DNA of 64,000 nt, taken from positions 4,121,001 to 4,185,000 of the forward strand of contig NZ_CP132336.1 of assembly GCF_030758315.1 (NCBI RefSeq). Reading direction: 5' to 3'. The stretch is from Pararhizobium sp. IMCC3301. Its GTDB lineage: Bacteria; Pseudomonadota; Alphaproteobacteria; Rhizobiales; GCA-2746425. Below, one piece after another: positions 1 to 64,000 of this stretch (position 1 is the first letter of the stretch; the number at the start of each line of letters is the position of its first letter). Position numbers and translations under genes: made by a program. Under the pieces are notes generated by a model. It did not search any database. It was not told where the DNA came from and saw nothing but the letters and a program-made list of their open reading frames with translations.

Positions 1-551
1 TCACCAACCGCTTCCTCGCCGCGCCAGCCGATCCGCTTCAACTCCTCGCCGAAGGATTTGCCTTCCGCATCCTTGCGCCCATAGGCCCAGTCCTGGTCAT
101 GCATTCCGGCAAACACGCCCGATCCCAGCATTGCCGGGGCAAAGCGGGTGCCTTCTTCATTGGTCCAGTTGGCCACCACAATCGGGCGCCGGGTTTTCAG
201 ATCGAGATCATTCAGGGTACGGACAATCTCCAACCCTGCCAGAACGCCCAGAGCTCCGTCATATTTGCCGCCGGTCGGCTGGGTATCAAGGTGCGAGCCA
301 ACATACACCGGCAGGGCGTCCGGGTCGGTGCCCTCGCGGCGCATGAACATGTTGCCCATCTGGTCGAGCGCCATGGTCAGGCCTGCGTCGATACACCATT
401 TGCGGAACAGGATACGGCCTTCACCATCTTCATCGGTCAGGGTTTGCCGGTTGTTACCGCCGGCAATGCCAGGTCCGATCCTGGCCATTTCCATCAGCAT
501 GTCCCAAAGCCGGTCGCCATTGATCTTCAGATTGTCACTTGGTGCTGCCAT
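1..551 (-). CDS. Zn-dependent amidase, hydantoinase/carbamoylase family (probable beta-ureidopropionase), 3'-truncated by window edge
   Basis: The N-terminal 183 residues of an M20-type metalloamidase are read from the ATG at 551; the rest lies outside the window. The metal-site motifs of the family are visible: GSHLDTQPTGGKYDGALGVL supplies the first His and bridging Asp, and WTNEEGTRFAP carries the Glu pair. By family, these enzymes hydrolyse N-carbamoyl amino acids. Next to preA/preT, a beta-alanine transaminase and malonate-semialdehyde dehydrogenase, the likely substrate is N-carbamoyl-beta-alanine (step 3 of reductive pyrimidine breakdown), giving beta-alanine, CO2 and ammonia. It lies 43 bp downstream of the dehydrogenase gene on the same strand, so it is probably in one operon. 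An N-carbamoyl-L-amino-acid hydrolase or allantoate amidohydrolase are alternatives that sequence alone does not exclude. Confidence 0.88.
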   Translation of the reverse strand, partial: MAAPSDNLKINGDRLWDMLMEMARIGPGIAGGNNRQTLTDEDGEGRILFRKWCIDAGLTMALDQMGNMFMRREGTDPDALPVYVGSHLDTQPTGGKYDGALGVLAGLEIVRTLNDLDLKTRRPIVVANWTNEEGTRFAPAMLGSGVFAGMHDQDWAYGRKDAEGKSFGEELKRIGWRGEEAVG

Positions 552-594
552 GTCTGCCTCAATTGTTCTGGTGTTACCTGCCGAAATGCGGACT

Positions 595-2088
595 TTACAT
601 AGTCGGGAACGTAAACACCGCACCATCCTTGATGCCATCGGGCCATCGGCTGGTAACCGTTTTCAACCGGGTGTAAAAGCGAATGCCTTCCGGTCCGTAT
701 ATCGAATGATCGCCGAACAAAGACCGTTTCCAGCCGCCGAAGGAGTGATAGGCGACGGGAACAGGAATCGGCACGTTGATGCCGACCATGCCAACCTCGA
801 TATTGTTGGCAAAGCTGCGCGCCGCATCACCATCGCGGGTGAAGATTGCAGTGCCATTGCCGAATTCATGATCATTGACCATTTTCGTTGCGGTTTCAAA
901 ACTGTCGGCGCGGACGACCGACAGAACCGGGCCGAAAATCTCTTCCTTGTAGATCGACATATCGGTGGTCACACGGTCAAACAGAGTGCCGCCAACGAAG
1001 TAGCCGTTCTCATAGCCCTGCAGGCTCAATCCGCGTCCGTCGACCACCAGTTCGGCGCCTTCTTTTTCGCCCGCATCAATATAGCCGACGACCTTGTCCT
1101 TGTGCTGTTTGGTAACCAACGGTCCCATATCCGCCTGAGCGTCGGTGGAGGGTCCGATTTTCAGCGATTCAATGCGCGGCTTCAGCGCTTCCACCAGCTT
1201 GTCGGCAATCGCATCGCCGACCGGCACGGCGACCGAAATTGCCATGCAGCGTTCGCCGGCAGATCCGTATCCGGCACCCATCAGCGCATCAACCGCCTTG
1301 TCGATATCGGCATCGGGCATGATCACCATATGGTTCTTTGCGCCGCCAAGGGCCTGGACCCGCTTATTATTGGCGGTTCCGGTGTGGTAGACGTATTCTG
1401 CAATCGGGGTCGATCCGACAAAGGATACCGCCTTGATGTCCTTATGGGTCAGAATCGCGTCGACAACTTCCTTGTCGCCATGCACTACGTTGAGAACGCC
1501 AGCTGGCAATCCGGCTTCGTTGAATAATTCGGCAACCAGATTGACGGCAGAGGGATCTTTTTCGGAGGGTTTCAGAATGAAGCAATTGCCGCAGGCAATC
1601 GCCATCGGATACATCCACAGCGGCACCATTGCCGGAAAGTTGAACGGAGTGATTCCGGCCACGACGCCCAGCGGCTGGCGGTCGGAATAACTGTCGATTG
1701 CCGGCCCGACATTGCGCGAAAACTCGCCTTTCAGCAGGTGCGGGATGCCGCAGGCGAAATCCACCACTTCCAGTCCGCGCTGCACTTCCCCAAGCGCATC
1801 ATCATGGGTCTTGCCATGCTCGGCGGAAATTGCGTCGGCTATCCGGTCCAAATTCTGATCGACCAGGAATTTGAATTTGAACATTACCGCAGCGCGTTTC
1901 AGCGGCGGCAGATTTGCCCAGGCCGGCAGCGCCGCCTTTGCAGCCTGCACCGCCATGTCGAGTTCAGATGCGGTTGACATGCCAACTTCGCCATTTGGCT
2001 CACCGGTCGCCGGATTGTAGAGCGTCATGGTGCGCCCGCTCTGGCTGGCATGGGATTTTCCGCCAATAATATTATCTACACGTGCCAT
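595..2088 (-). CDS. mmsA: CoA-acylating methylmalonate/malonate-semialdehyde dehydrogenase
   Basis: This 497-residue protein is full length for MmsA. It carries the aldehyde-dehydrogenase NAD site (GVVAGITPFNFPAMVPLWMY), the Gly motif FVGSTPIAEYV and the catalytic cysteine in GSAGERCMAIS. The family oxidises malonic or methylmalonic semialdehyde with CoA and NAD+ to acetyl- or propionyl-CoA in the cytosol. Here it would finish uracil/thymine catabolism by using the semialdehyde made by the transaminase encoded 12 bp upstream on the same strand. Valine or myo-inositol catabolism are other known roles, but no such genes are nearby. Confidence 0.95.
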   Translation of the reverse strand: MARVDNIIGGKSHASQSGRTMTLYNPATGEPNGEVGMSTASELDMAVQAAKAALPAWANLPPLKRAAVMFKFKFLVDQNLDRIADAISAEHGKTHDDALGEVQRGLEVVDFACGIPHLLKGEFSRNVGPAIDSYSDRQPLGVVAGITPFNFPAMVPLWMYPMAIACGNCFILKPSEKDPSAVNLVAELFNEAGLPAGVLNVVHGDKEVVDAILTHKDIKAVSFVGSTPIAEYVYHTGTANNKRVQALGGAKNHMVIMPDADIDKAVDALMGAGYGSAGERCMAISVAVPVGDAIADKLVEALKPRIESLKIGPSTDAQADMGPLVTKQHKDKVVGYIDAGEKEGAELVVDGRGLSLQGYENGYFVGGTLFDRVTTDMSIYKEEIFGPVLSVVRADSFETATKMVNDHEFGNGTAIFTRDGDAARSFANNIEVGMVGINVPIPVPVAYHSFGGWKRSLFGDHSIYGPEGIRFYTRLKTVTSRWPDGIKDGAVFTFPTM

Positions 2089-2100
2089 TCATCAAATTCC

Positions 2101-3429
2101 TCAAGCTGCGTCTTTCAACACACCGGACAGCGTGTCGATCAGTTCGTCAATATGCGTTTTTTCAATCATCAGCGGTGGTGACAATGCGATGATATCACCT
2201 GTGGTGCGGATCAGCAGATTGCGCTCATAGGCCTCCAGGAAGCAGGAGAAGGCGCGTTTGGTCGGCTCGCCTGCAATCGGTTCAAGCTCAATGGCGCCGA
2301 TCAGCCCGATATTCCTGATGTCGATGACATGGGGCAGGCCCTTCAGTGAATGCAGTGCATCTTCCCAATAGGGGCCAAGTTCCTGGCCGCGCTGAAACAG
2401 CCCTTCATCCTCATAGGTGTCCAGAGCGCCAAGCGCAGCAGCCGAGGCCATCGGATTGCCGGAATAGGTGTAGCCGTGAAAGAACTCGATCATATGTTCC
2501 GGGCCTTGCATGAAAGCGTCGTAAATATGGTCTTTGACAAATACCGCCCCCATCGGAATAACACCATTGGTGAGCCCTTTGGCCGTAATCACAATATCCG
2601 GAATGACACCGAAATGCTGAACCGCAAAGGGCGAGCCAAGACGGCCAAAACCGGTGATGACTTCGTCGAAAATCAGCAATATTCCGTATTTATCACATAT
2701 ATCGCGCAGCCGCTGCAGATAGCCTTGCGGCGGAATCAGCACACCGGTTGAGCCGGCAACCGGCTCGACAATCACCGCAGCAACCGTTGAGGGGTCGTGA
2801 AGTGTGCATATCCGTTCCAGCTCATTGGCCAGATCAGCGCCATGTTCGGGAATGCCGCGGGTGAAGGCATTGTGCGCAATATCATGGGTGTGTGGCAGAT
2901 GATCGACACCGGTCAGCAATGTGCCGAACATTTTGCGGTTGGAAACGATACCGCCCACAGATATGCCGCCGAAATTGACACCATGATAACCGCGCTCGCG
3001 GCCGATCAGCCGGAACCGCGAACCATCGCCTTTTGTGCGATGATAGGCCAGTGCGACTTTCAGTGCGGTTTCAACCGATTCAGAGCCGGAATTGGTATAG
3101 AGCACATGATTGATGTCATCGGGCATGTAGCTGACAAGCCGCTCGGCCAACTCGAATGCTTTCGGGTGGCCCATCTGAAATGCCGGCGCATAATCCAGCT
3201 CGGCAGCCTGCTTCTGAATGGCTTCGGTGATTTTGGGGCGGCAGTGTCCGGCATTGACGCACCATAATCCGGCCGTGCCATCCAGGACACTGCGACCGTC
3301 AGCGGTGGTGTAATGCATGTCCTTTGCCCCGACAAACATGCGCGGGGCTTCCTTGAACTGCCGGTTTGCCGTAAACGGCATCCAGAAGGCTTCAAGGCTG
3401 TTATTCTTGTTTGGCGTCTGAATATTCAT
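2101..3429 (-). CDS. beta-alanine (omega-amino acid):pyruvate aminotransferase
   Basis: This is a class III PLP aminotransferase of 442 residues from the ATG at 3429. A reading frame opens upstream to 3486, but MNIQTPNKNNSLEAFWMPFT matches the usual omega-APT N-terminus and has a GGGAGAG ribosome site, so the shorter form is preferred. The PLP-site motif LLIFDEVITGFGRLG and the lysine region ITAKGLTNG are present. It is expected to move the amino group of beta-alanine (or beta-aminoisobutyrate) to pyruvate, giving malonic semialdehyde and alanine. It heads the minus-strand operon transaminase - mmsA - amidase. A RutR-like operator lies about 140 bp upstream, between it and the divergent regulator gene. 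Confidence 0.93.
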   Translation of the reverse strand: MNIQTPNKNNSLEAFWMPFTANRQFKEAPRMFVGAKDMHYTTADGRSVLDGTAGLWCVNAGHCRPKITEAIQKQAAELDYAPAFQMGHPKAFELAERLVSYMPDDINHVLYTNSGSESVETALKVALAYHRTKGDGSRFRLIGRERGYHGVNFGGISVGGIVSNRKMFGTLLTGVDHLPHTHDIAHNAFTRGIPEHGADLANELERICTLHDPSTVAAVIVEPVAGSTGVLIPPQGYLQRLRDICDKYGILLIFDEVITGFGRLGSPFAVQHFGVIPDIVITAKGLTNGVIPMGAVFVKDHIYDAFMQGPEHMIEFFHGYTYSGNPMASAAALGALDTYEDEGLFQRGQELGPYWEDALHSLKGLPHVIDIRNIGLIGAIELEPIAGEPTKRAFSCFLEAYERNLLIRTTGDIIALSPPLMIEKTHIDELIDTLSGVLKDAA

Positions 3430-3567
3430 GATGTCGTTGCTCTCCCGGCCATTCACATCCACGCAGACATTGTTCCTCAAAAACAAGTCCGATCTTCAAA
3501 AAACAACTGCCGGCGGAAGTGTATTTGACATTCGCACGGCCACGCCGTTAGGTGAAAACAGAATTCC

Positions 3568-3581
3568 TGACCAATTGGTCA
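3568..3581. promoter_or_regulatory. RutR-box operator (perfect palindrome)
   Basis: TGACCAATTGGTCA is a perfect 14-bp palindrome and matches the core of the RutR consensus TTGACCANNTGGTCAA known from Escherichia coli. It sits in the divergent region between the transaminase operon and the rutR-like gene, where an autoregulated repressor would bind. Regulation of both directions is inferred; no promoter elements could be placed with certainty. Confidence 0.8.
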
Positions 3582-3667
3582 AATGAGACGTTAGACACAA
3601 ACGGAAAAGCCCACAACCCCTTTCCTCCGGGTCATTTCAAAGGCAACTCCGCAAACAGGAGGATGCC

Positions 3668-3709
3668 ATGAAAACCATCGACGCGGCGTCTCCAGTGAAG
3701 CAGGCATGA
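3668..3709 (+). CDS. 13-codon mini-ORF ahead of rutR (possible leader peptide)
   Basis: ATG at 3668 has a strong AGGAGG ribosome site six bases upstream and encodes MKTIDAASPVKQA followed by TGA. It ends six bases before the rutR start codon, which has only a weak, distant ribosome site of its own. Translational coupling is therefore possible. There is no functional evidence; it could be chance. Confidence 0.35.
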   Translation: MKTIDAASPVKQA

Positions 3710-3715
3710 GCGAAT

Positions 3716-4375
3716 ATGGATTTTGGTGAAACCAGAGCGGGCCAGCGGGTCAGAAGTAAATCCCGCAAGCCGACCCGTATCCAGATCCGCAATCAGGAAC
3801 GTATTCTTGACGGGGCGCTGGGCGTCTTTGCCTCGACCGGCTTTCGCGGCGCGACGGTCGATCAGCTTGCCGATGCCGCCGGCATGACCAAACCCAATCT
3901 GCTGTATTATTTCAAATCCAAGAAGGTTCTGTACATCGCCGTGCTGGAACTCGTTCTGGAGCGCTGGCTGGAACCGTTGGAGCAACTCGATCCTGACGGC
4001 GATCCGGCAGACCAGATTCTCAGCTATATGCGCGCCAAACTGGCGCTGTCGAAGCAGCGGCCTGAGGATTCGCGGCTCTATGCCAATGAAATTCTCCACG
4101 GCGCACCGCTGCTCGCCAATGTTCTGAAGGGCCATCTGAAAGCTCTGGTCGAAGAAAAGGCGGCGGTGATCCGGCACTGGTGCGAGACCGGAAAACTCAA
4201 CCCGGTTGATCCATATCATCTGATTTTCATGCTCTGGGCAGCCACCCAGCATTATGCCGATTTCGAGGTTCAGGTTTCCGCGCTTCTGGGCGATGCAGGA
4301 CGTGATGAAACCTATCGCGCTGCCGAAGACACACTTGAAACCGTGCTGATGAAGGGGCTGTTGCCAAAATCGTAA
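3716..4375 (+). CDS. rutR: TetR-family regulator, RutR type (pyrimidine-responsive repressor)
   Basis: This 219-residue protein has a basic N-terminal tail, a TetR helix-turn-helix (residues about 22-65, with GFRGATVDQLADAAGMTKPN and LYYFKSKKVLY) and a ligand/dimer domain containing LYANEILHGAP, typical of the RutR branch. In E. coli RutR is released from DNA by uracil or thymine. The flanking operator at 3568-3581 and the surrounding pyrimidine-degradation genes support the same ligand logic, here applied to the reductive pathway rather than to Rut monooxygenase. A start at 3716 is the only ATG that yields the complete domain. Confidence 0.88.
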   Translation: MDFGETRAGQRVRSKSRKPTRIQIRNQERILDGALGVFASTGFRGATVDQLADAAGMTKPNLLYYFKSKKVLYIAVLELVLERWLEPLEQLDPDGDPADQILSYMRAKLALSKQRPEDSRLYANEILHGAPLLANVLKGHLKALVEEKAAVIRHWCETGKLNPVDPYHLIFMLWAATQHYADFEVQVSALLGDAGRDETYRAAEDTLETVLMKGLLPKS

Positions 4376-4447
4376 GCCGGTGTATCACTGGAGCACGTTT
4401 TCACATCCCGGCGTTTTGCTGCGAAACTGTTCACACAAGGACCAGAC

Positions 4448-5500
4448 ATGAAGACAATTGCAGTATTGGGTCTTGGCAAGATCGGCTCGCTGGCAGCTGT
4501 GCTGCTGCGCCAGGCAGGATTGCAGGTCACCGGTTTTGACCAGGCGGCAAAAGCCCTTCACGACATTCCGGTTTTGAGTGACGACATTTCCTCTCCGGAG
4601 GTTTTGAAATGCCTATGCGCCGATCATGACGCTGTGTTGTCCTGTCTGCCCTATCATCTCAATGCGATGGTTGCCGCTGCGGCCCACCAGGCCGGCATTC
4701 ATTATTTCGATCTGACGGAAGATGTCTCGACGACCGGTTTCATCCGCGAATTGAGTGCCCGGGGCAACAGTCTGATGGCTCCCCAATGCGGCCTCGCGCC
4801 GGGTTTTGTCGGCATTGTCGGAGCTTCACTGGTGGCCGGCTTTGATGAGTGCCGCTCGCTGCGCATGCGGGTCGGGGCCTTGCCGCAAAACCCCACAGGT
4901 CTGATGGGCTATGCCTTCAACTGGTCACCGGAAGGCGTCGTCAATGAATATCTCAATGATTGCGAGGTCATTGAAGATGGCGAGCGCAAACTGGTTTCGG
5001 CGATGGAGTGGCTGGAAACGCTGTATATTGACGGCGTCAAGCTGGAGGCGTTCACCACCTCCGGCGGACTTGGCACCATGTGTGAAACCTATCATGGCCG
5101 CATCGCCAATCTTGACTATAAATCGATGCGCTATCCGGGCCATGTGCAATTGATGAATTTCTTCTTTCATGAATTGCTGATGCGCGAGCGCCGCGATATT
5201 GCCGGCGAGATTCTGACCAACGCGAAACCGCCGGTCGATCAGGATGTGGTCTATGTGCATGTCGCCGCTGAGGGCCTGGTTTCCGGCGCGCTCCGGCGCT
5301 CCGAGTTTGTCCGCACCTACCGGCCCATCGAAATCGGCGGAAAACCGCGCACTGCGATTGCCTGGACAACATCCGCGTCGGTTGTTGCGGTCATTGAAAT
5401 GGTGCGCAATGGCAGTCTGCCGCAAAACGGCTTCCTCAAGCAGGAAGATATTCCGCTGGACAGGTTTCTGGAAACCGATACCGGCCGGTTGTTCAACTGA
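4448..5500 (+). CDS. Saccharopine dehydrogenase-family oxidoreductase
   Basis: This 350-residue protein opens with a Rossmann motif (VLGLGKIGSLAAVLL) and has the family's central signature region (QCGLAPGFVGIVGASL), with a C-terminal domain like that of saccharopine/lysine dehydrogenases. Family members are NAD(P)-dependent amino-acid dehydrogenases. It is co-directional with rutR, 72 bp downstream, and enclosed by pyrimidine-catabolic genes running the other way. No known step of that pathway needs it, so substrate and role are unknown. L-lysine 6-dehydrogenase is one possibility by family resemblance. Confidence 0.75.
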   Translation: MKTIAVLGLGKIGSLAAVLLRQAGLQVTGFDQAAKALHDIPVLSDDISSPEVLKCLCADHDAVLSCLPYHLNAMVAAAAHQAGIHYFDLTEDVSTTGFIRELSARGNSLMAPQCGLAPGFVGIVGASLVAGFDECRSLRMRVGALPQNPTGLMGYAFNWSPEGVVNEYLNDCEVIEDGERKLVSAMEWLETLYIDGVKLEAFTTSGGLGTMCETYHGRIANLDYKSMRYPGHVQLMNFFFHELLMRERRDIAGEILTNAKPPVDQDVVYVHVAAEGLVSGALRRSEFVRTYRPIEIGGKPRTAIAWTTSASVVAVIEMVRNGSLPQNGFLKQEDIPLDRFLETDTGRLFN

Positions 5501-5558
5501 TAGGGTTTAGCCGCTGCGGAAGTTCAGACTGCCGGTGACACGCTGCTTTGCCATCGCG

Positions 5559-6890
5559 CTATTCCGCCGGTTCAACCGCCTTTGCCGGGATGAAATTCGG
5601 TGACGAGGGATTGTTCACATGTTCAGTCCAATTGGCATATTCCGAAGAAATTGGCGTGTTGGTGCGTGGATCAACGCCCGTCGTCATTTCCTCCATGGTG
5701 ATGCAGTCCTCAACGGGACAGACATTGACGCACAGATTGCAGCCGACGCATTCTTCGTCGATCACTTCAAAGTGCCGCTCGCCGTCCAGCATGGAAGTAA
5801 TGGCCTGATGTGACGTGTCTTCACAGGCAATATGGCAGCGGCCGCATTTGATACACAGATCCTGATTGATGACCGCCTTGGTAATGTAGTTGAGATTGAG
5901 ATACTGCCAATCCGTGACATTTGGCACGGCCTTGCCGACAATCTCCGAAACATCGGAGAAGCCTTTCTCGTCCATATAGTCGGACAGGCCGTCGATCATG
6001 TCTTCAACAATCTTGAAGCCATAGGTCATGGCGGCGGTGCAGACCTGAACATTGCCACAGCCGAGCGCCAGAAATTCCACCGCATCACGCCATGTGGTGA
6101 CGCCGCCAATGCCGGAAATCGGCAAACCCGGTGTGTCCCGATCGGTGGCGATTTTCGACACCATGTTGAGCGCGATTGGTTTGACCGCAGGGCCGCAATA
6201 GCCACCATGGGTTCCTTTGCCGTCAATCGTCGGCTCCGGCGCAAAGGTATCCAGATTGACGCTCATGATCGAGGTTATGGTGTTGATCAGCGACACTGCG
6301 TCAGCCCCGCCATTGTGGGCCGCACGGGCCGGACCGCGAATGTCCGAGATGTTCGGCGTCAGCTTCACAATCACCGGCATATTCGAGTGCTGCTTGCACC
6401 AGCGTGTCACCATTTCCACATATTCGGGAACCTGGCCGACGGCGGCTCCCATGCCGCGTTCCGACATGCCGTGCGGGCAGCCGAAATTCAGCTCGATACC
6501 GTCTGCTTCCGTGTCTTCGACCTGTTTCAGGATGTCGATCCAGTAATGCTCTTCACATGGCACCATCAGAGAGACCACCATGGCCCGGTCCGGCCAGTCA
6601 CGTTTCACCTGCTTGATCTCGCGCAGATTGATCTCCAGCGGCCGGTCGGTAATCAGTTCGATATTGTTGAGCCCGATCAGGCGCCGGTCATTCGACCAGA
6701 TTGCGCCATAGCGCGGACCATTGACATTGACGATGGGAGGGTCTTCGCCAAGTGTTTTCCAGACGACGCCACCCCAGCCGGCCTTGAAGGCCCGCACCAC
6801 ATTGTAGGCTTTGTCGGTTGGCGGTGCCGAGGCCAGCCAGAACGGGTTCGGGGATTTGATGCCGACAAAATTGCTGCGAAGATCTGCCAT
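5559..6890 (-). CDS. preA: NAD-dependent dihydropyrimidine dehydrogenase, FMN/Fe-S subunit PreA
   Basis: This 443-residue protein has an FMN-binding TIM barrel related to dihydroorotate dehydrogenase at residues about 5-310, with the active-site segment FGCPHGMSERGMGAAVG. A C-terminal 2[4Fe-4S] ferredoxin domain follows, with clusters at CIKCGRCHIAC and CVGCNLCVNVCP. Together with PreT it reduces uracil/thymine to the 5,6-dihydro forms, the first step of reductive pyrimidine degradation. It starts 12 bp after preT in the same transcript and converges with the saccharopine-dehydrogenase-like gene. Confidence 0.96.
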   Translation of the reverse strand: MADLRSNFVGIKSPNPFWLASAPPTDKAYNVVRAFKAGWGGVVWKTLGEDPPIVNVNGPRYGAIWSNDRRLIGLNNIELITDRPLEINLREIKQVKRDWPDRAMVVSLMVPCEEHYWIDILKQVEDTEADGIELNFGCPHGMSERGMGAAVGQVPEYVEMVTRWCKQHSNMPVIVKLTPNISDIRGPARAAHNGGADAVSLINTITSIMSVNLDTFAPEPTIDGKGTHGGYCGPAVKPIALNMVSKIATDRDTPGLPISGIGGVTTWRDAVEFLALGCGNVQVCTAAMTYGFKIVEDMIDGLSDYMDEKGFSDVSEIVGKAVPNVTDWQYLNLNYITKAVINQDLCIKCGRCHIACEDTSHQAITSMLDGERHFEVIDEECVGCNLCVNVCPVEDCITMEEMTTGVDPRTNTPISSEYANWTEHVNNPSSPNFIPAKAVEPAE

Positions 6891-6902
6891 GGGTCTGTCT
6901 CC

Positions 6903-8267
6903 CTACGCTTTCAGGACTGAGTTGATGTGTTCCGCGGCAATCTTGCCGTCCTCCACCGCGATGACGGTCAGATCGTTGCCATCGGATACGCAATCTCCGC
7001 CGGCCCACACGTCGGGCAGGCTGGTTTTGCGGTTTTCATCGACCTTGATGCGGCCATTCTCAAGGGCTATCTGGTTCAGTTCAGAACTCAAATCCGCATT
7101 TTGCAGGGTCTGGCCGATTGCCTTGAACACCATATCCGCTTCCAGAGTGAAAGTCTCGCCGGTCCCGGTCAGCCTGCCATTGTCATCGCGCATCGTCTCG
7201 AAGGTAATGGCGCTGACGGAGCCATTGGCGACCAATTTTTTCGGAGCCGCATAGGTACGGATGGTGACGCCAGTTGTCTGGGCAAATTTCTGCTCTTTGG
7301 CGCTGGCATTCATGCGCTCATGACCACGGCGATAAACGATTGTAACTTCGTCGGCCCCCAGACGTTTGGTCTGGTTGGCAATGTCGGTGGCGGTCATGCC
7401 GCCGCCGATCACGACAATCTTGCGGCCGACGGGCAGATTTTGCAACTGATCGGTCTGGCGCAGATCCGCGATATAGCTGACCGCATCCATCACACCATCA
7501 GCCTCTTCACCCTCAATGCCAAGCGCATTGACACCGCCAAGGCCCGCTCCCAGAAAGACCGCATCATAGTCGTTGCGCAAATCCGCCAGTGAGAAATCGC
7601 GACCCAATGCCTTGCCGGTTTCAAGCGTGACGCCGCCAATGCCGAGCACGAAATCCACTTCTTTCTGGGCAAAATTCTGCGTGGTCTTGTAAGCGGCGAT
7701 GCCATATTCATTGAGACCGCCGGCTTTCTGCCTGGCGTCGAACAGTACGACATCATGACCATGGCTGGCGAGGCGGTGCGCGCAGGACAGTCCTGCCGGG
7801 CCCGCACCGACCACAGCCACCTTCTTGCCGGTGGCGGCCGCCCGTTCAAAGGGCTGCTCCTTATGCGCCATGTAATGATCGGTCGCATAGCGCTGCAGTT
7901 GGCCGATCTTGACCGGCTTTCCTTCAGCCACTTCGCGAACACAGACCTCTTCGCATAATTGTTCGGTCGGGCAGACCCGCGCGCACATGCCGCCGAGAAT
8001 GTTCTGCTCGAAAATAGTCTTGGCCGAACCATCCGGATTATCAGTGGCGATCTGACGAATGAATTGCGGGATATCGATGGAGGTCGGACAGGCCTGGACG
8101 CACGGCGCGTCATAGCAGAAATAGCAGCGCTCTGACTCAACGAAAGCCTCCCGCTTCGTCAGAAGCGGATAGGCGTCCGAGAAGTTTTTGACATAATCCT
8201 CAGCCTCAAGCCGCCCGGCTTTGATGTCTGGTGCCTGGATGTCTAGTGCCTGTGCGTGATCTGCCAT
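6903..8267 (-). CDS. preT: Dihydropyrimidine dehydrogenase, FAD/NAD subunit PreT
   Basis: The ATG at 8267 (MADHAQALDI) follows an AAGGGAGAG ribosome site and gives 454 residues, the family length. An in-frame extension to 8438 would run through the operator and is rejected. N-terminal cysteines (CYFCYDAPCVQACP, CARVCPTEQLCEEVC) bind Fe-S clusters as in the glutamate-synthase small subunit family. VVGAGPAGLSCAHRL is the FAD site and VVIGGGMTATD the NAD site. PreT passes electrons from NADH to PreA. A RutR-like box lies 25 bp before the start codon. Confidence 0.95.
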   Translation of the reverse strand: MADHAQALDIQAPDIKAGRLEAEDYVKNFSDAYPLLTKREAFVESERCYFCYDAPCVQACPTSIDIPQFIRQIATDNPDGSAKTIFEQNILGGMCARVCPTEQLCEEVCVREVAEGKPVKIGQLQRYATDHYMAHKEQPFERAAATGKKVAVVGAGPAGLSCAHRLASHGHDVVLFDARQKAGGLNEYGIAAYKTTQNFAQKEVDFVLGIGGVTLETGKALGRDFSLADLRNDYDAVFLGAGLGGVNALGIEGEEADGVMDAVSYIADLRQTDQLQNLPVGRKIVVIGGGMTATDIANQTKRLGADEVTIVYRRGHERMNASAKEQKFAQTTGVTIRTYAAPKKLVANGSVSAITFETMRDDNGRLTGTGETFTLEADMVFKAIGQTLQNADLSSELNQIALENGRIKVDENRKTSLPDVWAGGDCVSDGNDLTVIAVEDGKIAAEHINSVLKA

Positions 8268-8291
8268 CTGGGCTCTCCCTTGCCAAAATAT

Positions 8292-8307
8292 TTTACCATT
8301 TGGACAA
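8292..8307. promoter_or_regulatory. Second RutR-like operator, upstream of preTA
   Basis: TTTACCATTTGGACAA agrees with the RutR consensus TTGACCANNTGGTCAA at 12 of 14 defined positions. It lies 25 bp upstream of the preT start codon, a position suited to repression. Finding it at the other operon of the same pathway makes a chance match less likely. Confidence 0.6.
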
Positions 8308-8489
8308 ATTTTTTTCAGATTGTCCAGTGCCATTAGCGCAAACCGGGTCCCGGCATCAGGCGCAGCGCCGGAATTCTGCTGGAAAAACACCGGAAAATGT
8401 TCGGTTGAACCGGCACTGCCACCTGTTTTTCTTGTCACCGCCCTCTGGCTTGCGTAAACCGGGAATGCAGATCAGATTTCAGGTATCAG

Positions 8490-9188
8490 ATGACTTCAGC
8501 TCCACCGTCCCCATTCCTTTTCCTGTCGCGCCGCAGCCTGCTGCTGGGCAGCGCAGCTGTTGTTTTGGCAGCGTGTACGCCCGACGGGCTGGATGTCGGT
8601 TTGCTCGATGATGAATTCTACACTGCTGCCTACGGGCCAAGGCCGGAGGAAGAGTTTCCGCTACCGGCTCTGGACGTTGCCAAAACCGCAGACAGGCGGC
8701 TTTTACGCCAGGTGGTGCGCTACGAGACGAGTGAAAAGCCCGGCACCGTGGTGGTAGATCCGGCCAATCATTATCTCTATCTCGTCCATGAGAACAATTA
8801 TGCGATGCGCTATGGCGTCGGCGTTGGTAAAGCCGGGATGGCGTGGTCCGGTCGGGCCTATATTGCCGGAAAGCGCCGCTGGCCAAGCTGGCGTCCACCG
8901 GCCGAGATGATCGAACGCCGGCCGGAGTTGCAGCGATACGGCCCTGAAGGCATGGCAGGCGGGCCCGACAATCCCCTTGGCGCGCGTGCGCTTTACCTGT
9001 TTGAAGGTGATGTCGATACGCTGTACCGGATTCACGGCACGCCTGAGCCGGATTCGATTGGCAAATCCGTATCCAGTGGCTGTATCCGGATGTGGAACCA
9101 GGACGTGATCGACCTCTATGAACGGGTCGGGAAATACACACCCATTATTGTGCTGGGTCCCCAGGTGGACGGCGAGGCTTCAGCATGA
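8490..9188 (+). CDS. L,D-transpeptidase (YkuD/ErfK family), exported
   Basis: This 232-residue protein has a twin-arginine-like signal (SRRSLLLGSAAVVLAAC) ending in a possible lipobox, LAAC, so it may be an exported lipoprotein. The YkuD catalytic region is complete: RIHGTPEP supplies the His and SSGCIRMWN the catalytic Cys and Arg. Such enzymes form 3-3 peptidoglycan cross-links or attach proteins to the wall in the periplasm. Its stop overlaps the glycerate-kinase start by four bases (ATGA), so the two are translationally coupled although functionally unrelated. Confidence 0.92.
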   Translation: MTSAPPSPFLFLSRRSLLLGSAAVVLAACTPDGLDVGLLDDEFYTAAYGPRPEEEFPLPALDVAKTADRRLLRQVVRYETSEKPGTVVVDPANHYLYLVHENNYAMRYGVGVGKAGMAWSGRAYIAGKRRWPSWRPPAEMIERRPELQRYGPEGMAGGPDNPLGARALYLFEGDVDTLYRIHGTPEPDSIGKSVSSGCIRMWNQDVIDLYERVGKYTPIIVLGPQVDGEASA

Positions 9189-10465
9189 GCCCGGCAGAAA
9201 CATTGTTGCGACAAATGTTTGATGCAGCGGTTGCAGCCGCCAACCCGGATCTGGTGGTGCCGCCCTTCATGCCGCAAAAGCCGTCCGGCCGGGTCATCAT
9301 CCTGGGGGCCGGCAAAGCCTCCGCCGCAATGGCGCGGGCTGCCGAAACCCATGTCCTCAACAATTGGGGGCTGATTCCGGACGGCCTGGTCGTCACCCAA
9401 TATGGCGCCGGGGTGGCCTGTCGCCACGTCGAAATCGTAGAAGCCAGTCACCCGGTCCCGGACGCCAATGGCATGGCTGCCGCCGGGCGGATTCTGGCGC
9501 TTGCCAGTGCCGCAGATGAAGGCGATCTGGTGCTGTTTCTGGTCTCGGGAGGCGGCTCTGCGCTACTGCCACTGCCGGGAGAGGGGCTCAGCCTTGATGA
9601 CAAGCAGATCGTCAACAGGGCGCTGTTGAAATGCGGCGCGACCATCCATGAGATGAATGTCGTCCGCAAGCATCTGTCCGCCATCAAAGGCGGCCGGCTG
9701 GCAGCGGCTGCCTATCCCGCCCGATTGGTCACACTGGGCATTTCTGATGTGCCGGGCGATGATTTCGGCACCATTGCTTCAGGCCCGACCATTGCTGATC
9801 CATCAACCGCAGCCGACGCCTTGGCTATTCTGGCACGCTACAAGATCGATCTGCCAGAAAACGTCAAAGCATTTCTGCGCTCAAAAAGGGCTGAATCGCC
9901 AGACCCTTCTGCCGCCTGTTTTGCCGCTGCCGAGGCCATTCTGGTTGCCAAACCCCAGGCTTCGCTCGAAGCTTCTGCTGATGTTGCAAGGCAGTCTGGC
10001 TATACACCTGTCATTCTTGGCGATGCCATCGAGGGTGAAGCGAAGGACGTCGGCCTTGTGATGGCGGGAATTGCAAAACAGGTGCGCACCTACCAGCAGC
10101 CCGTTGCGCCGCCGGTGGCGCTGATTTCCGGTGGTGAAACCACGGTTTCCGTCAACGGGCCTGCGGGACGGGGCGGGCGCAATACGGCCTTCCTGCTGAG
10201 TTTTGCCATGGCCGCCAATGACATGACAGGTGTGTCGGCGCTGGCCTGCGACACTGACGGCATTGACGGGACACAGGACAATGCGGGGGCGGTTTATCTT
10301 CCCGGCGATATCGCTCTGGGGCAGGCGGCCGGCCGGCGTGCGGTTGAGGATATGACCGGCTTTGACAGTTACAGCTTCTTTGAGGCTCTGGACCGCCTGG
10401 TGATGACCGGGCCAACCCGGACAAATGTCAATGATCTGCGGGTTATTCTGATCGATCCGGTCTGA
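9185..10465 (+). CDS. Glycerate 2-kinase (MOFRL family)
   Basis: This 426-residue protein is full length for the type-2 glycerate kinase (GckA/TtuD) family. It has the N-terminal glycine-rich VIILGAGKASAAMA, the FLVSGGGSALLPLP motif, and the C-terminal MOFRL domain ending in GPTRTNVNDLRVILI. It phosphorylates D-glycerate to 2-phosphoglycerate, the entry into glycolysis for glyoxylate, hydroxypyruvate and tartrate routes. A hydroxypyruvate isomerase is encoded about 4.3 kb downstream on the other strand, which fits a glyoxylate/hydroxypyruvate pathway, but the genes joining them are not in view. Confidence 0.93.
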   Translation: MSPAETLLRQMFDAAVAAANPDLVVPPFMPQKPSGRVIILGAGKASAAMARAAETHVLNNWGLIPDGLVVTQYGAGVACRHVEIVEASHPVPDANGMAAAGRILALASAADEGDLVLFLVSGGGSALLPLPGEGLSLDDKQIVNRALLKCGATIHEMNVVRKHLSAIKGGRLAAAAYPARLVTLGISDVPGDDFGTIASGPTIADPSTAADALAILARYKIDLPENVKAFLRSKRAESPDPSAACFAAAEAILVAKPQASLEASADVARQSGYTPVILGDAIEGEAKDVGLVMAGIAKQVRTYQQPVAPPVALISGGETTVSVNGPAGRGGRNTAFLLSFAMAANDMTGVSALACDTDGIDGTQDNAGAVYLPGDIALGQAAGRRAVEDMTGFDSYSFFEALDRLVMTGPTRTNVNDLRVILIDPV

Positions 10466-10583
10466 CCGGCACTGATGCACGGATTGATGGAAACCCATCA
10501 AGTCGGGCGCGCTGTCGAGAGTTGATCTTGGCGTGCCTCGCACATACGCTGTTGGCCGAAAACTTTGAGGGGAGGTGCCGCAC

Positions 10584-12086
10584 ATGCTGGAAGGCCCAAA
10601 GAATGAGCCGGGTGCGGGCATTGCACCGACCTACCTTGGTCTTGATATCGGCACTTCGGCTGTCAAGGCGGTGCTGATCGCTGCCGACCAGTCGATTCTT
10701 GCCAGCGAAACCGCACCGATGGAAGTCTCCCGCCCGCAGCCCGGCTGGTCAGAGCAGGACCCGGACAGCTGGATTACGGCAACGCGGCAGGCCGTGGCAA
10801 AGGTCAAGGCTGCCCGGCCGGAAGCGCTGTCACGGCTGCTCGGAATCGGCCTGTCTGGCCATATGCATGGCGCGACGCTGATTGGCTCCGATCACAGGCC
10901 TTTGCGGCCCTGCATCCTGTGGAATGACGGACGCTCGGCGCAGGAATGTGTTGAACTTGAAGCCAAAGCGGATTTTCGCGGCATTGCCGGAAACATCGTC
11001 ATGGCTGGCTTTACCGCCCCCAAACTGGCCTGGGTTGCCAAACATGAGCCGAAGATATTTGAAGCCATTCACAAAGTGCTGCTGCCCAAGGATTATGTGC
11101 GGTTGTGGCTGACCGGCGAATTTGCCTCTGAAATGTCCGATGCCTCCGGCACCGCCTGGCTGGACGTGGCAAAACGCGACTGGTCCGTTGATCTGGTGGA
11201 AGCGACCGGGCTGACCATGGACCACATGCCACGGCTGGTGGAGGGCAGCGAGAATTCCGGCCATCTGCGCCAAGAACTGCGCGATGAGTGGGGACTGAAC
11301 GGAACAATTGCGGTCGCCGGCGGCGGTGGCGACAATGCCGCATCGGCTTGCGGTCTTGGCACCGTTGTGCCCGGCTCGGCCTTTGTCTCTCTGGGCACGT
11401 CCGGTGTGGTCTTTGTCAGCAATGACAGGTTCTCACCGAACACGGAAGGCGCGGTGCATGCCTTCTGCCATGCAATCCCTGATACCTGGCATCAGATGGG
11501 CGTCATCCTGTCGGCCATGGACAGTCTCACATGGCTCTCCTTGACCACGGGAACACCGGCACCGGACCTGACGGCAGCGCTGGAGGGACCCTTGCGCGGC
11601 CCGGCGCGGGGATTGTTCCTGCCCTATCTCTCCGGGGAGCGCACGCCGCATAATGATGCCTCTGCCCGCGGTGCCTTTATCGGGCTGGATCACAGCACCG
11701 ACAAGAAAGTTCTGACACAGATGGTGCTGGAAGGAATCGCTTTTGCCTTCTGCGACAGTCTGCGTGTCCTGTCCGATGCGGGCTCCCGTATTGACAGCGC
11801 TCTTGTCGCCGGTGGCGGCGCGCGCAGCAAAGCTCTTCTGGAAATTTTGGCGACAGCCTTGAACATAGAACTGCATCTTCCGGAAGCCGGTGATTTCGGT
11901 GGCGGCTTCGGTGCTGCGCGGCTCGGACTGATGGCAGCAACCGGCGCAGACCCGGCCCAGGTTTGTAGCCAGCCACGGATTGTCGAAACGATCTCGCCGG
12001 ATGCGCGCCTGACAAATGCCTATCAGGACAAATACCAAAGTTACCGCGCGCTTTATCCAGCGCTCAAACCATTGCTAAACGCGTGA
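10584..12086 (+). CDS. xylB: Xylulokinase
   Basis: This FGGY-family kinase has 500 residues from the ATG at 10584, which has a GAGGGGAGG ribosome site. A GTG at 10575 overlaps that site and is rejected. The phosphate-1 motif [15 protein letters not shown], the substrate region [12 protein letters not shown], the phosphate-2/adenosine motifs [10 protein letters not shown] and [13 protein letters not shown] are all present. It phosphorylates D-xylulose to xylulose 5-phosphate. It is followed ten bases later by xylA. Confidence 0.96.
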
Positions 12087-12096
12087 GGAACAACAC

Positions 12097-13407
12097 ATGA
12101 GTACAGGTTTTTTCGGCGACATTGCGCCGGTTCAGTATGAGGGGCCGGACAGCGAAAACGAATTCGCCTACCGTCATTACAACCCCGGTGAAATGGTCAT
12201 GGGCAAATCCATGGAAGATCATTTGCGCGTGGCAATTGCCTATTGGCACAGCTTCTGCTGGCCGGGCGGAGATCCGTTCGGCGGGCAGACTTTTGATCGC
12301 CCGTGGTTTGGCGAGAGCATGGATGCCGCACGGCTGAAAGCCGATGTGGCGTTTGAAATGTTCGATATTCTCGGTGCGCCGTTTTTCTGCTTCCACGATC
12401 GCGATATCGCGCCGGAAGGCGATACGCTGGAACAGAGCAACAGCAATGTCAGCGCCATCGCCGACATTTTTGCAGCGAAAATGGAAACCTCGAAGACCCG
12501 CCTGTTGTGGGGCACGGCAAATCTGTTTTCCAACAAGCGCTTCATGTCCGGTGGCGCGACCAACCCGGACCCCGCTGTATTCGGCTATGCGGCGGCACAG
12601 GTCAAACACGCCATGGATGTGACGCATCAGCTCGGCGGACAGAATTATGTGTTGTGGGGCGGCCGCGAAGGCTATGAGACGCTGCTCAACACCGATATGA
12701 AACGGGAGTTGAATCAACTTGGCCGCTTTCTCAGCATGGTCGTTGATTACAAACACAAAATCGGTTTCAAGGGCGCCATCCTGATTGAACCGAAGCCGCA
12801 GGAGCCGACCAAACATCAATATGATTTTGATGTGGCCACGGTTTACGGACTGTTGCAGGCACATGGTCTGGAAAACGAAGTCCAGGTCAATATCGAGGTT
12901 GGCCACTCGGTTCTCGCCAACCATTCCTTCGAGCATGAAATCTGCACCGCGATGGCACTGGGGATTTTCGGCTCGGTGGATGCCAACCGCAATGATTATC
13001 AGTCCGGCTGGGATACCGATCAGTTCCCCAATAATGTGCCGGAAATGGCGCTGGCGCTGTATTACATTCTGAAAGGCGGTGGCCTGACCAATGGCGGCTT
13101 CAACTTTGACAGCAAGCTGCGCCGCCAGTCGCTGGATCCGGCAGATCTGATTGTCTCGCATATTGGCGGCATTGACGTTCTGGCGCGGTCGTTGAAAGCG
13201 GCGGCAGTGATGCTCGAAGAGGGCGTTTTGGACGGCTTTGTGGAGGACCGCTATGCCGGCTGGAACCATCCTGAAGCGCAGAACATGCTGGATGGAACCT
13301 ACAAGCTTGAAGACATTGCCCAGTGGGTGCATTCTGCCGGCATCAACCCGGAGCCAAAGTCCGGTCGCCAGGAATATCTGGAGAATATCGTCAACCGATA
13401 CGTGTAA
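12097..13407 (+). CDS. xylA: Xylose isomerase
   Basis: This 436-residue protein is a class II xylose isomerase. Conserved pieces include [12 protein letters not shown] (catalytic His/Asp), [32 protein letters not shown] (metal-binding Glu and Lys), [15 protein letters not shown] and GSVDANRND. It interconverts D-xylose and D-xylulose with divalent metal. It lies between xylB and an oxidoreductase in one operon; no XylR or xylose transporter gene is adjacent. Confidence 0.97.
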
Positions 13408-13416
13408 GAGAGCCTT

Positions 13417-14562
13417 ATGAACAAGATCAAATACGGCATGGTCGGTGGCGGGCAGGGTGCCTTTATCGGCGGCGTTCACCGGATCGCTGCGCGCATGGAT
13501 AATCACTTTGAACTGGTCGCTGGCGCATTTTCATCGACAGCCGAAAAATCCAAGGATTCGGCTGAGGAACTGGGCGTCAGCCCTGATCGTGCCTATGGTG
13601 ATTTTACCGAGATGGCGAAAGCGGAAGCGGCACGCGAAAACGGCATCGAAGCGGTTGCGATCGTGACGCCGAACAACATGCATTTTCCGGTGGCCAAAGC
13701 GTTTCTGGAGGCTGGCATTCATGTCATCTGCGACAAGCCGATGACCACTAGCATTGAAGATGCCAGAGAACTGGTCAAACTGGTGGAAACCAGTGGCAGG
13801 CTGTTTGTCCTGACCCATAATTATTCCGGCTATCCGCTGATCCGGCATGCCAAAGCCATGGTCTCCAATGGGGATCTGGGGAAAATCCAGGTCATTCAGG
13901 CGGAATATCCCCAGGACTGGCTGACCGACGCGATTGAAGGAACCGGCCAGAAGCAGGCGGCATGGCGGACCGATCCCGCCCAATCGGGCATTGGCGGCTG
14001 TGTCGGTGATATCGGCACCCATGCGTTTCATCTGGCCGGCTACGTGTCCGGCCTGAAAGCGGAAAAGGTCGCAGCGGATCTCACCAGCTTTGTTTCTGGC
14101 CGCGATCTCGACGATAATGTTCATGTGATGCTGCGCTATGAAGATGGCGCAAAAGGCATGATCTGGGCAAGCCAGGTTGCTCCTGGCAATGAAAACGGAC
14201 TGAAACTGCGGATTTACGGCACCAAGGGCGGTCTGTCATGGGAACAGGAAAATCCGAATCGGTTGGTGCACACACCGTTTGGCAAACCGCCATGCATCCT
14301 GACGCGCGGCGGACCGGGCCTTGGGCCGGAAGCGGAACGCATGAGCCGCGTGCCGCCGGGACATCCTGAAGGTTATCTGGAAGGGTTTGCCAATATCTAC
14401 AGCGAGGCCGCCGCCGCGATTGTCGCTTTTCGCAATGGCCAGACGCCGGATAAAGCGGTTCATTTTCCAACCGTCAATGACGGCGTGGAAGGCGTTGCCT
14501 TCATTGTCGCCTGCGTGCAATCAAGCGAGGCGGATTCGGCCTGGACCGAAATCGAAAGATAG
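13417..14562 (+). CDS. Gfo/Idh/MocA-family sugar oxidoreductase
   Basis: This 381-residue protein has an N-terminal Rossmann fold (MVGGGQGAFIGGVHR), the family's dinucleotide-domain end VTPNNMHFPVAK, the CDKPMTTS lysine motif, and a C-terminal alpha/beta domain with GDIGTHAFHLAGY, which holds the catalytic Asp/His. By family it is an NAD(P)-dependent sugar or inositol dehydrogenase. It begins nine bases after xylA, so it is probably part of pentose use, but the substrate cannot be named. Confidence 0.88.
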   Translation: MNKIKYGMVGGGQGAFIGGVHRIAARMDNHFELVAGAFSSTAEKSKDSAEELGVSPDRAYGDFTEMAKAEAARENGIEAVAIVTPNNMHFPVAKAFLEAGIHVICDKPMTTSIEDARELVKLVETSGRLFVLTHNYSGYPLIRHAKAMVSNGDLGKIQVIQAEYPQDWLTDAIEGTGQKQAAWRTDPAQSGIGGCVGDIGTHAFHLAGYVSGLKAEKVAADLTSFVSGRDLDDNVHVMLRYEDGAKGMIWASQVAPGNENGLKLRIYGTKGGLSWEQENPNRLVHTPFGKPPCILTRGGPGLGPEAERMSRVPPGHPEGYLEGFANIYSEAAAAIVAFRNGQTPDKAVHFPTVNDGVEGVAFIVACVQSSEADSAWTEIER

Positions 14563-14812
14563 CCGGATTGGCTAGTGCCGTCACCCTGCCGATTTTTCTC
14601 ATCATTGAGGCAATTCAGACTTACGGCGGTTTTCATGCCGCGCTTCTGGCAAACCCGATCCGGGTCGAAGACGGGCATATCATCCCGTCTGCAGAACCCG
14701 GTCCTGGTGCCGAATTGAACGAAGCGGTGGCGCGTGACAATCCCTGCACCGGAAACCGGCTGCATCTGGAAATGCAGGACGAGCCGGTTGATTACGGCTC
14801 GGGCAACAGTCA
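14563..14812 (+). pseudogene. 3' remnant of an enolase-superfamily (mandelate racemase/muconate lactonizing-type) dehydratase gene
   Basis: Immediately after the oxidoreductase stop codon the plus strand reads ASAVTLPIFLIIEAIQTYGG, then PIRVEDGHIIPSAEPGPGAELNE and LHLEMQDEP. This resembles the extreme C-terminus of acid-sugar dehydratases in the mandelate racemase family (the barrel end plus the capping strand with a GxGxELNE-like motif). There is no start codon with a ribosome site and about 300 preceding residues are missing, so it is read as debris from a deletion. The open frame runs on past 14812, but that part is antisense to the isomerase gene. Recognition is by eye. Confidence 0.5.
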
Positions 14813-14814
14813 GG

Positions 14815-15585
14815 TCAAATTTTCATCCAGCCCAGTCCGGCCAGCGTGTCACCCGCAGGCTTGTATTCGCAGCCGATCCAGCCCTTGTAGCCGATTTTGT
14901 CAATGTGCCGGAACAGGAACGGATAATTGATCTCTCCGCTGCCTGGCTCATGGCGGCCCGGATTATCGGCAAGTTGCAGATGTCCGATACGGTGGAGATT
15001 TTCGCTCAGCGTGTTGGCCAGATCCCCCTCCATGACCTGCATATGATAGATGTCATATTGCAGCGTCAGATTATCGGATCCGACCTTTTCGATAATGTCG
15101 AATGCCTGTGCGGAGGTGGTCAGATAGAAGCCGGGCATGTCGCGTGTGTTGATCGCTTCGATAACCAGATGAATGTCGTTTTTAGCAAATTCGCTGGCCG
15201 CATAGCGCAGATTTTCCACAAAGGTCTGCTCCAGTAACGCCAGGTCAATACCGGCAGGTGCGATCCCCGACAGGCAGTTCACCGTCGGGCAATTCAGCGC
15301 CTTGGCGGCGTTGATGGCGATGCCGACGGATTTGCGGAACTCATCAACGCGGTCCGGCAGGCAGCCAAGCCCCCGGTCACCTGCGGCCCAATCACCCGGC
15401 GGCATATTGTGCAGAACCTGACTCAGATTCAAATCCTCAAGCTTTTTCGCCAAGTGATTGATATCATAATCATACGGGAACATATATTCGACAGCTTTAA
15501 AGCCGGCGCTGCTGGCAGCATCAAACCGCTCAAGCATGGGCAGGTCGGTGAAAAGCCAGTTCAGATTGGCAGCGAATTTGGGCAT
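14815..15585 (-). CDS. hyi: Hydroxypyruvate isomerase
   Basis: This 256-residue TIM-barrel protein starts MPKFAANLNWLFTDLP, the characteristic Hyi N-terminus. It has further conserved pieces at VIEAINTRDMPGFYL (metal-site Glu), LQYDIYHMQVMEGD and GEINYPFLF. It interconverts hydroxypyruvate and tartronate semialdehyde. It is divergent from the ABC importer, with 123 bp between start codons. Its usual partners gcl and glxR are absent here. Confidence 0.9.
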   Translation of the reverse strand: MPKFAANLNWLFTDLPMLERFDAASSAGFKAVEYMFPYDYDINHLAKKLEDLNLSQVLHNMPPGDWAAGDRGLGCLPDRVDEFRKSVGIAINAAKALNCPTVNCLSGIAPAGIDLALLEQTFVENLRYAASEFAKNDIHLVIEAINTRDMPGFYLTTSAQAFDIIEKVGSDNLTLQYDIYHMQVMEGDLANTLSENLHRIGHLQLADNPGRHEPGSGEINYPFLFRHIDKIGYKGWIGCEYKPAGDTLAGLGWMKI

Positions 15586-15708
15586 ATTGATCCTTACTCT
15601 CGGTCACCAGTCAGGAGATGCTTGCTGAATGGCATGCGAGCCGTTTACAACAAGCACAGCGACAAAACAATCAAAGGGGACAGCCCCTTGTGCAACCGGG
15701 AGATTTTT

Positions 15709-16860
15709 ATGAAGAAAACTTTTTTGGCAGCGACCACTGCTTTGTCCCTGGCAGCTTTTTCCGCAGCCTGGGTCTCGCCCGCTGCGGCGGAACTCAAGGT
15801 CGGCATGATCACCACCCTGTCCGGCGGCGGTGCCAGCCTGGGGATTGATGTGCGCGACGGTTTTCAACTGGCCCTGAAGATGGCCGGGGATCAGCAGATC
15901 GACCTGCTCATCGAAGATGATGCGCGCAAGCCCGAAAACGCGGTGAAGATTGCCGACAAATTCATCTCCAGCGACAAGGTCGATGTGCTCACCGGTATCA
16001 TCTGGTCAAACCTTGCAATGGCCGTTGTTCCCAAGGCAGTGCGTGGCGGCACCTTCTATATCAGCCCCAATGCCGGTCCTTCGGCACTGGCAGGCAAGGG
16101 CTGCAATGAAAATTATTTCAATGCGGCATGGCAGAATGACAATCTGCACGAAGCGATGGGCAATTATGCCAATGACGCTGGCTATACGAAGAGTTTTATC
16201 ATCGCTCCGAACTATCCGGCGGGCAAGGATGCACTGACCGGCTACAAACGCTTTTACAAGAGTGAACTGACCGGCGAGGTTTACACCAAACTCGGCCAGA
16301 CCGATTATGCTGCGGAAATTGCCCAGATCAAGAACTCCGGGGCCGACAGCGTTTTCTTCTTTCTGCCCGGCGGCATGGGCATTGCCTTCATGAAGCAATA
16401 TGCCCAGTCCGAAGTCGGCATTCCGGTGCTTGGCCCGGCATTCTCATTTGATCAGGGCATTCTCGCCGCAGTTGGCGATGCAGCGCTGGGGGTCAAGAAT
16501 TCCTCGCAATGGTCAAAAGATCTGCCGAACCCGGCCAACAAGGCTTTTGTCGCCGCCTTTCAGGAAGAATATGGCCGTCTGCCATCGCTTTATGCCAGTC
16601 AGGGTTTTGACACGGCAAATCTGATCCTGTCTGCCGCCGCGAAGGCGGATGTGTCAAACAAGGCGGCCTTCCGTGAGGCGCTGCGTGCGGCTGATTTTCA
16701 GTCGGTTCGGGGTGATTTCCGGTTTGGACCCAATCAGCACCCGATTCAGAATATCTATGTTCGCGAAGTCGTAAAGGAAGGCGATATTCTGACCAACAAG
16801 ATCGTTTCAATCGGTCTGGAAGATCATCAGGACGCCTACGCGGCCGACTGCAAGATGTAA
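15709..16860 (+). CDS. ABC transporter periplasmic substrate-binding protein (branched-chain amino-acid/HAAT type)
   Basis: From the ATG at 15709 the protein has 383 residues and begins with a clear Sec signal peptide (MKKTFLAATTALSLAAFSAA, cleavage after about PAAA). The mature part is a type I periplasmic-binding fold (LKVGMITTLSGGGASLGIDV; YISPNAGPSALAGKGCNENYF; LYASQGFDTANLIL). It is the first gene of an SBP-permease-permease-ATPase-ATPase importer. Members of this family bind branched-chain amino acids, urea, short amides or aromatic acids; the ligand here is not predictable by eye. An in-frame extension upstream to 15409 is antisense to hyi and is rejected. Confidence 0.92.
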   Translation: MKKTFLAATTALSLAAFSAAWVSPAAAELKVGMITTLSGGGASLGIDVRDGFQLALKMAGDQQIDLLIEDDARKPENAVKIADKFISSDKVDVLTGIIWSNLAMAVVPKAVRGGTFYISPNAGPSALAGKGCNENYFNAAWQNDNLHEAMGNYANDAGYTKSFIIAPNYPAGKDALTGYKRFYKSELTGEVYTKLGQTDYAAEIAQIKNSGADSVFFFLPGGMGIAFMKQYAQSEVGIPVLGPAFSFDQGILAAVGDAALGVKNSSQWSKDLPNPANKAFVAAFQEEYGRLPSLYASQGFDTANLILSAAAKADVSNKAAFREALRAADFQSVRGDFRFGPNQHPIQNIYVREVVKEGDILTNKIVSIGLEDHQDAYAADCKM

Positions 16861-16936
16861 TCTGCAAGTCACGATCCGGCCCGGCTTCAGACCTGTGTGC
16901 TGAAGCCGGGTTTTCTACGAGTCTGGAAAGGCCTGA

Positions 16937-17869
16937 ATGTCGACCTTATTGATTGCAGAGCAGGTTCTGAACGGGCTGCAACTGGGCGTCACATTGTTTT
17001 TGATGGCGGCCGGCCTGACGCTGGTATTCGGCGTCATGGGTCTGATCAATCTGGCCCACGGCTCGCTTTACATGATCGGAGCTTTTTTCTGTGCTTTCGT
17101 TTCGGTTGAAACCGGCTCGTTCTGGCTCGGTCTGATCGCTGGCATGGCAGGTGCCGCGGTTGCAGGCGCGGTTCTGGAAGTCGTCGTGATGCAGCGGCTC
17201 TACAGCCGCGACCATCTAGATCAGGTGCTGGCCACTTTCGCGCTGATCCTGATCGCCTCGGAAGGCACACGCTGGCTGTTTGGCGATGTGCCGCTGTTTC
17301 TCGATGTGCCGGCCGGTTTTTCCGGCACAGTCGAACTGGTCGGTGGATTGACCTACTCGAAATACCGGCTGTTGATTATTGGTGTTGGCCTGCTGGTTGC
17401 GGCCGCTCTGTACTGGCTGATCGCCAGAACCCGGCTCGGCATGCGTATCCGGGCCGGCGAGTCGGACCGCGAAATGATTGCAGCGCTCGGCGTCAATATC
17501 CGCCTCGTCTATACGGCGGTATTTGCCCTTGGTGCAGCGCTTGCCGGGCTGGCCGGATCGATGGTCGGCGCGCTGTCATCGGTTCAGGTCGGCATGGGTG
17601 AGCCAGTGTTGATCCTGGCTTTTGTCGTCATTGTCATCGGCGGCATCGGCTCCATCAAGGGCGCGCTGATCGGCGCTGTTCTGGTTGGTCTCGTCGACAC
17701 TTTGGGCCGCGCCTTCCTGCCGGCGCTGTTTCAACTGTTCATGGACAGTTCCCAGGCCGCGACAATCGGCTCGGCACTGGCATCAATGGCGATTTATGTG
17801 GTGATGGCGATTGTGCTGGCAATCCGCCCCCGGGGGCTGTTTCCAGCCACTGGCACAAGTCATGTCTGA
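16937..17869 (+). CDS. Branched-chain-type ABC importer permease (LivH family)
   Basis: This 310-residue inner-membrane protein has about eight hydrophobic segments and the LivH-type signature around LTLVFGVMGLINLAHGSLYMIGAF, where the permease/ATPase coupling region begins, plus VIVIGGIGSIKGALIGAVLVG near the C-terminus. It starts 76 bp after the binding-protein gene and overlaps the second permease gene by eight bases. It forms one half of the translocation pore. Confidence 0.93.
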   Translation: MSTLLIAEQVLNGLQLGVTLFLMAAGLTLVFGVMGLINLAHGSLYMIGAFFCAFVSVETGSFWLGLIAGMAGAAVAGAVLEVVVMQRLYSRDHLDQVLATFALILIASEGTRWLFGDVPLFLDVPAGFSGTVELVGGLTYSKYRLLIIGVGLLVAAALYWLIARTRLGMRIRAGESDREMIAALGVNIRLVYTAVFALGAALAGLAGSMVGALSSVQVGMGEPVLILAFVVIVIGGIGSIKGALIGAVLVGLVDTLGRAFLPALFQLFMDSSQAATIGSALASMAIYVVMAIVLAIRPRGLFPATGTSHV

Positions 17870-18851
17870 GATCTCGCGCGAAGGCTGGGTCAGCCTGGCG
17901 GTCCTGGCGCTGTTGCCGCTGGCCGCCCTCATCGCCCACCTGTCCGGCGAGAGTTATATCGTCAATCTGCTGACCCGGATGAGTGTTCTCGGTCTGGCCG
18001 GAATCGGTCTGAATTTTGCGCTGGGCTATGGCGGGATGGTCAGTTTCGGCCACGCAGCGTTTTTTGGCCTCGGGGCCTATGTCGCCGGCATTGCCGCTTT
18101 TCATTCATTCGATGAAAGCCTGTTTGCCAGCGTGCCATTTGCCATTGGCGGCACCAATCAGATGCCGCTTGTCTGGCTGATTACGTTGGTGCTGGCTGGC
18201 CTTCTGGCATGGCTGATCGGGCTGATTTCGCTGCGCACATCCGGCGTTTATTTCATCATGATCACACTGGCCTTTGCCCAGATGCTGTATTATTTCGCCA
18301 TTTCCTGGCCCGCTTATGGCGGCGAGGACGGGCTTTCGATCTATCTGCGCAACGAATTTCCCGGCATTGCCACCGACAGCGCGTTTTCGTTCTTTCTGCT
18401 GTGTTACAGCGTTCTGCTGCTGGTGCTGCTGCTGTGCTGGCGTTTCATCAATGCCCGTTTCGGCGCTGCCCTGCAGGGTGCGCGCATGAATGCGGTGCGT
18501 CTGTCCAGCATCGGTATTGCGCCGGTTCCGGTGAAACTCACCGCTTTTGTCATATCCGCCATGATTGTCGGGCTGGCCGGTGCCCTGTTTGGCGAGTTGA
18601 ACGGCTTTGTCAGCCCCACATCTCTGAGCTGGCAGATGTCGGGCGAGTTGATCATCTTTGTCATACTCGGTGGTGTCGGGCGCCTTACCGGGCCGCTGAT
18701 CGGTGCCATTGTGTTTGTCCTGCTGGAGACGTATCTGGGCGCTCTGACCGACCGCTGGCAGTTCTTTCTCGGCCTCATTCTGCTGGCGACTGTGTTGTTT
18801 GCCAGTGGCGGCATCATGGGGTTGATCGGCGGCAGGACGCGGCATGACTGA
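17862..18851 (+). CDS. Branched-chain-type ABC importer permease (LivM family)
   Basis: The ATG at 17862 inside the end of the livH-like gene gives 329 residues; an upstream in-frame extension to 17811 is rejected. It is hydrophobic throughout, with the LivM motif NFALGYGGMVSFGHAAFFGLGAY and a C-terminal LIIFVILGGVGRLTGPLIGA. It is the second pore subunit and overlaps the ATPase gene by eight bases. Confidence 0.93.
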   Translation: MSEISREGWVSLAVLALLPLAALIAHLSGESYIVNLLTRMSVLGLAGIGLNFALGYGGMVSFGHAAFFGLGAYVAGIAAFHSFDESLFASVPFAIGGTNQMPLVWLITLVLAGLLAWLIGLISLRTSGVYFIMITLAFAQMLYYFAISWPAYGGEDGLSIYLRNEFPGIATDSAFSFFLLCYSVLLLVLLLCWRFINARFGAALQGARMNAVRLSSIGIAPVPVKLTAFVISAMIVGLAGALFGELNGFVSPTSLSWQMSGELIIFVILGGVGRLTGPLIGAIVFVLLETYLGALTDRWQFFLGLILLATVLFASGGIMGLIGGRTRHD

Positions 18852-19611
18852 CATCGTTGATCCTGTTCTGTCGATCCGTCATCTGTCGAAACGCTTTGGC
18901 GCGGTGCAGGCCAGCGATGATGTCTCACTGAGCGTGCTGCCGGGAAAACTCCATGCGCTGATCGGCCCTAACGGCGCTGGAAAATCAACCCTGATCGGCC
19001 AGATTTCCGGTTTTCTCGCACCCGATGAAGGGCGCATATTCCTCAATGGCAAGGATGTCACCGATCTGTCTTCCGAGCGCCGGGTTCATCTCGGGCTGGG
19101 CCGCAGTTTTCAGGTCTCGAACCTGTTGCTGGAATGGTCGGCGCGGCGCAATGTCATGCTGGCGGTGCAGGCAAGGCAGGGCGGCAGCTTCCGCTTTTTC
19201 GCCAATGTCTGGAAGGATCAGGCGTTACGCGTGGCGGCAGAAGATGCTCTGCGCAAGGTCGGGCTGGCCGAGCGCGCCGAAATCCGCGCCATGGAACTGT
19301 CCCATGGCGAACGGCGGCAATTGGAGTTTGCCTGCGCTCTGGCGCTCAAGCCCAAGCTTCTTGTGCTGGATGAGCCGATGGCAGGACTGGGGCCGGAGGG
19401 CACAAATTCGATGACCCTGTTTCTGGACCAGCTCAAGCAGACGGTGCCGATTCTTCTCGTCGAACATGATATGGATGCGGTTTTCCGGCTGGCGGACGAG
19501 ATCTCGGTACTGGTCTATGGCCGCATCATCGCCAGCGGAACCCCGGCGGATATCCGCAATTCAAAACTGGTTCAGGAAGCCTATCTGGGGGGCGCTGGCG
19601 ATGTTGCTTGA
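18844..19611 (+). CDS. ABC importer ATP-binding protein (LivG family)
   Basis: This 255-residue protein has Walker A GPNGAGKST, a signature LSHGERRQLEFA, Walker B LLVLDEPMAGLGPEG and switch His in LLVEHDMDAVF. The LSHGE form of the signature is typical of LivG-type subunits. It is coupled by overlaps to livM-like and livF-like genes and powers the same importer from the cytoplasmic face. Confidence 0.94.
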   Translation: MTDIVDPVLSIRHLSKRFGAVQASDDVSLSVLPGKLHALIGPNGAGKSTLIGQISGFLAPDEGRIFLNGKDVTDLSSERRVHLGLGRSFQVSNLLLEWSARRNVMLAVQARQGGSFRFFANVWKDQALRVAAEDALRKVGLAERAEIRAMELSHGERRQLEFACALALKPKLLVLDEPMAGLGPEGTNSMTLFLDQLKQTVPILLVEHDMDAVFRLADEISVLVYGRIIASGTPADIRNSKLVQEAYLGGAGDVA

Positions 19612-20284
19612 GGTCAGAAATCTGACCAGCAGTTACGGCGCGACGCAGGTCCTGTTCGGTGTTGATCTGAGTGTCGACGAGGGCCAGGTGGTGGCGCTGA
19701 TGGGCCGCAACGGTATGGGAAAATCCACCACCATCCGCGCCATTTGCGGTCTTAACCCGGTGACGGCCGGCTCGGTCGGCTTTGCCGGAACAAATATCAG
19801 CGCGCTGGCTGCCTATAAATGCGCCCGGCTCGGCCTGGGGTTGGTGCCGGAAGGTCGGCGCTGTTTTGCCAATCTGTCGGTTGTGGAAAATCTGCTTGTC
19901 GCCGCCCGGCCTGGCCCATGGACGCTGGCCGATATCCATGAACTGTTCCCGATCCTGGACCAGCGTGCGCGGCAGATGGCCGACACGCTGTCGGGCGGCG
20001 AGCAGCAGATGCTGGCAATCGGACGCGCGCTGATGACAAATCCGAAACTGCTGGTTCTGGACGAAGCCACCGAAGGTCTGGCGCCGGTGGTGCGCGCGCA
20101 TATCTGGACGGCTTTGAAAACACTCCGCGACCGTGGCCAGGCCATCCTGCTGGTCGACAAATCGCTCAACGAAGTGATGCAGATAGCCGGGCACTGCACG
20201 ATCCTGGAAAAAGGCCGGTCGGTCTGGTCCGGACCCGCCACCGGCCTGACTGCCGGTCTGCAACAGCGCTTCCTTGGCGTTTAG
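19601..20284 (+). CDS. ABC importer ATP-binding protein (LivF family)
   Basis: The ATG at 19601 (MLLEVRNLTSSYGATQVLFG) overlaps the end of the livG-like gene and gives 227 residues. It has Walker A GRNGMGKST, signature LSGGEQQMLAIGRAL and Walker B LLVLDEATEGL. The switch position reads LLVDKSLNEV, with Lys where His is usual in LivG; such a change is frequent in LivF-like partners. It is the last gene of the importer operon. Confidence 0.93.
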   Translation: MLLEVRNLTSSYGATQVLFGVDLSVDEGQVVALMGRNGMGKSTTIRAICGLNPVTAGSVGFAGTNISALAAYKCARLGLGLVPEGRRCFANLSVVENLLVAARPGPWTLADIHELFPILDQRARQMADTLSGGEQQMLAIGRALMTNPKLLVLDEATEGLAPVVRAHIWTALKTLRDRGQAILLVDKSLNEVMQIAGHCTILEKGRSVWSGPATGLTAGLQQRFLGV

Positions 20285-20511
20285 GCACGGGTTCACAAAT
20301 CTTGAGCCACGCGACAGAGCTGCCAAATTAGTTTTTCTGGCCCCGGAACCGTGCTACCATTCGCAACACGATGCGGTTCAGGCTCAAGCGCCTGAAATCC
20401 AACATAAAGTGCAGTGACAACAAGACATGCGAAGCTGATGTCTGTGCGGACCGGTTATCAAGCCATCAGCCGGAATGACAGGCAGAACAGCCGCAATCAG
20501 GGCAGAACATT
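20285..20511. other. Intergenic stretch with a 7-bp inverted repeat
   Basis: There is no gene here. TTCAGGC (20377-20383) and GCCTGAA (20390-20396) form a perfect inverted repeat with a six-base loop. It lacks a T-run, so it could be an operator or a weak terminator for the importer operon. No promoter could be placed confidently. Confidence 0.35.
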
Positions 20512-21417
20512 ATGAGTGATTTCGAAAATCAATCGATCCCGTTCACACCCGATCTGTCGACGAAACCGGCGGTCGAGGGATTTTTTGACGAGGCCACCAA
20601 CACGATTTCCTATGTCGTCAGGGACCCGGCCGGCAAGGCCTGCGCCATCATCGACAGTGTGATGGATATTGATTATTCGGCCGGCCGGATTTCGTCGGAA
20701 AGCGCTGATGAGCTGATCGCCTATATCCGCGACAATGATCTCTCGCTGGAATGGATTCTGGAAACCCATGTTCATGCCGATCATCTTTCCGGTGCGCCCT
20801 ATATTCAGCAGCAGCTTGGCGGCAAGCTGGGCATCGGCGCCCGCATCATCGAAGTGCAGGATACCTTCGGCAAGATCTTCAATGAAGGTACCGAGTTTCA
20901 GCGCGACGGCTCGCAGTTTGACCGCCTGTTTGAAGATGGCGACACACTCACCATCGGCAGCATGACGGCGCATATCATGAGCACTCCTGGCCACACTCCG
21001 GCCTGCATCACCATTGTCATGGGCAACGCCGCCTTTGTCGGCGATACCTTGTTCATGCCGGATGGCGGCTCGGCGCGGGCGGATTTCCCCGGCGGCGATG
21101 CCCGCAAGCTGTTTCATTCAATCCGGCGGGTCCTGTCTCTGCCCGAAGCGATGCGGCTGTTCATCTGCCATGATTATGGCCCCAATGGCCGCGACATAAG
21201 CTGGGAAACCACGGTTGGCGCAGAGCGGCAGCACAATATTCATGTCAATGACAGCGTTGATGAAGAAACTTTCGTTCGGGTGCGCGAGGAGCGCGATGCG
21301 ACATTGGCGATGCCGAAACTCATCATTCCCTCGCTGCAGGTCAATATGCGCGCCGGGCATCTGCCCAGGGACAAGGATGGTAATCCGACACTGAAAGTGC
21401 CGGTCAACGGACTTTAG
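20512..21417 (+). CDS. MBL-fold metallohydrolase, persulfide dioxygenase/Blh-like
   Basis: This 301-residue protein has the metallo-beta-lactamase motif THVHADHLSG (HxHxDH), a further His in STPGHTPACITI, Asp in GDTLFMPDGGSARADFPGG, and ICHDYGP. The GSARADFPGG segment is shared by ETHE1-type persulfide dioxygenases and Blh-like hydrolases, which handle glutathione persulfide in sulfide detoxification. There is no rhodanese or sqr gene adjacent, so the sulfur role is by family only. It is followed by stress-protein genes but separated by an intergenic region with its own regulatory site. Confidence 0.85.
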   Translation: MSDFENQSIPFTPDLSTKPAVEGFFDEATNTISYVVRDPAGKACAIIDSVMDIDYSAGRISSESADELIAYIRDNDLSLEWILETHVHADHLSGAPYIQQQLGGKLGIGARIIEVQDTFGKIFNEGTEFQRDGSQFDRLFEDGDTLTIGSMTAHIMSTPGHTPACITIVMGNAAFVGDTLFMPDGGSARADFPGGDARKLFHSIRRVLSLPEAMRLFICHDYGPNGRDISWETTVGAERQHNIHVNDSVDEETFVRVREERDATLAMPKLIIPSLQVNMRAGHLPRDKDGNPTLKVPVNGL

Positions 21418-21484
21418 GGTTCAAACCCTGGATTGGTTCCGGCTCAATTCAGCCGGGAAACGGTCCGCACAAAGCTGTCCGGGT

Positions 21485-21498
21485 TTGATGCAGGTCAA
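21485..21498. promoter_or_regulatory. FNR/FixK-like box upstream of universal stress protein gene
   Basis: TTGATGCAGGTCAA matches the FNR/FixK consensus TTGATNNNNATCAA at nine of ten defined positions. It is 53 bp upstream of the usp start codon, near where an activator site would stand. It suggests low-oxygen induction of the usp/dksA-like/usp group. Confidence 0.6.
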
Positions 21499-21551
21499 AT
21501 CCGGCATTCCTGCAACGTGCCTATGTATGTGACAGCGAAAAGGAGTGGGTT

Positions 21552-21962
21552 ATGTACAACAGGATTCTGGTTCCAATTGATCTCAGCCATGCCGAGCGCG
21601 GCAAGGATTCCATCAAAATTGCCGAACAGCTGCTCGATCCGGGCGGCACGATTATTGCTTTGAATGTGGTTGAGGATGTGCCCGCCTATGTCGCGGCGGA
21701 ATTGCCGGGGGATATGCTTGGAGAGCTGCAGAAAAACGCTGCGCTTGCGCTGCAAGAGGCCGTAGCCGGAAGCACCCGGACCATCGAACGCGAAGTCAGG
21801 CGCGGCTCGCCGGCTGGCGTTATCGTCGCAACCGCCGAGGAACTCGGCGTCAATCTCGTCATTATCGCATCGCACCGGCCGGGTCTGGCGGATTATTTTC
21901 TCGGCTCGACAGCGTCCAGTGTGGTGCGTCACGCCAAATGTCCGGTCCTTGTCGATCGGTAA
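21552..21962 (+). CDS. Universal stress protein (single UspA domain)
   Basis: This 136-residue protein has a strong ribosome site (AAAAGGAG) before the ATG. The UspA fold is recognised from MYNRILVPIDLSHAERGKDS and the C-terminal nucleotide-binding segment SHRPGLADYFLGSTASSVV, followed by CPVLV. It heads a run of stress genes, with the DksA/TraR-like gene 17 bp later. The likely role is cytoplasmic stress adaptation; the FNR-like box points to oxygen limitation. Confidence 0.92.
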   Translation: MYNRILVPIDLSHAERGKDSIKIAEQLLDPGGTIIALNVVEDVPAYVAAELPGDMLGELQKNAALALQEAVAGSTRTIEREVRRGSPAGVIVATAEELGVNLVIIASHRPGLADYFLGSTASSVVRHAKCPVLVDR

Positions 21963-21979
21963 CTAACCAAGGGTAAATC

Positions 21980-22303
21980 ATGCAAACACAAGCATATGAA
22001 ACGCGCCTGCTGACACGGCGGGACGAACTGAACAAGCGGTTGCAGTCCATTGAGCGCGATCTCGAGCAGCCAATGAATGCGGATATCGAAGAACGCTCCG
22101 TGGAACGCGAGGACGATGAAGTTCTGGAATCTCTGGGACAGTCCGGACTGCAGGAACTGAAAGCCATCGAGGCGGCCCTGGCGCGGATCAAAAACGGCAC
22201 TTACGGCATTTGCGTGGAATGCGGCGAGCCGATTTCGCCCGAGCGCCTTGAAGTTGTTCCCACCGCAGCGCTGTGCCACAGCTGCGCCGCCGCAAAAGCA
22301 TGA
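21980..22303 (+). CDS. DksA/TraR-type C4 zinc-finger protein
   Basis: This 107-residue protein has a charged coiled N-terminal half (RRDELNKRLQSIERDLEQP) and a C-terminal zinc finger CVECGEPISPERLEVVPTAA-LCHSC. DksA-superfamily proteins bind RNA polymerase through the secondary channel and modulate transcription with ppGpp. This short form lacks the long coiled-coil of true DksA and resembles the TraR/YbiI-type group. It lies between two universal-stress genes. Confidence 0.88.
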   Translation: MQTQAYETRLLTRRDELNKRLQSIERDLEQPMNADIEERSVEREDDEVLESLGQSGLQELKAIEAALARIKNGTYGICVECGEPISPERLEVVPTAALCHSCAAAKA

Positions 22304-22337
22304 CCGCCCTCAAGCCCGAGTAAAAAGGGGAAACACC

Positions 22338-23189
22338 ATGTCATACAGAACCATCATCGCGCTGCACAATATGGATGACGACAATGATGCAATCGCTCCG
22401 GCGCTCACATTGTGTCGCGATCTGAACGCCCATTTGAGTGTCGTGGTTGTGGGTCTGACACCGCAGCCACCGATGTCCTCCGGCTATGGCGCCGGGGCAT
22501 TTGAGATATGGGGCGCCGAATTTACCCGCCTGTCCGATGATCTGACGGAAAAGGTCGAAGCCCTGGAAAAGTGGATTTCAAAACATCAGCCCGCCGATGC
22601 GGTGTCGTTCGATGTCGGCCAGGAATACAGCCAGTCCGGCACGCTGGCGCGCGATATCAGCCGACGTGTCCGCTATTGCGATCTGTGTGTCTTCACCGGA
22701 GCCTATCAGTCTGACAGCCTGGTCTGGGAACAGGCCTTGCGCGGTGCGCTTTATGATACCGGGCGGCCGGTTCTGATCATGAATAACCGCGCTTGTCCGC
22801 TCAACGATCTGAAACGCGTGATGCTGGCCTGGGACGGCGGCGTGCAGGCCGCCATTGCCGTGCGGCATGCGCTGAAACTGCTGGCCAATGCGGATGATGT
22901 TCATATTGCCATGGCCGATCCGCACAGCGCCACCGAGCGCTTTGGCGATGAGCCGGGCTCCGAACTGGCAGCCTATCTGGCACGCCATTCCGTCCCGGTG
23001 ACCGTTGTGCCGCTGGCCACGGAGGGCAGGAACGACGCTGAAACGCTGATCCGCCATGCCACGGATATGGATGCCGAACTGATCGTCATGGGCGGTTATG
23101 GCCATTCCAGACTGCAGGACTGGTTTTTGGGCAGCACCACATCCAACATGCTGAAATCGGCGGACCGGCCGCTTCTTCTGGCGCACTGA
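22338..23189 (+). CDS. Universal stress protein with tandem Usp domains
   Basis: The ATG at 22338 follows AAAAGGGGAAA and gives 283 residues; an in-frame frame upstream overlaps the zinc-finger gene and is rejected. The C-terminal half contains the ATP-binding motif GGYGHSRLQDWFLGSTTSNM; the N-terminal half is a degenerate Usp domain (residues about 1-145). It is the third gene of the stress group. Confidence 0.9.
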   Translation: MSYRTIIALHNMDDDNDAIAPALTLCRDLNAHLSVVVVGLTPQPPMSSGYGAGAFEIWGAEFTRLSDDLTEKVEALEKWISKHQPADAVSFDVGQEYSQSGTLARDISRRVRYCDLCVFTGAYQSDSLVWEQALRGALYDTGRPVLIMNNRACPLNDLKRVMLAWDGGVQAAIAVRHALKLLANADDVHIAMADPHSATERFGDEPGSELAAYLARHSVPVTVVPLATEGRNDAETLIRHATDMDAELIVMGGYGHSRLQDWFLGSTTSNMLKSADRPLLLAH

Positions 23190-23262
23190 ACCGCGTCCGC
23201 CTATAACAGAGTTTTGCTGGCGGTCTTATGGTCCGGTGGCAACAAATCCGGGCAGGGCAGGC

Positions 23263-24069
23263 ATGCAGTTTTCCACAGTAAACGGCGTCAATCTTCATTA
23301 TCAGGTGGTCGGCGCACCGGAAGGATCGCCGCTTCTGGTGTTTGCCAACTCGCTGGGTACGGATTTTCGCATCTGGCGCGATGTCATTGTCCGCTTCATC
23401 GGCGAATGCGCCATTCTGACCTATGACAAGCGCGGCCACGGCCTGTCCGATCTGGGCGAAACGCCCTATACGATCGACGATCATATCGCCGATCTGGAAG
23501 CGCTGCTGGATCATCTGAAACAGACCGGCGCGATTGTCGTCGGTCTCTCCATTGGCGGGCTGATCGCCCAGGGGCTCTATGCCAAACGCCCTGATCTGGT
23601 GCGTGCCATGGTGCTGTGCGACACCGCCCACAGGATTGGCGATGAGCAGCTCTGGAACGGGCGCATTGACGCGGTGGCGCAAGGCGGCATTGAAAGCCTG
23701 GCCGATGGCATCATGCAGCGCTGGTTCACCAGGGAATTTCCGCACGCGCATCCAAGCGCCTATCAAGGCTACCGCACCATGCTGTCGCGCCAGCCGGACG
23801 CCGGCTATGCCGCCAGCTGCGCCGCCATCCGCGATGCCGATTTCACCGAAAGCTGCGCCGCCATCAAGATCCCGACCTTGTGTGTTGTCGGCGATCAGGA
23901 CGACGCCACCCCGCCGGCACTGGTGGCCGAGCTGTCGAAACTCATTCCGGATTCGCGCTTCGAGATTATCAAGGATGCCGGACATCTGCCCTGCATCGAG
24001 CAGCCGGACATACTATCGGACATGATCAAGGCATTTTTCGACGAGGCCGGGCTCTGGCCGAAGAGTTGA
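23263..24069 (+). CDS. Alpha/beta-hydrolase, 3-oxoadipate enol-lactonase-like
   Basis: From the ATG at 23263 the protein has 268 residues (a GTG at 23236 would add nine). It has the nucleophile elbow VVGLSIGGLIAQGL (Ser), an Asp in VVGDQDDATPP and His in DAGHLPCIEQP, with NSLGTDFRIW near the oxyanion hole, all typical of PcaD. PcaD opens 3-oxoadipate enol-lactone in protocatechuate breakdown. No other pca gene is nearby, so the substrate is uncertain and another esterase activity is possible. Confidence 0.8.
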   Translation: MQFSTVNGVNLHYQVVGAPEGSPLLVFANSLGTDFRIWRDVIVRFIGECAILTYDKRGHGLSDLGETPYTIDDHIADLEALLDHLKQTGAIVVGLSIGGLIAQGLYAKRPDLVRAMVLCDTAHRIGDEQLWNGRIDAVAQGGIESLADGIMQRWFTREFPHAHPSAYQGYRTMLSRQPDAGYAASCAAIRDADFTESCAAIKIPTLCVVGDQDDATPPALVAELSKLIPDSRFEIIKDAGHLPCIEQPDILSDMIKAFFDEAGLWPKS

Positions 24070-24121
24070 ATCAAACTCTCCGGGAAACAATCTAAGTGGC
24101 TATAATTGTTCAGACTTCAAC

Positions 24122-24149
24122 AAAAAGCCCGGCTTGCACCGGGCTTTTT
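24122..24149. terminator. Bidirectional rho-independent terminator
   Basis: A perfect 11-bp stem (AAAAAGCCCGG at 24122-24132 with CCGGGCTTTTT at 24139-24149) and a six-base loop, with T-runs on both strands. It lies between the convergent enol-lactonase-like and Old Yellow Enzyme genes and can serve both. Confidence 0.93.
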
Positions 24150-24168
24150 GCATCGGATAGGTTCCGGC

Positions 24169-25326
24169 TCAGGCGGCCTTGCGCCGCTCTTCGTCGGAGA
24201 GCTTGGGATAATCCGTATAGCCCTCAGAGCCGCCGCCATAGAATGTGCTCGGCCTTACCGTGTTATAGGGCCCGTCCTGGGAAATACGCTTCGGCAGATC
24301 CGGGTTGGCCAGAAACAGCTTGCCGAACACCGCGAAATCGCATTTCTGATCTGCCACCCAGCTGGCGGCTTCTTGCGGTGAAAATCCGCCACAGACCAGC
24401 ATCGCGCCGTCAAATGCCTTTTGCATATCGGCGATGATCTGAACCGATTCATCGCGCACCTGCTCTTTGCCATCCACTTGATGGGTGGCCCGCACGATGT
24501 GCAGATAGGCAAGGCCGCGACGGGAGAGGTTGCTTGCCACCGCCGCGAACAGCTCGGCTGGGTTGTCGTCTGAAACATCATTCATGCCGCCCAGCGGCGA
24601 CAGGCGCACGCCAACCTTGTCGGCAGGCCACACACTCAGCACCGCATCGACTACTTCGCCGAGCAGCCGCATCCGGTTTTCCGTGCTGCCGCCATAGGCA
24701 TCATCGCGCTGATTGGTCGAGGATTGCAGAAACTGGTCGAGCAGATAGCCATTGGCCGCATGAATCTCGACCCCGTCAAATCCGGCATCCTTGGCGCATC
24801 GCGCAGCATGGACATAATCCTGCAGCAGGCGCGGGATCTCGCTGGTCTCAAGCGCGCGCGGCTCGACAAACGGCACCACCGGCCCGTCCGGGTGATAGTC
24901 GGCGACAAAGGCCTCACCATCCGGCCTGATCGCGCTTGGCGCAACCGGCTTGCCTTCATCCTTCTGAAACACCGGATGCGAAATGCGCCCGACATGCCAG
25001 AGCTGCAGGACAATCTTGCCGCCATTGTTGTGCACCTCATTGGTGACCAGTTTCCAGCCGACAACCTGTTCCGGCGTGTAGATGCCGGGGGTCCAGGCAT
25101 AGCCCTTGCCCTCGCGGGAAATCTGCGTGGCCTCGGTGATGATGAAACCGGCACTGGCGCGCTGGCCGTAATAGGTGGCGTTCAACGCATTGGGCACATC
25201 GCCTGGCTGTTGCGCCCGCGAGCGTGTCAGCGGTGCCATGATGATGCGGTTATCGGCTACAATGCCACCGGCCTTGCCGGTTTCGAACAATGCTGCGTGT
25301 TTAACGTTGGAATGGGTACTCTGCAC
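24169..25326 (-). CDS. NADH:flavin oxidoreductase, Old Yellow Enzyme (NemA/alkene reductase) family
   Basis: This 385-residue FMN TIM-barrel protein starts at a GTG (25326) behind a GAGGAG ribosome site. Motifs include IIMAPLTRSRA, LQLWHVGRISHP, GVEIHAANGYLLDQFLQ (substrate His and Asn region) and NRMRLLGEVVDAV. Family members reduce activated C=C bonds, nitro compounds and maleimides with NAD(P)H. The upstream minus-strand neighbour is a flavin reductase, which could supply electrons, though the 94-bp gap leaves co-transcription open. Confidence 0.93.
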   Translation of the reverse strand: MQSTHSNVKHAALFETGKAGGIVADNRIIMAPLTRSRAQQPGDVPNALNATYYGQRASAGFIITEATQISREGKGYAWTPGIYTPEQVVGWKLVTNEVHNNGGKIVLQLWHVGRISHPVFQKDEGKPVAPSAIRPDGEAFVADYHPDGPVVPFVEPRALETSEIPRLLQDYVHAARCAKDAGFDGVEIHAANGYLLDQFLQSSTNQRDDAYGGSTENRMRLLGEVVDAVLSVWPADKVGVRLSPLGGMNDVSDDNPAELFAAVASNLSRRGLAYLHIVRATHQVDGKEQVRDESVQIIADMQKAFDGAMLVCGGFSPQEAASWVADQKCDFAVFGKLFLANPDLPKRISQDGPYNTVRPSTFYGGGSEGYTDYPKLSDEERRKAA

Positions 25327-25420
25327 GGGAAAACTCCTCGTTTCGGGTTTATTTGGTCTTGGGTTGGAGAGATTTGGAAAAGACGCCGGGTCAGACAGGT
25401 TCTAAAGACCGGCCAGCGGA

Positions 25421-26086
25421 TTATTTCTCGAATACAAGGGCATCCGGATCGGCCCCCAAATCGTTCAAATCGCTTTTTACGGCTGTCTGCATCGGCCTTG
25501 GGCCGCACAGATAAATTTGCTGCGACAGATCGTCGATATGGCGTTTCAGCAGGTCCTTGTCGACATGGCCGTGTTCAAAACCGTCCTTTTCCTCATTGCT
25601 GAGGACATAGACCGTTTCCAGCCCCGCCATGGCGTCGAATTCAGCGCGGTGGATAATGTCCGCTTCGGTTTTATTGGCAAAGATCAGCCGGTGCCCGGCA
25701 ATTTTGCCCTGCGCTTCAAGGCTGCGCAAAATCGCAATGAACGGCGTTACGCCAGCACCCCCGGCAATAAATGTGCCCGGCCCCTTATATTCAATCGTGC
25801 CCCACGGCTCGCCGATCAGCAATTCATCGCCCGCCTGCAGGCTGCGCAATGCGTTGGTCACGCCATCATGATCGCTATAATGCTTGATGGTGAATTCCAG
25901 CCGGTCCCAACCGGGCAGGGAGGTAAAGGTGAAGGGCCGTTTTTCATCAGCCCAGTCCGGCTTGTTGATCGCCACTTCGGTGGCCTGACCCGGCGAAAAT
26001 TCATAGCCCTTCGGCTTTTCCATGACATAACGGTCGACATCATGGGTAACCGGTTCGATGGCAACAATTTTCACAGTCCGGGACAT
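25421..26086 (-). CDS. FAD-dependent ferredoxin/flavodoxin reductase-like oxidoreductase
   Basis: The ATG at 26086 gives 221 residues; 23 further in-frame residues upstream have no start context. The FAD-binding beta barrel (KRPFTFTSLP, the RxYS-like segment) is followed by the NAD domain with GPGTFIAGGAGVTPFIAILR and the C-terminal IYLCGPRPMQTAV. There is no Fe-S domain, so the electron acceptor is a separate protein. The divergent flavodoxin-like gene at 26357 is one candidate partner, by position only. Confidence 0.87.
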   Translation of the reverse strand: MSRTVKIVAIEPVTHDVDRYVMEKPKGYEFSPGQATEVAINKPDWADEKRPFTFTSLPGWDRLEFTIKHYSDHDGVTNALRSLQAGDELLIGEPWGTIEYKGPGTFIAGGAGVTPFIAILRSLEAQGKIAGHRLIFANKTEADIIHRAEFDAMAGLETVYVLSNEEKDGFEHGHVDKDLLKRHIDDLSQQIYLCGPRPMQTAVKSDLNDLGADPDALVFEK

Positions 26087-26356
26087 GATCTGGCCTCTTG
26101 ATTGAAATTGCATCTCACAAGGGAAACGAACGGCTCGGAGGTTCGTTCCATCCACCGCCGATCAATTCGCCGGTGCCAGCCTCGTGGTGCATCAAGTGCT
26201 GCGGCGAGCACCACGGCGTGCCATCCATCACAAACCCGTCCTATTGATCTGGAACAAGGCCATCGTGGTCGAAGACACCTAGGGTTGCGACCAAGTCTAC
26301 CTGCCGAAAAGGGGAGTGGTCTCATCGGGCCTAACGACAGGAAGGGGAGTGGTTTT
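26087..26356. other. Non-coding or decayed stretch with a 12-bp direct repeat
   Basis: No convincing gene. One plus-strand frame reads ADQFAGASLVVHQVLRRAP and continues to a stop at about 26283 without a start context; it may be decayed coding sequence of unknown origin. AAGGGGAGTGGT occurs twice, at 26309-26320 and 26342-26353; the second copy supplies the ribosome site for the next gene. Confidence 0.4.
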
Positions 26357-26899
26357 TTGAATTTTCTTGTTATTTTTGAGACAGTTGAAGGCCAAACGCG
26401 CAAGATTGCCGACTTCGCCGTGCAGCAGATAAGCGCCGCCGGCCATGGGGTGCGGCTGTTCAACACACAAGACAGTTTGGCAACTTTGTCGTTTGACGGC
26501 ATCGACGGAGTCGTGTTGGCAGCACCGGTGCATGAACGCCGCCACCCGAAGAATTTTGAAGTTTTGGTCGCTGCAAGCCTTGATGAATTGCAGGCACGCC
26601 CAACGCTGCTGCTCTCGGTCAGCCTCAAGGCGGCCTTTCCCGAATGTATCGAAGAAGCCCAGGATTACCTGACCGAAATGAAACTGCGAACAGGGTTTAC
26701 CCCCGACAGAGAGGGTCTGGTTGCCGGCGCTGTCCGCGCCGACAGCTACAGCTATTTTGAAAGCCAGATTGTGCAGATGGTGGTGTTGATCGGGCGCGAT
26801 GTCGAACTGGTAGATGGCGTGCGCGAATTCACCGATTGGGATGCCCTTGGCGCTGAGATACGGGGGTTTTTTAAGATGCGCGCGCCGGCTGACGACTGA
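26357..26899 (+). CDS. HemG-like flavodoxin-domain protein (putative protoporphyrinogen IX dehydrogenase)
   Basis: Coding starts at a TTG (26357), seven bases after AAGGGGAG, giving 180 residues that align with the HemG pattern: FLVIFETVEGQTRKIADF (FMN phosphate loop, T-x-E-GQT), VVLAAPVHERRHPKNFEVLV, LLLSVSLKAAFPE, and a C-terminal FTDWDALGAEIRGFF like HemG's VYTDWEQ region. The longer frame to 26102 has unrelated low-complexity sequence and is rejected. HemG oxidises protoporphyrinogen IX using a quinone acceptor. Alphaproteobacteria usually use HemJ, so a general flavodoxin role is also possible. Confidence 0.72.
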   Translation: MNFLVIFETVEGQTRKIADFAVQQISAAGHGVRLFNTQDSLATLSFDGIDGVVLAAPVHERRHPKNFEVLVAASLDELQARPTLLLSVSLKAAFPECIEEAQDYLTEMKLRTGFTPDREGLVAGAVRADSYSYFESQIVQMVVLIGRDVELVDGVREFTDWDALGAEIRGFFKMRAPADD

Positions 26900-27300
26900 G
26901 TGGGTGCCGTGCTGCGGGGTCAAAGGTAGGGTAGTTGCGGGCGTTCCCGGGCGCTCGTGCACGGGGCGTGGAGGATTGAAGTTGGTGCAGCCGATAAACG
27001 CTCGCTTTCGGGGGCAGAGTGATTTTCTGCTGTGCGGGGACTACGTCATCACGTAGCCCGCTCGCATTGTGTGTCAACCATCCGCAGATATGACGTTAAT
27101 TCCACTCGTACCCCGCTTGGGCTGCTCAAGGTTAAACATCTCTTATGCCGTCAGTCTGCGCTGTATCCTTTGAACAGACAGTCCAAAAATACAATTCAAA
27201 TATTGGTTTTTTTCAAATTAGTCAGATTTTTCTATGAATCTGATCCGCAGACTGCATAATGGCGAAAGATGTTGGAATAAATATTTAAAGAGCATTCGAT
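26900..27300. other. Left junction of the AT-rich island, no gene
   Basis: Base composition changes from GC-rich to AT-rich at about 27060-27180. An inverted repeat CTACGT/ACGTAG (27041-27046 and 27051-27056) may end the HemG-like transcript, but no T-run follows. No tRNA, integrase or attachment repeat was recognised. Confidence 0.5.
27222..27243. promoter_or_regulatory. Inverted repeat upstream of the island operon
   Basis: TCAGATT (27222-27228) and AATCTGA (27237-27243) form a 7-bp inverted repeat with an eight-base spacer, ending 57 bp before the first gene of the operon. It could be an operator; the bound protein is unknown. Confidence 0.35.
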
Positions 27301-28125
27301 TTGACCCTCCTGCCAAAGCCTACTCTCCTAGCCGAAGAATTTTACAACAAATTGGGCCAAGATACTTCAAATATTGGAGTTAAAAACGAGTTCTTGGAGG
27401 CTTGCGCAGGCTGCGATTGCGAAACTAAAGCAGATGAAGATTCTGGTCGAGGGTCTCGATCGGTTGAAAAGGCGTATGAAGAATTTACTTGGCGGCTTCA
27501 ACACACAGGTGATGCCATTGTGCTTCCTGATGGTGAGGTACTGGGAAGAGTCACGAATCTCCGCAGCGCGGCCACATATCTTGCAAAAGCGCTTAACCAG
27601 AGTACCAACGATGTGATCCAAATGTTTCTTTGGCTCAATAGCTTGAGCTCTCCCGTGCCGACACCAAGCCAACTTGATGTTGCAGAAGATTGGCTCACAA
27701 GTCTCAAAAATTCGATTGATCCAAATACTGACCAACCATACGTAATTTGCAGGCCGCCTCTGTGCTGGCTTTTTCGCTCTGGAGAAGGGAATTGCGATGC
27801 CAACGATGATATGGAACAGGATTTAAGTTGTTTGCCTTGTCGCCTAGGCCTACCGGATATTCTGAATGATGAAAAAGTTTATGAACTGGGCTTGGACTAT
27901 CTCTGTCTTACAGTAAAATCTGAGGACTTAGAGAACGTCAGATTCTCAAACTTTTGCCATAGTGGGTACTTAGGTGTAAGAGATATTTGGCAGCCTGGTG
28001 GTGTGACGACGCCCATTCCATATGGCCCACAGCGGTGCGTTGACAAGGGTGGTCTTCCAGAAGTTATCTGTGACCCAGTATGCTATCGGAATTTGCCTGG
28101 GCCAATTCGTGTTGTCAGGACATAG
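27301..28125 (+). CDS. Unknown cysteine-rich protein, first gene of island operon
   Basis: This frame of 274 residues opens at a TTG (27301) eight bases after AAAGAG; the frame is closed by a stop at 27286, so no longer form exists. I do not recognise a family. Thirteen cysteines are present, several in close pairs (CAGCDC near residue 35, CRPPLC, CLPC, CDPVC), which suggests metal or Fe-S binding. There is no signal peptide or membrane segment. Codon use is AT-rich, unlike the flanking chromosome. It is followed seven bases later by the second gene, so the two are probably co-transcribed. Confidence 0.72.
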   Translation: MTLLPKPTLLAEEFYNKLGQDTSNIGVKNEFLEACAGCDCETKADEDSGRGSRSVEKAYEEFTWRLQHTGDAIVLPDGEVLGRVTNLRSAATYLAKALNQSTNDVIQMFLWLNSLSSPVPTPSQLDVAEDWLTSLKNSIDPNTDQPYVICRPPLCWLFRSGEGNCDANDDMEQDLSCLPCRLGLPDILNDEKVYELGLDYLCLTVKSEDLENVRFSNFCHSGYLGVRDIWQPGGVTTPIPYGPQRCVDKGGLPEVICDPVCYRNLPGPIRVVRT

Positions 28126-28132
28126 AACCGGT

Positions 28133-28909
28133 ATGTTTAATGAAATTCTAGAGGCGCTTCGAGCATATGCTAGCGGTGAAGCGAGCAAGAGCGGCTTCAG
28201 CCGCCTTGAACTTTTGCTAGCAAGAATCACCCAGGAGACACAATTTGATTTAGATGAATTTGAAGAGATTCTCACAGAGTTGGTATCTTTGAATGATGTC
28301 CAACAGGAGGACTTCGCCCTCGGGGTAGCACTCATCGCAGAAAAAACCGGATGTCGTGGGGCTTTGTTTTGCGACGAGTTGGAACGGAAACTATTCGCTT
28401 CGGACGATCCGTTATCAGCCCGGAGCCAATTTGAACTTGCTTTACTCTATATACGATGCGGCGGCCAATTTGCACCACAGCAGCTAAAACAGCTGACAAC
28501 ATTACGCAGTGAGATACCAGAGTTATGGCTTGATTTGGCTTTTGAAGCATATCCGAGAGACGACGCTGGGCTGTTAAGTGCGATGTCTGACCTTGCTACA
28601 AATGATGATAATCCACTTCATTGGTCTAGCTTAAAATCTCGCTACCTTAAGCTTCAAAAAGCAGTGGCTAACAAAAAATTCAATGGTTTTGTTTTATCTT
28701 TTGCCAAAGTTCTGGATACTGATCAACGTCAGGCATTTTTGGAATGGATCGATGCGAAGCGTGGTTCACAACTTTCTTTGCCGCAACCGGTTATTCCGAT
28801 TCGAAGCGCCGGACATCATCTAATACAAGACACCGACATCGATTTTATCACAAATACTCCTGTGTTGGCTGAGGCAGTTGATGCGCTGCCTGAGCCGGTT
28901 GCTGCGTGA
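28133..28909 (+). CDS. Unknown, predicted helical protein, second gene of island operon
   Basis: The ATG at 28133 (MFNEILEALRAYASG) gives 258 residues; a longer frame back to 28022 overlaps the first gene by about 100 bp and is less likely. The sequence alternates charged and hydrophobic residues (LELLLARITQETQFDLDEFEEILTEL, split by short turns) and looks all-helical and soluble. No motif is recognised. Its stop codon overlaps the ATPase start (TGATG), showing tight coupling to the third gene. Confidence 0.75.
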   Translation: MFNEILEALRAYASGEASKSGFSRLELLLARITQETQFDLDEFEEILTELVSLNDVQQEDFALGVALIAEKTGCRGALFCDELERKLFASDDPLSARSQFELALLYIRCGGQFAPQQLKQLTTLRSEIPELWLDLAFEAYPRDDAGLLSAMSDLATNDDNPLHWSSLKSRYLKLQKAVANKKFNGFVLSFAKVLDTDQRQAFLEWIDAKRGSQLSLPQPVIPIRSAGHHLIQDTDIDFITNTPVLAEAVDALPEPVAA

Positions 28910-31569
28910 TGGAAAGGAAAAGAACACTCCCATACCACGAATTAGTTGAAAAGCTCTTGGCAAGTACCTTGAGATCATTTGGTGAGTTTGTATCGGTAAG
29001 CGGTCAGCAGTTTTCATTTCTTGATCCTGATCGGGTTCCAGACAAGCAGATCAATAGGCATTTCTCGTGGATTGCCGTCGCGACTCGAGAAAATCAGGTG
29101 CGACACCTTCGAGCTGGTAGCGCTAACGAAGCTATCCACGCTCTTGTAAAAGAAAACCTACGAAATGTGTCGGGTTTGGACGACAATGTCAAAAATAATC
29201 TCTTGCTGGGATTAAGCATTGAAGACCCCAACAGCTACCTTGTTCAAGAAAACGCCACACGAATCTCCCGTATAATCAAAAATGCAGTGGTCTCGACATT
29301 TAATGAGTCCACAAAGCCCAGCGAAGCGATTACGCTTCCTTCACCATACCAATTAATAGCAGATTTTCTTACAATTCCTGAACATCCCGGTAGCAGAGCA
29401 TACGCACTTCTCACTATGAGAACGGTTTTGTTCCAAAAATACCAGGCGATGCCGAATACTGTGCTTAAGCACGGCTACGATGAGTTCACTGTCCAAGATC
29501 TCGAAACATCCTACACTAGCGTACTAACGTCCATGCAGGATCGGTATCGCAGCAAGGGCCAAGACAAGCTGGACGATCTGAAGCCGAAATCGAACACTAG
29601 GCTTAGAGATAGAGTATCAGGAATTCTACGACATTATCTGGCTATGACAGGCGTTATGTATCTGCGATTCAAGAGCTTGCCAGATCATGAAGGAGGTCCT
29701 GCCGAAACTGTATTTCTTTTGTCTGAGCGAAGCAATCTCCACGATCTGGATATTCCGTTTGAGTTTACCAGACCAGCATATCTGAAAGCTCCGACAGAGT
29801 TTGGAGAAATAGTGAACGGTCTTTGGGGGGTACCGCTTCCTATACGTGGTGCCGATACCATCTTTAGAGGTGGACTAAACTTTGCATCCAGAGGTGGTTT
29901 AGTGTGTGCATTGCATGGCGGAGCAGGCTCTGGAAAAACTGCACTTGCCCTCGGTTTAGGCGCCTCTCTCTCTGGTTTTGGCATCAAGACGCTTTTCTTA
30001 ACTGCTGAGGAAGATGAGGCCGATCTGAGAAGTCGGTCCGCAAGCCTTTTGCCTTCGCAAATACGAAGCCTTCCGTTCGTACCCAACGACTCCGAAGAAT
30101 GGCTAAAAATTCGCAAGTTCGAACTTGTTTATTCGACAGAAGAGTCAAAATTGAGTGCGTTGAGTTCAGAATTTGAGAGAATTGCTGTCGCACTTAAAGA
30201 CCAAAATCATGTGAATATCGATGCACCATTTGCGGTTCCATTACCATGTTCGACAATCGTGGTCCTTGACGGCCTCCATGATATAGCTACACAAGCGCTT
30301 TTCGAACCACATAAAACGGATGCAAAAAAAGTCACGAACGAATTTCATCGTTTTATTGAGATTTGCCGTAAACTCCGGGCCCTAGTCATACTGACAACGG
30401 GTACTGATTGGAGAGCAGATACGTCACTCGATTATTTGGTTGACGTCGCGATCAGACTTTCGCACCAGACCGAATCCGATATAGGTTCAAAGCCTCACAG
30501 ATACTTGACGCTTTCGAAGGCTAGGCACCAGTTGTGTTCGCCGGGAACACACGGACTGCAAATCGCAGGCGATAAAGGTGTCCGATTTACTCCGCAAATG
30601 AATTATCAACTGGACCGTCTGTCGATTTGGAACTCAAGACTGCCATATAAAAAAGTTTTCAAAAAAGTTATGCAACTGGCTTGCCGTCAAGAGGATTTGA
30701 GGCTGGTTTCTGTCGGTTCTGGTGCAACGACAGCAAGAGGGTTGAAATTTTATCCGAACGAAAAGGCAGGAGTGGAACTTTATCAAGGTTCCATTATCTT
30801 TCTAAATGGCGAAGGTTCTGGCGGAAAAGCGGGTTTAGCGTTGAAAATCGCAACAGCACCCTCATACAATCGAGAAAAATCGGAAGGGCCCCTCTCAACA
30901 TCCGAGAAGGTTTTGGTTGTATCATTCCTCTATCCTGACGAGTATTATCGCAATATTATGGACACACTTCGTGTTGTAAGAAACAGGGAATATCCCGAGT
31001 TACCAGATGGGTTCGAACCCCGAATGGAAGTGATGCATCTCTATCCCGGGCATCTTAAGCCAGATACACTCTACAGTAAAATAGAATGGACGCTGCGGGC
31101 TTCCTTGCTTTCCGGGGATCCATTTACAACGATTATTATTGATGGAATACATAATGTTTTCCTACAGTTTCCTGAGATTGAAAAACAGACTCTGTTCTGG
31201 CCACAACTCTTCAGCTTGCTTCGAACTCGGAACTTAACCTCTATAATTACTCACACTCTGCTTTCAGTGCGCATGTCTGCGCGCGACAGTTCTGAAAGAT
31301 TTGGGACCCGCTCTGATACCTATCGCAGTGTTGACGATAGTCGATCCGACCCACTAAAGCATGCGCTGGTGCTTAAAACTGATTTTCGCATCGAGGTGGA
31401 TCCAATCGAGCTCAAGGGAGCTCAGCCAGAGATATTGACTCCTTACACATTTCGCGTTGAGACACATTCTGCGATTGGGCAACCAATGCCCGATCCCCAA
31501 AAAAACCCGCTTTACTGGAGCAGAGAGCAGCTTGTTTTCTTCTCTCAGGCGCAAAAAGCGCTACTTTAA
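28909..31569 (+). CDS. Large protein with two RecA/KaiC-like ATPase modules, third gene of island operon
   Basis: This 886-residue protein starts at the ATG of a TGATG overlap. Residues 1-300 are an unrecognised N-terminal region. Module 1 has Walker A GGAGSGKT (337-344), a KaiC-like LFLTAEEDEADLRSR strand and Walker B STIVVLDG (Asp about 454), followed by LTLSKARHQLCSPGTHGLQI, which resembles the end of a KaiC domain. Module 2 has an altered Walker A, GEGSGGKA (634-641), in which the Lys is kept but Ser/Thr is replaced by Ala, and a Walker B TTIIIDG (Asp about 745). One active and one degenerate site is likely. KaiC/RAD55-type ATPases act on DNA or in signalling; the function here is unknown. 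It ends one base before the stop codon of the convergent methyltransferase. Confidence 0.85.
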   Translation: MERKRTLPYHELVEKLLASTLRSFGEFVSVSGQQFSFLDPDRVPDKQINRHFSWIAVATRENQVRHLRAGSANEAIHALVKENLRNVSGLDDNVKNNLLLGLSIEDPNSYLVQENATRISRIIKNAVVSTFNESTKPSEAITLPSPYQLIADFLTIPEHPGSRAYALLTMRTVLFQKYQAMPNTVLKHGYDEFTVQDLETSYTSVLTSMQDRYRSKGQDKLDDLKPKSNTRLRDRVSGILRHYLAMTGVMYLRFKSLPDHEGGPAETVFLLSERSNLHDLDIPFEFTRPAYLKAPTEFGEIVNGLWGVPLPIRGADTIFRGGLNFASRGGLVCALHGGAGSGKTALALGLGASLSGFGIKTLFLTAEEDEADLRSRSASLLPSQIRSLPFVPNDSEEWLKIRKFELVYSTEESKLSALSSEFERIAVALKDQNHVNIDAPFAVPLPCSTIVVLDGLHDIATQALFEPHKTDAKKVTNEFHRFIEICRKLRALVILTTGTDWRADTSLDYLVDVAIRLSHQTESDIGSKPHRYLTLSKARHQLCSPGTHGLQIAGDKGVRFTPQMNYQLDRLSIWNSRLPYKKVFKKVMQLACRQEDLRLVSVGSGATTARGLKFYPNEKAGVELYQGSIIFLNGEGSGGKAGLALKIATAPSYNREKSEGPLSTSEKVLVVSFLYPDEYYRNIMDTLRVVRNREYPELPDGFEPRMEVMHLYPGHLKPDTLYSKIEWTLRASLLSGDPFTTIIIDGIHNVFLQFPEIEKQTLFWPQLFSLLRTRNLTSIITHTLLSVRMSARDSSERFGTRSDTYRSVDDSRSDPLKHALVLKTDFRIEVDPIELKGAQPEILTPYTFRVETHSAIGQPMPDPQKNPLYWSREQLVFFSQAQKALL

Positions 31570-31570
31570 T

Positions 31571-32722
31571 TTATGTGCGAGAAATCAGAGCCTTTTTGAG
31601 ACTCATTCCCAGAATCGTGGCGATTTTCATTGGGACCGCGTTTCCGAGTTGGCGAACCGCTCTACTCCATATCTCATGAAACGAATAGTTATCTGGAAAT
31701 GTCTGGACGCGAGCACATTCCCGTATAGTCAGATATCGAACCGACCCACAATCTTTCACCAGCATATTTTCTCCACCCGGAACACCATTTACGCCGGCTT
31801 TCAATGTTTTTGATGGCAGATCGAGATCGCTGCCTGTATGTCCTTTGTAAATTCGCGCACCAGGTTTGAACTCATGACCCTCAATGTGATTATTTTCGCC
31901 CGGCATTTCTGGATCTGGTAAATCGGAGAGTGCGTCCCGCAAAGTTACCCATGGCAAAAGCTCTGGATCCAAAAATTTGTTTTCCTGCCGTATCAGTTGA
32001 TTAGCATCCATCTCTGGAGGTTTTATTCTATGCCGGTCGTAATATTCCCCGGATAATTTATGGATATTTAGGGCTGCATGCGAGTGTGTCGGAGATGGGA
32101 AGCTCCAGCCAATCTTCAAATCATCGCGTATCCCAACTAGGAATACTCTTGATCTCCTCTGTGGAACACCAAAGTCAGCTACATTGATCAGTTGTGAAAT
32201 GACACGATAACCGCACCCCGATCCAACCGAGCTAGTCTGATAGCGTTCAAGTCGACGGTGATGTTCTTCCCAAGTTTCACCGACGAGTTCTGAGATTTCT
32301 GGAAATGAAAGACATAATCTCAGATACTCAAAATAGTTTCGAAATCTTGGACGAAGTAGACCAGGAACATTCTCAAAAAGGAATGCCTTGGGCCTTGCTT
32401 CGCGAACTGCGCGCAGAGCTTGTGGAAACATATTGCGAGGGTCTAATGCTGCTCTATGGCTTCCACCTAGTGAGAAGGGCTGGCACGGCGGGCCTCCTGA
32501 GAGTAACCACAATTGATCTTCGAGTGGACGAAAATCGTAATCGTGAATATCAACACAACTGGCAGCCATTCCATTTGAAAGTAAAAGCCCCTTTCTGATG
32601 TTGCGATTTAACGTAGCTACACAAAATTCGTCAGACTCAACTAAGTCTAAATGCTTGAAGCCCGCTGCTTCTAAACCTAGCGCCATACCTCCTACGCCAG
32701 AAAATAATTCTAAAGATTTCAT
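31571..32722 (-). CDS. C5-cytosine DNA methyltransferase (Dcm/M.HpaII-type), orphan
   Basis: This 383-residue protein carries the C5-methyltransferase motifs in order: motif I ELFSGVGGMALGLEAAGF (SAM), motif IV GGPPCQPFSLGG with catalytic Cys, motif VI FENVPG, motif VIII QRRSRVFLVG, then the variable target-recognition region, and motifs IX/X with RECARVQTFPD and QLGNAVP. It should methylate a specific cytosine; the site cannot be predicted by eye. No restriction endonuclease or Vsr gene is recognised next to it. It is AT-rich like the three-gene operon that it faces, with a single base between stop codons. Confidence 0.95.
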   Translation of the reverse strand: MKSLELFSGVGGMALGLEAAGFKHLDLVESDEFCVATLNRNIRKGLLLSNGMAASCVDIHDYDFRPLEDQLWLLSGGPPCQPFSLGGSHRAALDPRNMFPQALRAVREARPKAFLFENVPGLLRPRFRNYFEYLRLCLSFPEISELVGETWEEHHRRLERYQTSSVGSGCGYRVISQLINVADFGVPQRRSRVFLVGIRDDLKIGWSFPSPTHSHAALNIHKLSGEYYDRHRIKPPEMDANQLIRQENKFLDPELLPWVTLRDALSDLPDPEMPGENNHIEGHEFKPGARIYKGHTGSDLDLPSKTLKAGVNGVPGGENMLVKDCGSVRYLTIRECARVQTFPDNYSFHEIWSRAVRQLGNAVPMKIATILGMSLKKALISRT

Positions 32723-32903
32723 GTGCTAACCATTAGTTTCATTTGCATCGTGTTTGTGGAACGATTAACTCAATCTTGAGACTAATACACTTCAAATTGG
32801 TTTAATCAATCCGAAGATAATTAAGGTGAAAACAGGGGGCTGGATTAAAATTGCCACTTGCAAAATCGATCTTCTCCAGTGCTGTGTAGCAAGGCACCAA
32901 CCT
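32723..32903. promoter_or_regulatory. Right island edge and methyltransferase promoter region with palindrome
   Basis: This AT-rich gap lies between the methyltransferase start and the 3' end of the AttH-like gene. CTCAA-TC-TTGAG (32769-32780) is a 12-bp inverted repeat about 47 bp upstream of the start codon and could be an operator. The GC-rich chromosome resumes at about 32900. Confidence 0.4.
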
Positions 32904-34067
32904 TCACTCCCCCACCGCATACCCTGTCATCTCCAGATACCCCACACCGTCATGGCTGCCGCTGACCTGCACTGGCCCTTCCCAATACGGAATCGACGTC
33001 AGCATCCAGCTGTCGGCGTTCAGCGCTGCGGTCTCGATTTCCACCCCTTTGCCGGGCACTTCCAGCCGCCAGCGGACAGGTACGTCGCGGCCTGCAATGC
33101 GGGCGGTTTGCAGCGGGGTCATGATGATGTCGTCTGGCGTCAGGGCAGTGGCGCTGCCGTCTGGGGAAATCCAGGTGCCGGAGGTGTAATTGTCGGCCTC
33201 TTTGTCGCGCAGGCGGAACAGCATCAGTTTCTCGCCGCTGTCGAAATGCAGCGAAAACCAGTCCCAACCGGTCTGGCTGGCAGCAAGCGGCTGGCTGCTC
33301 CATTCGCGGTCAAGCCACGCCTTACCGGAAACCTTTATGTCTTTGCCATCGAGCGACACAGTGCCGGAGACAGTGAAAAACGGCTGGCTGTAATAATACG
33401 AGGCCTGATCCGCGCCAGATTGGCTCCCTTCAGATTGGCCAATATCCGACTTGCGGCTAAAGCCGGACTCGCCGTGAAAAATCAGATTTTTGTCGGTGGC
33501 GAGGGTCAGATCATAACTGAAGGCCTCATCGGATGCTGTCAGGCGCATTTCAGAAAACGCATCCGGGCCGGGTGCGCCTGCCGCGGGTGATTGTTTGGCG
33601 ATGGAGGTCAGCGACCAGTCATCGATCCAGGCGGCAAACGGCGCGGTGGTGATTCCGGCCTGGCCGGTGCCGCCACGCGCGGCAATTTCGGCGCTGAGAT
33701 GGCGGCCCTTGGCCGACAGGGCGGCATGGCCGAGCCATAATTGCTGCCGGTTCCAGCCGCTTTGCTGCGATCCGGGCGTCAGCGCCCGGCGGAACAGGGT
33801 CCACTGAATGCCATAGGGATTGCCCGCCGTATCGCTCAGATTGGCGGTGACATACCACCATTCAATGCGGAAATCCGGGTGGGCACCATGATCCTGCGGA
33901 AATGAAAAAATCTTGCCGGGCGTCACCTCTGCAAAGCCTTCGCTGTCGCCGCCAAGTCCGGCAAAGCCCTGGCCGAAGGCCTGGCCAAAGGGGGCGGCGC
34001 TCCACAGCAGCGCAAGCCACAAGGGAACGATCAGTAATGGCAGGGCGATGCGGATTTTAGCGTTCAT
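32904..34067 (-). CDS. AttH/CrtC-like secreted lipocalin-fold protein (putative carotenoid 1,2-hydratase relative)
   Basis: The ATG at 34067 gives 387 residues. A hydrophobic N-terminus (IALPLLIVPLWLALLWSAAPF) is a signal peptide or anchor. Conserved family pieces are FSFPQDHGAHPDFRIEWWYV, YYYSQPFF, KAWLDREWSSQPL and GWDWFSLHFDSGEKLMLFRLR. The family is often annotated as a predicted secreted hydrolase and is repeatedly found with an ABC ATPase and FtsX-like permease, as here. Its start overlaps the permease stop by 11 bases. The substrate is unknown; a lipid or hydrophobic ligand is inferred from the fold. Confidence 0.85.
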   Translation of the reverse strand: MNAKIRIALPLLIVPLWLALLWSAAPFGQAFGQGFAGLGGDSEGFAEVTPGKIFSFPQDHGAHPDFRIEWWYVTANLSDTAGNPYGIQWTLFRRALTPGSQQSGWNRQQLWLGHAALSAKGRHLSAEIAARGGTGQAGITTAPFAAWIDDWSLTSIAKQSPAAGAPGPDAFSEMRLTASDEAFSYDLTLATDKNLIFHGESGFSRKSDIGQSEGSQSGADQASYYYSQPFFTVSGTVSLDGKDIKVSGKAWLDREWSSQPLAASQTGWDWFSLHFDSGEKLMLFRLRDKEADNYTSGTWISPDGSATALTPDDIIMTPLQTARIAGRDVPVRWRLEVPGKGVEIETAALNADSWMLTSIPYWEGPVQVSGSHDGVGYLEMTGYAVGE

Positions 34068-36549
34068 TTGCAAACACCTTTAACAGCTCTGCGGGCGGCA
34101 TCCGCCGCAGTTTAACCGCCGGATAGGCCGAGGCGAGCAGCGCGGTGAAGACCGACAGCGCCAGCAGGCGCAGCCAGTCCAGCGGAAACAGCAGCATCGG
34201 CAGCCGCCAGCCAAAAGCTTCGACATTGATGATGGCCAGCAATATCCACGCCACCAGCAGCCCAAGCGGGATTGCCAGCAGCGAGGTCAGCAGCGCCAGC
34301 GCCACGGTTTTGGCCAGTTCGATCAGCGCAAGCTTGCGGCGCGTAATGCCCAGCGCCCATATCGGTGCCAGTTGCGGCAGCCGCGCCTGCGACAGGCCAA
34401 GCAGGCTGGTCAGCATGGCAATGCCGGCCACCGCAAGGGTCAGGGCATTCAGCGCCAGGGTGACGGCAAAAGTCCGCTCAAAGACGGATTTCGAGACGTT
34501 TTTCAACGCCTCCTGATCGATCAGCGCGCCTTCGCGGAAGTCAAAACGCTGCTCAAGCTCTGCCAGAATGCGGGCTTTTTGCTGCGGCGCAACCCTGAGG
34601 CCAAAGCGGGTCTTCTGCACCGAGGGCCACAGCTCGACCAGCCGCTCAACCGCCATCATCACCTGTCCGGCCGGGTTGCCGTAATCTGAAAAAATGCCCA
34701 GAACCTGCGTCGTCAGCGGCCCGCTCTCGCTGGCAAGCTGCACTTCATCATTCAGACCAAGGCCGAATTTCCGCGCCATCTGTTCATTGATCAGCACGCC
34801 CTTGCCAGCGGCGACATCCGGCCACACCGCCTTGGTCTGCGCCAGCAGGGGCCAATTATCGCGATAGGTCGGATGATCGCGAAAGCCGAACACCTCAACC
34901 GGCCAGTCCCTGTAGCGGGTTTCAACATTCCAGATCGGCAGAATTGCGCTGACGCCCGGCGCATCCGCCAGATAGGCGAGCACTGCGTCACTCTGCTGCG
35001 GCGTGTCGGCATTGAGATAAATCTCCGCGGTCAGGCGCTGGTCGAGCCAGGCCAGAAAGGTGGTGCGAAAACTCTGCACCATGGTGCCGACGCCGATATT
35101 GATCGACAGTGCCAGCAGCAGCGCCATCAGCGCCAGTGACAGGCCCGACATATGCTGGTTGCTGTCGGCCCAGAACCATTGCCGCAGCGGATGGTCGGCC
35201 CTGGCTTCAAAACCCGCCAGTATCGCCGCCAGCACACTGGGCAGCACAAGGGCTGCGCTCAGCAGCACCGCGCCCATCAGCACAAATCCGGCGATCAGCG
35301 AGCCGCCAAGGGCAAAGGCGGCCAGTGCCGTCAGCGCAAAGCCTGCAGCCACCGCCAATTGCCATTTGCGCTTGCGCTGATTGACCTGGCGCCAGGCAAA
35401 CGGGTGGGCATTGGCCAGGATCGGCATGCGCACCAGCTTTGCCAGGCTCGCCCCGGCAGCAAAGAAAGCCCCCAGCATGGCGATGGCCAGTCCGCTCAGC
35501 CACCAGTGCCATTGCAGCGTCAATTGGCCCGAGACTTGCGCGCCATACAGCCCTTCAAGGCTGGCCGAGACGTCGGGCAGCAGCGCTGAGGCAATCAGAT
35601 AGCCGGCAACCACGCCCAGCGCCCCGGCGAGAAACGACAGCAGCGCCAGTTCCAGCATCAGCGCCAGCGCCAGAAGCCGCGCCGGGACGCCGCAGGCGCG
35701 CAGGGTGCGCACCATATGGCGGCGGCTTTCAAACGCCAGACCCACCGCCGAATTGACAATGAACAGGCCGACCACAAAGGACAGAAAGCCGAAGGCGGTG
35801 AGGTTCAGATGAAAGCTGTCGGTCAGGCTTTCCAGCGCCGAGCTGGCGGCGGGTTGTTCCAGCCGCAACTGCCCTTCAATGAGCGGGCCAAGCGTTTTTT
35901 CGTCGGCCTTTTGCCGGTCATCCACAATCAGCCGGCTGATGCGGCCCTGCAATCCCAGCAGGCGCTGGGCAACGCCGATATCCGTCATGATGGTTCCGGG
36001 CGGCAGGCTCTCAAGCGCGGCGAGCGGCGGCAGCGCTCCGGCCCCCTCAATCGTAACGCTGCCGGACTTATCCGGGTCGAGACTGGCTAAAGTGGCAGGA
36101 TGGGCGAAGGCTTTGAAGGGCGGCGTCAGAAACGCCTCAAGATCGGCATTGCGGTTGGCGAACGCCATCAGCCACCGGTTCTGCGAGACCTCCGCATTTG
36201 GCAGCGAGACCGGGTCAATGCCGATCAGTCGGATATGGGCGCCGTTGATCCGCACCGTGCCCTCGACCACCGGCGAGACCCGCCATCCGGCGCGGCGCAG
36301 GGTGACAAACAGACCTTCGGAAACGCTGTTGCCGGCCACTGGCAGCAAAGATCGGAACTGATCGCCGCCAAGCGTGGCGGCAGCGCTTCTGTAGCTTGCC
36401 CGTGCTTCCGCATTGATCGCCTGCACGCCGCTCCACAACGCGGTCGCAACCCCCAGCCCGACAATCAGCGTGATGAAGGACAGACGGTTGCGCCGCCAGA
36501 AACTCAACAGCACGCGAAAGGTCCAGAAAAAGGTGGTGATCTGTGTCAA
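34057..36549 (-). CDS. ABC transporter permease, FtsX/MacB-like, with two FtsX domains
   Basis: This 830-residue inner-membrane protein starts at a TTG that overlaps the ATPase stop (TTGA). There is one N-terminal membrane segment, a large periplasmic region, two groups of hydrophobic helices in the middle (around 250-480), a second periplasmic region, and three C-terminal helices ending YPAVKLRRMPPAELLK, which is the FtsX-type coupling end. This is the architecture of LolC/E- or MacB-related permeases that move lipoproteins or other hydrophobic cargo. It works with the ATPase upstream and the AttH-like protein downstream. Confidence 0.9.
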   Translation of the reverse strand: MTQITTFFWTFRVLLSFWRRNRLSFITLIVGLGVATALWSGVQAINAEARASYRSAAATLGGDQFRSLLPVAGNSVSEGLFVTLRRAGWRVSPVVEGTVRINGAHIRLIGIDPVSLPNAEVSQNRWLMAFANRNADLEAFLTPPFKAFAHPATLASLDPDKSGSVTIEGAGALPPLAALESLPPGTIMTDIGVAQRLLGLQGRISRLIVDDRQKADEKTLGPLIEGQLRLEQPAASSALESLTDSFHLNLTAFGFLSFVVGLFIVNSAVGLAFESRRHMVRTLRACGVPARLLALALMLELALLSFLAGALGVVAGYLIASALLPDVSASLEGLYGAQVSGQLTLQWHWWLSGLAIAMLGAFFAAGASLAKLVRMPILANAHPFAWRQVNQRKRKWQLAVAAGFALTALAAFALGGSLIAGFVLMGAVLLSAALVLPSVLAAILAGFEARADHPLRQWFWADSNQHMSGLSLALMALLLALSINIGVGTMVQSFRTTFLAWLDQRLTAEIYLNADTPQQSDAVLAYLADAPGVSAILPIWNVETRYRDWPVEVFGFRDHPTYRDNWPLLAQTKAVWPDVAAGKGVLINEQMARKFGLGLNDEVQLASESGPLTTQVLGIFSDYGNPAGQVMMAVERLVELWPSVQKTRFGLRVAPQQKARILAELEQRFDFREGALIDQEALKNVSKSVFERTFAVTLALNALTLAVAGIAMLTSLLGLSQARLPQLAPIWALGITRRKLALIELAKTVALALLTSLLAIPLGLLVAWILLAIINVEAFGWRLPMLLFPLDWLRLLALSVFTALLASAYPAVKLRRMPPAELLKVFANER

Positions 36550-37202
36550 AGCGCGATGCGCCCTCCGCTGAGCCGGACGGTGCGGTCCAGACGGGCGGCA
36601 AGGCGGGCATTATGGGTGACCATCAGCAGGCTGGTGCCCAGATCGCGGACCAGCGCCAGCGTCAGCTCCAGCACCGCATCTCCGGTGGCCTCGTCCAGAT
36701 TGCCGGTCGGCTCATCGGCCAGCATCAGCTCCGGCTTGGCCGCGAGGGTGCGGCCTATGGCGACGCGCTGCTGCTGGCCACCGGATAATTGCTCCGGATA
36801 ATGGCCGAGCACGCTCTGCAGGCCCAGCCTGTCCGCCAGATGGCTCAGCCATGACGTATCCGCCCGGCCGGCAATGCGCGCCTGAAACGCCAGATTATCG
36901 CCGGTATTCAGGCTGGGAATGAGGTTGAACTGCTGAAACACCACGCCCAGCCGGTTGCGCCGCAAATCCGCCCGCCCGGCATCGGACAGGGCGGCGACAT
37001 TGGTGCCGTTGAACAGAATCTCGCCGCCGTCGGGCGTATCGAGACCGCCGATCAGATGCATCAAGGTGCTTTTGCCGCTGCCCGATTCGCCCATCAGCGC
37101 CAGACTGCCGCCGCCCGCCAGATCGAGGCTGACATCTTCCAGAACGCAGCTGGTGCCCTGAGGCGTGCTGTAGGATTTGCGCAGGTGACGGACTTCAAGC
37201 AT
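36546..37202 (-). CDS. ABC transporter ATP-binding protein, LolD/MacB type
   Basis: This 218-residue ATPase has Walker A GESGSGKST, a Q-loop in VVFQQFNLIPSL, signature LSGGQQQRVAIGRTL, Walker B LMLADEPTGNLD and switch His in MVTHNARLAA, all intact. This is the LolD-like class that pairs with FtsX-type permeases. It is the first gene of the three-gene exporter operon on the minus strand and faces away from leuA. Confidence 0.94.
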   Translation of the reverse strand: MLEVRHLRKSYSTPQGTSCVLEDVSLDLAGGGSLALMGESGSGKSTLMHLIGGLDTPDGGEILFNGTNVAALSDAGRADLRRNRLGVVFQQFNLIPSLNTGDNLAFQARIAGRADTSWLSHLADRLGLQSVLGHYPEQLSGGQQQRVAIGRTLAAKPELMLADEPTGNLDEATGDAVLELTLALVRDLGTSLLMVTHNARLAARLDRTVRLSGGRIAL

Positions 37203-37374
37203 GGGGCAGCCTTGGGATGACGCTTCTGTTGTGCATAGTTAGGAACTGGCAGCGCCGCGTCCAGCAGAGATTTCCGCTGACCCTTCCGGTTGCCGGCCGA
37301 TGCACCAAAACCGGGCTTGCAAATTGCCAATGTCTGTGAGACTTTTGCAGTGCTTTTTATAAGATCACAGAGAC

Positions 37375-37485
37375 ATGACCCTGCTGCGTTTGAAAAAATC
37401 AGCTTTGACAGCCGGACCGGATGCGCATTTGCCTGCGCAGCTCCGTAGCCTTGCGCTGCTTCCTCTTCTCCTTATCAACCCCTGA
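37375..37485 (+). CDS. Leucine-rich leader peptide of leuA
   Basis: A 36-codon frame has 12 leucine codons, with a dense run near its end (LRSLALLPLLLINP and TGA). Such peptides sense charged tRNA-Leu by ribosome stalling. It lies 120 bp upstream of leuA on the same strand. The stop codon falls inside the 5' arm of the following hairpin, as expected for an attenuator. It is too short for usual gene callers. Confidence 0.8.
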   Translation: MTLLRLKKSALTAGPDAHLPAQLRSLALLPLLLINP

Positions 37486-37523
37486 GCGTGGCCAGCCGGC
37501 TTTGTCCGGCGCGCTCTCAGGGG
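37479..37523 (+). promoter_or_regulatory. Hairpin of the leuA attenuator leader
   Basis: CCCCTGAG (37479-37486) pairs with CTCAGGGG (37516-37523), and an inner GCCGG/CCGGC stem extends it. It follows the Leu-codon run directly. There is no T-run after it, so it may be the antiterminator or pause hairpin, or act on translation; a smaller GCGCC/GGCGC hairpin follows near 37555-37571. Confidence 0.6.
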
Positions 37524-37605
37524 ACTTGCAAAATCACCAGGACAAACAGATAACGCGCCCGGAACAGGCGCAGATCTAGCGTATGACGCTGAGGAGACAG
37601 ATAGC

Positions 37606-39204
37606 ATGAACCAGATGATTGCAGCGCGGGCCAGCACCGCCAGACATGGCAATATTGCGCCGGACCAGGACCAGGTTCTGATTTTTGATACCACCTTGCG
37701 CGACGGCGAACAGTCGCCCGGCGCATCGATGACCCATGAGGAAAAACTCATGGTCGCAAAACAGCTCGATGAAATGGGCGTCGATATTATCGAAGCCGGT
37801 TTTCCGATTGCCTCAAATGGCGATTTTGAAGCAGTTGCGGAAATTGCCCGCCGCTCCGAACATGCAGTGATCGCCGGTCTGGCGCGCGCTATTCCTGGCG
37901 ATATCGAGCGCGCTGGCGAGGCCGTCAAACACGCCAGAAGAGGGCGCATCCACACCTTTGTCTCAACCTCGCCGATTCATCTGGCCAATCAGATGAAGAA
38001 AACCCAGGAGGAGGTTCTGGAAATCATCACCAAAACGGTGACCCAGGCCCGCAATCTGGTTGACGATGTCGAATGGTCCGGCATGGATGCAACTCGCACG
38101 CCGATCGACTATCTGTGCCGGGCGGTGGAAGCCGCCATCGCCGCCGGTGCCACAACCATCAACATTCCCGATACGGTGGGCTACATGGTGGCCGATGAAT
38201 ATTACGACATGTTCGCCGCATTGATGAACCGGGTGCCGAATGCCGACAAGGCGATTTTCTCGACCCATTGTCATGATGATCTGGGTTGTGCCGTGGCCAA
38301 TTCAATCGCCGGCGTGCGCGCTGGCGCGCGTCAGGTCGAATGCACCATTAACGGGCTTGGCGAGCGCGCCGGAAATGCCGCTCTGGAAGAGATCGTGATG
38401 GCGATCCGCACCCGAAGCGATATTCTGCCCTACTGCACCGGTGTTGAAACCACGGCGCTGTTGCGGGCTTCCAAAATGGTTTCGACGGTGTCCGGTTTCA
38501 CGGTTCAGTTCAACAAGGCGATTGTCGGTGCCAATGCGTTTTCCCATGAATCCGGGATTCACCAGGACGGCATGCTGAAAAACGCCGAGACCTACGAGAT
38601 CATGCGCCCCGAAGACGTCGGCGTGAAGGCAACCTCACTGGTGATGGGCAAGCATTCCGGTCGCCATGCCTTCCGCGAAAAGCTGATCGAACTGGGCTTT
38701 GAACTGGGCGACAATGCGTTTCAGGATGCTTTCAAACGCTTCAAGGATCTGGCTGACAAGAAGAAGCATGTCTATGACGAGGACATCGAGGCACTGGTCA
38801 GCGATGAGGCGACAATTGCCGGAGAGAGTATCAAGGTCGTCGCCCTGACCGTGATTGCCGGCACCAGTGGCCCGCAAAAGGCCACCATGACCCTGGATGT
38901 CGCCGGACAGCACATCACCAAGGAGGCTACCGGCGACGGGCCTGTTGATGCCACCTTCAACGCGATCCGCATGATCGTGCCGCATGAGGCCAAATTGCTG
39001 CTCTATCAGGTCAGCGCGGTCACTGAAGGAACTGACGCCCAGGCCGAAGTGTCGGTGCGGCTTGAAGATGATGAGATCATGGTCACCGGGCGCGGTGCGG
39101 AAACCGACACAATGGTGGCTTCGGCGAAAGCCTATGTCTCGGCGATGAACAAATTACTCGCCCGCCGCGGGCGCACCCACGCCCAGACCATGCAGGCTGT
39201 CTGA
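37606..39204 (+). CDS. leuA: 2-isopropylmalate synthase
   Basis: This 532-residue protein with a GAGGAG ribosome site carries the DRE-TIM motif FDTTLRDGEQSPGASM, the metal-binding HCHDDLGCAVANS, the GIHQDGMLKN segment and a C-terminal LeuA regulatory domain (about 400-525) for leucine feedback. It condenses acetyl-CoA with 2-ketoisovalerate in the first committed step of leucine synthesis. Regulation is expected both by leucine binding and by the upstream Leu-rich leader. Confidence 0.96.
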   Translation: MNQMIAARASTARHGNIAPDQDQVLIFDTTLRDGEQSPGASMTHEEKLMVAKQLDEMGVDIIEAGFPIASNGDFEAVAEIARRSEHAVIAGLARAIPGDIERAGEAVKHARRGRIHTFVSTSPIHLANQMKKTQEEVLEIITKTVTQARNLVDDVEWSGMDATRTPIDYLCRAVEAAIAAGATTINIPDTVGYMVADEYYDMFAALMNRVPNADKAIFSTHCHDDLGCAVANSIAGVRAGARQVECTINGLGERAGNAALEEIVMAIRTRSDILPYCTGVETTALLRASKMVSTVSGFTVQFNKAIVGANAFSHESGIHQDGMLKNAETYEIMRPEDVGVKATSLVMGKHSGRHAFREKLIELGFELGDNAFQDAFKRFKDLADKKKHVYDEDIEALVSDEATIAGESIKVVALTVIAGTSGPQKATMTLDVAGQHITKEATGDGPVDATFNAIRMIVPHEAKLLLYQVSAVTEGTDAQAEVSVRLEDDEIMVTGRGAETDTMVASAKAYVSAMNKLLARRGRTHAQTMQAV

Positions 39205-39231
39205 ATTCAAAGATGTGAATTGAAAGTGTGA

Positions 39232-39255
39232 GAGGCGCCCCTTCGGGAGCGCCTC
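39232..39255. terminator. Hairpin between convergent leuA and adhesin gene
   Basis: GAGGCGC (39232-39238) pairs with GCGCCTC (39249-39255) around a TTCG-containing loop. No long T-run follows on either strand, but the position between two convergent genes supports a termination role. Confidence 0.6.
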
Positions 39256-39259
39256 CAGC

Positions 39260-42200
39260 TCACCAGTTGATCTGCTCCAGCTGATCGAAGTTGATCTGCG
39301 CCCCGTCATCAAAGGTCACGGTTCCGGCTGCATCGGCAGACAGATCGAGACTGTCTCCGGTCTGTCCTTCAATCGATCCGCTGGTCAGCGTCAGTGTCCA
39401 GCCGGTTCCGTAAGAGGCGCTGTCAAAACCCTGCAATTCAAGGACATCCGTCCAGCCGGCACCACCCACAATGGTATCATTGCCGTCTCCCAGCTCATAG
39501 ATGAAGATGTCATCTCCCGCACCACCGGACAGAAAATCATTGCCGGTGCCGCCGGTCAGAGTGTCATTGCCGTCTTCGCCGTAAATCGTATCAGCGCCGC
39601 CGCCGCCGGAGATGATATCGTTTCCGGCACCGCCAGACAGGGTTTCGGCCGCATTGGAGCCAATGATCGTATCATTGCCACTGCCGCCTTGAACTTTTTC
39701 GAAGCCGGACACTGTGGTGCCATTGGACCCGCCGCCCCGGGCCGTGCCTGCAGCGAGATTGATGGTAATATCGGCGCTCGACTGAACTTCCAGAGTGTCC
39801 GTCCCGGCACCGCCGTCGAGAATGTCGGGACCATCGCTGAGAATGATCACATCATTGCCGGTGCCCCCCATGATCGTGTCGCCTCCGGTGCCGCCCTGAA
39901 GGGTGTCATTTCCTTCAAAACCGTAAACCACACGGCCGCCTGAACCGGTGACAGAAACGACATCGTCCTGCGCCCGGCCGAAATAGAACGTGACCTCTTC
40001 TTCGTAGACCCGTCCATTATTGTCTGTGGCCCTGATTGTCATCGGACCAACGGTGTTGCCCTGACCCATTCTGCCGTCATAAGTGAGCTGACCAGTTGCG
40101 GGATCAATTTTGAATTTATTCGAACTATCATTTATCAGCGTGAAACTATGGGATGTACTTCCCGGATGCGCATTGAAATTCGCAGTAGCCACCACGTTTT
40201 TGCCAGTGAAATTCGACTTCAACGCTGAGTTTGGCGCAAATTTAATGTCCGGCTCATAGACATCAATAACATCAACAGTCAGCGTTTCAGTATATGTCGC
40301 TCCGCCATCGTCGGTGACCCGGACATTCAACTGATGTACAGTGCTGTCCTCGTAGTCGATATTCGCATCCGCGCGAATCTGGATCTCATTTCCAACGATG
40401 ATAAAATGCGGATCAGTCACCACGTTTCCATTGTCGTCCACGAGATCATATGTGAAGACGCCGCCTTCCTTGTCGGTCGCAGTCAGAGTGGCAACCGTTC
40501 CGGAGGTGCTGTTTTCTCTGACTGAAGCGGTTCCTTCATTTAAGAAGGTCACTGCACTGACATAATAGTCACTGGAGCCGGAAGTGTTGACCTGACCACC
40601 GGGGAATTCCTTCGCCGTAAACACGATCCGGTCAAAGCTGCCGCCATCACTGGCGCTGACCTGAAGTGAAGCGGTGATCTCGCCGGGCGCATTGTCAATC
40701 AGTCCGCTGCCAACTTCGACACCATCACGATAGGCCGTCCAGATACCCTCTTCTCCGCCATTGCCTTCCGATCCATAAAGCCGGTCGACATCAACTGCGA
40801 CACTGGTCTGGTTGGCATCAAAATCAAATATCAGCTGTTCGGAAATATTCTGCGCCGCGTTGAATTCAATCTGGCTGGCCACATCGCCGGCGTCGCCATT
40901 GGCTCCGAGCCCGCTCGCAGTGATCGAAACGTTTTCAGCTGATTCCGCCGTCAGAGTTCCATCGGGATTGATATTCCGCGCGGTTATCGTCACGCCGGAA
41001 AGAGTTCCAACGTTGCTGGTCGTCAGCGTCTGGGAGGTCAGGAACTGAATGTCAGTTGGCGCATCATTGACGGGCGTAATATCCAGCACCGCTGTTGCAG
41101 TGTCCGTTGTCGTGCCATCTGACACAGTAAACGCAAACGGTACATCATTGGCGTTGAGATCGGCCACCGGCGCAAAGGTCCAGGTGCCGTCGCCATTGTC
41201 GGTCAGCGTGCCGTAGTCGGCAGCTACCGTGACGGATGTCACCGACAGCGTATCGCCATCGATATCAGTTGAACTCGCCAGCAGATCAGCTTCAGTGATG
41301 ACAAAGCTGGTATCTTCGGGGGTAGCACCCAGATCAACATTGCCTGCGACCGGTCCGTCATTGACCGCTGTGATGTCGAGTATGGCTGTGGCGTTATCGG
41401 TCGTCGTGCCATCTGACACGGTAAACGCAAACGGTACATCATTGGCGTTGAGATCAGCCACCGGCGCAAAGGTCCAGGTGCCGTCGAGATTATCGGTGAG
41501 GGTGCCGTAGTCCGCCGAGACTGTGACGGATGTCACCGACAGCGTATCGCCATCAATGTCAGTGGATTGTGCCAACAGATCTGCTTCGGTAATGGTGAAT
41601 GACGTATCTTCCGGGGTTGCGCCCAGATCAACATCTCCAGCGACAGGTCCATCATTAACTGGTGTAATATCCAGCACCGCCGTGGCCGTGTCTGTTGTGG
41701 TGCCGTCGGAGACGGTAAACGCAAACGGCACATCATTGGCATTGAGATCCGCCACTGGCGCAAACGTCCAGGTGCCATCGAGATTGTCGGTCAGCGTGCC
41801 GTAGTCGGCAGCTACCGTGACGGAAGTCACCGACAGCGTATCGCCGTCAATGTCTGAGGCACTCGCCAGCAGATCTGCTTCGGTGATCGTGAATGACGTA
41901 TCTTCCGGGGTGGCTCCCAGATCAACATCACCGGCGACCGGCCCGTCATTGACCGCAGTGATATCCAGCACCGCCGTTGCATCATCCGTTGTGGTGCCGT
42001 CAGAGACAGTAAACGCAAACGGCACATCATTGGCATTGAGATCAGCCACCGGCGCAAAGGTCCAGGTGCCGTCGCCATTGTCGGTCAGGGTGCCGTAGTC
42101 CGCCGAGACTGTGACGGATGTCACCGAAAGCGCATCGCCATCAATGTCGGTTGAACTGGCCAACAGGTCAGCTTCGGTAATGACAAAGCTTGTATCTTCC

Positions 42201-45200
42201 TGGGTTGCACCCAGATCAACATTGCCGGCGACCGGTCCGTCATTGACTGCTGTGATATCGAGAATGGCTGTGGCGTTATCGGTCGTCGTGCCGTCAGAGA
42301 CGGTAAACGCGAACGGCACATCATTGGCGTTGAGATCGGCTACCGGCGCAAACGTCCAGGTACCGTCGCCATTATCGGTGAGGGTACCATAGTCGGCAGA
42401 GACGGATACCGATGTGACACTGAGTGTATCGCCGTCAATGTCAGAAGAACTCGCCAAGAGGTCAGCTTCGGTAATCGTGAAGGACGCATCTTCCTGGGTA
42501 GCACCTAGATCGACATCACCGGCCACAGGTCCGTCATTGACCGCTGTGATATCCAGCACCGCTGTTGCCGTGTCTGTTGTGGTGCCATCTGACACAGTAA
42601 ACGCAAACGGTACATCATTGGCATTGAGATCAGCCACCGGCGCAAACGTCCAGGTGCCATCCAGATTGTCGGTGAGGGTACCGTAGTCGGCAGAGACTGA
42701 GACAGATGTGACACTGAGCGCATCGCCGTCGATATCAGAAGAACTCGCCAAGAGGTCAGCTTCGGTAATCGTGAATGAAGTATCTTCCTGGGTAGCACCC
42801 AGATCAACATTGCCGGCGACCGGTCCATCATTGACCGGCGTGATATCCAGCACCGCAGTGGCAGTGTCCGTTGTCGTGCCGTCGGAGACAGTAAACGCAA
42901 ACGGCACATCATTGGCGTTGAGATCGGCCACCGGCGCAAACGTCCAGGTGCCATCCAGATTGTCGGTGAGGGTACCGTAGTCGGCAGAGACTGAGACAGA
43001 TGTGACACTGAGCGCATCGCCGTCGATATCAGAAGAACTCGCCAAGAGGTCAGCTTCGGTAATCGTGAATGAAGTATCTTCCTGGGTAGCACCTAGATCG
43101 ACATCACCGGCCACAGGTCCGTCATTGACTGGTGTAATATCCAGCACGGCTGTGGCGTTATCGGTCGTTGTGCCGTCAGAGACGGTAAACGCAAACGGCA
43201 CATCATTGGCATTGAGATCCGCCACTGGCGCAAAGGTCCAGGTGCCGTCGCCATTATCGGTGAGGGTACCATAGTCGGCAGAGACGGATACCGATGTGAC
43301 ACTGAGTGTATCGCCATCAATGTCCGAAGAACTGGCCAGCAGATTGGCTTCGGTGATGGTGAATGACGTATCTTCCTGAGTTGCCCCGAGATCGACATTG
43401 CCTGCGACAGGGCCGTCATTAACCGGCGTGATATCGAGAATGGCAGTGGCCGTGTCGGTTGTCGTGCCATCTGACACGGTAAACGCAAACGGCACATCAT
43501 CGGCATTGAGATCAGCCACCGGCGCAAAGGTCCAGGTGCCGTCGCCATTGTCGGTCAGCGTGCCATAATTGGCAGAGACTGTGACGGATGTCACCGACAG
43601 TGCGTCGCCATCGATGTCGGTTGAACTGGCCAGCAGATCCGCTTCTGTAATGACAAAGCTGGTATCTTCCGGGGTTGTACCCAGATCGACATTGCCAGCG
43701 ACAGGTCCGTCATTGACCGCTGTAATATCCAGCACCGCAGTTGCAGTGTCGGTTGTCGTGCCATCAGAGACGGTAAATGCAAACGGCACATCATTAGCAT
43801 TGAGATCAGCCACCGGCGCAAAGGTCCATGTGCCGTCCAGATTGTCGGTCAGGGTGCCGTAATCAGCTGAGACGGATACCGATGTCACAGATAGAGCGTC
43901 GCCGTCGATATCAGAAGAACTCGCCAACAGGTCCGCTTCGGTAATGACAAAGCTGGTATCTTCCGGAGTGGCACCCAGATCGACATTGCCTGCGACAGGA
44001 CCGTCATTGACTGGAGTGATGTCGAGAATGGCAGTTGCAGTGTCTGTTGTGGTGCCGTCTGACACGGTAAACGCAAACGGCACATCGTCAGCATTGAGAT
44101 CAGCCACCGGCGCAAAGGTCCATGTGCCGTCGCCATTGTCGGTCAGCGTGCCATAATTGGCAGAGACTGTGACGGATGTCACCGACAGTGTATCTCCATC
44201 GATGTCAGACGAACTGGCCAGCAGATCCGCTTCAGTGATGATGAATGACGTATCTTCCGGGGTTGCACCGAGATCAACATTGCCAGCGACAGGGCCATCA
44301 TTGACCGGCGTGATATCCAGCACCGCAGTTGCAGTGTCCGTTGTCGTGCCATCTGACACAGTAAACGCAAACGGAACATCATTGGCATTGAGATCAGCTA
44401 CCGGTGCAAAGGTCCAGGTGCCATCCAGATTGTCTGTCAGGGTGCCGTAATCAGCTGAGACGGATACCGATGTGACAGATAGAGCGTCGCCATCAATGTC
44501 AGTGGATTGTGCCAGCAGATCCGCTTCAGTGATGATGAATGACGTATCTTCCTGAGTTGCCCCGAGTTCAACATTGCCGGCGACCGGTCCGTCATTGACG
44601 GGAGTGATATCCAGCACGGCTGTCGCAGTGTCCGTTGTAGTGCCGTCAGAGACAGTAAACGCAAACGGTACATCATTGGCATTGAGATCAGCCACTGGCG
44701 CAAAGGTCCAGGTACCGTCGAGATTATCGGTGAGGGTGCCGTAGTTGGCAGCCACCGTGACGGATGTGACAGATAGAGCGTCGCCATCAATGTCAGTGGA
44801 TTGCGCCAGCAAGTCGGCTTCGGTGATCGTGAATGACGTATCTTCCGGGGTTGCACCCAGATCAACATTGCCAGCGACAGGACCGTCATTGACTGGAGTG
44901 ATGTCGAGAATGGCTGTTGCAGTGTCCGTTGTCGTGCCATCTGACACGGTAAACGCAAACGGTACATCATTGGCGTTGAGATCAGCTACCGGTGCAAAGG
45001 TCCAGGTGCCGTCGAGATTATCGGTGAGGGTACCGTAATCGGCTGACACCGTGACGGATGTGACAGATAGAATATCTCCATCGATGTCAGTGGAGCTCGC
45101 CAGCAGATCCGCTTCGGTAATAACAAAGCTTGTATCTTCCTGTGTTGCGCCCAGATCAACATTGCCAGCGACCGGTCCGTCATTGACTGCTGTGATGTCC

Positions 45201-48200
45201 AGCACCGCTGTTGCAGTGTCTGTCGTAGTGCCGTCAGAGACGGTAAACGCAAACGGTACATCATTGGCGTTGAGATCAGCCACCGGCGCAAAGGTCCATG
45301 TGCCGTCGAGATTATCGGTGAGGGTACCGTAATCAGCTGAGACGGATACCGATGTGACACTGAGTGTATCGCCATCGATATCAGTTGAGCTGGCCAGCAG
45401 GTCGGCTTCAGTGATGACAAAGCTTGTGTCTTCCGGGGTTGCACCCAGATCAACATTGCCGGCAACAGGACCATCATTGACTGGAGTGATGTCGAGAATG
45501 GCTGTGGCGTTATCGGTTGTCGTGCCATCTGACACGGTAAACGCAAACGGTACATCATTGGCGTTGAGATCAGCCACTGGCGCAAAGGTCCAGGTGCCAT
45601 CCAGATTGTCTGTCAGCGTGCCGTAGTCGGCTGACACGGAAACAGATGTGACACTGAGTGTATCGCCATCGATATCAGTTGAGCTGGCCAGCAGATCCGC
45701 TTCAGTGATGATGAATGAGGTATCTTCCTGGGTTGCCCCGAGATCGACATTGCCGGCGACAGGGCCGTCATTCACAGCAGTGATATCCAGCACGGCTGTC
45801 GCAGTGTCCGTTGTAGTGCCGTCTGACACGGTGAATGCAAACGGTACATCATTGGCATTGAGATCAGCCACTGGCGCAAAGGTCCAGGTGCCATCGAGAT
45901 TGTCGGTGAGGGTGCCGTAGTTGGCAGAGACGGATACCGATGTGACACTGAGTGTATCGCCGTCAATGTCAGAAGAACTCGCCAAGAGGTCAGCTTCGGT
46001 AATCCTGAATGAAGTATCTTCTGGGGTTGCACCCAGATCAACATTGCCGGCGACAGGGCCGTCATTGACTGGCGCAATATCCAGCACGGCTGTCGCATCG
46101 TCTGTCGTCGTGCCGTCGGAGACAGTAAACGCAAACGGCACATCATTGGCGTTGAGATCAGCCACTGGCGCAAAGGTCCATGTGCCATCGAGATTGTCGG
46201 TGAGGGTGCCGTAGTTGGCAGCCACCGTGACGGATGTCACCGACAGTGCATCGCCGTCGATGTCAGAAGAACTGGCCAGCAGATCCGCTTCAGTGATGAT
46301 GAATGACGTATCTTCCGGGGTGGCTCCGAGATCAACATTGCCGGCAACAGGGCCATCATTGACTGGTGTAATGTCCAGTATGGCTGTTGCAGTGTCTGTT
46401 GTGGTGCCGTCAGAGACAGTAAAAGCAAAAGGTACATCAATGGCATTGAGATCAGCCACCGGCGCAAAGGTCCAGGTGCCGTCCAGATTGTCGGTCAGGG
46501 TGCCGTAGTTGGCAGCGACGGATACCGATGTGACACTGAGTGTATCGCCATCGATATCAGAAGAACTGGCCAGCAGATCAGCTTCTGTAATCGTGAATGA
46601 CGTATCTTCCGGGGTTGCACCCAGATCAACATTGCCAGCGACAGGGCCGTCATTGACTGGCGCAATATCCAGCACGGCTGTCGCATCGTCTGTCGTCGTG
46701 CCGTCGGAGACAGTAAACGCAAACGGCACATCATTGGCGTTGAGATCAGCCACTGGCGCAAAGGTCCATGTGCCATCGAGATTGTCGGTGAGGGTGCCGT
46801 AGTTGGCAGCCACCGTGACGGATGTCACCGACAGTGCATCGCCGTCGATGTCAGAAGAACTGGCCAGCAGATCCGCTTCAGTGATGATGAATGACGTATC
46901 TTCCGGGGTGGCTCCGAGATCGACATTGCCAGCGACTGGTCCGTCATTAACGGGAGTGATGTCCAGCACGGCCGTGGCGTTATCGGTTGTGGTGCCATCT
47001 GACACAGTGAATGCAAACGGTACATCATTGGCATTGAGATCAGCCACCGGCGCAAAGGTCCAGGTACCATCCAGATTATCGGTGAGGGTGCCATAGTCAG
47101 CTGAGACTGTGACGGATGTCACTGATAGTGTATCGCCGTCGATGTCTGAGGAACTGGCGAGCAGATCAGCTTCAGTGATGACAAAGCTGGTATCTTCCGG
47201 GGTAGCCCCGAGATCAACATTGCCAGCGACAGGACCGTCATTGACTGGCGTGATGTCCAGCACGGCCGTGGCGTTATCGGTCGTCGTGCCATCTGACACA
47301 GTAAACGCAAACGGTACATCATTGGCATTGAGATCAGCCACCGGCGCAAAGGTCCAGGTGCCGTCGCCATTGTCGGTCAGCGTGCCATAATTGGCAGAGA
47401 CTGTGACGGATGTCACCGACAGTGCGTCGCCATCGATGTCGGTTGAACTGGCCAGCAGATCGGCTTCGGTAATGACAAAGCTGGTATCTTCCGGGGTTGC
47501 TCCCAGATCAACATTGCCAGCGACAGGACCGTCATTGACTGGCGCAATATCCAGCACGGCTGTCGCATCGTCTGTCGTCGTGCCGTCGGAGACAGTAAAC
47601 GCAAACGGCACATCATTGGCGTTGAGATCAGCCACTGGCGCAAAGGTCCATGTGCCATCGAGATTGTCGGTGAGGGTGCCGTAGTTGGCAGCCACCGTGA
47701 CGGATGTCACCGACAGTGCATCGCCGTCGATGTCAGAAGAACTGGCCAGCAGATCCGCTTCAGTGATGATGAATGACGTATCTTCCGGGGTGGCTCCGAG
47801 ATCAACATTGCCGGCAACAGGGCCATCATTGACTGGTGTAATGTCCAGTATGGCTGTTGCAGTGTCTGTTGTGGTGCCGTCAGAGACAGTAAAAGCAAAA
47901 GGTACATCAATGGCATTGAGATCAGCCACCGGCGCAAAGGTCCAGGTGCCGTCCAGATTGTCGGTCAGGGTGCCGTAGTTGGCAGCGACGGATACCGATG
48001 TGACACTGAGTGTATCGCCATCGATATCAGAAGAACTGGCCAGCAGATCAGCTTCTGTAATCGTGAATGACGTATCTTCCGGGGTTGCACCCAGATCAAC
48101 ATTGCCAGCGACAGGGCCGTCATTGACTGGCGCAATATCCAGCACGGCTGTCGCATCGTCTGTCGTCGTGCCGTCGGAGACAGTAAACGCAAACGGCACA

Positions 48201-50971
48201 TCATTGGCGTTGAGATCAGCCACTGGCGCAAAGGTCCATGTGCCATCGAGATTGTCGGTGAGGGTGCCGTAGTTGGCAGCCACCGTGACGGATGTCACCG
48301 ACAGTGCATCGCCGTCGATGTCAGAAGAACTGGCCAGCAGATCCGCTTCAGTGATGATGAATGACGTATCTTCCGGGGTGGCTCCGAGATCGACATTGCC
48401 AGCGACTGGTCCGTCATTAACGGGAGTGATGTCCAGCACGGCCGTGGCGTTATCGGTTGTGGTGCCATCTGACACAGTGAATGCAAACGGTACATCATTG
48501 GCATTGAGATCAGCCACCGGCGCAAAGGTCCAGGTACCATCCAGATTATCGGTGAGGGTGCCATAGTCAGCTGAGACTGTGACGGATGTCACTGATAGTG
48601 TATCGCCGTCGATGTCTGAGGAACTGGCGAGCAGATCAGCTTCAGTGATGACAAAGCTGGTATCTTCCGGGGTAGCCCCGAGATCAACATTGCCAGCGAC
48701 AGGACCGTCATTGACTGGCGTGATGTCCAGCACGGCCGTGGCGTTATCGGTCGTCGTGCCATCTGACACAGTAAACGCAAACGGTACATCATTGGCATTG
48801 AGATCAGCCACCGGCGCAAAGGTCCAGGTGCCGTCGCCATTGTCGGTCAGCGTGCCATAATTGGCAGAGACTGTGACGGATGTCACCGACAGTGCGTCGC
48901 CATCGATGTCGGTTGAACTGGCCAGCAGATCGGCTTCGGTAATGACAAAGCTGGTATCTTCCGGGGTTGCTCCCAGATCAACATTGCCAGCGACAGGACC
49001 GTCATTGACTGGCGCAATATCCAGCACGGCTGTCGCATCGTCTGTCGTCGTGCCGTCGGAGACAGTAAACGCAAACGGCACATCATTGGCGTTGAGATCA
49101 GCCACTGGCGCAAAGGTCCATGTGCCATCGAGATTGTCGGTGAGGGTGCCGTAGTTGGCAGCCACCGTGACGGAGGTCACCGACAGTGTATCTCCATCGA
49201 TGTCAGAAGAACTGGCCAGCAGATCCGCTTCAGTGATGATGAATGACGTATCTTCCGGGGTGGCTCCGAGATCGACATTGCCGGCGACCGGCCCGTCATT
49301 GACTGCTGTGATGTCCAGCACCGCTGTTGCAGTGTCTGTCGTCGTGCCATCTGACACAGTAAAAGCAAAAGGTACATCATTGGCATTGAGATCAGCCACC
49401 GGCGCAAAGGTCCAGGTACCATCCAGATTATCGGTGAGGGTGCCATAGTCAGCTGAGACTGTGACGGATGTCACCGACAGTGCATCGCCGTCGATATCAG
49501 AAGAACTCGCCAACAGGTCCGCTTCGGTAATGACAAAGCTGGTATCTTCCGGGGTGGCACCCAGATCGACATTGCCAGCCACTGGTCCGTCATTGACTGC
49601 TGTGATGTCGAGAATGGCTGTGGCGTTATCGGTCGTCGTGCCATCTGACACAGTAAACGCAAACGGAACATCATTGGCATTGAGATCGGCCACCGGCGCA
49701 AAGGTCCATGTGCCGTCCAGATTATCGGTCAGGGTGCCGTAGTCAGCGGAAACCGAGACAGATGTGACACTGAGTGCATCGCCATCGATATCAGAAGAAC
49801 TGGCGAGCAGATTGGCTTCGGTAATGACAAAGCTGGTATCTTCCTGGGTTGCACCCAGATCGACATTGCCAGCCACTGGTCCGTCATTGACTGCTGTGAT
49901 GTCCAGTATGGCTGTTGCAGTGTCTGTTGTGGTGCCGTCAGAGACAGTAAACGCAAACGGAACATCATTGGCATTGAGATCAGCCACTGGCGCAAAGGTC
50001 CAGGTCCCGTCCAGATTGTCGGTCAGGGTGCCGTAGTTGGCAGCGACGGATACCGATGTGACACTGAGCGTATCGCCATCGATGTCTGAGGCATTTGCCA
50101 GCAGATCCGCTTCAGTGATGACAAAGCTTGTGTCTTCCTGGGTTGCACCCAGATCGACATTGCCGGCGACCGGTCCGTCATTGACTGGAGTGACCGTGAT
50201 AATTCCGCTGCCGGGGATGGAGGTCTCACCGTCACTGACAAGAAAAGTGAGATCAATCTGTCCGTTGAAATCGGCATCCGGCGTGAAAATCCATGTTCCG
50301 TCCAGATTGTCTATCAGTGTGCCGCCGCTGACCGAGAGGGTGCCGGCGGTCAGAGCATCTCCGTCCGCATCCTTGAAATTGGCAAGCAGCATGTCCTGCG
50401 TAATCAGCCTGGATGTATCTTCTGCGGTGCTGGTTGCAAACAGGTCCAGCTCTACCGGTGCTCTGTTAGGTGCGTCGTCGGTGCCGGCGCTGAAGTCTGA
50501 AGTGCTACCGGCCGGTGTCGGTGAAACGGCCAGGCTGAAAGTGTCAGGTGCCGGAGAATTTGCCGGATTGAATGCGTCAGGGCCAGCCGGGTTGATGTCC
50601 GTGCCAGGCAAAGCTGCCGCCTCATCGGATGCAATTCCGCTCGTTGATCTGCTTTCCGGGGCCAAGGACACTGTCTTCTGATTAGTGGCGCCATCGGAAG
50701 TGGAGCTGTCTTCCTGATCGGATAACGTCGCCAACGCCTGATCATCAAAAGCGAAAGGCGTGAAAATCGTGGTCGAATCCAACATGCTGTCGGGCAGGAA
50801 GGCTTCATGTCCGTTGCCCAGATTTTCGTTCCCGAAATCAACCGGGCTGTCTTTCAAAATGAAGTCATGCGCATCATCGCTTAGCCGGTTTGTACCCTGG
50901 CCGCTGGATGAGGCTGCGCCTTCCTTGGCAAGTAACTGCGGTCTGGAAGATTTCGACTCTAATTTGCTCAT
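39260..50971 (-). CDS. Giant repetitive RTX adhesin secreted by a type I system
   Basis: This 3903-residue protein has no Sec signal peptide. Residues 1-165 are Ser/Asp/Pro-rich and low complexity. A divergent cadherin-like domain occupies about 170-260. Residues 263-3300 are 31 consecutive 98-residue VCBS/cadherin-like repeats of the form VNDGPVAGNVDLGATPEDTS... with DIDGD and LDGTWTFAPVADLNANDVPF segments, which look calcium-binding. Residues 3301-3660 hold divergent domains including a cadherin-like ASVRENSTSGTVATLTATD. About 3675-3850 are RTX nonapeptides (GGAGNDIISGGGGADTIYG and similar), followed by a C-terminal type I secretion tail ending QLEQINW. It is divergent from the four secretion genes, so they probably make one system for surface attachment or biofilm. 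No LapG-type cleavage site or LapD/LapG genes were recognised. The start at 50971 lacks close alternatives. Confidence 0.95.
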   Translation of the reverse strand: MSKLESKSSRPQLLAKEGAASSSGQGTNRLSDDAHDFILKDSPVDFGNENLGNGHEAFLPDSMLDSTTIFTPFAFDDQALATLSDQEDSSTSDGATNQKTVSLAPESRSTSGIASDEAAALPGTDINPAGPDAFNPANSPAPDTFSLAVSPTPAGSTSDFSAGTDDAPNRAPVELDLFATSTAEDTSRLITQDMLLANFKDADGDALTAGTLSVSGGTLIDNLDGTWIFTPDADFNGQIDLTFLVSDGETSIPGSGIITVTPVNDGPVAGNVDLGATQEDTSFVITEADLLANASDIDGDTLSVTSVSVAANYGTLTDNLDGTWTFAPVADLNANDVPFAFTVSDGTTTDTATAILDITAVNDGPVAGNVDLGATQEDTSFVITEANLLASSSDIDGDALSVTSVSVSADYGTLTDNLDGTWTFAPVADLNANDVPFAFTVSDGTTTDNATAILDITAVNDGPVAGNVDLGATPEDTSFVITEADLLASSSDIDGDALSVTSVTVSADYGTLTDNLDGTWTFAPVADLNANDVPFAFTVSDGTTTDTATAVLDITAVNDGPVAGNVDLGATPEDTSFIITEADLLASSSDIDGDTLSVTSVTVAANYGTLTDNLDGTWTFAPVADLNANDVPFAFTVSDGTTTDDATAVLDIAPVNDGPVAGNVDLGATPEDTSFVITEADLLASSTDIDGDALSVTSVTVSANYGTLTDNGDGTWTFAPVADLNANDVPFAFTVSDGTTTDNATAVLDITPVNDGPVAGNVDLGATPEDTSFVITEADLLASSSDIDGDTLSVTSVTVSADYGTLTDNLDGTWTFAPVADLNANDVPFAFTVSDGTTTDNATAVLDITPVNDGPVAGNVDLGATPEDTSFIITEADLLASSSDIDGDALSVTSVTVAANYGTLTDNLDGTWTFAPVADLNANDVPFAFTVSDGTTTDDATAVLDIAPVNDGPVAGNVDLGATPEDTSFTITEADLLASSSDIDGDTLSVTSVSVAANYGTLTDNLDGTWTFAPVADLNAIDVPFAFTVSDGTTTDTATAILDITPVNDGPVAGNVDLGATPEDTSFIITEADLLASSSDIDGDALSVTSVTVAANYGTLTDNLDGTWTFAPVADLNANDVPFAFTVSDGTTTDDATAVLDIAPVNDGPVAGNVDLGATPEDTSFVITEADLLASSTDIDGDALSVTSVTVSANYGTLTDNGDGTWTFAPVADLNANDVPFAFTVSDGTTTDNATAVLDITPVNDGPVAGNVDLGATPEDTSFVITEADLLASSSDIDGDTLSVTSVTVSADYGTLTDNLDGTWTFAPVADLNANDVPFAFTVSDGTTTDNATAVLDITPVNDGPVAGNVDLGATPEDTSFIITEADLLASSSDIDGDALSVTSVTVAANYGTLTDNLDGTWTFAPVADLNANDVPFAFTVSDGTTTDDATAVLDIAPVNDGPVAGNVDLGATPEDTSFTITEADLLASSSDIDGDTLSVTSVSVAANYGTLTDNLDGTWTFAPVADLNAIDVPFAFTVSDGTTTDTATAILDITPVNDGPVAGNVDLGATPEDTSFIITEADLLASSSDIDGDALSVTSVTVAANYGTLTDNLDGTWTFAPVADLNANDVPFAFTVSDGTTTDDATAVLDIAPVNDGPVAGNVDLGATPEDTSFRITEADLLASSSDIDGDTLSVTSVSVSANYGTLTDNLDGTWTFAPVADLNANDVPFAFTVSDGTTTDTATAVLDITAVNDGPVAGNVDLGATQEDTSFIITEADLLASSTDIDGDTLSVTSVSVSADYGTLTDNLDGTWTFAPVADLNANDVPFAFTVSDGTTTDNATAILDITPVNDGPVAGNVDLGATPEDTSFVITEADLLASSTDIDGDTLSVTSVSVSADYGTLTDNLDGTWTFAPVADLNANDVPFAFTVSDGTTTDTATAVLDITAVNDGPVAGNVDLGATQEDTSFVITEADLLASSTDIDGDILSVTSVTVSADYGTLTDNLDGTWTFAPVADLNANDVPFAFTVSDGTTTDTATAILDITPVNDGPVAGNVDLGATPEDTSFTITEADLLAQSTDIDGDALSVTSVTVAANYGTLTDNLDGTWTFAPVADLNANDVPFAFTVSDGTTTDTATAVLDITPVNDGPVAGNVELGATQEDTSFIITEADLLAQSTDIDGDALSVTSVSVSADYGTLTDNLDGTWTFAPVADLNANDVPFAFTVSDGTTTDTATAVLDITPVNDGPVAGNVDLGATPEDTSFIITEADLLASSSDIDGDTLSVTSVTVSANYGTLTDNGDGTWTFAPVADLNADDVPFAFTVSDGTTTDTATAILDITPVNDGPVAGNVDLGATPEDTSFVITEADLLASSSDIDGDALSVTSVSVSADYGTLTDNLDGTWTFAPVADLNANDVPFAFTVSDGTTTDTATAVLDITAVNDGPVAGNVDLGTTPEDTSFVITEADLLASSTDIDGDALSVTSVTVSANYGTLTDNGDGTWTFAPVADLNADDVPFAFTVSDGTTTDTATAILDITPVNDGPVAGNVDLGATQEDTSFTITEANLLASSSDIDGDTLSVTSVSVSADYGTLTDNGDGTWTFAPVADLNANDVPFAFTVSDGTTTDNATAVLDITPVNDGPVAGDVDLGATQEDTSFTITEADLLASSSDIDGDALSVTSVSVSADYGTLTDNLDGTWTFAPVADLNANDVPFAFTVSDGTTTDTATAVLDITPVNDGPVAGNVDLGATQEDTSFTITEADLLASSSDIDGDALSVTSVSVSADYGTLTDNLDGTWTFAPVADLNANDVPFAFTVSDGTTTDTATAVLDITAVNDGPVAGDVDLGATQEDASFTITEADLLASSSDIDGDTLSVTSVSVSADYGTLTDNGDGTWTFAPVADLNANDVPFAFTVSDGTTTDNATAILDITAVNDGPVAGNVDLGATQEDTSFVITEADLLASSTDIDGDALSVTSVTVSADYGTLTDNGDGTWTFAPVADLNANDVPFAFTVSDGTTTDDATAVLDITAVNDGPVAGDVDLGATPEDTSFTITEADLLASASDIDGDTLSVTSVTVAADYGTLTDNLDGTWTFAPVADLNANDVPFAFTVSDGTTTDTATAVLDITPVNDGPVAGDVDLGATPEDTSFTITEADLLAQSTDIDGDTLSVTSVTVSADYGTLTDNLDGTWTFAPVADLNANDVPFAFTVSDGTTTDNATAILDITAVNDGPVAGNVDLGATPEDTSFVITEADLLASSTDIDGDTLSVTSVTVAADYGTLTDNGDGTWTFAPVADLNANDVPFAFTVSDGTTTDTATAVLDITPVNDAPTDIQFLTSQTLTTSNVGTLSGVTITARNINPDGTLTAESAENVSITASGLGANGDAGDVASQIEFNAAQNISEQLIFDFDANQTSVAVDVDRLYGSEGNGGEEGIWTAYRDGVEVGSGLIDNAPGEITASLQVSASDGGSFDRIVFTAKEFPGGQVNTSGSSDYYVSAVTFLNEGTASVRENSTSGTVATLTATDKEGGVFTYDLVDDNGNVVTDPHFIIVGNEIQIRADANIDYEDSTVHQLNVRVTDDGGATYTETLTVDVIDVYEPDIKFAPNSALKSNFTGKNVVATANFNAHPGSTSHSFTLINDSSNKFKIDPATGQLTYDGRMGQGNTVGPMTIRATDNNGRVYEEEVTFYFGRAQDDVVSVTGSGGRVVYGFEGNDTLQGGTGGDTIMGGTGNDVIILSDGPDILDGGAGTDTLEVQSSADITINLAAGTARGGGSNGTTVSGFEKVQGGSGNDTIIGSNAAETLSGGAGNDIISGGGGADTIYGEDGNDTLTGGTGNDFLSGGAGDDIFIYELGDGNDTIVGGAGWTDVLELQGFDSASYGTGWTLTLTSGSIEGQTGDSLDLSADAAGTVTFDDGAQINFDQLEQINW
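41072..50185 (-). repeat. 31 tandem 294-bp coding repeats, without indels
   Basis: The conserved TCATTGAC anchor of the first repeat boundary (50178-50185) and of the last (41064-41071) are 9114 bp apart, exactly 31 x 294. The repeat protein is almost constant while synonymous and a few paired residue choices (T/V/I/F at one site, ATP/ATQ, ASSS/ASST/AQST) vary between units. Confidence 0.93.
46059..49174 (-). repeat. Exact tandem duplication of a five-repeat (1470-bp) block
   Basis: Sequence from about 46059 to 47704 reappears 1470 bp further on (47529-49174) with no difference found where lines were compared. Mismatches bound it at 46058/47528 (G/A) and 47705/49175 (T/G). Since 1470 is five 294-bp units, this is a recent in-frame expansion by unequal crossing-over, or an assembly effect. 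Confidence 0.85.
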
Positions 50972-51236
50972 GCTTTGCTCCGACTACCGCGACCGATACG
51001 CAGTTTGTCTCAAGCATAGAGAGCGTTGATCCATAATGGCGCGTTAATGGACACGTTAGAATCCAACGCAGACGCGGAATCAGGGGAGAATCCTGCCAAC
51101 TTGGTAACCAAATCCTTGTCACAAAATGCGATAGTTTCACGCTTCCTTAAGGTTAAAATGCGCAGACTTGTCAAGTCATGAAACGGCGCTCCCGCTGTAG
51201 ACTGTGGCGCAATTGTATAGAGTAAAGCAGCAGGTA

Positions 51237-52985
51237 ATGGCGAGGTCTCAGACTAATCCAAGGTCATATTCAGTCTTGTGGTCGGGGCGGATTGATAAAT
51301 TCGGGCTCGCCGCAGGACGGTATCTTCGCGTCAGCCCCGCAGTGGTTCTGATATCGACCGTAATCAATATCCTCGGTATGATGCTGCCACTATCAATACT
51401 GATTGTTTATGATCGTATTGTGCCGAACGCATCTTACGAATCCCTTTTGCTGCTTGTTTTGATACTGATCGGCTTTGCTGTCATCGAAGCTGGGTTGCGG
51501 GTCTGCCGAGCCTATATGCTGGGCTGGTCGGCTGCGAAATTTGAATTGCGGACAACTCTCCAGGCGCTGAACAGGATTCTGACTGCGGACTACTCGTCCT
51601 TGACATCTGTGCCGCCTGTCCGTCAGGCGGAGCGCCTGAAAGCCGTTACGCGCTACGCCGACTTCATGGGCAGCCAGTCCAGGCTTGCGATAATTGACTT
51701 GCCCTATGTCGCCCTGTTCATCACCGTGATGGCGCTGATCGGGGGCTGGCTTGCGCTGGTACCAATTGTGGTCATAGGCATTTTTTCTGTTGTTATCATG
51801 CTCCTGTCCGGTCGCTTCCGCCAGGTTCTTGAAGATCGCAAGCTACAGGACACCAAGATTTATGATTTTATCGCCGAAGTGCTTGGTGGCATCAACACCA
51901 TCAAGGGTGCCGCGATGGAACCACAGATGTTGCGACGGTTTGAACGTTTGCAACGTATCGGCAGCATAACCGATTTCCGGTCAGTTGAGGTCGCTGCGCA
52001 CAGCCAGACGCTGATGGGATTGTTTGGCAACGTCACGATAATTTCCATGGTCACGACTGGCGGTTGGCTGGCGGCCACCAGCGATCTTTCGGTCGGCACG
52101 CTTGCTGCTTGTACCATGCTTGCAGGGCGCACCATTCAACCGGTTGTCCGAGTGGCGGGCATCTGGAACGAATTGCAGAGAACCGCCATCGCCTTGCAGG
52201 ATATCAAGGAACTTTTTTCGGGTGCTGTGTCCGCCGATTTGCCTGCGCCCGATGCGGCATCGGCCGCGCATGACCATTTCGAACCGCTGCGATTGGAAGC
52301 CCGTGATCTGGTGGTGGAACGTGGCGGTCGCGTGCTGATTGAGAATATCAATTTTGCTCTTCAACCCGGCTGTTTCATGGGAATTGAAGGTCCTGATGGC
52401 GACGGAAAATCCACTCTCATGCGTGTTCTCAGCGGAGATGTACCACCAAAATCCGGCACAGTGCTTTTCAATGACACTCCAATGGATGGAGCCGTTCGTC
52501 ACGCACACCGGATAGCCTTTGCAAGTACAGGGCAGGGACTGTTCAATGGTACGATTCTCGATAATCTCACTCTGTTCGGTGCAGGTGCAACAATCGAGGA
52601 TGCCTGTTGGGCCGTCGATCTTTTGGGAATGCGGCCCTCGATTGATTCCTTGCCCCTCGGTTTCGACACCGCTGTCGGCAACACCGCAGCCATGGCTCTT
52701 GCCAGCGGATTTATGCAGAGACTGATTCTCGCGCGCGCTTTGGCGCAGCGGCCCGGTCTGCTTATTCTGGATGAGCCTCAGGCATTTCTCGACAATGAAG
52801 CAGACCGTGATGTGCTGTCCGGCCTGAAACAACTTATGGGCAGCATGACCGTCGTGCTTGCAACGAACCGTCCGTCCTATCTGCGTCTCGTAGACATCCA
52901 TTTCAAAGTCGAGGGCGGTCGGCTGATTGAAGGTCAAAGTGCGCCAGCAACTCCGGCTGCAAAGCGGGTGGGGTCGGCGGCATGA
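51237..52985 (+). CDS. Type I secretion ABC transporter/permease, subunit 1 (degenerate ATPase motifs)
   Basis: About 582 residues from the ATG at 51237; a GTG at 51204 is possible and the start is uncertain because neither has a strong ribosome site. The N-terminal half has five to six membrane helices of the exporter fold. The ATPase half keeps Walker A GPDGDGKST (about 385) and Walker B LLILDEPQ (Asp about 512). Other sites have drifted: the Q-loop reads IAFASTGQGLF, the signature is LASGF instead of LSGGQ, and the switch His is Asn (VVLATNRPS). Its stop overlaps the second transporter gene by four bases, so a heterodimer is likely. Confidence 0.88.
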   Translation: MARSQTNPRSYSVLWSGRIDKFGLAAGRYLRVSPAVVLISTVINILGMMLPLSILIVYDRIVPNASYESLLLLVLILIGFAVIEAGLRVCRAYMLGWSAAKFELRTTLQALNRILTADYSSLTSVPPVRQAERLKAVTRYADFMGSQSRLAIIDLPYVALFITVMALIGGWLALVPIVVIGIFSVVIMLLSGRFRQVLEDRKLQDTKIYDFIAEVLGGINTIKGAAMEPQMLRRFERLQRIGSITDFRSVEVAAHSQTLMGLFGNVTIISMVTTGGWLAATSDLSVGTLAACTMLAGRTIQPVVRVAGIWNELQRTAIALQDIKELFSGAVSADLPAPDAASAAHDHFEPLRLEARDLVVERGGRVLIENINFALQPGCFMGIEGPDGDGKSTLMRVLSGDVPPKSGTVLFNDTPMDGAVRHAHRIAFASTGQGLFNGTILDNLTLFGAGATIEDACWAVDLLGMRPSIDSLPLGFDTAVGNTAAMALASGFMQRLILARALAQRPGLLILDEPQAFLDNEADRDVLSGLKQLMGSMTVVLATNRPSYLRLVDIHFKVEGGRLIEGQSAPATPAAKRVGSAA

Positions 52986-55183
52986 ATATGAAACCCACCT
53001 CGCAACTGCCCGACAGCGAAAATATCAATGCCAGCAGTGGCACAAACCGGGTACACGAAAATCTGGAGGCACTTGGCCACGAATTTGCGTCCAACCGCCA
53101 TCCGAACGCCAATCTGTTTGCACAGCAGAAGCACCGTTGGGAGGGCTGTCTGAGAAAGCTTCTCGACGCCAGGAACTGGCCCGGTACAGAGCGCAGAATC
53201 ATCGAGGCCAGTCCTCATTTGCTGGAAATAGCGGATCTCGATGAAATGAGGGCGGTGCTGTCCCGTCTCGATTTCCTGACGGCGTTGCACCGGATTCGAC
53301 TTCAGAATCTGGATCCGAATGCACTGCCTTGCATAGCGGTCATCGACGATTTGCCTTTTGTTCTATTGCGCTTCAGTGACGCAAACCACCTTGAAGTGTT
53401 TGACGGCGAACGGCGTGAGCAGCGCATTATCCAGGCAAAGAAGGCGCCCGTTGAAGTTTGTTTTGTTGAGCCGGCCCGTAACAACGTGTCCCCACCCGGG
53501 GTGCAGGAAAATTGGTTCCGCCGGGCAATGTACCAATTTCTGAAACCGATCCTCGGCGTGTTCATTCTGACCCTGTTCGCAAATATTCTGTCACTGGCCA
53601 CACCCATTTATGTGATGTCGGTCTATGACCGGGTAGTCGGTGCCAAGGCGACAGAAACCCTTTTCTCGTTTTTGGCAATTATCGTTTTGACGATCAGTTT
53701 TGAAATGTTCCTCCGGCACAAACGCAGCAATCTGATTGCTTATGTCGGCGCACGGTTCCACAATGTTTTGAGCAATCATGCGCTCAAACAGATTTTGGGG
53801 CTCCCGGTTCCGATGCTGGAAAATTCCAGTGTATCGGCTCAGTTAACCCGTTTCCGGCAGTTCGAAACCATCAGATCGTTTTTTACCGGACATATCGTGT
53901 CAGCGGTTCTGGATTTGCCGTTTATGCTGATTTTTCTGGCACTGGTTTTCTGGATCGGTGGGGCTCTCGGTTACGTTCCGCTGGCGCTGAGTGTGATCTT
54001 TATTTGTATCGCGGTCTTTTCTGTCCCCAAAACTCGCAACAATGTCGCAGAGGGCGGACGTGCCAGTGCCCGGTCGAACAGTTTCATCGACGAAACACTG
54101 GAAAAGATTTCTGCGATCAGACAACTTCAGGCGGAAACGCTTTGGCATAATCGCTTCACCGGTTTCGTCAGTGACGATACGATTTTAAGGTTTAAGGCCC
54201 GGTTTTTCGACGGCACCATGCATACCCTGTCCCAAAGCCTGGTATCTATTGCCGGTGTAGCGACGCTCGGGCTGGGTGCGCTTCAGGTTATTGCCGGAGA
54301 GTTATCCATTGGTGCGTTGATTGCCATTATGATGGTTGTCTGGCGTATTCTATCTCCAATTCAGACCATCTTTCTGTCCTTGAACAGAATGGCGCAATTT
54401 GGTGAAACCGTTCATCAAATCAATATGCTGATGCGTCTGCCGGTAGAGCGCAAGATTGCCGTGCGTAATCGTCTGCATGCGCCTCTGACCGGAGGCCTCT
54501 CCTTGCAGGGGGTGAGTTTCCGCTACCCCGGTGCAGCTGAACCGGCCATCAGAAATCTCACTCTGGAGATAGGACCAGGTGAGCTGGTCTGTATCTCCGG
54601 GAGTACCGGAGCCGGTAAAACGACATTGTCAAAACTGGTGGCTGGTTTTTATCAACCTCAAGCGGGAGTGATATTGCTGGATGGACTTAATCTGCGGCAA
54701 CTGGATGTCGGAGAAATACGGACCGGGATGGGCTATGTTCCCCAGACGCCACAATTGTTTTATGGCTCTTTGCGGCAAAATCTGACGCTCGCCATGCCTG
54801 AAGCGGATGATGACCGGCTGACCAACGCACTACTGGATGCCGGAATTGATATTGCGGGCCCCGAATTTCCCAGAGGACTTGATACAATTATCCGCGACGG
54901 CGGCGCCTATCTCAGCGATGGATTGCGCATGGAAGTCTGCATGGCGCGGGCTTATCTGAAACGCAGCAGTCTTTATTTGCTCGATGATCCAGGCGCCTAT
55001 CTCGATTTCGATGGGGATGCACACCTGATCCGCCATCTGAACCGTCTGAGAGGCAAGGCAACTGTCATCCTGATTTCCAGCCGGCCCGGACTGATGCGAG
55101 CCTGCGACCGTTTGATCCATCTGCACAAGGGCGCGGTGGTGGCTGACGGCCCACCGGAAGATGTTCTGAAATTGATCGCATGA
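52982..55183 (+). CDS. Type I secretion ABC transporter/permease, subunit 2, with C39-like N-terminal domain
   Basis: This 733-residue protein has an N-terminal region (about 40-170) that looks like the catalytically inactive C39 peptidase-like domain of RTX exporters (PCIAVIDDLPFVLLR, LEVFDG), then a six-helix membrane domain and an ATPase. Walker A GSTGAGKT (540-547) and the Q-loop GYVPQTPQLFYG are normal. The signature is LSDGL, Walker B is LYLLDDP (Asp-Asp in place of Asp-Glu, about 668-669), and the switch His is Ser (VILISSRPG). It pairs with subunit 1 to export the giant adhesin. Confidence 0.9.
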   Translation: MNMKPTSQLPDSENINASSGTNRVHENLEALGHEFASNRHPNANLFAQQKHRWEGCLRKLLDARNWPGTERRIIEASPHLLEIADLDEMRAVLSRLDFLTALHRIRLQNLDPNALPCIAVIDDLPFVLLRFSDANHLEVFDGERREQRIIQAKKAPVEVCFVEPARNNVSPPGVQENWFRRAMYQFLKPILGVFILTLFANILSLATPIYVMSVYDRVVGAKATETLFSFLAIIVLTISFEMFLRHKRSNLIAYVGARFHNVLSNHALKQILGLPVPMLENSSVSAQLTRFRQFETIRSFFTGHIVSAVLDLPFMLIFLALVFWIGGALGYVPLALSVIFICIAVFSVPKTRNNVAEGGRASARSNSFIDETLEKISAIRQLQAETLWHNRFTGFVSDDTILRFKARFFDGTMHTLSQSLVSIAGVATLGLGALQVIAGELSIGALIAIMMVVWRILSPIQTIFLSLNRMAQFGETVHQINMLMRLPVERKIAVRNRLHAPLTGGLSLQGVSFRYPGAAEPAIRNLTLEIGPGELVCISGSTGAGKTTLSKLVAGFYQPQAGVILLDGLNLRQLDVGEIRTGMGYVPQTPQLFYGSLRQNLTLAMPEADDDRLTNALLDAGIDIAGPEFPRGLDTIIRDGGAYLSDGLRMEVCMARAYLKRSSLYLLDDPGAYLDFDGDAHLIRHLNRLRGKATVILISSRPGLMRACDRLIHLHKGAVVADGPPEDVLKLIA

Positions 55184-55222
55184 CACAGTCCACTCACAAT
55201 CACCATTCATTAGGAAACCGCG

Positions 55223-56542
55223 ATGCCTGACAAGGGAACGAACTGGGCCGCCGACCCCAAGCGGCTCACCTCACCGCTGGAAATAGAGGGCGAACGCTGG
55301 AACGGCCTGTTTCGCAGTTTCGCCGTCGCTCTGTCGTTGTTTGTGCTCAGCCTTATTTTGCTGTCGGCAGTCGCGCCAATCAACGAGGTCGCCATCACCA
55401 GCGGTCAGATCACCTCAACCCAACGGCCATCTGCAATCCAGCATGAAGAGGGCGGTGTGGTCGACAGCATATTTGTCAGCCCCGGTAGCGAGGTAAGGAA
55501 GGGCGAGATAATCATTCAGTTGCGGGAATTTCAGAACGAACGTCAGCAGGGTCAGCTGGATGTTCGCATCTCGAATGCCAAACTGACAATTGCGCGTCTT
55601 GAGGGATTGATTAACGGCTTGGAACCTGTGTTTCCCGATGCTGATCCGAGCTTGCTCATACGCCATGAGCTGTCCTTCTTCCAGGAACGCAGGGCGGTGC
55701 GAAAAAATGAGGAAGTTCTGGCCGCAACAATGGCGCAGCGTAAAGCGGAACTGACGGCTGCTGAAAACCAGATGGACAGCCTGGAAAACGAAAAACTGAA
55801 TAATGCCGCTCTCGTCGAAATGAGGAAGAACCTCGCTGCTGAAGGATATGGGACGCGCCGGTCATTGCTTGAGGCTGCGGCCGAACTGGCGAAAACGGAA
55901 GGCCAGATCGCCCGCGCCCTCGGCCAGATTGATACGTCCGGCAAGGCCCTGCAGGAAGCGCGGGTGACCAGCGAACAGCTTGAGACGGAAAACAACGCCA
56001 AATGGTCTGCCGAACTCAGCACAGTGGCAGCGGAACTGGAAGACCTGAAGGAACAATCCAGACAGCAACGCGACAGATACGACCGGCTTGCAATTCGGGC
56101 GCCATTTGACGGCTGGATCCAGAACCTGTTGCCAAAGGCTGCGGGGGAAGTCGTCCGCGCCGGTGAGCAGATCGGAGAGATCGTTCCGAAAGACAGTCCG
56201 CTTTATGCAACGGTCCGGTTGAAGCCGAAAGATGTCGCTTCGGTCTCCCTGCATGACCGGGCTCTGGTCACACTGACTGCTTTTAACCCAGACGCTTTTG
56301 GTGAGGTTCAGGGGGTAGTTTCCAAAATTTCCCCCACCACCGCTTCAGATGATGACGGAAATGTTTACTACGAAGTGGATGTCGCTTTGCAGAGTGTCGA
56401 AGGCCGTCGTACAGCAGATTTATCGCTGCTGCGTCCTGGGATGGAACTACAGGCCCGGATTCAGACCGAAAAGCGGACAATGCTGCGCTATTTCCTGCGT
56501 CCGGTCTATCGCTCGCTGGAGATCGCTTTTTCAGAAAGTTAA
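55223..56542 (+). CDS. HlyD-family type I secretion periplasmic adaptor
   Basis: This 439-residue protein has a GGAAA ribosome site and a single N-terminal membrane anchor (SFAVALSLFVLSLILLSAVAP, about 30-50). A lipoyl-like beta domain follows (EEGGVVDSIFVSPGSEV), then a long alpha-helical hairpin with heptads (about 105-285), the second lipoyl half (LAIRAPFDGWIQNL) and the C-terminal beta barrel. It links the ABC pair to the outer-membrane channel. It starts 39 bp after subunit 2. Confidence 0.93.
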   Translation: MPDKGTNWAADPKRLTSPLEIEGERWNGLFRSFAVALSLFVLSLILLSAVAPINEVAITSGQITSTQRPSAIQHEEGGVVDSIFVSPGSEVRKGEIIIQLREFQNERQQGQLDVRISNAKLTIARLEGLINGLEPVFPDADPSLLIRHELSFFQERRAVRKNEEVLAATMAQRKAELTAAENQMDSLENEKLNNAALVEMRKNLAAEGYGTRRSLLEAAAELAKTEGQIARALGQIDTSGKALQEARVTSEQLETENNAKWSAELSTVAAELEDLKEQSRQQRDRYDRLAIRAPFDGWIQNLLPKAAGEVVRAGEQIGEIVPKDSPLYATVRLKPKDVASVSLHDRALVTLTAFNPDAFGEVQGVVSKISPTTASDDDGNVYYEVDVALQSVEGRRTADLSLLRPGMELQARIQTEKRTMLRYFLRPVYRSLEIAFSES

Positions 56543-56604
56543 GCGAAAATTAAACATAAATTCCGATGATGCGGCAGGATTAATACGTTCACCGTCAGGT
56601 CTTT

Positions 56605-57930
56605 ATGTCAGCCCCTTCACACACCGGACACTGGTGTTTGCACCAACGCTTATTGATGTGCGGGCTTTCACTCGTCTGTGTTGTGTCATTGATGCGGCCG
56701 CTGCAGGCAGACGAGATCAGCGGCATCATGTCGCAGGCCTTGGACAACAACGCGCAGATAGATGCATACGGTGCCCGGGAAGAAGGTGCCGCGGCGGCCG
56801 TTGATCAAGCCCGGGCGGCATTTCTTCCCTCACTTGCAGCCAAATTTTCATATGGCAACAGCAGTTTTCGCACACGTGGCGGCGGCGGCAGTATCGACCG
56901 CTCGGCAAATTCCTATTCCTATGGGCTTTCTGCGACTCTTCCAGTGTTTCGGGGCGGACAATATGTCCATGGTCTGAAATCGGCGAAGTTTGAAGCAAAA
57001 GCAGTCACACTGGAACGCATTGACAAGGAGCAGGAGATTTCCCTGGAAACTGTTGATGCCTATCTCGGTGTCATTCGTGATCGTCAGATCATGGCTCTGA
57101 GGCACCAGAACCTGCAGAATTTGCAGGCCATTCGCAACAGCCAGGAGGTGCGCTTCCGGCTGGGAGAAGCCACGCGTACGGACATTGCATTGGCCCGGAT
57201 GCAATTGGAATTGTCACGTTCGCAAAGCCGCCGCGCGGAAGGTCAGCTGCGTAACAGCGAACTGTCATACGAGCGGCTGACCGGCAGTCGGGCAGCGTCT
57301 CTGATGTCTCCCGAACCTTTTGCTCATCTGATGCCGGCATCAGCAGCGGAAGTGCGGGAACGTGCCGCGCGCATGAATCCGAAAGTCAAGATCGCACAGG
57401 CACGCTCCGATGCGGCCCGTCTGGCTGCAAAGGCAAAGTTCGGTGAGGCTCTGCCGAGCGTCGACCTTGTCGCCAGTTATGATTGGGAACATGATCAGGT
57501 CAATGGCACTGATCTGGAAGAAAACGGCTACATTGGTGTATCGGTTTCAGTTCCGTTATTTGCGCCCCAGACCTATGCGGGTATTCGCAAGAGCAGGGCG
57601 CTCAGTCGGCAACGGGCCTTTGAAGCGCAGGATGCGGCAATCGGCGTGCAATTTGCGGCCGATATGGCGTGGGGAGATTATCTGACCGCAAAAGAGCGCC
57701 TTGAATTCCTGCAATCGCGCAGGAAAGCGGCGCTGGAAGCCGAGTTTGGTATCCGCAGGGAATTTGACGCCGGAGCCAGAGATGTACCCGATTTGCTCGA
57801 TGCCCGTGACCGCGTGGTCAGCGCGGAAATTGATCTGGCAATTGCCAATTATGATCGGTTCTATGCAGCCTATGTGTTGCTGGCAACCATTGGCGAATTA
57901 AGCACCCGGGAAACGGCATTGCTGCAGTAA
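56605..57930 (+). CDS. TolC-family outer-membrane channel of the type I system
   Basis: This 441-residue protein has a hydrophobic signal sequence (LLMCGLSLVCVVSLMRPLQA) and the repeated TolC arrangement: two helical/beta halves with LPVFRGGQYVHGLKSAKFEA and VSVPLFAPQTYAGIRKSRAL, each marking a beta-barrel strand followed by a long helix. It completes the ABC-HlyD-TolC export apparatus. It is the last gene of the operon and converges with the DMT permease gene. Confidence 0.92.
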   Translation: MSAPSHTGHWCLHQRLLMCGLSLVCVVSLMRPLQADEISGIMSQALDNNAQIDAYGAREEGAAAAVDQARAAFLPSLAAKFSYGNSSFRTRGGGGSIDRSANSYSYGLSATLPVFRGGQYVHGLKSAKFEAKAVTLERIDKEQEISLETVDAYLGVIRDRQIMALRHQNLQNLQAIRNSQEVRFRLGEATRTDIALARMQLELSRSQSRRAEGQLRNSELSYERLTGSRAASLMSPEPFAHLMPASAAEVRERAARMNPKVKIAQARSDAARLAAKAKFGEALPSVDLVASYDWEHDQVNGTDLEENGYIGVSVSVPLFAPQTYAGIRKSRALSRQRAFEAQDAAIGVQFAADMAWGDYLTAKERLEFLQSRRKAALEAEFGIRREFDAGARDVPDLLDARDRVVSAEIDLAIANYDRFYAAYVLLATIGELSTRETALLQ

Positions 57931-57964
57931 GGCTCGTATCGAGCGCCCGACAAACAAAACATCT

Positions 57965-58942
57965 CTAATTATTATAACCGCGGCCTTCTGCTGAGCGGGC
58001 AAGTTTTTTGCCAAGCTGAGCTTCGCGCAGCACGGTATACAGTGAAGCAGCGATAATGATACCGGCCCCTACAAATGTCTCGGTAGTGGGCCATTCACTG
58101 AAAAACATGGCACCGAACAGCGTTGCATAAAGCAGTCTCGTATAATCCAGCGAAGCAATTGCAGTTGCTTCTCCCACCCGGAACGCCCGGATGTTGAACC
58201 ATTGCCCCAGTAGGGACGTCAGCCCAACCAGAAGCAGCATCACCCATTCTTCTGCAGTTGGCGTTTTCCAGTAATACAGTGCCGGCGGCAGCACCAGAAT
58301 GCCAATACAAATGGCCTGATAGGACAGAATCGTGATCGGCCTTTCAAAACGTGACAGATAACGCAGAATGATCATCACCATTCCGGCGGCGGCTGCTCCA
58401 ACGACTGCGCCCATGGCCCAGCCATTGAGCCCGCCAGAATCCGGCCGGACCATGATCAGAATGCCGACAAACCCGACCAGGGCAGCCGACCATCGGCGCA
58501 CACCGACTTTTTCCTTCAAAATCCATATGGCAAACAAAGTGACAAAGAACGTCTTGGCAAAGCTGATTGCCGTTGCTTGCGCCAGAGGGATGTGAATGAC
58601 CGCCGAAAATCCCGTCAGCATGGCGATCAGCGCCAGAAACACCCGGGCCATGTGAATGGGAAAATGGTTGGTTTTCAATATAGTTGGAAATCCGCTGATG
58701 AGAATCGGCATGACCGTCACCAACATCACCATTTGGCGGACAAAAAGAATCTGGGTAATATGGATGCGCTGACCCATATCCTTGATGAAGACGACGCCGA
58801 TGGAGAAGAACAGCGCGGCCAGCAAAATCCAGAACGCCCCCCTTACATTGCCGGGTTTGGACAGCCACCAATTGCTGAAAGGTTGCGCCCACCGTTTTAC
58901 GTGTCCCGACAATCGGGCGGCAATTCGCGGGCTGTTGGGCAT
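57965..58942 (-). CDS. DMT-superfamily (EamA) membrane transporter
   Basis: This 325-residue protein has ten hydrophobic helices in two EamA repeats, after a 35-residue polar N-terminus. The first repeat begins GAFWILLAALFFSIGVVFIKDM and the second GWAMGAVVGAAAAGMVMIIL. Family members move small metabolites such as amino acids, S-adenosylmethionine or nucleotides; the substrate cannot be predicted. It is convergent with the TolC-like gene, with 34 bp between. Confidence 0.9.
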   Translation of the reverse strand: MPNSPRIAARLSGHVKRWAQPFSNWWLSKPGNVRGAFWILLAALFFSIGVVFIKDMGQRIHITQILFVRQMVMLVTVMPILISGFPTILKTNHFPIHMARVFLALIAMLTGFSAVIHIPLAQATAISFAKTFFVTLFAIWILKEKVGVRRWSAALVGFVGILIMVRPDSGGLNGWAMGAVVGAAAAGMVMIILRYLSRFERPITILSYQAICIGILVLPPALYYWKTPTAEEWVMLLLVGLTSLLGQWFNIRAFRVGEATAIASLDYTRLLYATLFGAMFFSEWPTTETFVGAGIIIAASLYTVLREAQLGKKLARSAEGRGYNN

Positions 58943-59002
58943 CTCGGATCATTTCCCTGCTGAAGGTAAAGTCAGAATAGACAGGACTGCATGAAGTGCC
59001 TA

Positions 59003-59266
59003 GGGTCTGGACTCAATTAGGAGGTTGAATTGGTGAGTTTGATTTTGGTCAGAGTTAGGAGCGAAGGCGCAGGAAACCATCTGGTTTTCAAGCCTTTGCG
59101 ACGACATCTTGGCCAAAAGCAAGCTCATCGCAAAGCGACGCTGCCAGAACAGCCCAACTGCCGTTTCACAGATTTTGGAAAGGCAACCAGCCTTACCTGC
59201 AATCCGTTCATAGCATTTGGGCTTTTCTGGCAGCGCCAATTCAATCTCCTAATTGAGTTCAGACCC
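59003..59266. mobile_element. 264-bp MITE-like element with 31-bp terminal inverted repeats
   Basis: The first 31 bp (59003-59033, beginning GGGTCTGGACTCAATTAGG) and the last 31 bp (59236-59266) are inverted copies with two mismatches. Both ends are flanked by TA (59001-59002 and 59267-59268), a target duplication typical of IS630/Tc1-mariner transposition. A second inner inverted pair around GCTGCCAGAA (about 59140 and 59225) lies within. The short frames inside do not encode a transposase, so it would need one from elsewhere. Confidence 0.85.
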
Positions 59267-59334
59267 TAATGAAGACAAAGGCGACACCGATCCAAGCGGC
59301 CTGACCGCCCACCAGACATGAGACGGAATCAGAT

Positions 59335-61647
59335 ATGAATCAGATGGCACCAGTAAAATTCGGTACCGGCGCGGCCGTGCGCCGCAAGGAAGATGATGCC
59401 CTCATTCAGGGGAAAGGTGCCTATACGAGTGATTTCACACCGCCAGGATGCCTGTATGGCTTCATTGTCCGATCTGCCATGGCACATGCAACGATTAGCA
59501 TTACCGGCAAGGAGCAGGCAAGAGGGTACCAGGGTGTTAAGCTGGTCTGGACGGCAGCCGATGTTGACGATCTTGGGCCCCTGCCATGTGAAGGTATGGA
59601 ACGCCAGCCGGACGGCACGATGCCAGCGGCGACAGAGCATGCGGTTTTAGCAAAGCAGATTGTCCGGCATGTCGGAGACGCGGTTGCTTTCATCGTTGCC
59701 GAAACGCTCGAACAGGCCCAGGCCGCAGCCGAATTGCTGGATATCGATTACGATCCACTGGATGTGATTGTGGACACCGCTGCCGCTCTTGATGAGGACG
59801 CAGCGCTGGTCTGGCCGGAACTTGGGTCCAATATGGCCAATCTGATCCATCGTGGTGATACGGAGAAAACCGAGGCTGCCTTCGCCGCAGCCGATAAAAT
59901 CGCGAAGCTGGATATCATCAACAATCGCCTGGTCTGCAACTACATGGAGACGCGCGCCTGCCTGTCTGAATACGATGCCGAGAGCGGCCGGTTCACGGTA
60001 ACCTTGGGCACTCAGGGTGGTCATGGCATGCGCGATATCATATGCGAAAACATCCTCAGGATTGAACCGGCACGCATGCGGATCATCACGCCGGATGTGG
60101 GTGGAGGATTTGGCCCCAAGGCCTTTGTATATCAGGAATATCCGCTGGTTATAAAGGCCAGCGAGGCGCTTGCCGCGCCGGTCAAATGGGTGTGCGACCG
60201 CTCGGAGCATTTTCTTCAGGATGCCCATGGCCGGGACAATGTTCTGACCGCCGAACTGGCCATGGATGCAGACGGGCGGTTTCTCGCCATGCGGGTCGAT
60301 CTGACAGCAAATATGGGTGCCTATCTGTCGCAATATGCACCATTTATTCCCTATCTCGGGCTCACCATGGCCACCGGTTGCTATGATATTCCGGTGATGG
60401 ATTACACTGTGAAATGCGTTTACACGAATACTGTTCCTGTGGACGCCTACCGGGGCGCGGGCCGCCCCGAAGCAGCCTATCATATTGAACGTCTGGTGAA
60501 TGAAGCTGCCCGGATATCCGGGCTTGATCCCGCTGAAATCCGGCGGCGCAATTTCATCCGGCCGGAGCAGATGCCGTATCACACCCCGGGTGGCCGGATG
60601 TATGATACCGGCGATTTCGCTGGTCAGATGCAAGCTGCCCTGGACAATGCCGATGTCGCCGGGTTCGCAGCGCGCCGCGCGCAGAGCGCGGCAAATGGCA
60701 AATATCGCGGTTTTGGATTTGCCACTTATGTTGAAGCCTGTGCATTCGCGGGATCGGAAGAGGCCCGCATTGAATTGAACGATGATGGCAGCGTCACGCT
60801 GCTGATCGGAACCCAGTCAAACGGGCAGGGCCATCAGACAGCTTATGCGCAATTCATCGCCGGACATCTCGGGCTGGATTATGATCGGATCAATGTGGTT
60901 CAGGGCGATACCGACCGGGTTCGCAAGGGCAAGGGAACCGGTGGTTCCCGGTCGATTCCCCTCGGCGCTGTGTCAGTGGAATGGGCGGCAAAGTCGCTTG
61001 CCGAAAAGATCAAGGAAAAAGCGTCTGACGAGCTGGAAGCGGCACCCCGGGATCTGGAACTGAGCGAGGGTGTTGTCAGAGTGGTCGGCACCGACCGGCA
61101 GATCAGCCTTGCAGAAATCGCCCAAAAAAGCAGTGAGAAAAGCGGCGAACAGCTATTTGCTTTGGAAGAATTCAGGCAGAACGAGGCGACTTATCCCAAT
61201 GGCACGCACGCGGTGGAATTGGAAATTGATCCGCAGACCGGAGTTACGACACTTCTCAATTATACCATTGTCGATGATTTCGGTGTCACCGTAAATCCGA
61301 TGTTGCTGGCGGGTCAGGTCCATGGCGGTGTGGCCCAGGGGATCGGGCAGGCATTGCTTGAACACACTGTGTACGACAAGGATGGCCAGCTCCTGTCAGC
61401 CAGTTTTCTGGATTATTGCATGCCGCGCGCCGATGATATTATGGATTTTAATTTCCAGACCCGGAATGTCCCCTCCAAGACTAATGCTCTTGGCATCAAG
61501 GGGGCAGGGGAAGCCGGCTCGATCGGCTCCTGTCCGGCTGTCATGAACGCGGTTGTCGACGCACTCAGCCACGGCGCGGGACTGACCCATATCGATATGC
61601 CGGCCACTCCGTCGCGTGTCTGGGAGGCCTTGCAGAAAATCGCATGA
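59335..61647 (+). CDS. Molybdopterin-binding large subunit, xanthine dehydrogenase/CoxL-like hydroxylase
   Basis: This 770-residue protein has the family's N-terminal a/b hammerhead domain (AAVRRKEDDALIQGKGAYTSDF; residues about 1-130), then the molybdenum cofactor-binding domains with PDVGGGFGPKAF, DAYRGAGRPEAAYHIERL, GQSNGQGHQTAYAQF-like (IGTQSNGQGHQT) and the catalytic-Glu region KGAGEAGSIGSCPAVMNAV. AYRGAGR rather than the CoxL form-I AYxCSFR means it is not a proven CO dehydrogenase. The [2Fe-2S] and FAD subunits normally encoded beside it are absent here. The substrate is an unknown aldehyde or N-heterocycle. Confidence 0.88.
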   Translation: MNQMAPVKFGTGAAVRRKEDDALIQGKGAYTSDFTPPGCLYGFIVRSAMAHATISITGKEQARGYQGVKLVWTAADVDDLGPLPCEGMERQPDGTMPAATEHAVLAKQIVRHVGDAVAFIVAETLEQAQAAAELLDIDYDPLDVIVDTAAALDEDAALVWPELGSNMANLIHRGDTEKTEAAFAAADKIAKLDIINNRLVCNYMETRACLSEYDAESGRFTVTLGTQGGHGMRDIICENILRIEPARMRIITPDVGGGFGPKAFVYQEYPLVIKASEALAAPVKWVCDRSEHFLQDAHGRDNVLTAELAMDADGRFLAMRVDLTANMGAYLSQYAPFIPYLGLTMATGCYDIPVMDYTVKCVYTNTVPVDAYRGAGRPEAAYHIERLVNEAARISGLDPAEIRRRNFIRPEQMPYHTPGGRMYDTGDFAGQMQAALDNADVAGFAARRAQSAANGKYRGFGFATYVEACAFAGSEEARIELNDDGSVTLLIGTQSNGQGHQTAYAQFIAGHLGLDYDRINVVQGDTDRVRKGKGTGGSRSIPLGAVSVEWAAKSLAEKIKEKASDELEAAPRDLELSEGVVRVVGTDRQISLAEIAQKSSEKSGEQLFALEEFRQNEATYPNGTHAVELEIDPQTGVTTLLNYTIVDDFGVTVNPMLLAGQVHGGVAQGIGQALLEHTVYDKDGQLLSASFLDYCMPRADDIMDFNFQTRNVPSKTNALGIKGAGEAGSIGSCPAVMNAVVDALSHGAGLTHIDMPATPSRVWEALQKIA

Positions 61648-61784
61648 TGGTTTCATCCGGGAGCGGATATGCTCCGCTCTGGTGCCTGCCATGCTTCGGC
61701 CCGATTATCGGCTCAAACGGTTGGCGCAGCGTCACCTGAAGCTGTGCATTGCTTAATTGCTGAAATATGGTAAATGATTTTTCA

Positions 61785-61880
61785 CTCATAGGGGTGCCGA
61801 TTGCCACGGTGGCGGTCGGCTGAGAGGCATGTGACCAACCCTGACAACCTGATCCAGATCATGCTGGCGGAGGGAATGAG
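61785..61880 (+). promoter_or_regulatory. TPP riboswitch (THI element)
   Basis: The conserved pieces GGGGTGCC, GGCTGAGAG, ACCCT, CCTGATCCAGATCATGCTGG and CGGAGGGA occur in order. P1 is CTCAT (61785-61789) pairing with ATGAG (61876-61880). The GGAGGGA at 61869-61875 is both a conserved aptamer element and the only ribosome site for thiM, whose TTG is two bases beyond P1, so ligand binding should directly block translation. Confidence 0.95.
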
Positions 61881-61882
61881 GT

Positions 61883-62626
61883 TTGCTCGATAAAGGCTTA
61901 TCTCCCGATTGTTTGAAGACGCAAGCCGCAATCCTGCTGGACAGGGTGCGCAGCAGGCAGCCGCGCGTGCATTGCATCACCAATTCCGTGGCCCAGACAT
62001 TGACCGCTAATGTACTGTTGGCGCTGGGTGCCGAACCCTCAATGACCATTGCTCCGCAGGAGACCGGTGGCTTTGTCAGCGCCGCCGATGCCGTTCTGAT
62101 CAATCTGGGCACACTGGATGCGGAGCGCAGCAAAGCGGCACGCATTGCCGCGGAAACAGCGCTTGGACTTGGCCGTCCCTTTGTTCTTGACCCCGTTTTT
62201 GCCCATCGATCAGCCTCGCGAAAGGCGCTGGCAAACACACTATTGAGCTTGGGGCCAACCGCGATGCGCGGCAATGCAGAGGAAGTCTCGGGACTGAATG
62301 CTGATGATGACGTCACCATTGTGGCGCAAACCGGAGAGACTGACACAATCCGCTTTCGCAACCGCATCATCGCTTTACACAATGGCGATCCGTTGATGGC
62401 GAAAACGACCGGGGCCGGTTGTGCACTGGGTGCGGTGATGGCAGCCTTTCTGGCAACCAGCGAAGAGCCTTATCTGGCCGTTGTCGCGGCTCTTGTCAGC
62501 TTTGCCGTTGCCGGGCAACTGGCCGCCGCTGAAGCACAGGGTCCGGGCAGTTTTGTCCCGGCCTTTCTGGACCAACTGTACCGGCTTACACCTGCGGATA
62601 TTGAAAAATTCGGACATTTGTCATGA
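61883..62626 (+). CDS. thiM: Hydroxyethylthiazole kinase
   Basis: This 247-residue protein starts at a TTG seven bases after GGAGGGA. Family motifs are VHCITNSVAQTLTANVLLALGAEPSM, FVLDPVFAHRSASR and the catalytic KTTGAGCALGAVMAAF (Cys). It phosphorylates 4-methyl-5-(2-hydroxyethyl)thiazole for thiamine salvage. The nearby ATG at 61876 opens a frame that stops after five codons and is rejected. Its stop overlaps thiE (ATGA). Confidence 0.95.
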   Translation: MLDKGLSPDCLKTQAAILLDRVRSRQPRVHCITNSVAQTLTANVLLALGAEPSMTIAPQETGGFVSAADAVLINLGTLDAERSKAARIAAETALGLGRPFVLDPVFAHRSASRKALANTLLSLGPTAMRGNAEEVSGLNADDDVTIVAQTGETDTIRFRNRIIALHNGDPLMAKTTGAGCALGAVMAAFLATSEEPYLAVVAALVSFAVAGQLAAAEAQGPGSFVPAFLDQLYRLTPADIEKFGHLS

Positions 62627-63270
62627 GGCCCGTTGATCTGACACTTTATGGCATTCTCGACCCGCAGCGCAGCCTGGGGCGCGATCTGGACACTCTGGCT
62701 GATGCTGCAATTGCCGGGGGCTGCACCCTGCTGCAACTGCGCGACAAACTCGGTTCAACGCGGGACATGCTGTCTCATGCCAAGGCCATCAAATCCGCCA
62801 TTGCCGGCCGGGTGCCATTCCTGATCAATGACAGGGTGGATGTCGCTCTGGCAATCGGGGCGGACGGGGTTCATCTCGGCCAGGACGATATGCCGGTGGC
62901 CGAGGCGCGCAGGCTAATGGGCCCCGGTGCCATAATCGGCCTGTCGGTGAAAACCAGGCAGCAGGCAATGCAGCTCCCCCGCCAGGATTTGAGCTATGTT
63001 TGCATTGGTGGTGTATTTGAGACCCGGTCCAAGGACAATCCAACTAGTATCGGCATCGACGGATGGGTTGAACTGGCCGCCCTGTGCCGAACCACAATGG
63101 CAGAGCCGATCCCTGTTGGCGCGATTGCCGGCATCGACCGCAATAGCGCGTTTGAGTTGGTAAAAGCGGGAGCCGATGGCGTGGCGCTTATTTCTGCGCT
63201 GTTCATGGAAGATGATGTTCGGGGCGCAGCTGCGGCCTTTCGCGACACAATTCAGCGGGCACGGTCCTGA
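62623..63270 (+). CDS. thiE: Thiamine-phosphate synthase
   Basis: This 215-residue TIM-barrel protein has TLLQLRDKLGSTRDML (pyrophosphate binding), FLINDRVDVALAIGADGVHLGQDDMP, IGLSVKTRQQA and the phosphate loop GADGVALISALF. It joins the thiazole phosphate and hydroxymethylpyrimidine diphosphate to thiamine phosphate. It overlaps thiM by four bases and thiD by one base, consistent with a single operon under the riboswitch. Confidence 0.96.
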   Translation: MRPVDLTLYGILDPQRSLGRDLDTLADAAIAGGCTLLQLRDKLGSTRDMLSHAKAIKSAIAGRVPFLINDRVDVALAIGADGVHLGQDDMPVAEARRLMGPGAIIGLSVKTRQQAMQLPRQDLSYVCIGGVFETRSKDNPTSIGIDGWVELAALCRTTMAEPIPVGAIAGIDRNSAFELVKAGADGVALISALFMEDDVRGAAAAFRDTIQRARS

Positions 63271-64000
63271 TGAGCACGATAAACACACCGATTGCTGTCA
63301 CCATTGCCGGTTCGGATTCCGGTGGCGGAGCTGGAATTCAGGCGGATTTGAAAACTTTTTCCGCCCTCGGAGTCTATGGCGCCAGCGTCCTGACGGCGTT
63401 AACCGCGCAAAACACCATTGGCGTGTCGGCAATTCATGACGTTCCAGAGGCGTTTATCGCCGCCCAGATGGATTCGGTTTATTCCGATTTCAACGTTGCG
63501 GCGACCAAGATCGGCATGTTGTCGCAAGCGCCCATCATCAGGATTGTAGCTGCCGGGCTGGCGCACCATGGCGCGCAAAAAATTGTTCTCGATCCGGTGA
63601 TGGTCACCACCTCGGGGGATTTGTTGCTTTCGGAAAATGCCGTTGAAAGTCTGAAATGCGATCTGCTTCCTGTAGCGGATATCATCACCCCGAATTTGCA
63701 TGAAGCTGCCGTCCTGCTGGGCGCAGATCTGGCAGTCAGCCGCAGCGAGATGGAAAGCCAGGCCAAACAACTGCTGGCTTTGGGAGCCAGAGCGGTGTTG
63801 CTGAAAGGCGGGCATTTTGACGAGCCGAGCGCTGATGATCTGTATCTCAGTTCAGATGAGGGCAAATGGTTTTCAGCCCCCAGAGTCCCCACGCGCAACA
63901 CCCATGGTACTGGATGCACGCTGTCATCTGCCATCGCAGCCGGGCTTGCCAGGGGCAACAGCATGGCCGCCTCAATCGAAACTGCAAAGCTTTACCTATC
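63270..64000 (+). CDS. thiD: Hydroxymethylpyrimidine/phosphomethylpyrimidine kinase, truncated by window edge
   Basis: The frame opens at the ATG of a TGATG overlap with thiE and runs to the window end (243 codons shown), so the C-terminus is missing. It reads MSTINTPIAVTIAGSDSGGG and AGIQADLKTFSALGVYG; then ILVLDPVM-like IVLDPVMVTTSGDLLL; and NTHGTGCTLSSAIAAGLARG with the catalytic Cys. This is the bifunctional HMP/HMP-phosphate kinase. It completes thiMED. Confidence 0.95.
   Translation, partial: MSTINTPIAVTIAGSDSGGGAGIQADLKTFSALGVYGASVLTALTAQNTIGVSAIHDVPEAFIAAQMDSVYSDFNVAATKIGMLSQAPIIRIVAAGLAHHGAQKIVLDPVMVTTSGDLLLSENAVESLKCDLLPVADIITPNLHEAAVLLGADLAVSRSEMESQAKQLLALGARAVLLKGGHFDEPSADDLYLSSDEGKWFSAPRVPTRNTHGTGCTLSSAIAAGLARGNSMAASIETAKLYL

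Follow-up and report, generated by a model that had tools for sequence, protein, structure and literature searches.

Gene organization of the locus

The window analysed here is a stretch of 64,000 nucleotides. According to the ORF listing, its positions 27301–32722 hold a tight three-gene operon (g1, g2 and g3, together the triad) and a convergent gene for a C5-cytosine DNA methyltransferase (MTase), g4. We refer to the four genes as the cassette. The features are as follows.

27301..28125, plus strand: g1, 274 residues, TTG start, no family match (ORF and six-row alignment)
28133..28909, plus strand: g2, 258 residues, ATG start, no family above threshold (six-row alignment)
28906..31569, plus strand: g3, 887 residues, GTG at 28906 and ATG at 28909, KaiC (PF06745)
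29917..29940, plus strand: Walker A motif of g3 domain D1, residues 338–345 (six-sequence alignment)
30808..30831, plus strand: degenerate Walker A motif of g3 domain D2, residues 635–642 (six-sequence alignment)
31571..32722, minus strand: g4, C5-cytosine DNA methyltransferase, 383 residues (PF00145, MTase_II)
24070..32903, no strand: variable site, flanked by the genes of an alpha/beta hydrolase (23236–24069) and a CrtC/lipocalin protein (32904–34073)

The layout described in the earlier note is borne out: g1 and g2 are 7 bp apart, g3 overlaps the stop codon of g2, and a single base (31570) separates g3 from the MTase gene. The ORF coordinates given there are confirmed as well, except that the g2 ORF was listed as opening at 28022, while we take g2 from the ATG at 28133. 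The TTG start chosen for g1 is also possible in the homologous loci L001 and L002. The region had further been described as AT-rich, and indeed its GC content is 0.461 (46.1%) compared with a mean of 0.566 (56.6%; standard deviation 0.019, minimum 0.536) for 239 mutually overlapping segments of the same size, taken in 200 bp steps within the 64 kb with the island excluded. In each of the six loci compared below the GC content of the cassette is lower than that of its surroundings. The cassette genes look real and are under purifying selection: synonymous sites are saturated (pS 0.82–0.90) while pN is 0.19–0.42 in all 12 pairwise comparisons among the window, L001 and L002.

Homologous loci

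Six loci (the window, L001, L002, L008, L029 and L031) were gathered by homology to g3 alone. The earlier note would have been refuted if homologues of the three genes never occurred together. They do: in six of six loci g1, g2 and g3 lie side by side in one and the same order, each time with an adjacent DNA MTase gene, and the genes beyond differ from locus to locus. G000, G692 and G802 belong to three different families within a single order; L002 comes from a Tropicibacter. Comparison of the loci shows the g1–g2–g3 triad to be an evolutionary unit, kept beside a DNA MTase of changeable class.

A scan of the collection with exact short peptides of the window g3 returned at least two loci, this number being a lower bound because exact short g3 peptides were required. 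Relatives were sought in plasmids, phages and viral contigs and none was found, and further searching returned only the already known L031 record. With the g3 of L008 as query, plasmids gave 29 records, with 25–29% identity over 27–28% of the query among the 20 of 29 listed; they were taken as generic KaiC domains. On the same grounds the counts omit G731, which scored 16.7 bits across 77 positions, and, in the genus of G692, six genomes with scores under 20 bits across 59–130 positions.

The three operon proteins

The g3 protein consists of an unassigned N-terminal region of about 300 residues, a KaiC-like ATPase domain (D1) and a degenerate P-loop domain (D2). Pfam identifies KaiC (PF06745) in the window g3 with E = 5.1e-11, and this family is above cut-off in all g3 proteins scanned (four of the six). 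In profile searches by sequence against solved structures, g3 gives none at 0.01; the D1 profile matches KaiC (PDB entry 8db3) with E = 4e-10, a value summed over repeats, and RecA, RadA and KaiC chains are all matched. The D1 Walker A motif is followed by Glu368, Glu369, Asp455, Gly456 and His458, invariant in all six proteins, and the EE pair aligns with that of KaiC. D1 can be placed in the KaiC-like family on its P-loop, EE pair and KaiC profile.

The earlier note had called g3 a dual KaiC-like ATPase. This holds for the first domain; the P-loop of the second is degenerate in all six sequences (GxGSxGKA, in which Ala replaces Ser/Thr), and its profile similarity to solved DnaB/KaiC chains is weak (best E = 0.08). 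D1 is presumably an active ATPase and D2 an inactive one. An AlphaFold model of g3 has a pLDDT of 31 and is unusable.

The g1 protein has no match in Pfam, PADLOC, NCBIfam or PHROGs, and a profile search by sequence against solved structures gave none at E = 5. Its four type-A rows align with the two type-B rows with an hhalign probability of 99.6 (E = 2.2e-24). Invariant in the six homologues are Met1, Pro7, Leu10, Gly70, Leu75, Glu79, Leu81, Gly82, Ala128, Trp156, Phe158, Arg159, Leu178, Arg181–Gly183, Pro185, Trp230, Gly234, Thr236, Pro238, Gly251 and Glu254. The description of g1 as Cys-rich suits the window (13 Cys), L001 (11) and L002 (12) and fails for the distant homologues L031 (6), L008 (2) and L029 (4). 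Because this richness is not family-wide, we no longer take the cysteines as a sign of a metalloprotein. An AlphaFold2 model from a three-sequence alignment (pLDDT 43) is unusable.

For g2, called helical in the earlier note, nothing is above threshold in Pfam, PADLOC, NCBIfam or PHROGs. The best Pfam match is DeaD_dimer (E = 0.16, sub-threshold), the best NCBIfam match is Erm55 (E = 0.0091, 15.1 of 525 bits and thus far under cut-off), and the sole match among solved structures in a profile search by sequence is ribonucleotide reductase (E = 0.38). The four type-A rows align with the two type-B rows with an hhalign probability of 97.2 (E = 3.8e-11), and the L008 protein alone aligns more weakly with three close copies (probability 73.5, E = 3e-5).

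The methyltransferase partner

The g4 protein matches Pfam DNA_methylase (PF00145, E = 1.8e-54) and PADLOC MTase_II (4.3e-113), and for a profile of four C5 MTase sequences M.HaeIII is the best solved match (1.6e-39). It carries the PCQ, ENV and QRR motifs. The enzyme is of the C5 type in the window, L001, L002 and L008 (from the alignment, and from Pfam for the window and L008); in L029 (4e-11) and L031 (8.5e-12) it is an N6_N4_Mtase (PF01555) with an SPPY motif. For all three MTases scanned (window, L029 and L031) the top PADLOC models are those of type II restriction–modification (R-M). With C5 enzymes in four loci and SPPY amino-methyltransferases in two, the modification enzyme can therefore change while the triad stays. 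Since the MTase classes track the two triad groups, the exchange may have been one single event, as judged from identities.

The MTase had been labelled an orphan. This label is inapt: the gene adjoins g3 in six of six loci, with Vsr intervening in L008. Relative to the triad it is convergent in four loci and co-directional in two, and because its orientation varies, the linkage evidently persists through rearrangement. L008 alone has an adjacent nuclease gene (Mrr_cat, on the divergent strand). Its Vsr may serve repair only.

Mobility and distribution

Two exact copies of a 25-nucleotide tRNA-Pro end (record positions 3150–3174 and 50984–51008) enclose the cassette in L031 and a phage lysozyme gene is near, so that this copy evidently sits in a prophage bounded by the duplicated tRNA-Pro end. 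L002, L008 and L029 have resolvase and/or integrase genes at a distance of no more than about 6 kb; for L008 and L029 the integrase match scores below the Pfam cut-off. L001 has two tRNA-Arg genes and the remnant of an integrase arm domain beside it. In the window the cassette is intact, and a scan of six flanking proteins revealed no product of a mobility gene. From these contexts, the cassette is evidently mobile.

Vertical inheritance in all relatives, which the earlier note had named as an outcome that would undo its proposal, is not what is found. The g3 gene has no match in four of four congeners, one of which has the flanking genes about 0.55 kb apart. In the genus of G692 seven of the 195 genomes tallied gave a match, but six of these are the partial ones scoring below 20 bits, so that only G692 itself counts; for the family of G802 the figure is one of 12. 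The variable site itself holds, in the window, the cassette and three flavoenzyme/flavodoxin genes upstream of it. It is nearly empty in G001 (flanking genes about 0.55 kb apart) and contains a CHAT and HARE-HTH pair in G002. In G003 and G004 it carries signalling, lipid-kinase and ion-transport genes and no defence genes among the five proteins scanned. This patchy, mobile, variable-site distribution, as it appears from the genomes compared, is typical of defence genes and not specific to them.

Possible function of the cassette

Our preferred reading, to which we give a probability of about 0.6, is that of a mobile methyltransferase-linked immune (anti-phage) module, nowhere found described, in which the triad is an ATP-driven effector and the MTase marks self. 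The three proteins would act together, with g1 and g2 as dedicated partners of g3. In this KaiC/RecA-type ATPase D1 would hydrolyse ATP and D2 would be a structural or regulatory pseudo-ATPase. The triad would recognize or process DNA that does not carry the host methylation mark (or would respond to another infection cue) and block the invader, while the neighbouring MTase would mark those copies of the target that belong to the host. Complex formation, self-marking, the anti-phage output and the effector chemistry are what we infer here. Counted against a defence reading are that PADLOC lists none of g1–g3, that no nuclease family is recognized in them, that six loci are too few to measure defence-island enrichment, and that the site in G003 and G004 carries signalling, lipid-kinase and ion-transport cargo.

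The similarity of g3 to KaiC/RecA, the matches of its P-loop region to DnaB-family phage proteins and the mobile context would also suit a DNA-maintenance or repair cassette of mobile elements, in which a RAD55/RadA/KaiC-like g3 works on DNA ends or replication intermediates, g1 and g2 are loaders and the MTase counters host restriction, a role that fits a solitary MTase. We consider this rather unlikely, as the window cassette is intact with no mobility gene among the flanking proteins scanned, the MTase stands beside the triad in both of its classes, which is more than protection of the element alone requires, and the stretch from g1 to the MTase is free of replication and recombination genes in all six loci, Vsr of L008 being the sole additional gene there. 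The constant adjacency of the MTase, the match of these enzymes to type II models and the prophage carriage of L031 would also suit a selfish addiction module resembling type II R-M, in which the triad kills cells that have lost the MTase, the element is stabilized and immunity is a by-product. Addiction modules do not usually have an ATPase effector of three genes, and no toxin or nuclease family is present in the g1–g3 proteins scanned; we hold this explanation, which overlaps with the immune reading, to be improbable.

KaiC-like ATPases are known signalling proteins, and together with the prophage location of L031 this favours an epigenetic silencing or regulatory system, where the triad reads the MTase methylation pattern and controls chromosomal or prophage genes. 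The patchy distribution, the different neighbours at each locus and the pairing of one kind of triad with either of two unrelated MTase chemistries make it very improbable. That the operon and a solitary MTase were acquired separately and are neighbours by chance draws on the four convergent loci, where the MTase is a separate transcription unit because of this orientation. It is largely refuted by the adjacency to g3 in all six loci, with two MTase classes and both orientations, and by the spread over three families of one order (G000, G692 and G802) and a Tropicibacter (L002).

Within the immune reading, a more far-reaching and doubtful version is a new class of immunity, in which a KaiC-type ATPase, one half of it a pseudo-ATPase, and its two family-less partners might sense a missing methyl mark, whichever chemistry (C5 or exocyclic-amino) writes it, and stop phage without any fold known from nucleases, helicases or toxins. 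Although two of the three core proteins do not reach a family threshold in any of four curated libraries, their association with the KaiC-type ATPase and an MTase has been preserved among distant alphaproteobacteria and in a prophage. Should the anti-phage reading be true, KaiC-type ATPases would join the effectors of immunity linked to MTases, and the switch from C5 to amino-MTase that occurred in nature would be a direct handle on self/non-self discrimination.

Comparison with known systems

The expectation that the triad fits no recognized defence family holds in that g1–g3 of the window have no PADLOC match. The module had also been termed undescribed, and we find no description of it in the protein-family libraries or, among the titles and abstract beginnings of the matches listed, in the open-licence literature searched, where absence is not proof.

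Like type II R-M systems, the cassette has an adjacent, often convergent MTase of the C5 or amino class, a mobile and patchy distribution and, in L008, Vsr beside a C5 enzyme. It differs in having no recognizable restriction endonuclease in the triad but three conserved partners including an 887-residue ATPase. No nuclease family is found in g1–g3 of the window with Pfam, PADLOC or NCBIfam; an endonuclease of unknown fold may be present all the same.

BREX and DISARM combine a modification enzyme, large ATPase(s) and accessory proteins, and the hallmarks of BREX are PglZ and BrxC. Neither of the latter has a PADLOC match in the window g1–g3, nor is a YprA-like SF2 helicase matched there in Pfam or PADLOC. 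Such a helicase characterizes DISARM, Druantia and ARMADA, and ARMADA likewise comprises a modification enzyme, large ATPase(s) and accessory proteins (PMC12458937). The cassette shares the overall composition of BREX, DISARM and ARMADA, but its ATPase is of the KaiC/RecA type and not an SF2 helicase or BrxC, its MTase, a small enzyme of the C5 or SPPY kind, is not PglX-like, and PADLOC offers no counterpart of g1 or g2.

MADS, the methylation-associated defence system, has the gene set mad1–mad8 and, like the cassette, includes MTases. The P-loop of g3 is weakly similar to mad8 in L031 (E = 1.8e-4) and L008 (E = 0.0084), that is, in two of the four g3 proteins scanned, whereas g3 of the window and L029 has no mad8 match and none of the scanned g1 and g2 proteins hits a mad model, so that the full set is not found. 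The L029 MTase matches mad2 at 6.6e-6, ranked beneath 20 type II models. For Druantia, g4 scores against the DruM C5 MTase model (3.3e-80), but no other Druantia protein is matched among g1–g3; the assignment was rejected, the type II MTase model scoring higher (4.3e-113). With KaiC, RadA and RAD55, finally, g3 shares the D1 P-loop, the EE pair and a Walker B-type aspartate, and it departs from them in its length of 887 residues, its unassigned N-terminal region, its degenerate second P-loop and its family-less operon partners.

Organization and composition of the cassette

An earlier note had proposed a three-gene operon facing a convergent C5-cytosine methyltransferase, and all of these features are present in the sequence of the window:

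27301–28125, + strand: g1, open reading frame
28133–28909, + strand: g2, open reading frame, separated from g1 by 7 bp
28906–31569, + strand: g3, open reading frame, its start overlapping the g2 stop
31571–32722, − strand: g4, open reading frame of the C5-cytosine methyltransferase, its stop one base from that of g3

The GC content of this stretch is 46.1%, compared with a mean of 56.6% (sd 1.9, minimum 53.6%) in 239 windows of the same size taken in 200 bp steps over the rest of the 64 kb, which bears out the description as an AT-rich island amid GC-richer flanks. In Pfam, PADLOC, NCBIfam and PHROGs, g1 has zero matches and g2 nothing above cut-off (best Pfam E 0.16; NCBIfam E 0.0091, 15.1 of 525 bits). 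According to Pfam, g3 matches KaiC (E 5.1e-11) and g4 matches DNA_methylase (E 1.8e-54). Elsewhere in the window, a TPP riboswitch is located at 61780–61892 on the + strand (Rfam RF00059, 66 bits), and the AT skew at 17001–19000 (−0.325 and −0.346 per kb) reaches the largest values of the per-kb table.

The triad is conserved as a unit

A g3 scan of the GTDB contig collection gave two relatives among ten pattern-matching stretches, from the alphaproteobacteria uncultured Rhodobacteraceae (L001) and Tropicibacter sp. R16_0 (L002). Both have the layout of the window, g1–g2–g3 and then a convergent C5 methyltransferase, with identities to the window (L001/L002) of 58/57% for g1, 45/49% for g2, 72/70% for g3 and 61/59% for the methyltransferase. 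Profile searches added L008 and L029, from two genomes (G692 and G802, respectively) of the window's order, and L031, an IMG/VR record. All six loci were found via g3 only, so that the presence of g1, g2 and the methyltransferase was not a condition of the search. The triad g1–g2–g3 is contiguous and identically ordered in six out of six loci and a DNA methyltransferase adjoins g3 in each, which answers positively the co-occurrence check proposed earlier.

The g3 proteins of L008, L031 and L029 are 43, 28 and 30% identical to that of the window. Homology of the divergent copies was assessed with a profile of four rows (window, L001, L002 and L008) against one of two (L029 and L031), giving hhalign probabilities of 99.6 for g1 (E 2.2e-24) and 97.2 for g2 (E 3.8e-11). 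L008 alone against the three close copies is weaker for g1 (93.7, E 1.8e-7), and for g2 (73.5, E 3e-5) gene position bears part of the homology argument. The cassette proteins are evidently under purifying selection, because synonymous sites are saturated (pS 0.82–0.90) while pN stays at 0.19–0.42 in all 12 comparisons among the window, L001 and L002.

The cassette is rare. With unequal thresholds and overlapping samples, g3 is found in 1/5 genomes of the genus (its own genome), 1/385 (single-protein query) and 1/190 (six-row profile) of the class, 3/397 of the order, 3/398 of the phylum (three-row profile; one a 16.7-bit generic match), 7/195 of the genus of G692 (six being partial matches below 20 bits) and 1/12 of the family of G802. 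A three-row g1 profile finds 1/397 in the order and is thus too narrow to exclude divergent g1 genes. Searches of the plasmid and phage collections yielded no full-length relative.

Mobility and the variable site

The cassette of the window lies between an alpha/beta hydrolase gene and a CrtC-lipocalin gene. Comparison of relatives at this site, as the earlier note had advised, shows that the cassette is missing from four congeners, which lack g3. About 0.55 kb separates the two flanking genes in the first (G001; tblastn ends), and the others hold, among other genes, a CHAT and HARE-HTH pair (G002), a two-component system (G003) or MgtE and mechanosensitive-channel genes (G004). Because this cargo differs and is partly unrelated to defence, the site is a general insertion spot, not one reserved for defence genes. 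The G002 pair is itself a candidate separate defence pair:

L024 (the G002 stretch at this site) 4946–7584: two-gene operon, HARE-HTH (PF05066, just above cut-off) and CHAT (PF12770; PADLOC chat, 2.1e-9)

The L031 cassette is evidently carried by a prophage, since the 25-nt 3′ end of tRNA-Pro occurs in exact copies at 3150–3174 and 50984–51008, 47.8 kb apart; the cassette starts between them, about 0.5 kb from one copy, with a phage lysozyme gene after it. Near L002 are a tyrosine integrase, a resolvase and tRNA-Thr; near L029 a resolvase and an integrase match just under the Pfam cut-off; near L008 a resolvase and a weak integrase match; and near L001 both the remnant of an integrase arm domain and two genes for tRNA-Arg, the contig ending 265 bp beyond the methyltransferase. 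No mobility genes were found among six flanking proteins scanned in the window. A few kb upstream of the L029 cassette, the gene at 3893–4954 has a sub-threshold GIY-YIG match (E 0.012).

The adjoining methyltransferase

By alignment, the methyltransferase is a C5 enzyme in the window, L001, L002 and L008; among solved structures, the profile of these four rows matches M.HaeIII best. In L029 and L031 it is an N6_N4_Mtase (41% identity between the two) with an SPPY motif, which may indicate N4-cytosine methylation. Orientation varies inside both groups: the C5 gene is convergent in the first three loci and co-directional in L008, and of the two N6_N4_Mtase genes, that of L029 is co-directional and that of L031 convergent. 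The g3 proteins of L031 and L029 are 40% identical in the N-terminal part, 52% in the KaiC-like domain D1 and 51% in the second P-loop domain D2. The change of methyltransferase may represent a single exchange event because, judged from identities, methyltransferase class tracks the triad similarity groups.

Two further genes accompany the L008 cassette:

L008 11200–11772: Vsr mismatch endonuclease, between g3 and the C5 methyltransferase (PF03852, 2e-28)
L008 5804–6904: Mrr_cat nuclease, divergent, upstream of g1, matching PADLOC PDC-S02 models

The former is consistent with a role in repairing deaminated 5-methylcytosine and is not necessarily an effector. The latter is either a component of this cassette variant or an independent system; no Mrr_cat gene was seen at the matching position upstream of g1 in the other five loci.

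Domains of g3 and proposed working

Of the proposed dual KaiC-like ATPase, the first half is borne out. D1 contains GxxGxGKT, a glutamate pair aligned with that of KaiC, where it has a catalytic role, and the aspartate of DGxH, all invariant in the six copies. D2 keeps the shape of a P-loop, but this is degenerate, with Ala replacing Ser/Thr in all six; SFLY stands where the glutamate segment is expected from its position after the P-loop, and the longest invariant run is HNVFLQFP. We infer that D1 is probably an active ATPase and D2 inactive. AlphaFold modelling, another suggested check, gave no usable fold for g1 and g3 (pLDDT 43 and 31).

The cassette is probably an anti-phage module. The triad would be an ATP-driven effector acting on unmarked DNA, and the methyltransferase mark would protect the host's own DNA from it. 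Retention of a DNA methyltransferase in all six copies, whichever its chemistry, suggests that what matters is the mark itself and not its type, and that this mark shields self from the triad. No nucleases were recognised in the g1–g3 proteins scanned. The comparison covers six loci.

Comparison with known systems

No description of the g1–g2–g3 and methyltransferase set was found in the literature searched, including the available part of PMC12458937. The cassette resembles type II restriction–modification in its methyltransferase, but the defining parts of type II are not all present. A methyltransferase joined with an ATPase is shared with BREX, DISARM, MADS and ARMADA (PMC12458937), although the defining parts of each are missing from the cassette, for ARMADA as these appear in the available part of that source. 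PADLOC finds no similarity to the mad8 ATPase of MADS for g3 of the window and L029, and a weak similarity for g3 of L031 (3608–6133, E 1.8e-4) and L008 (8579–11260, E 0.0084).
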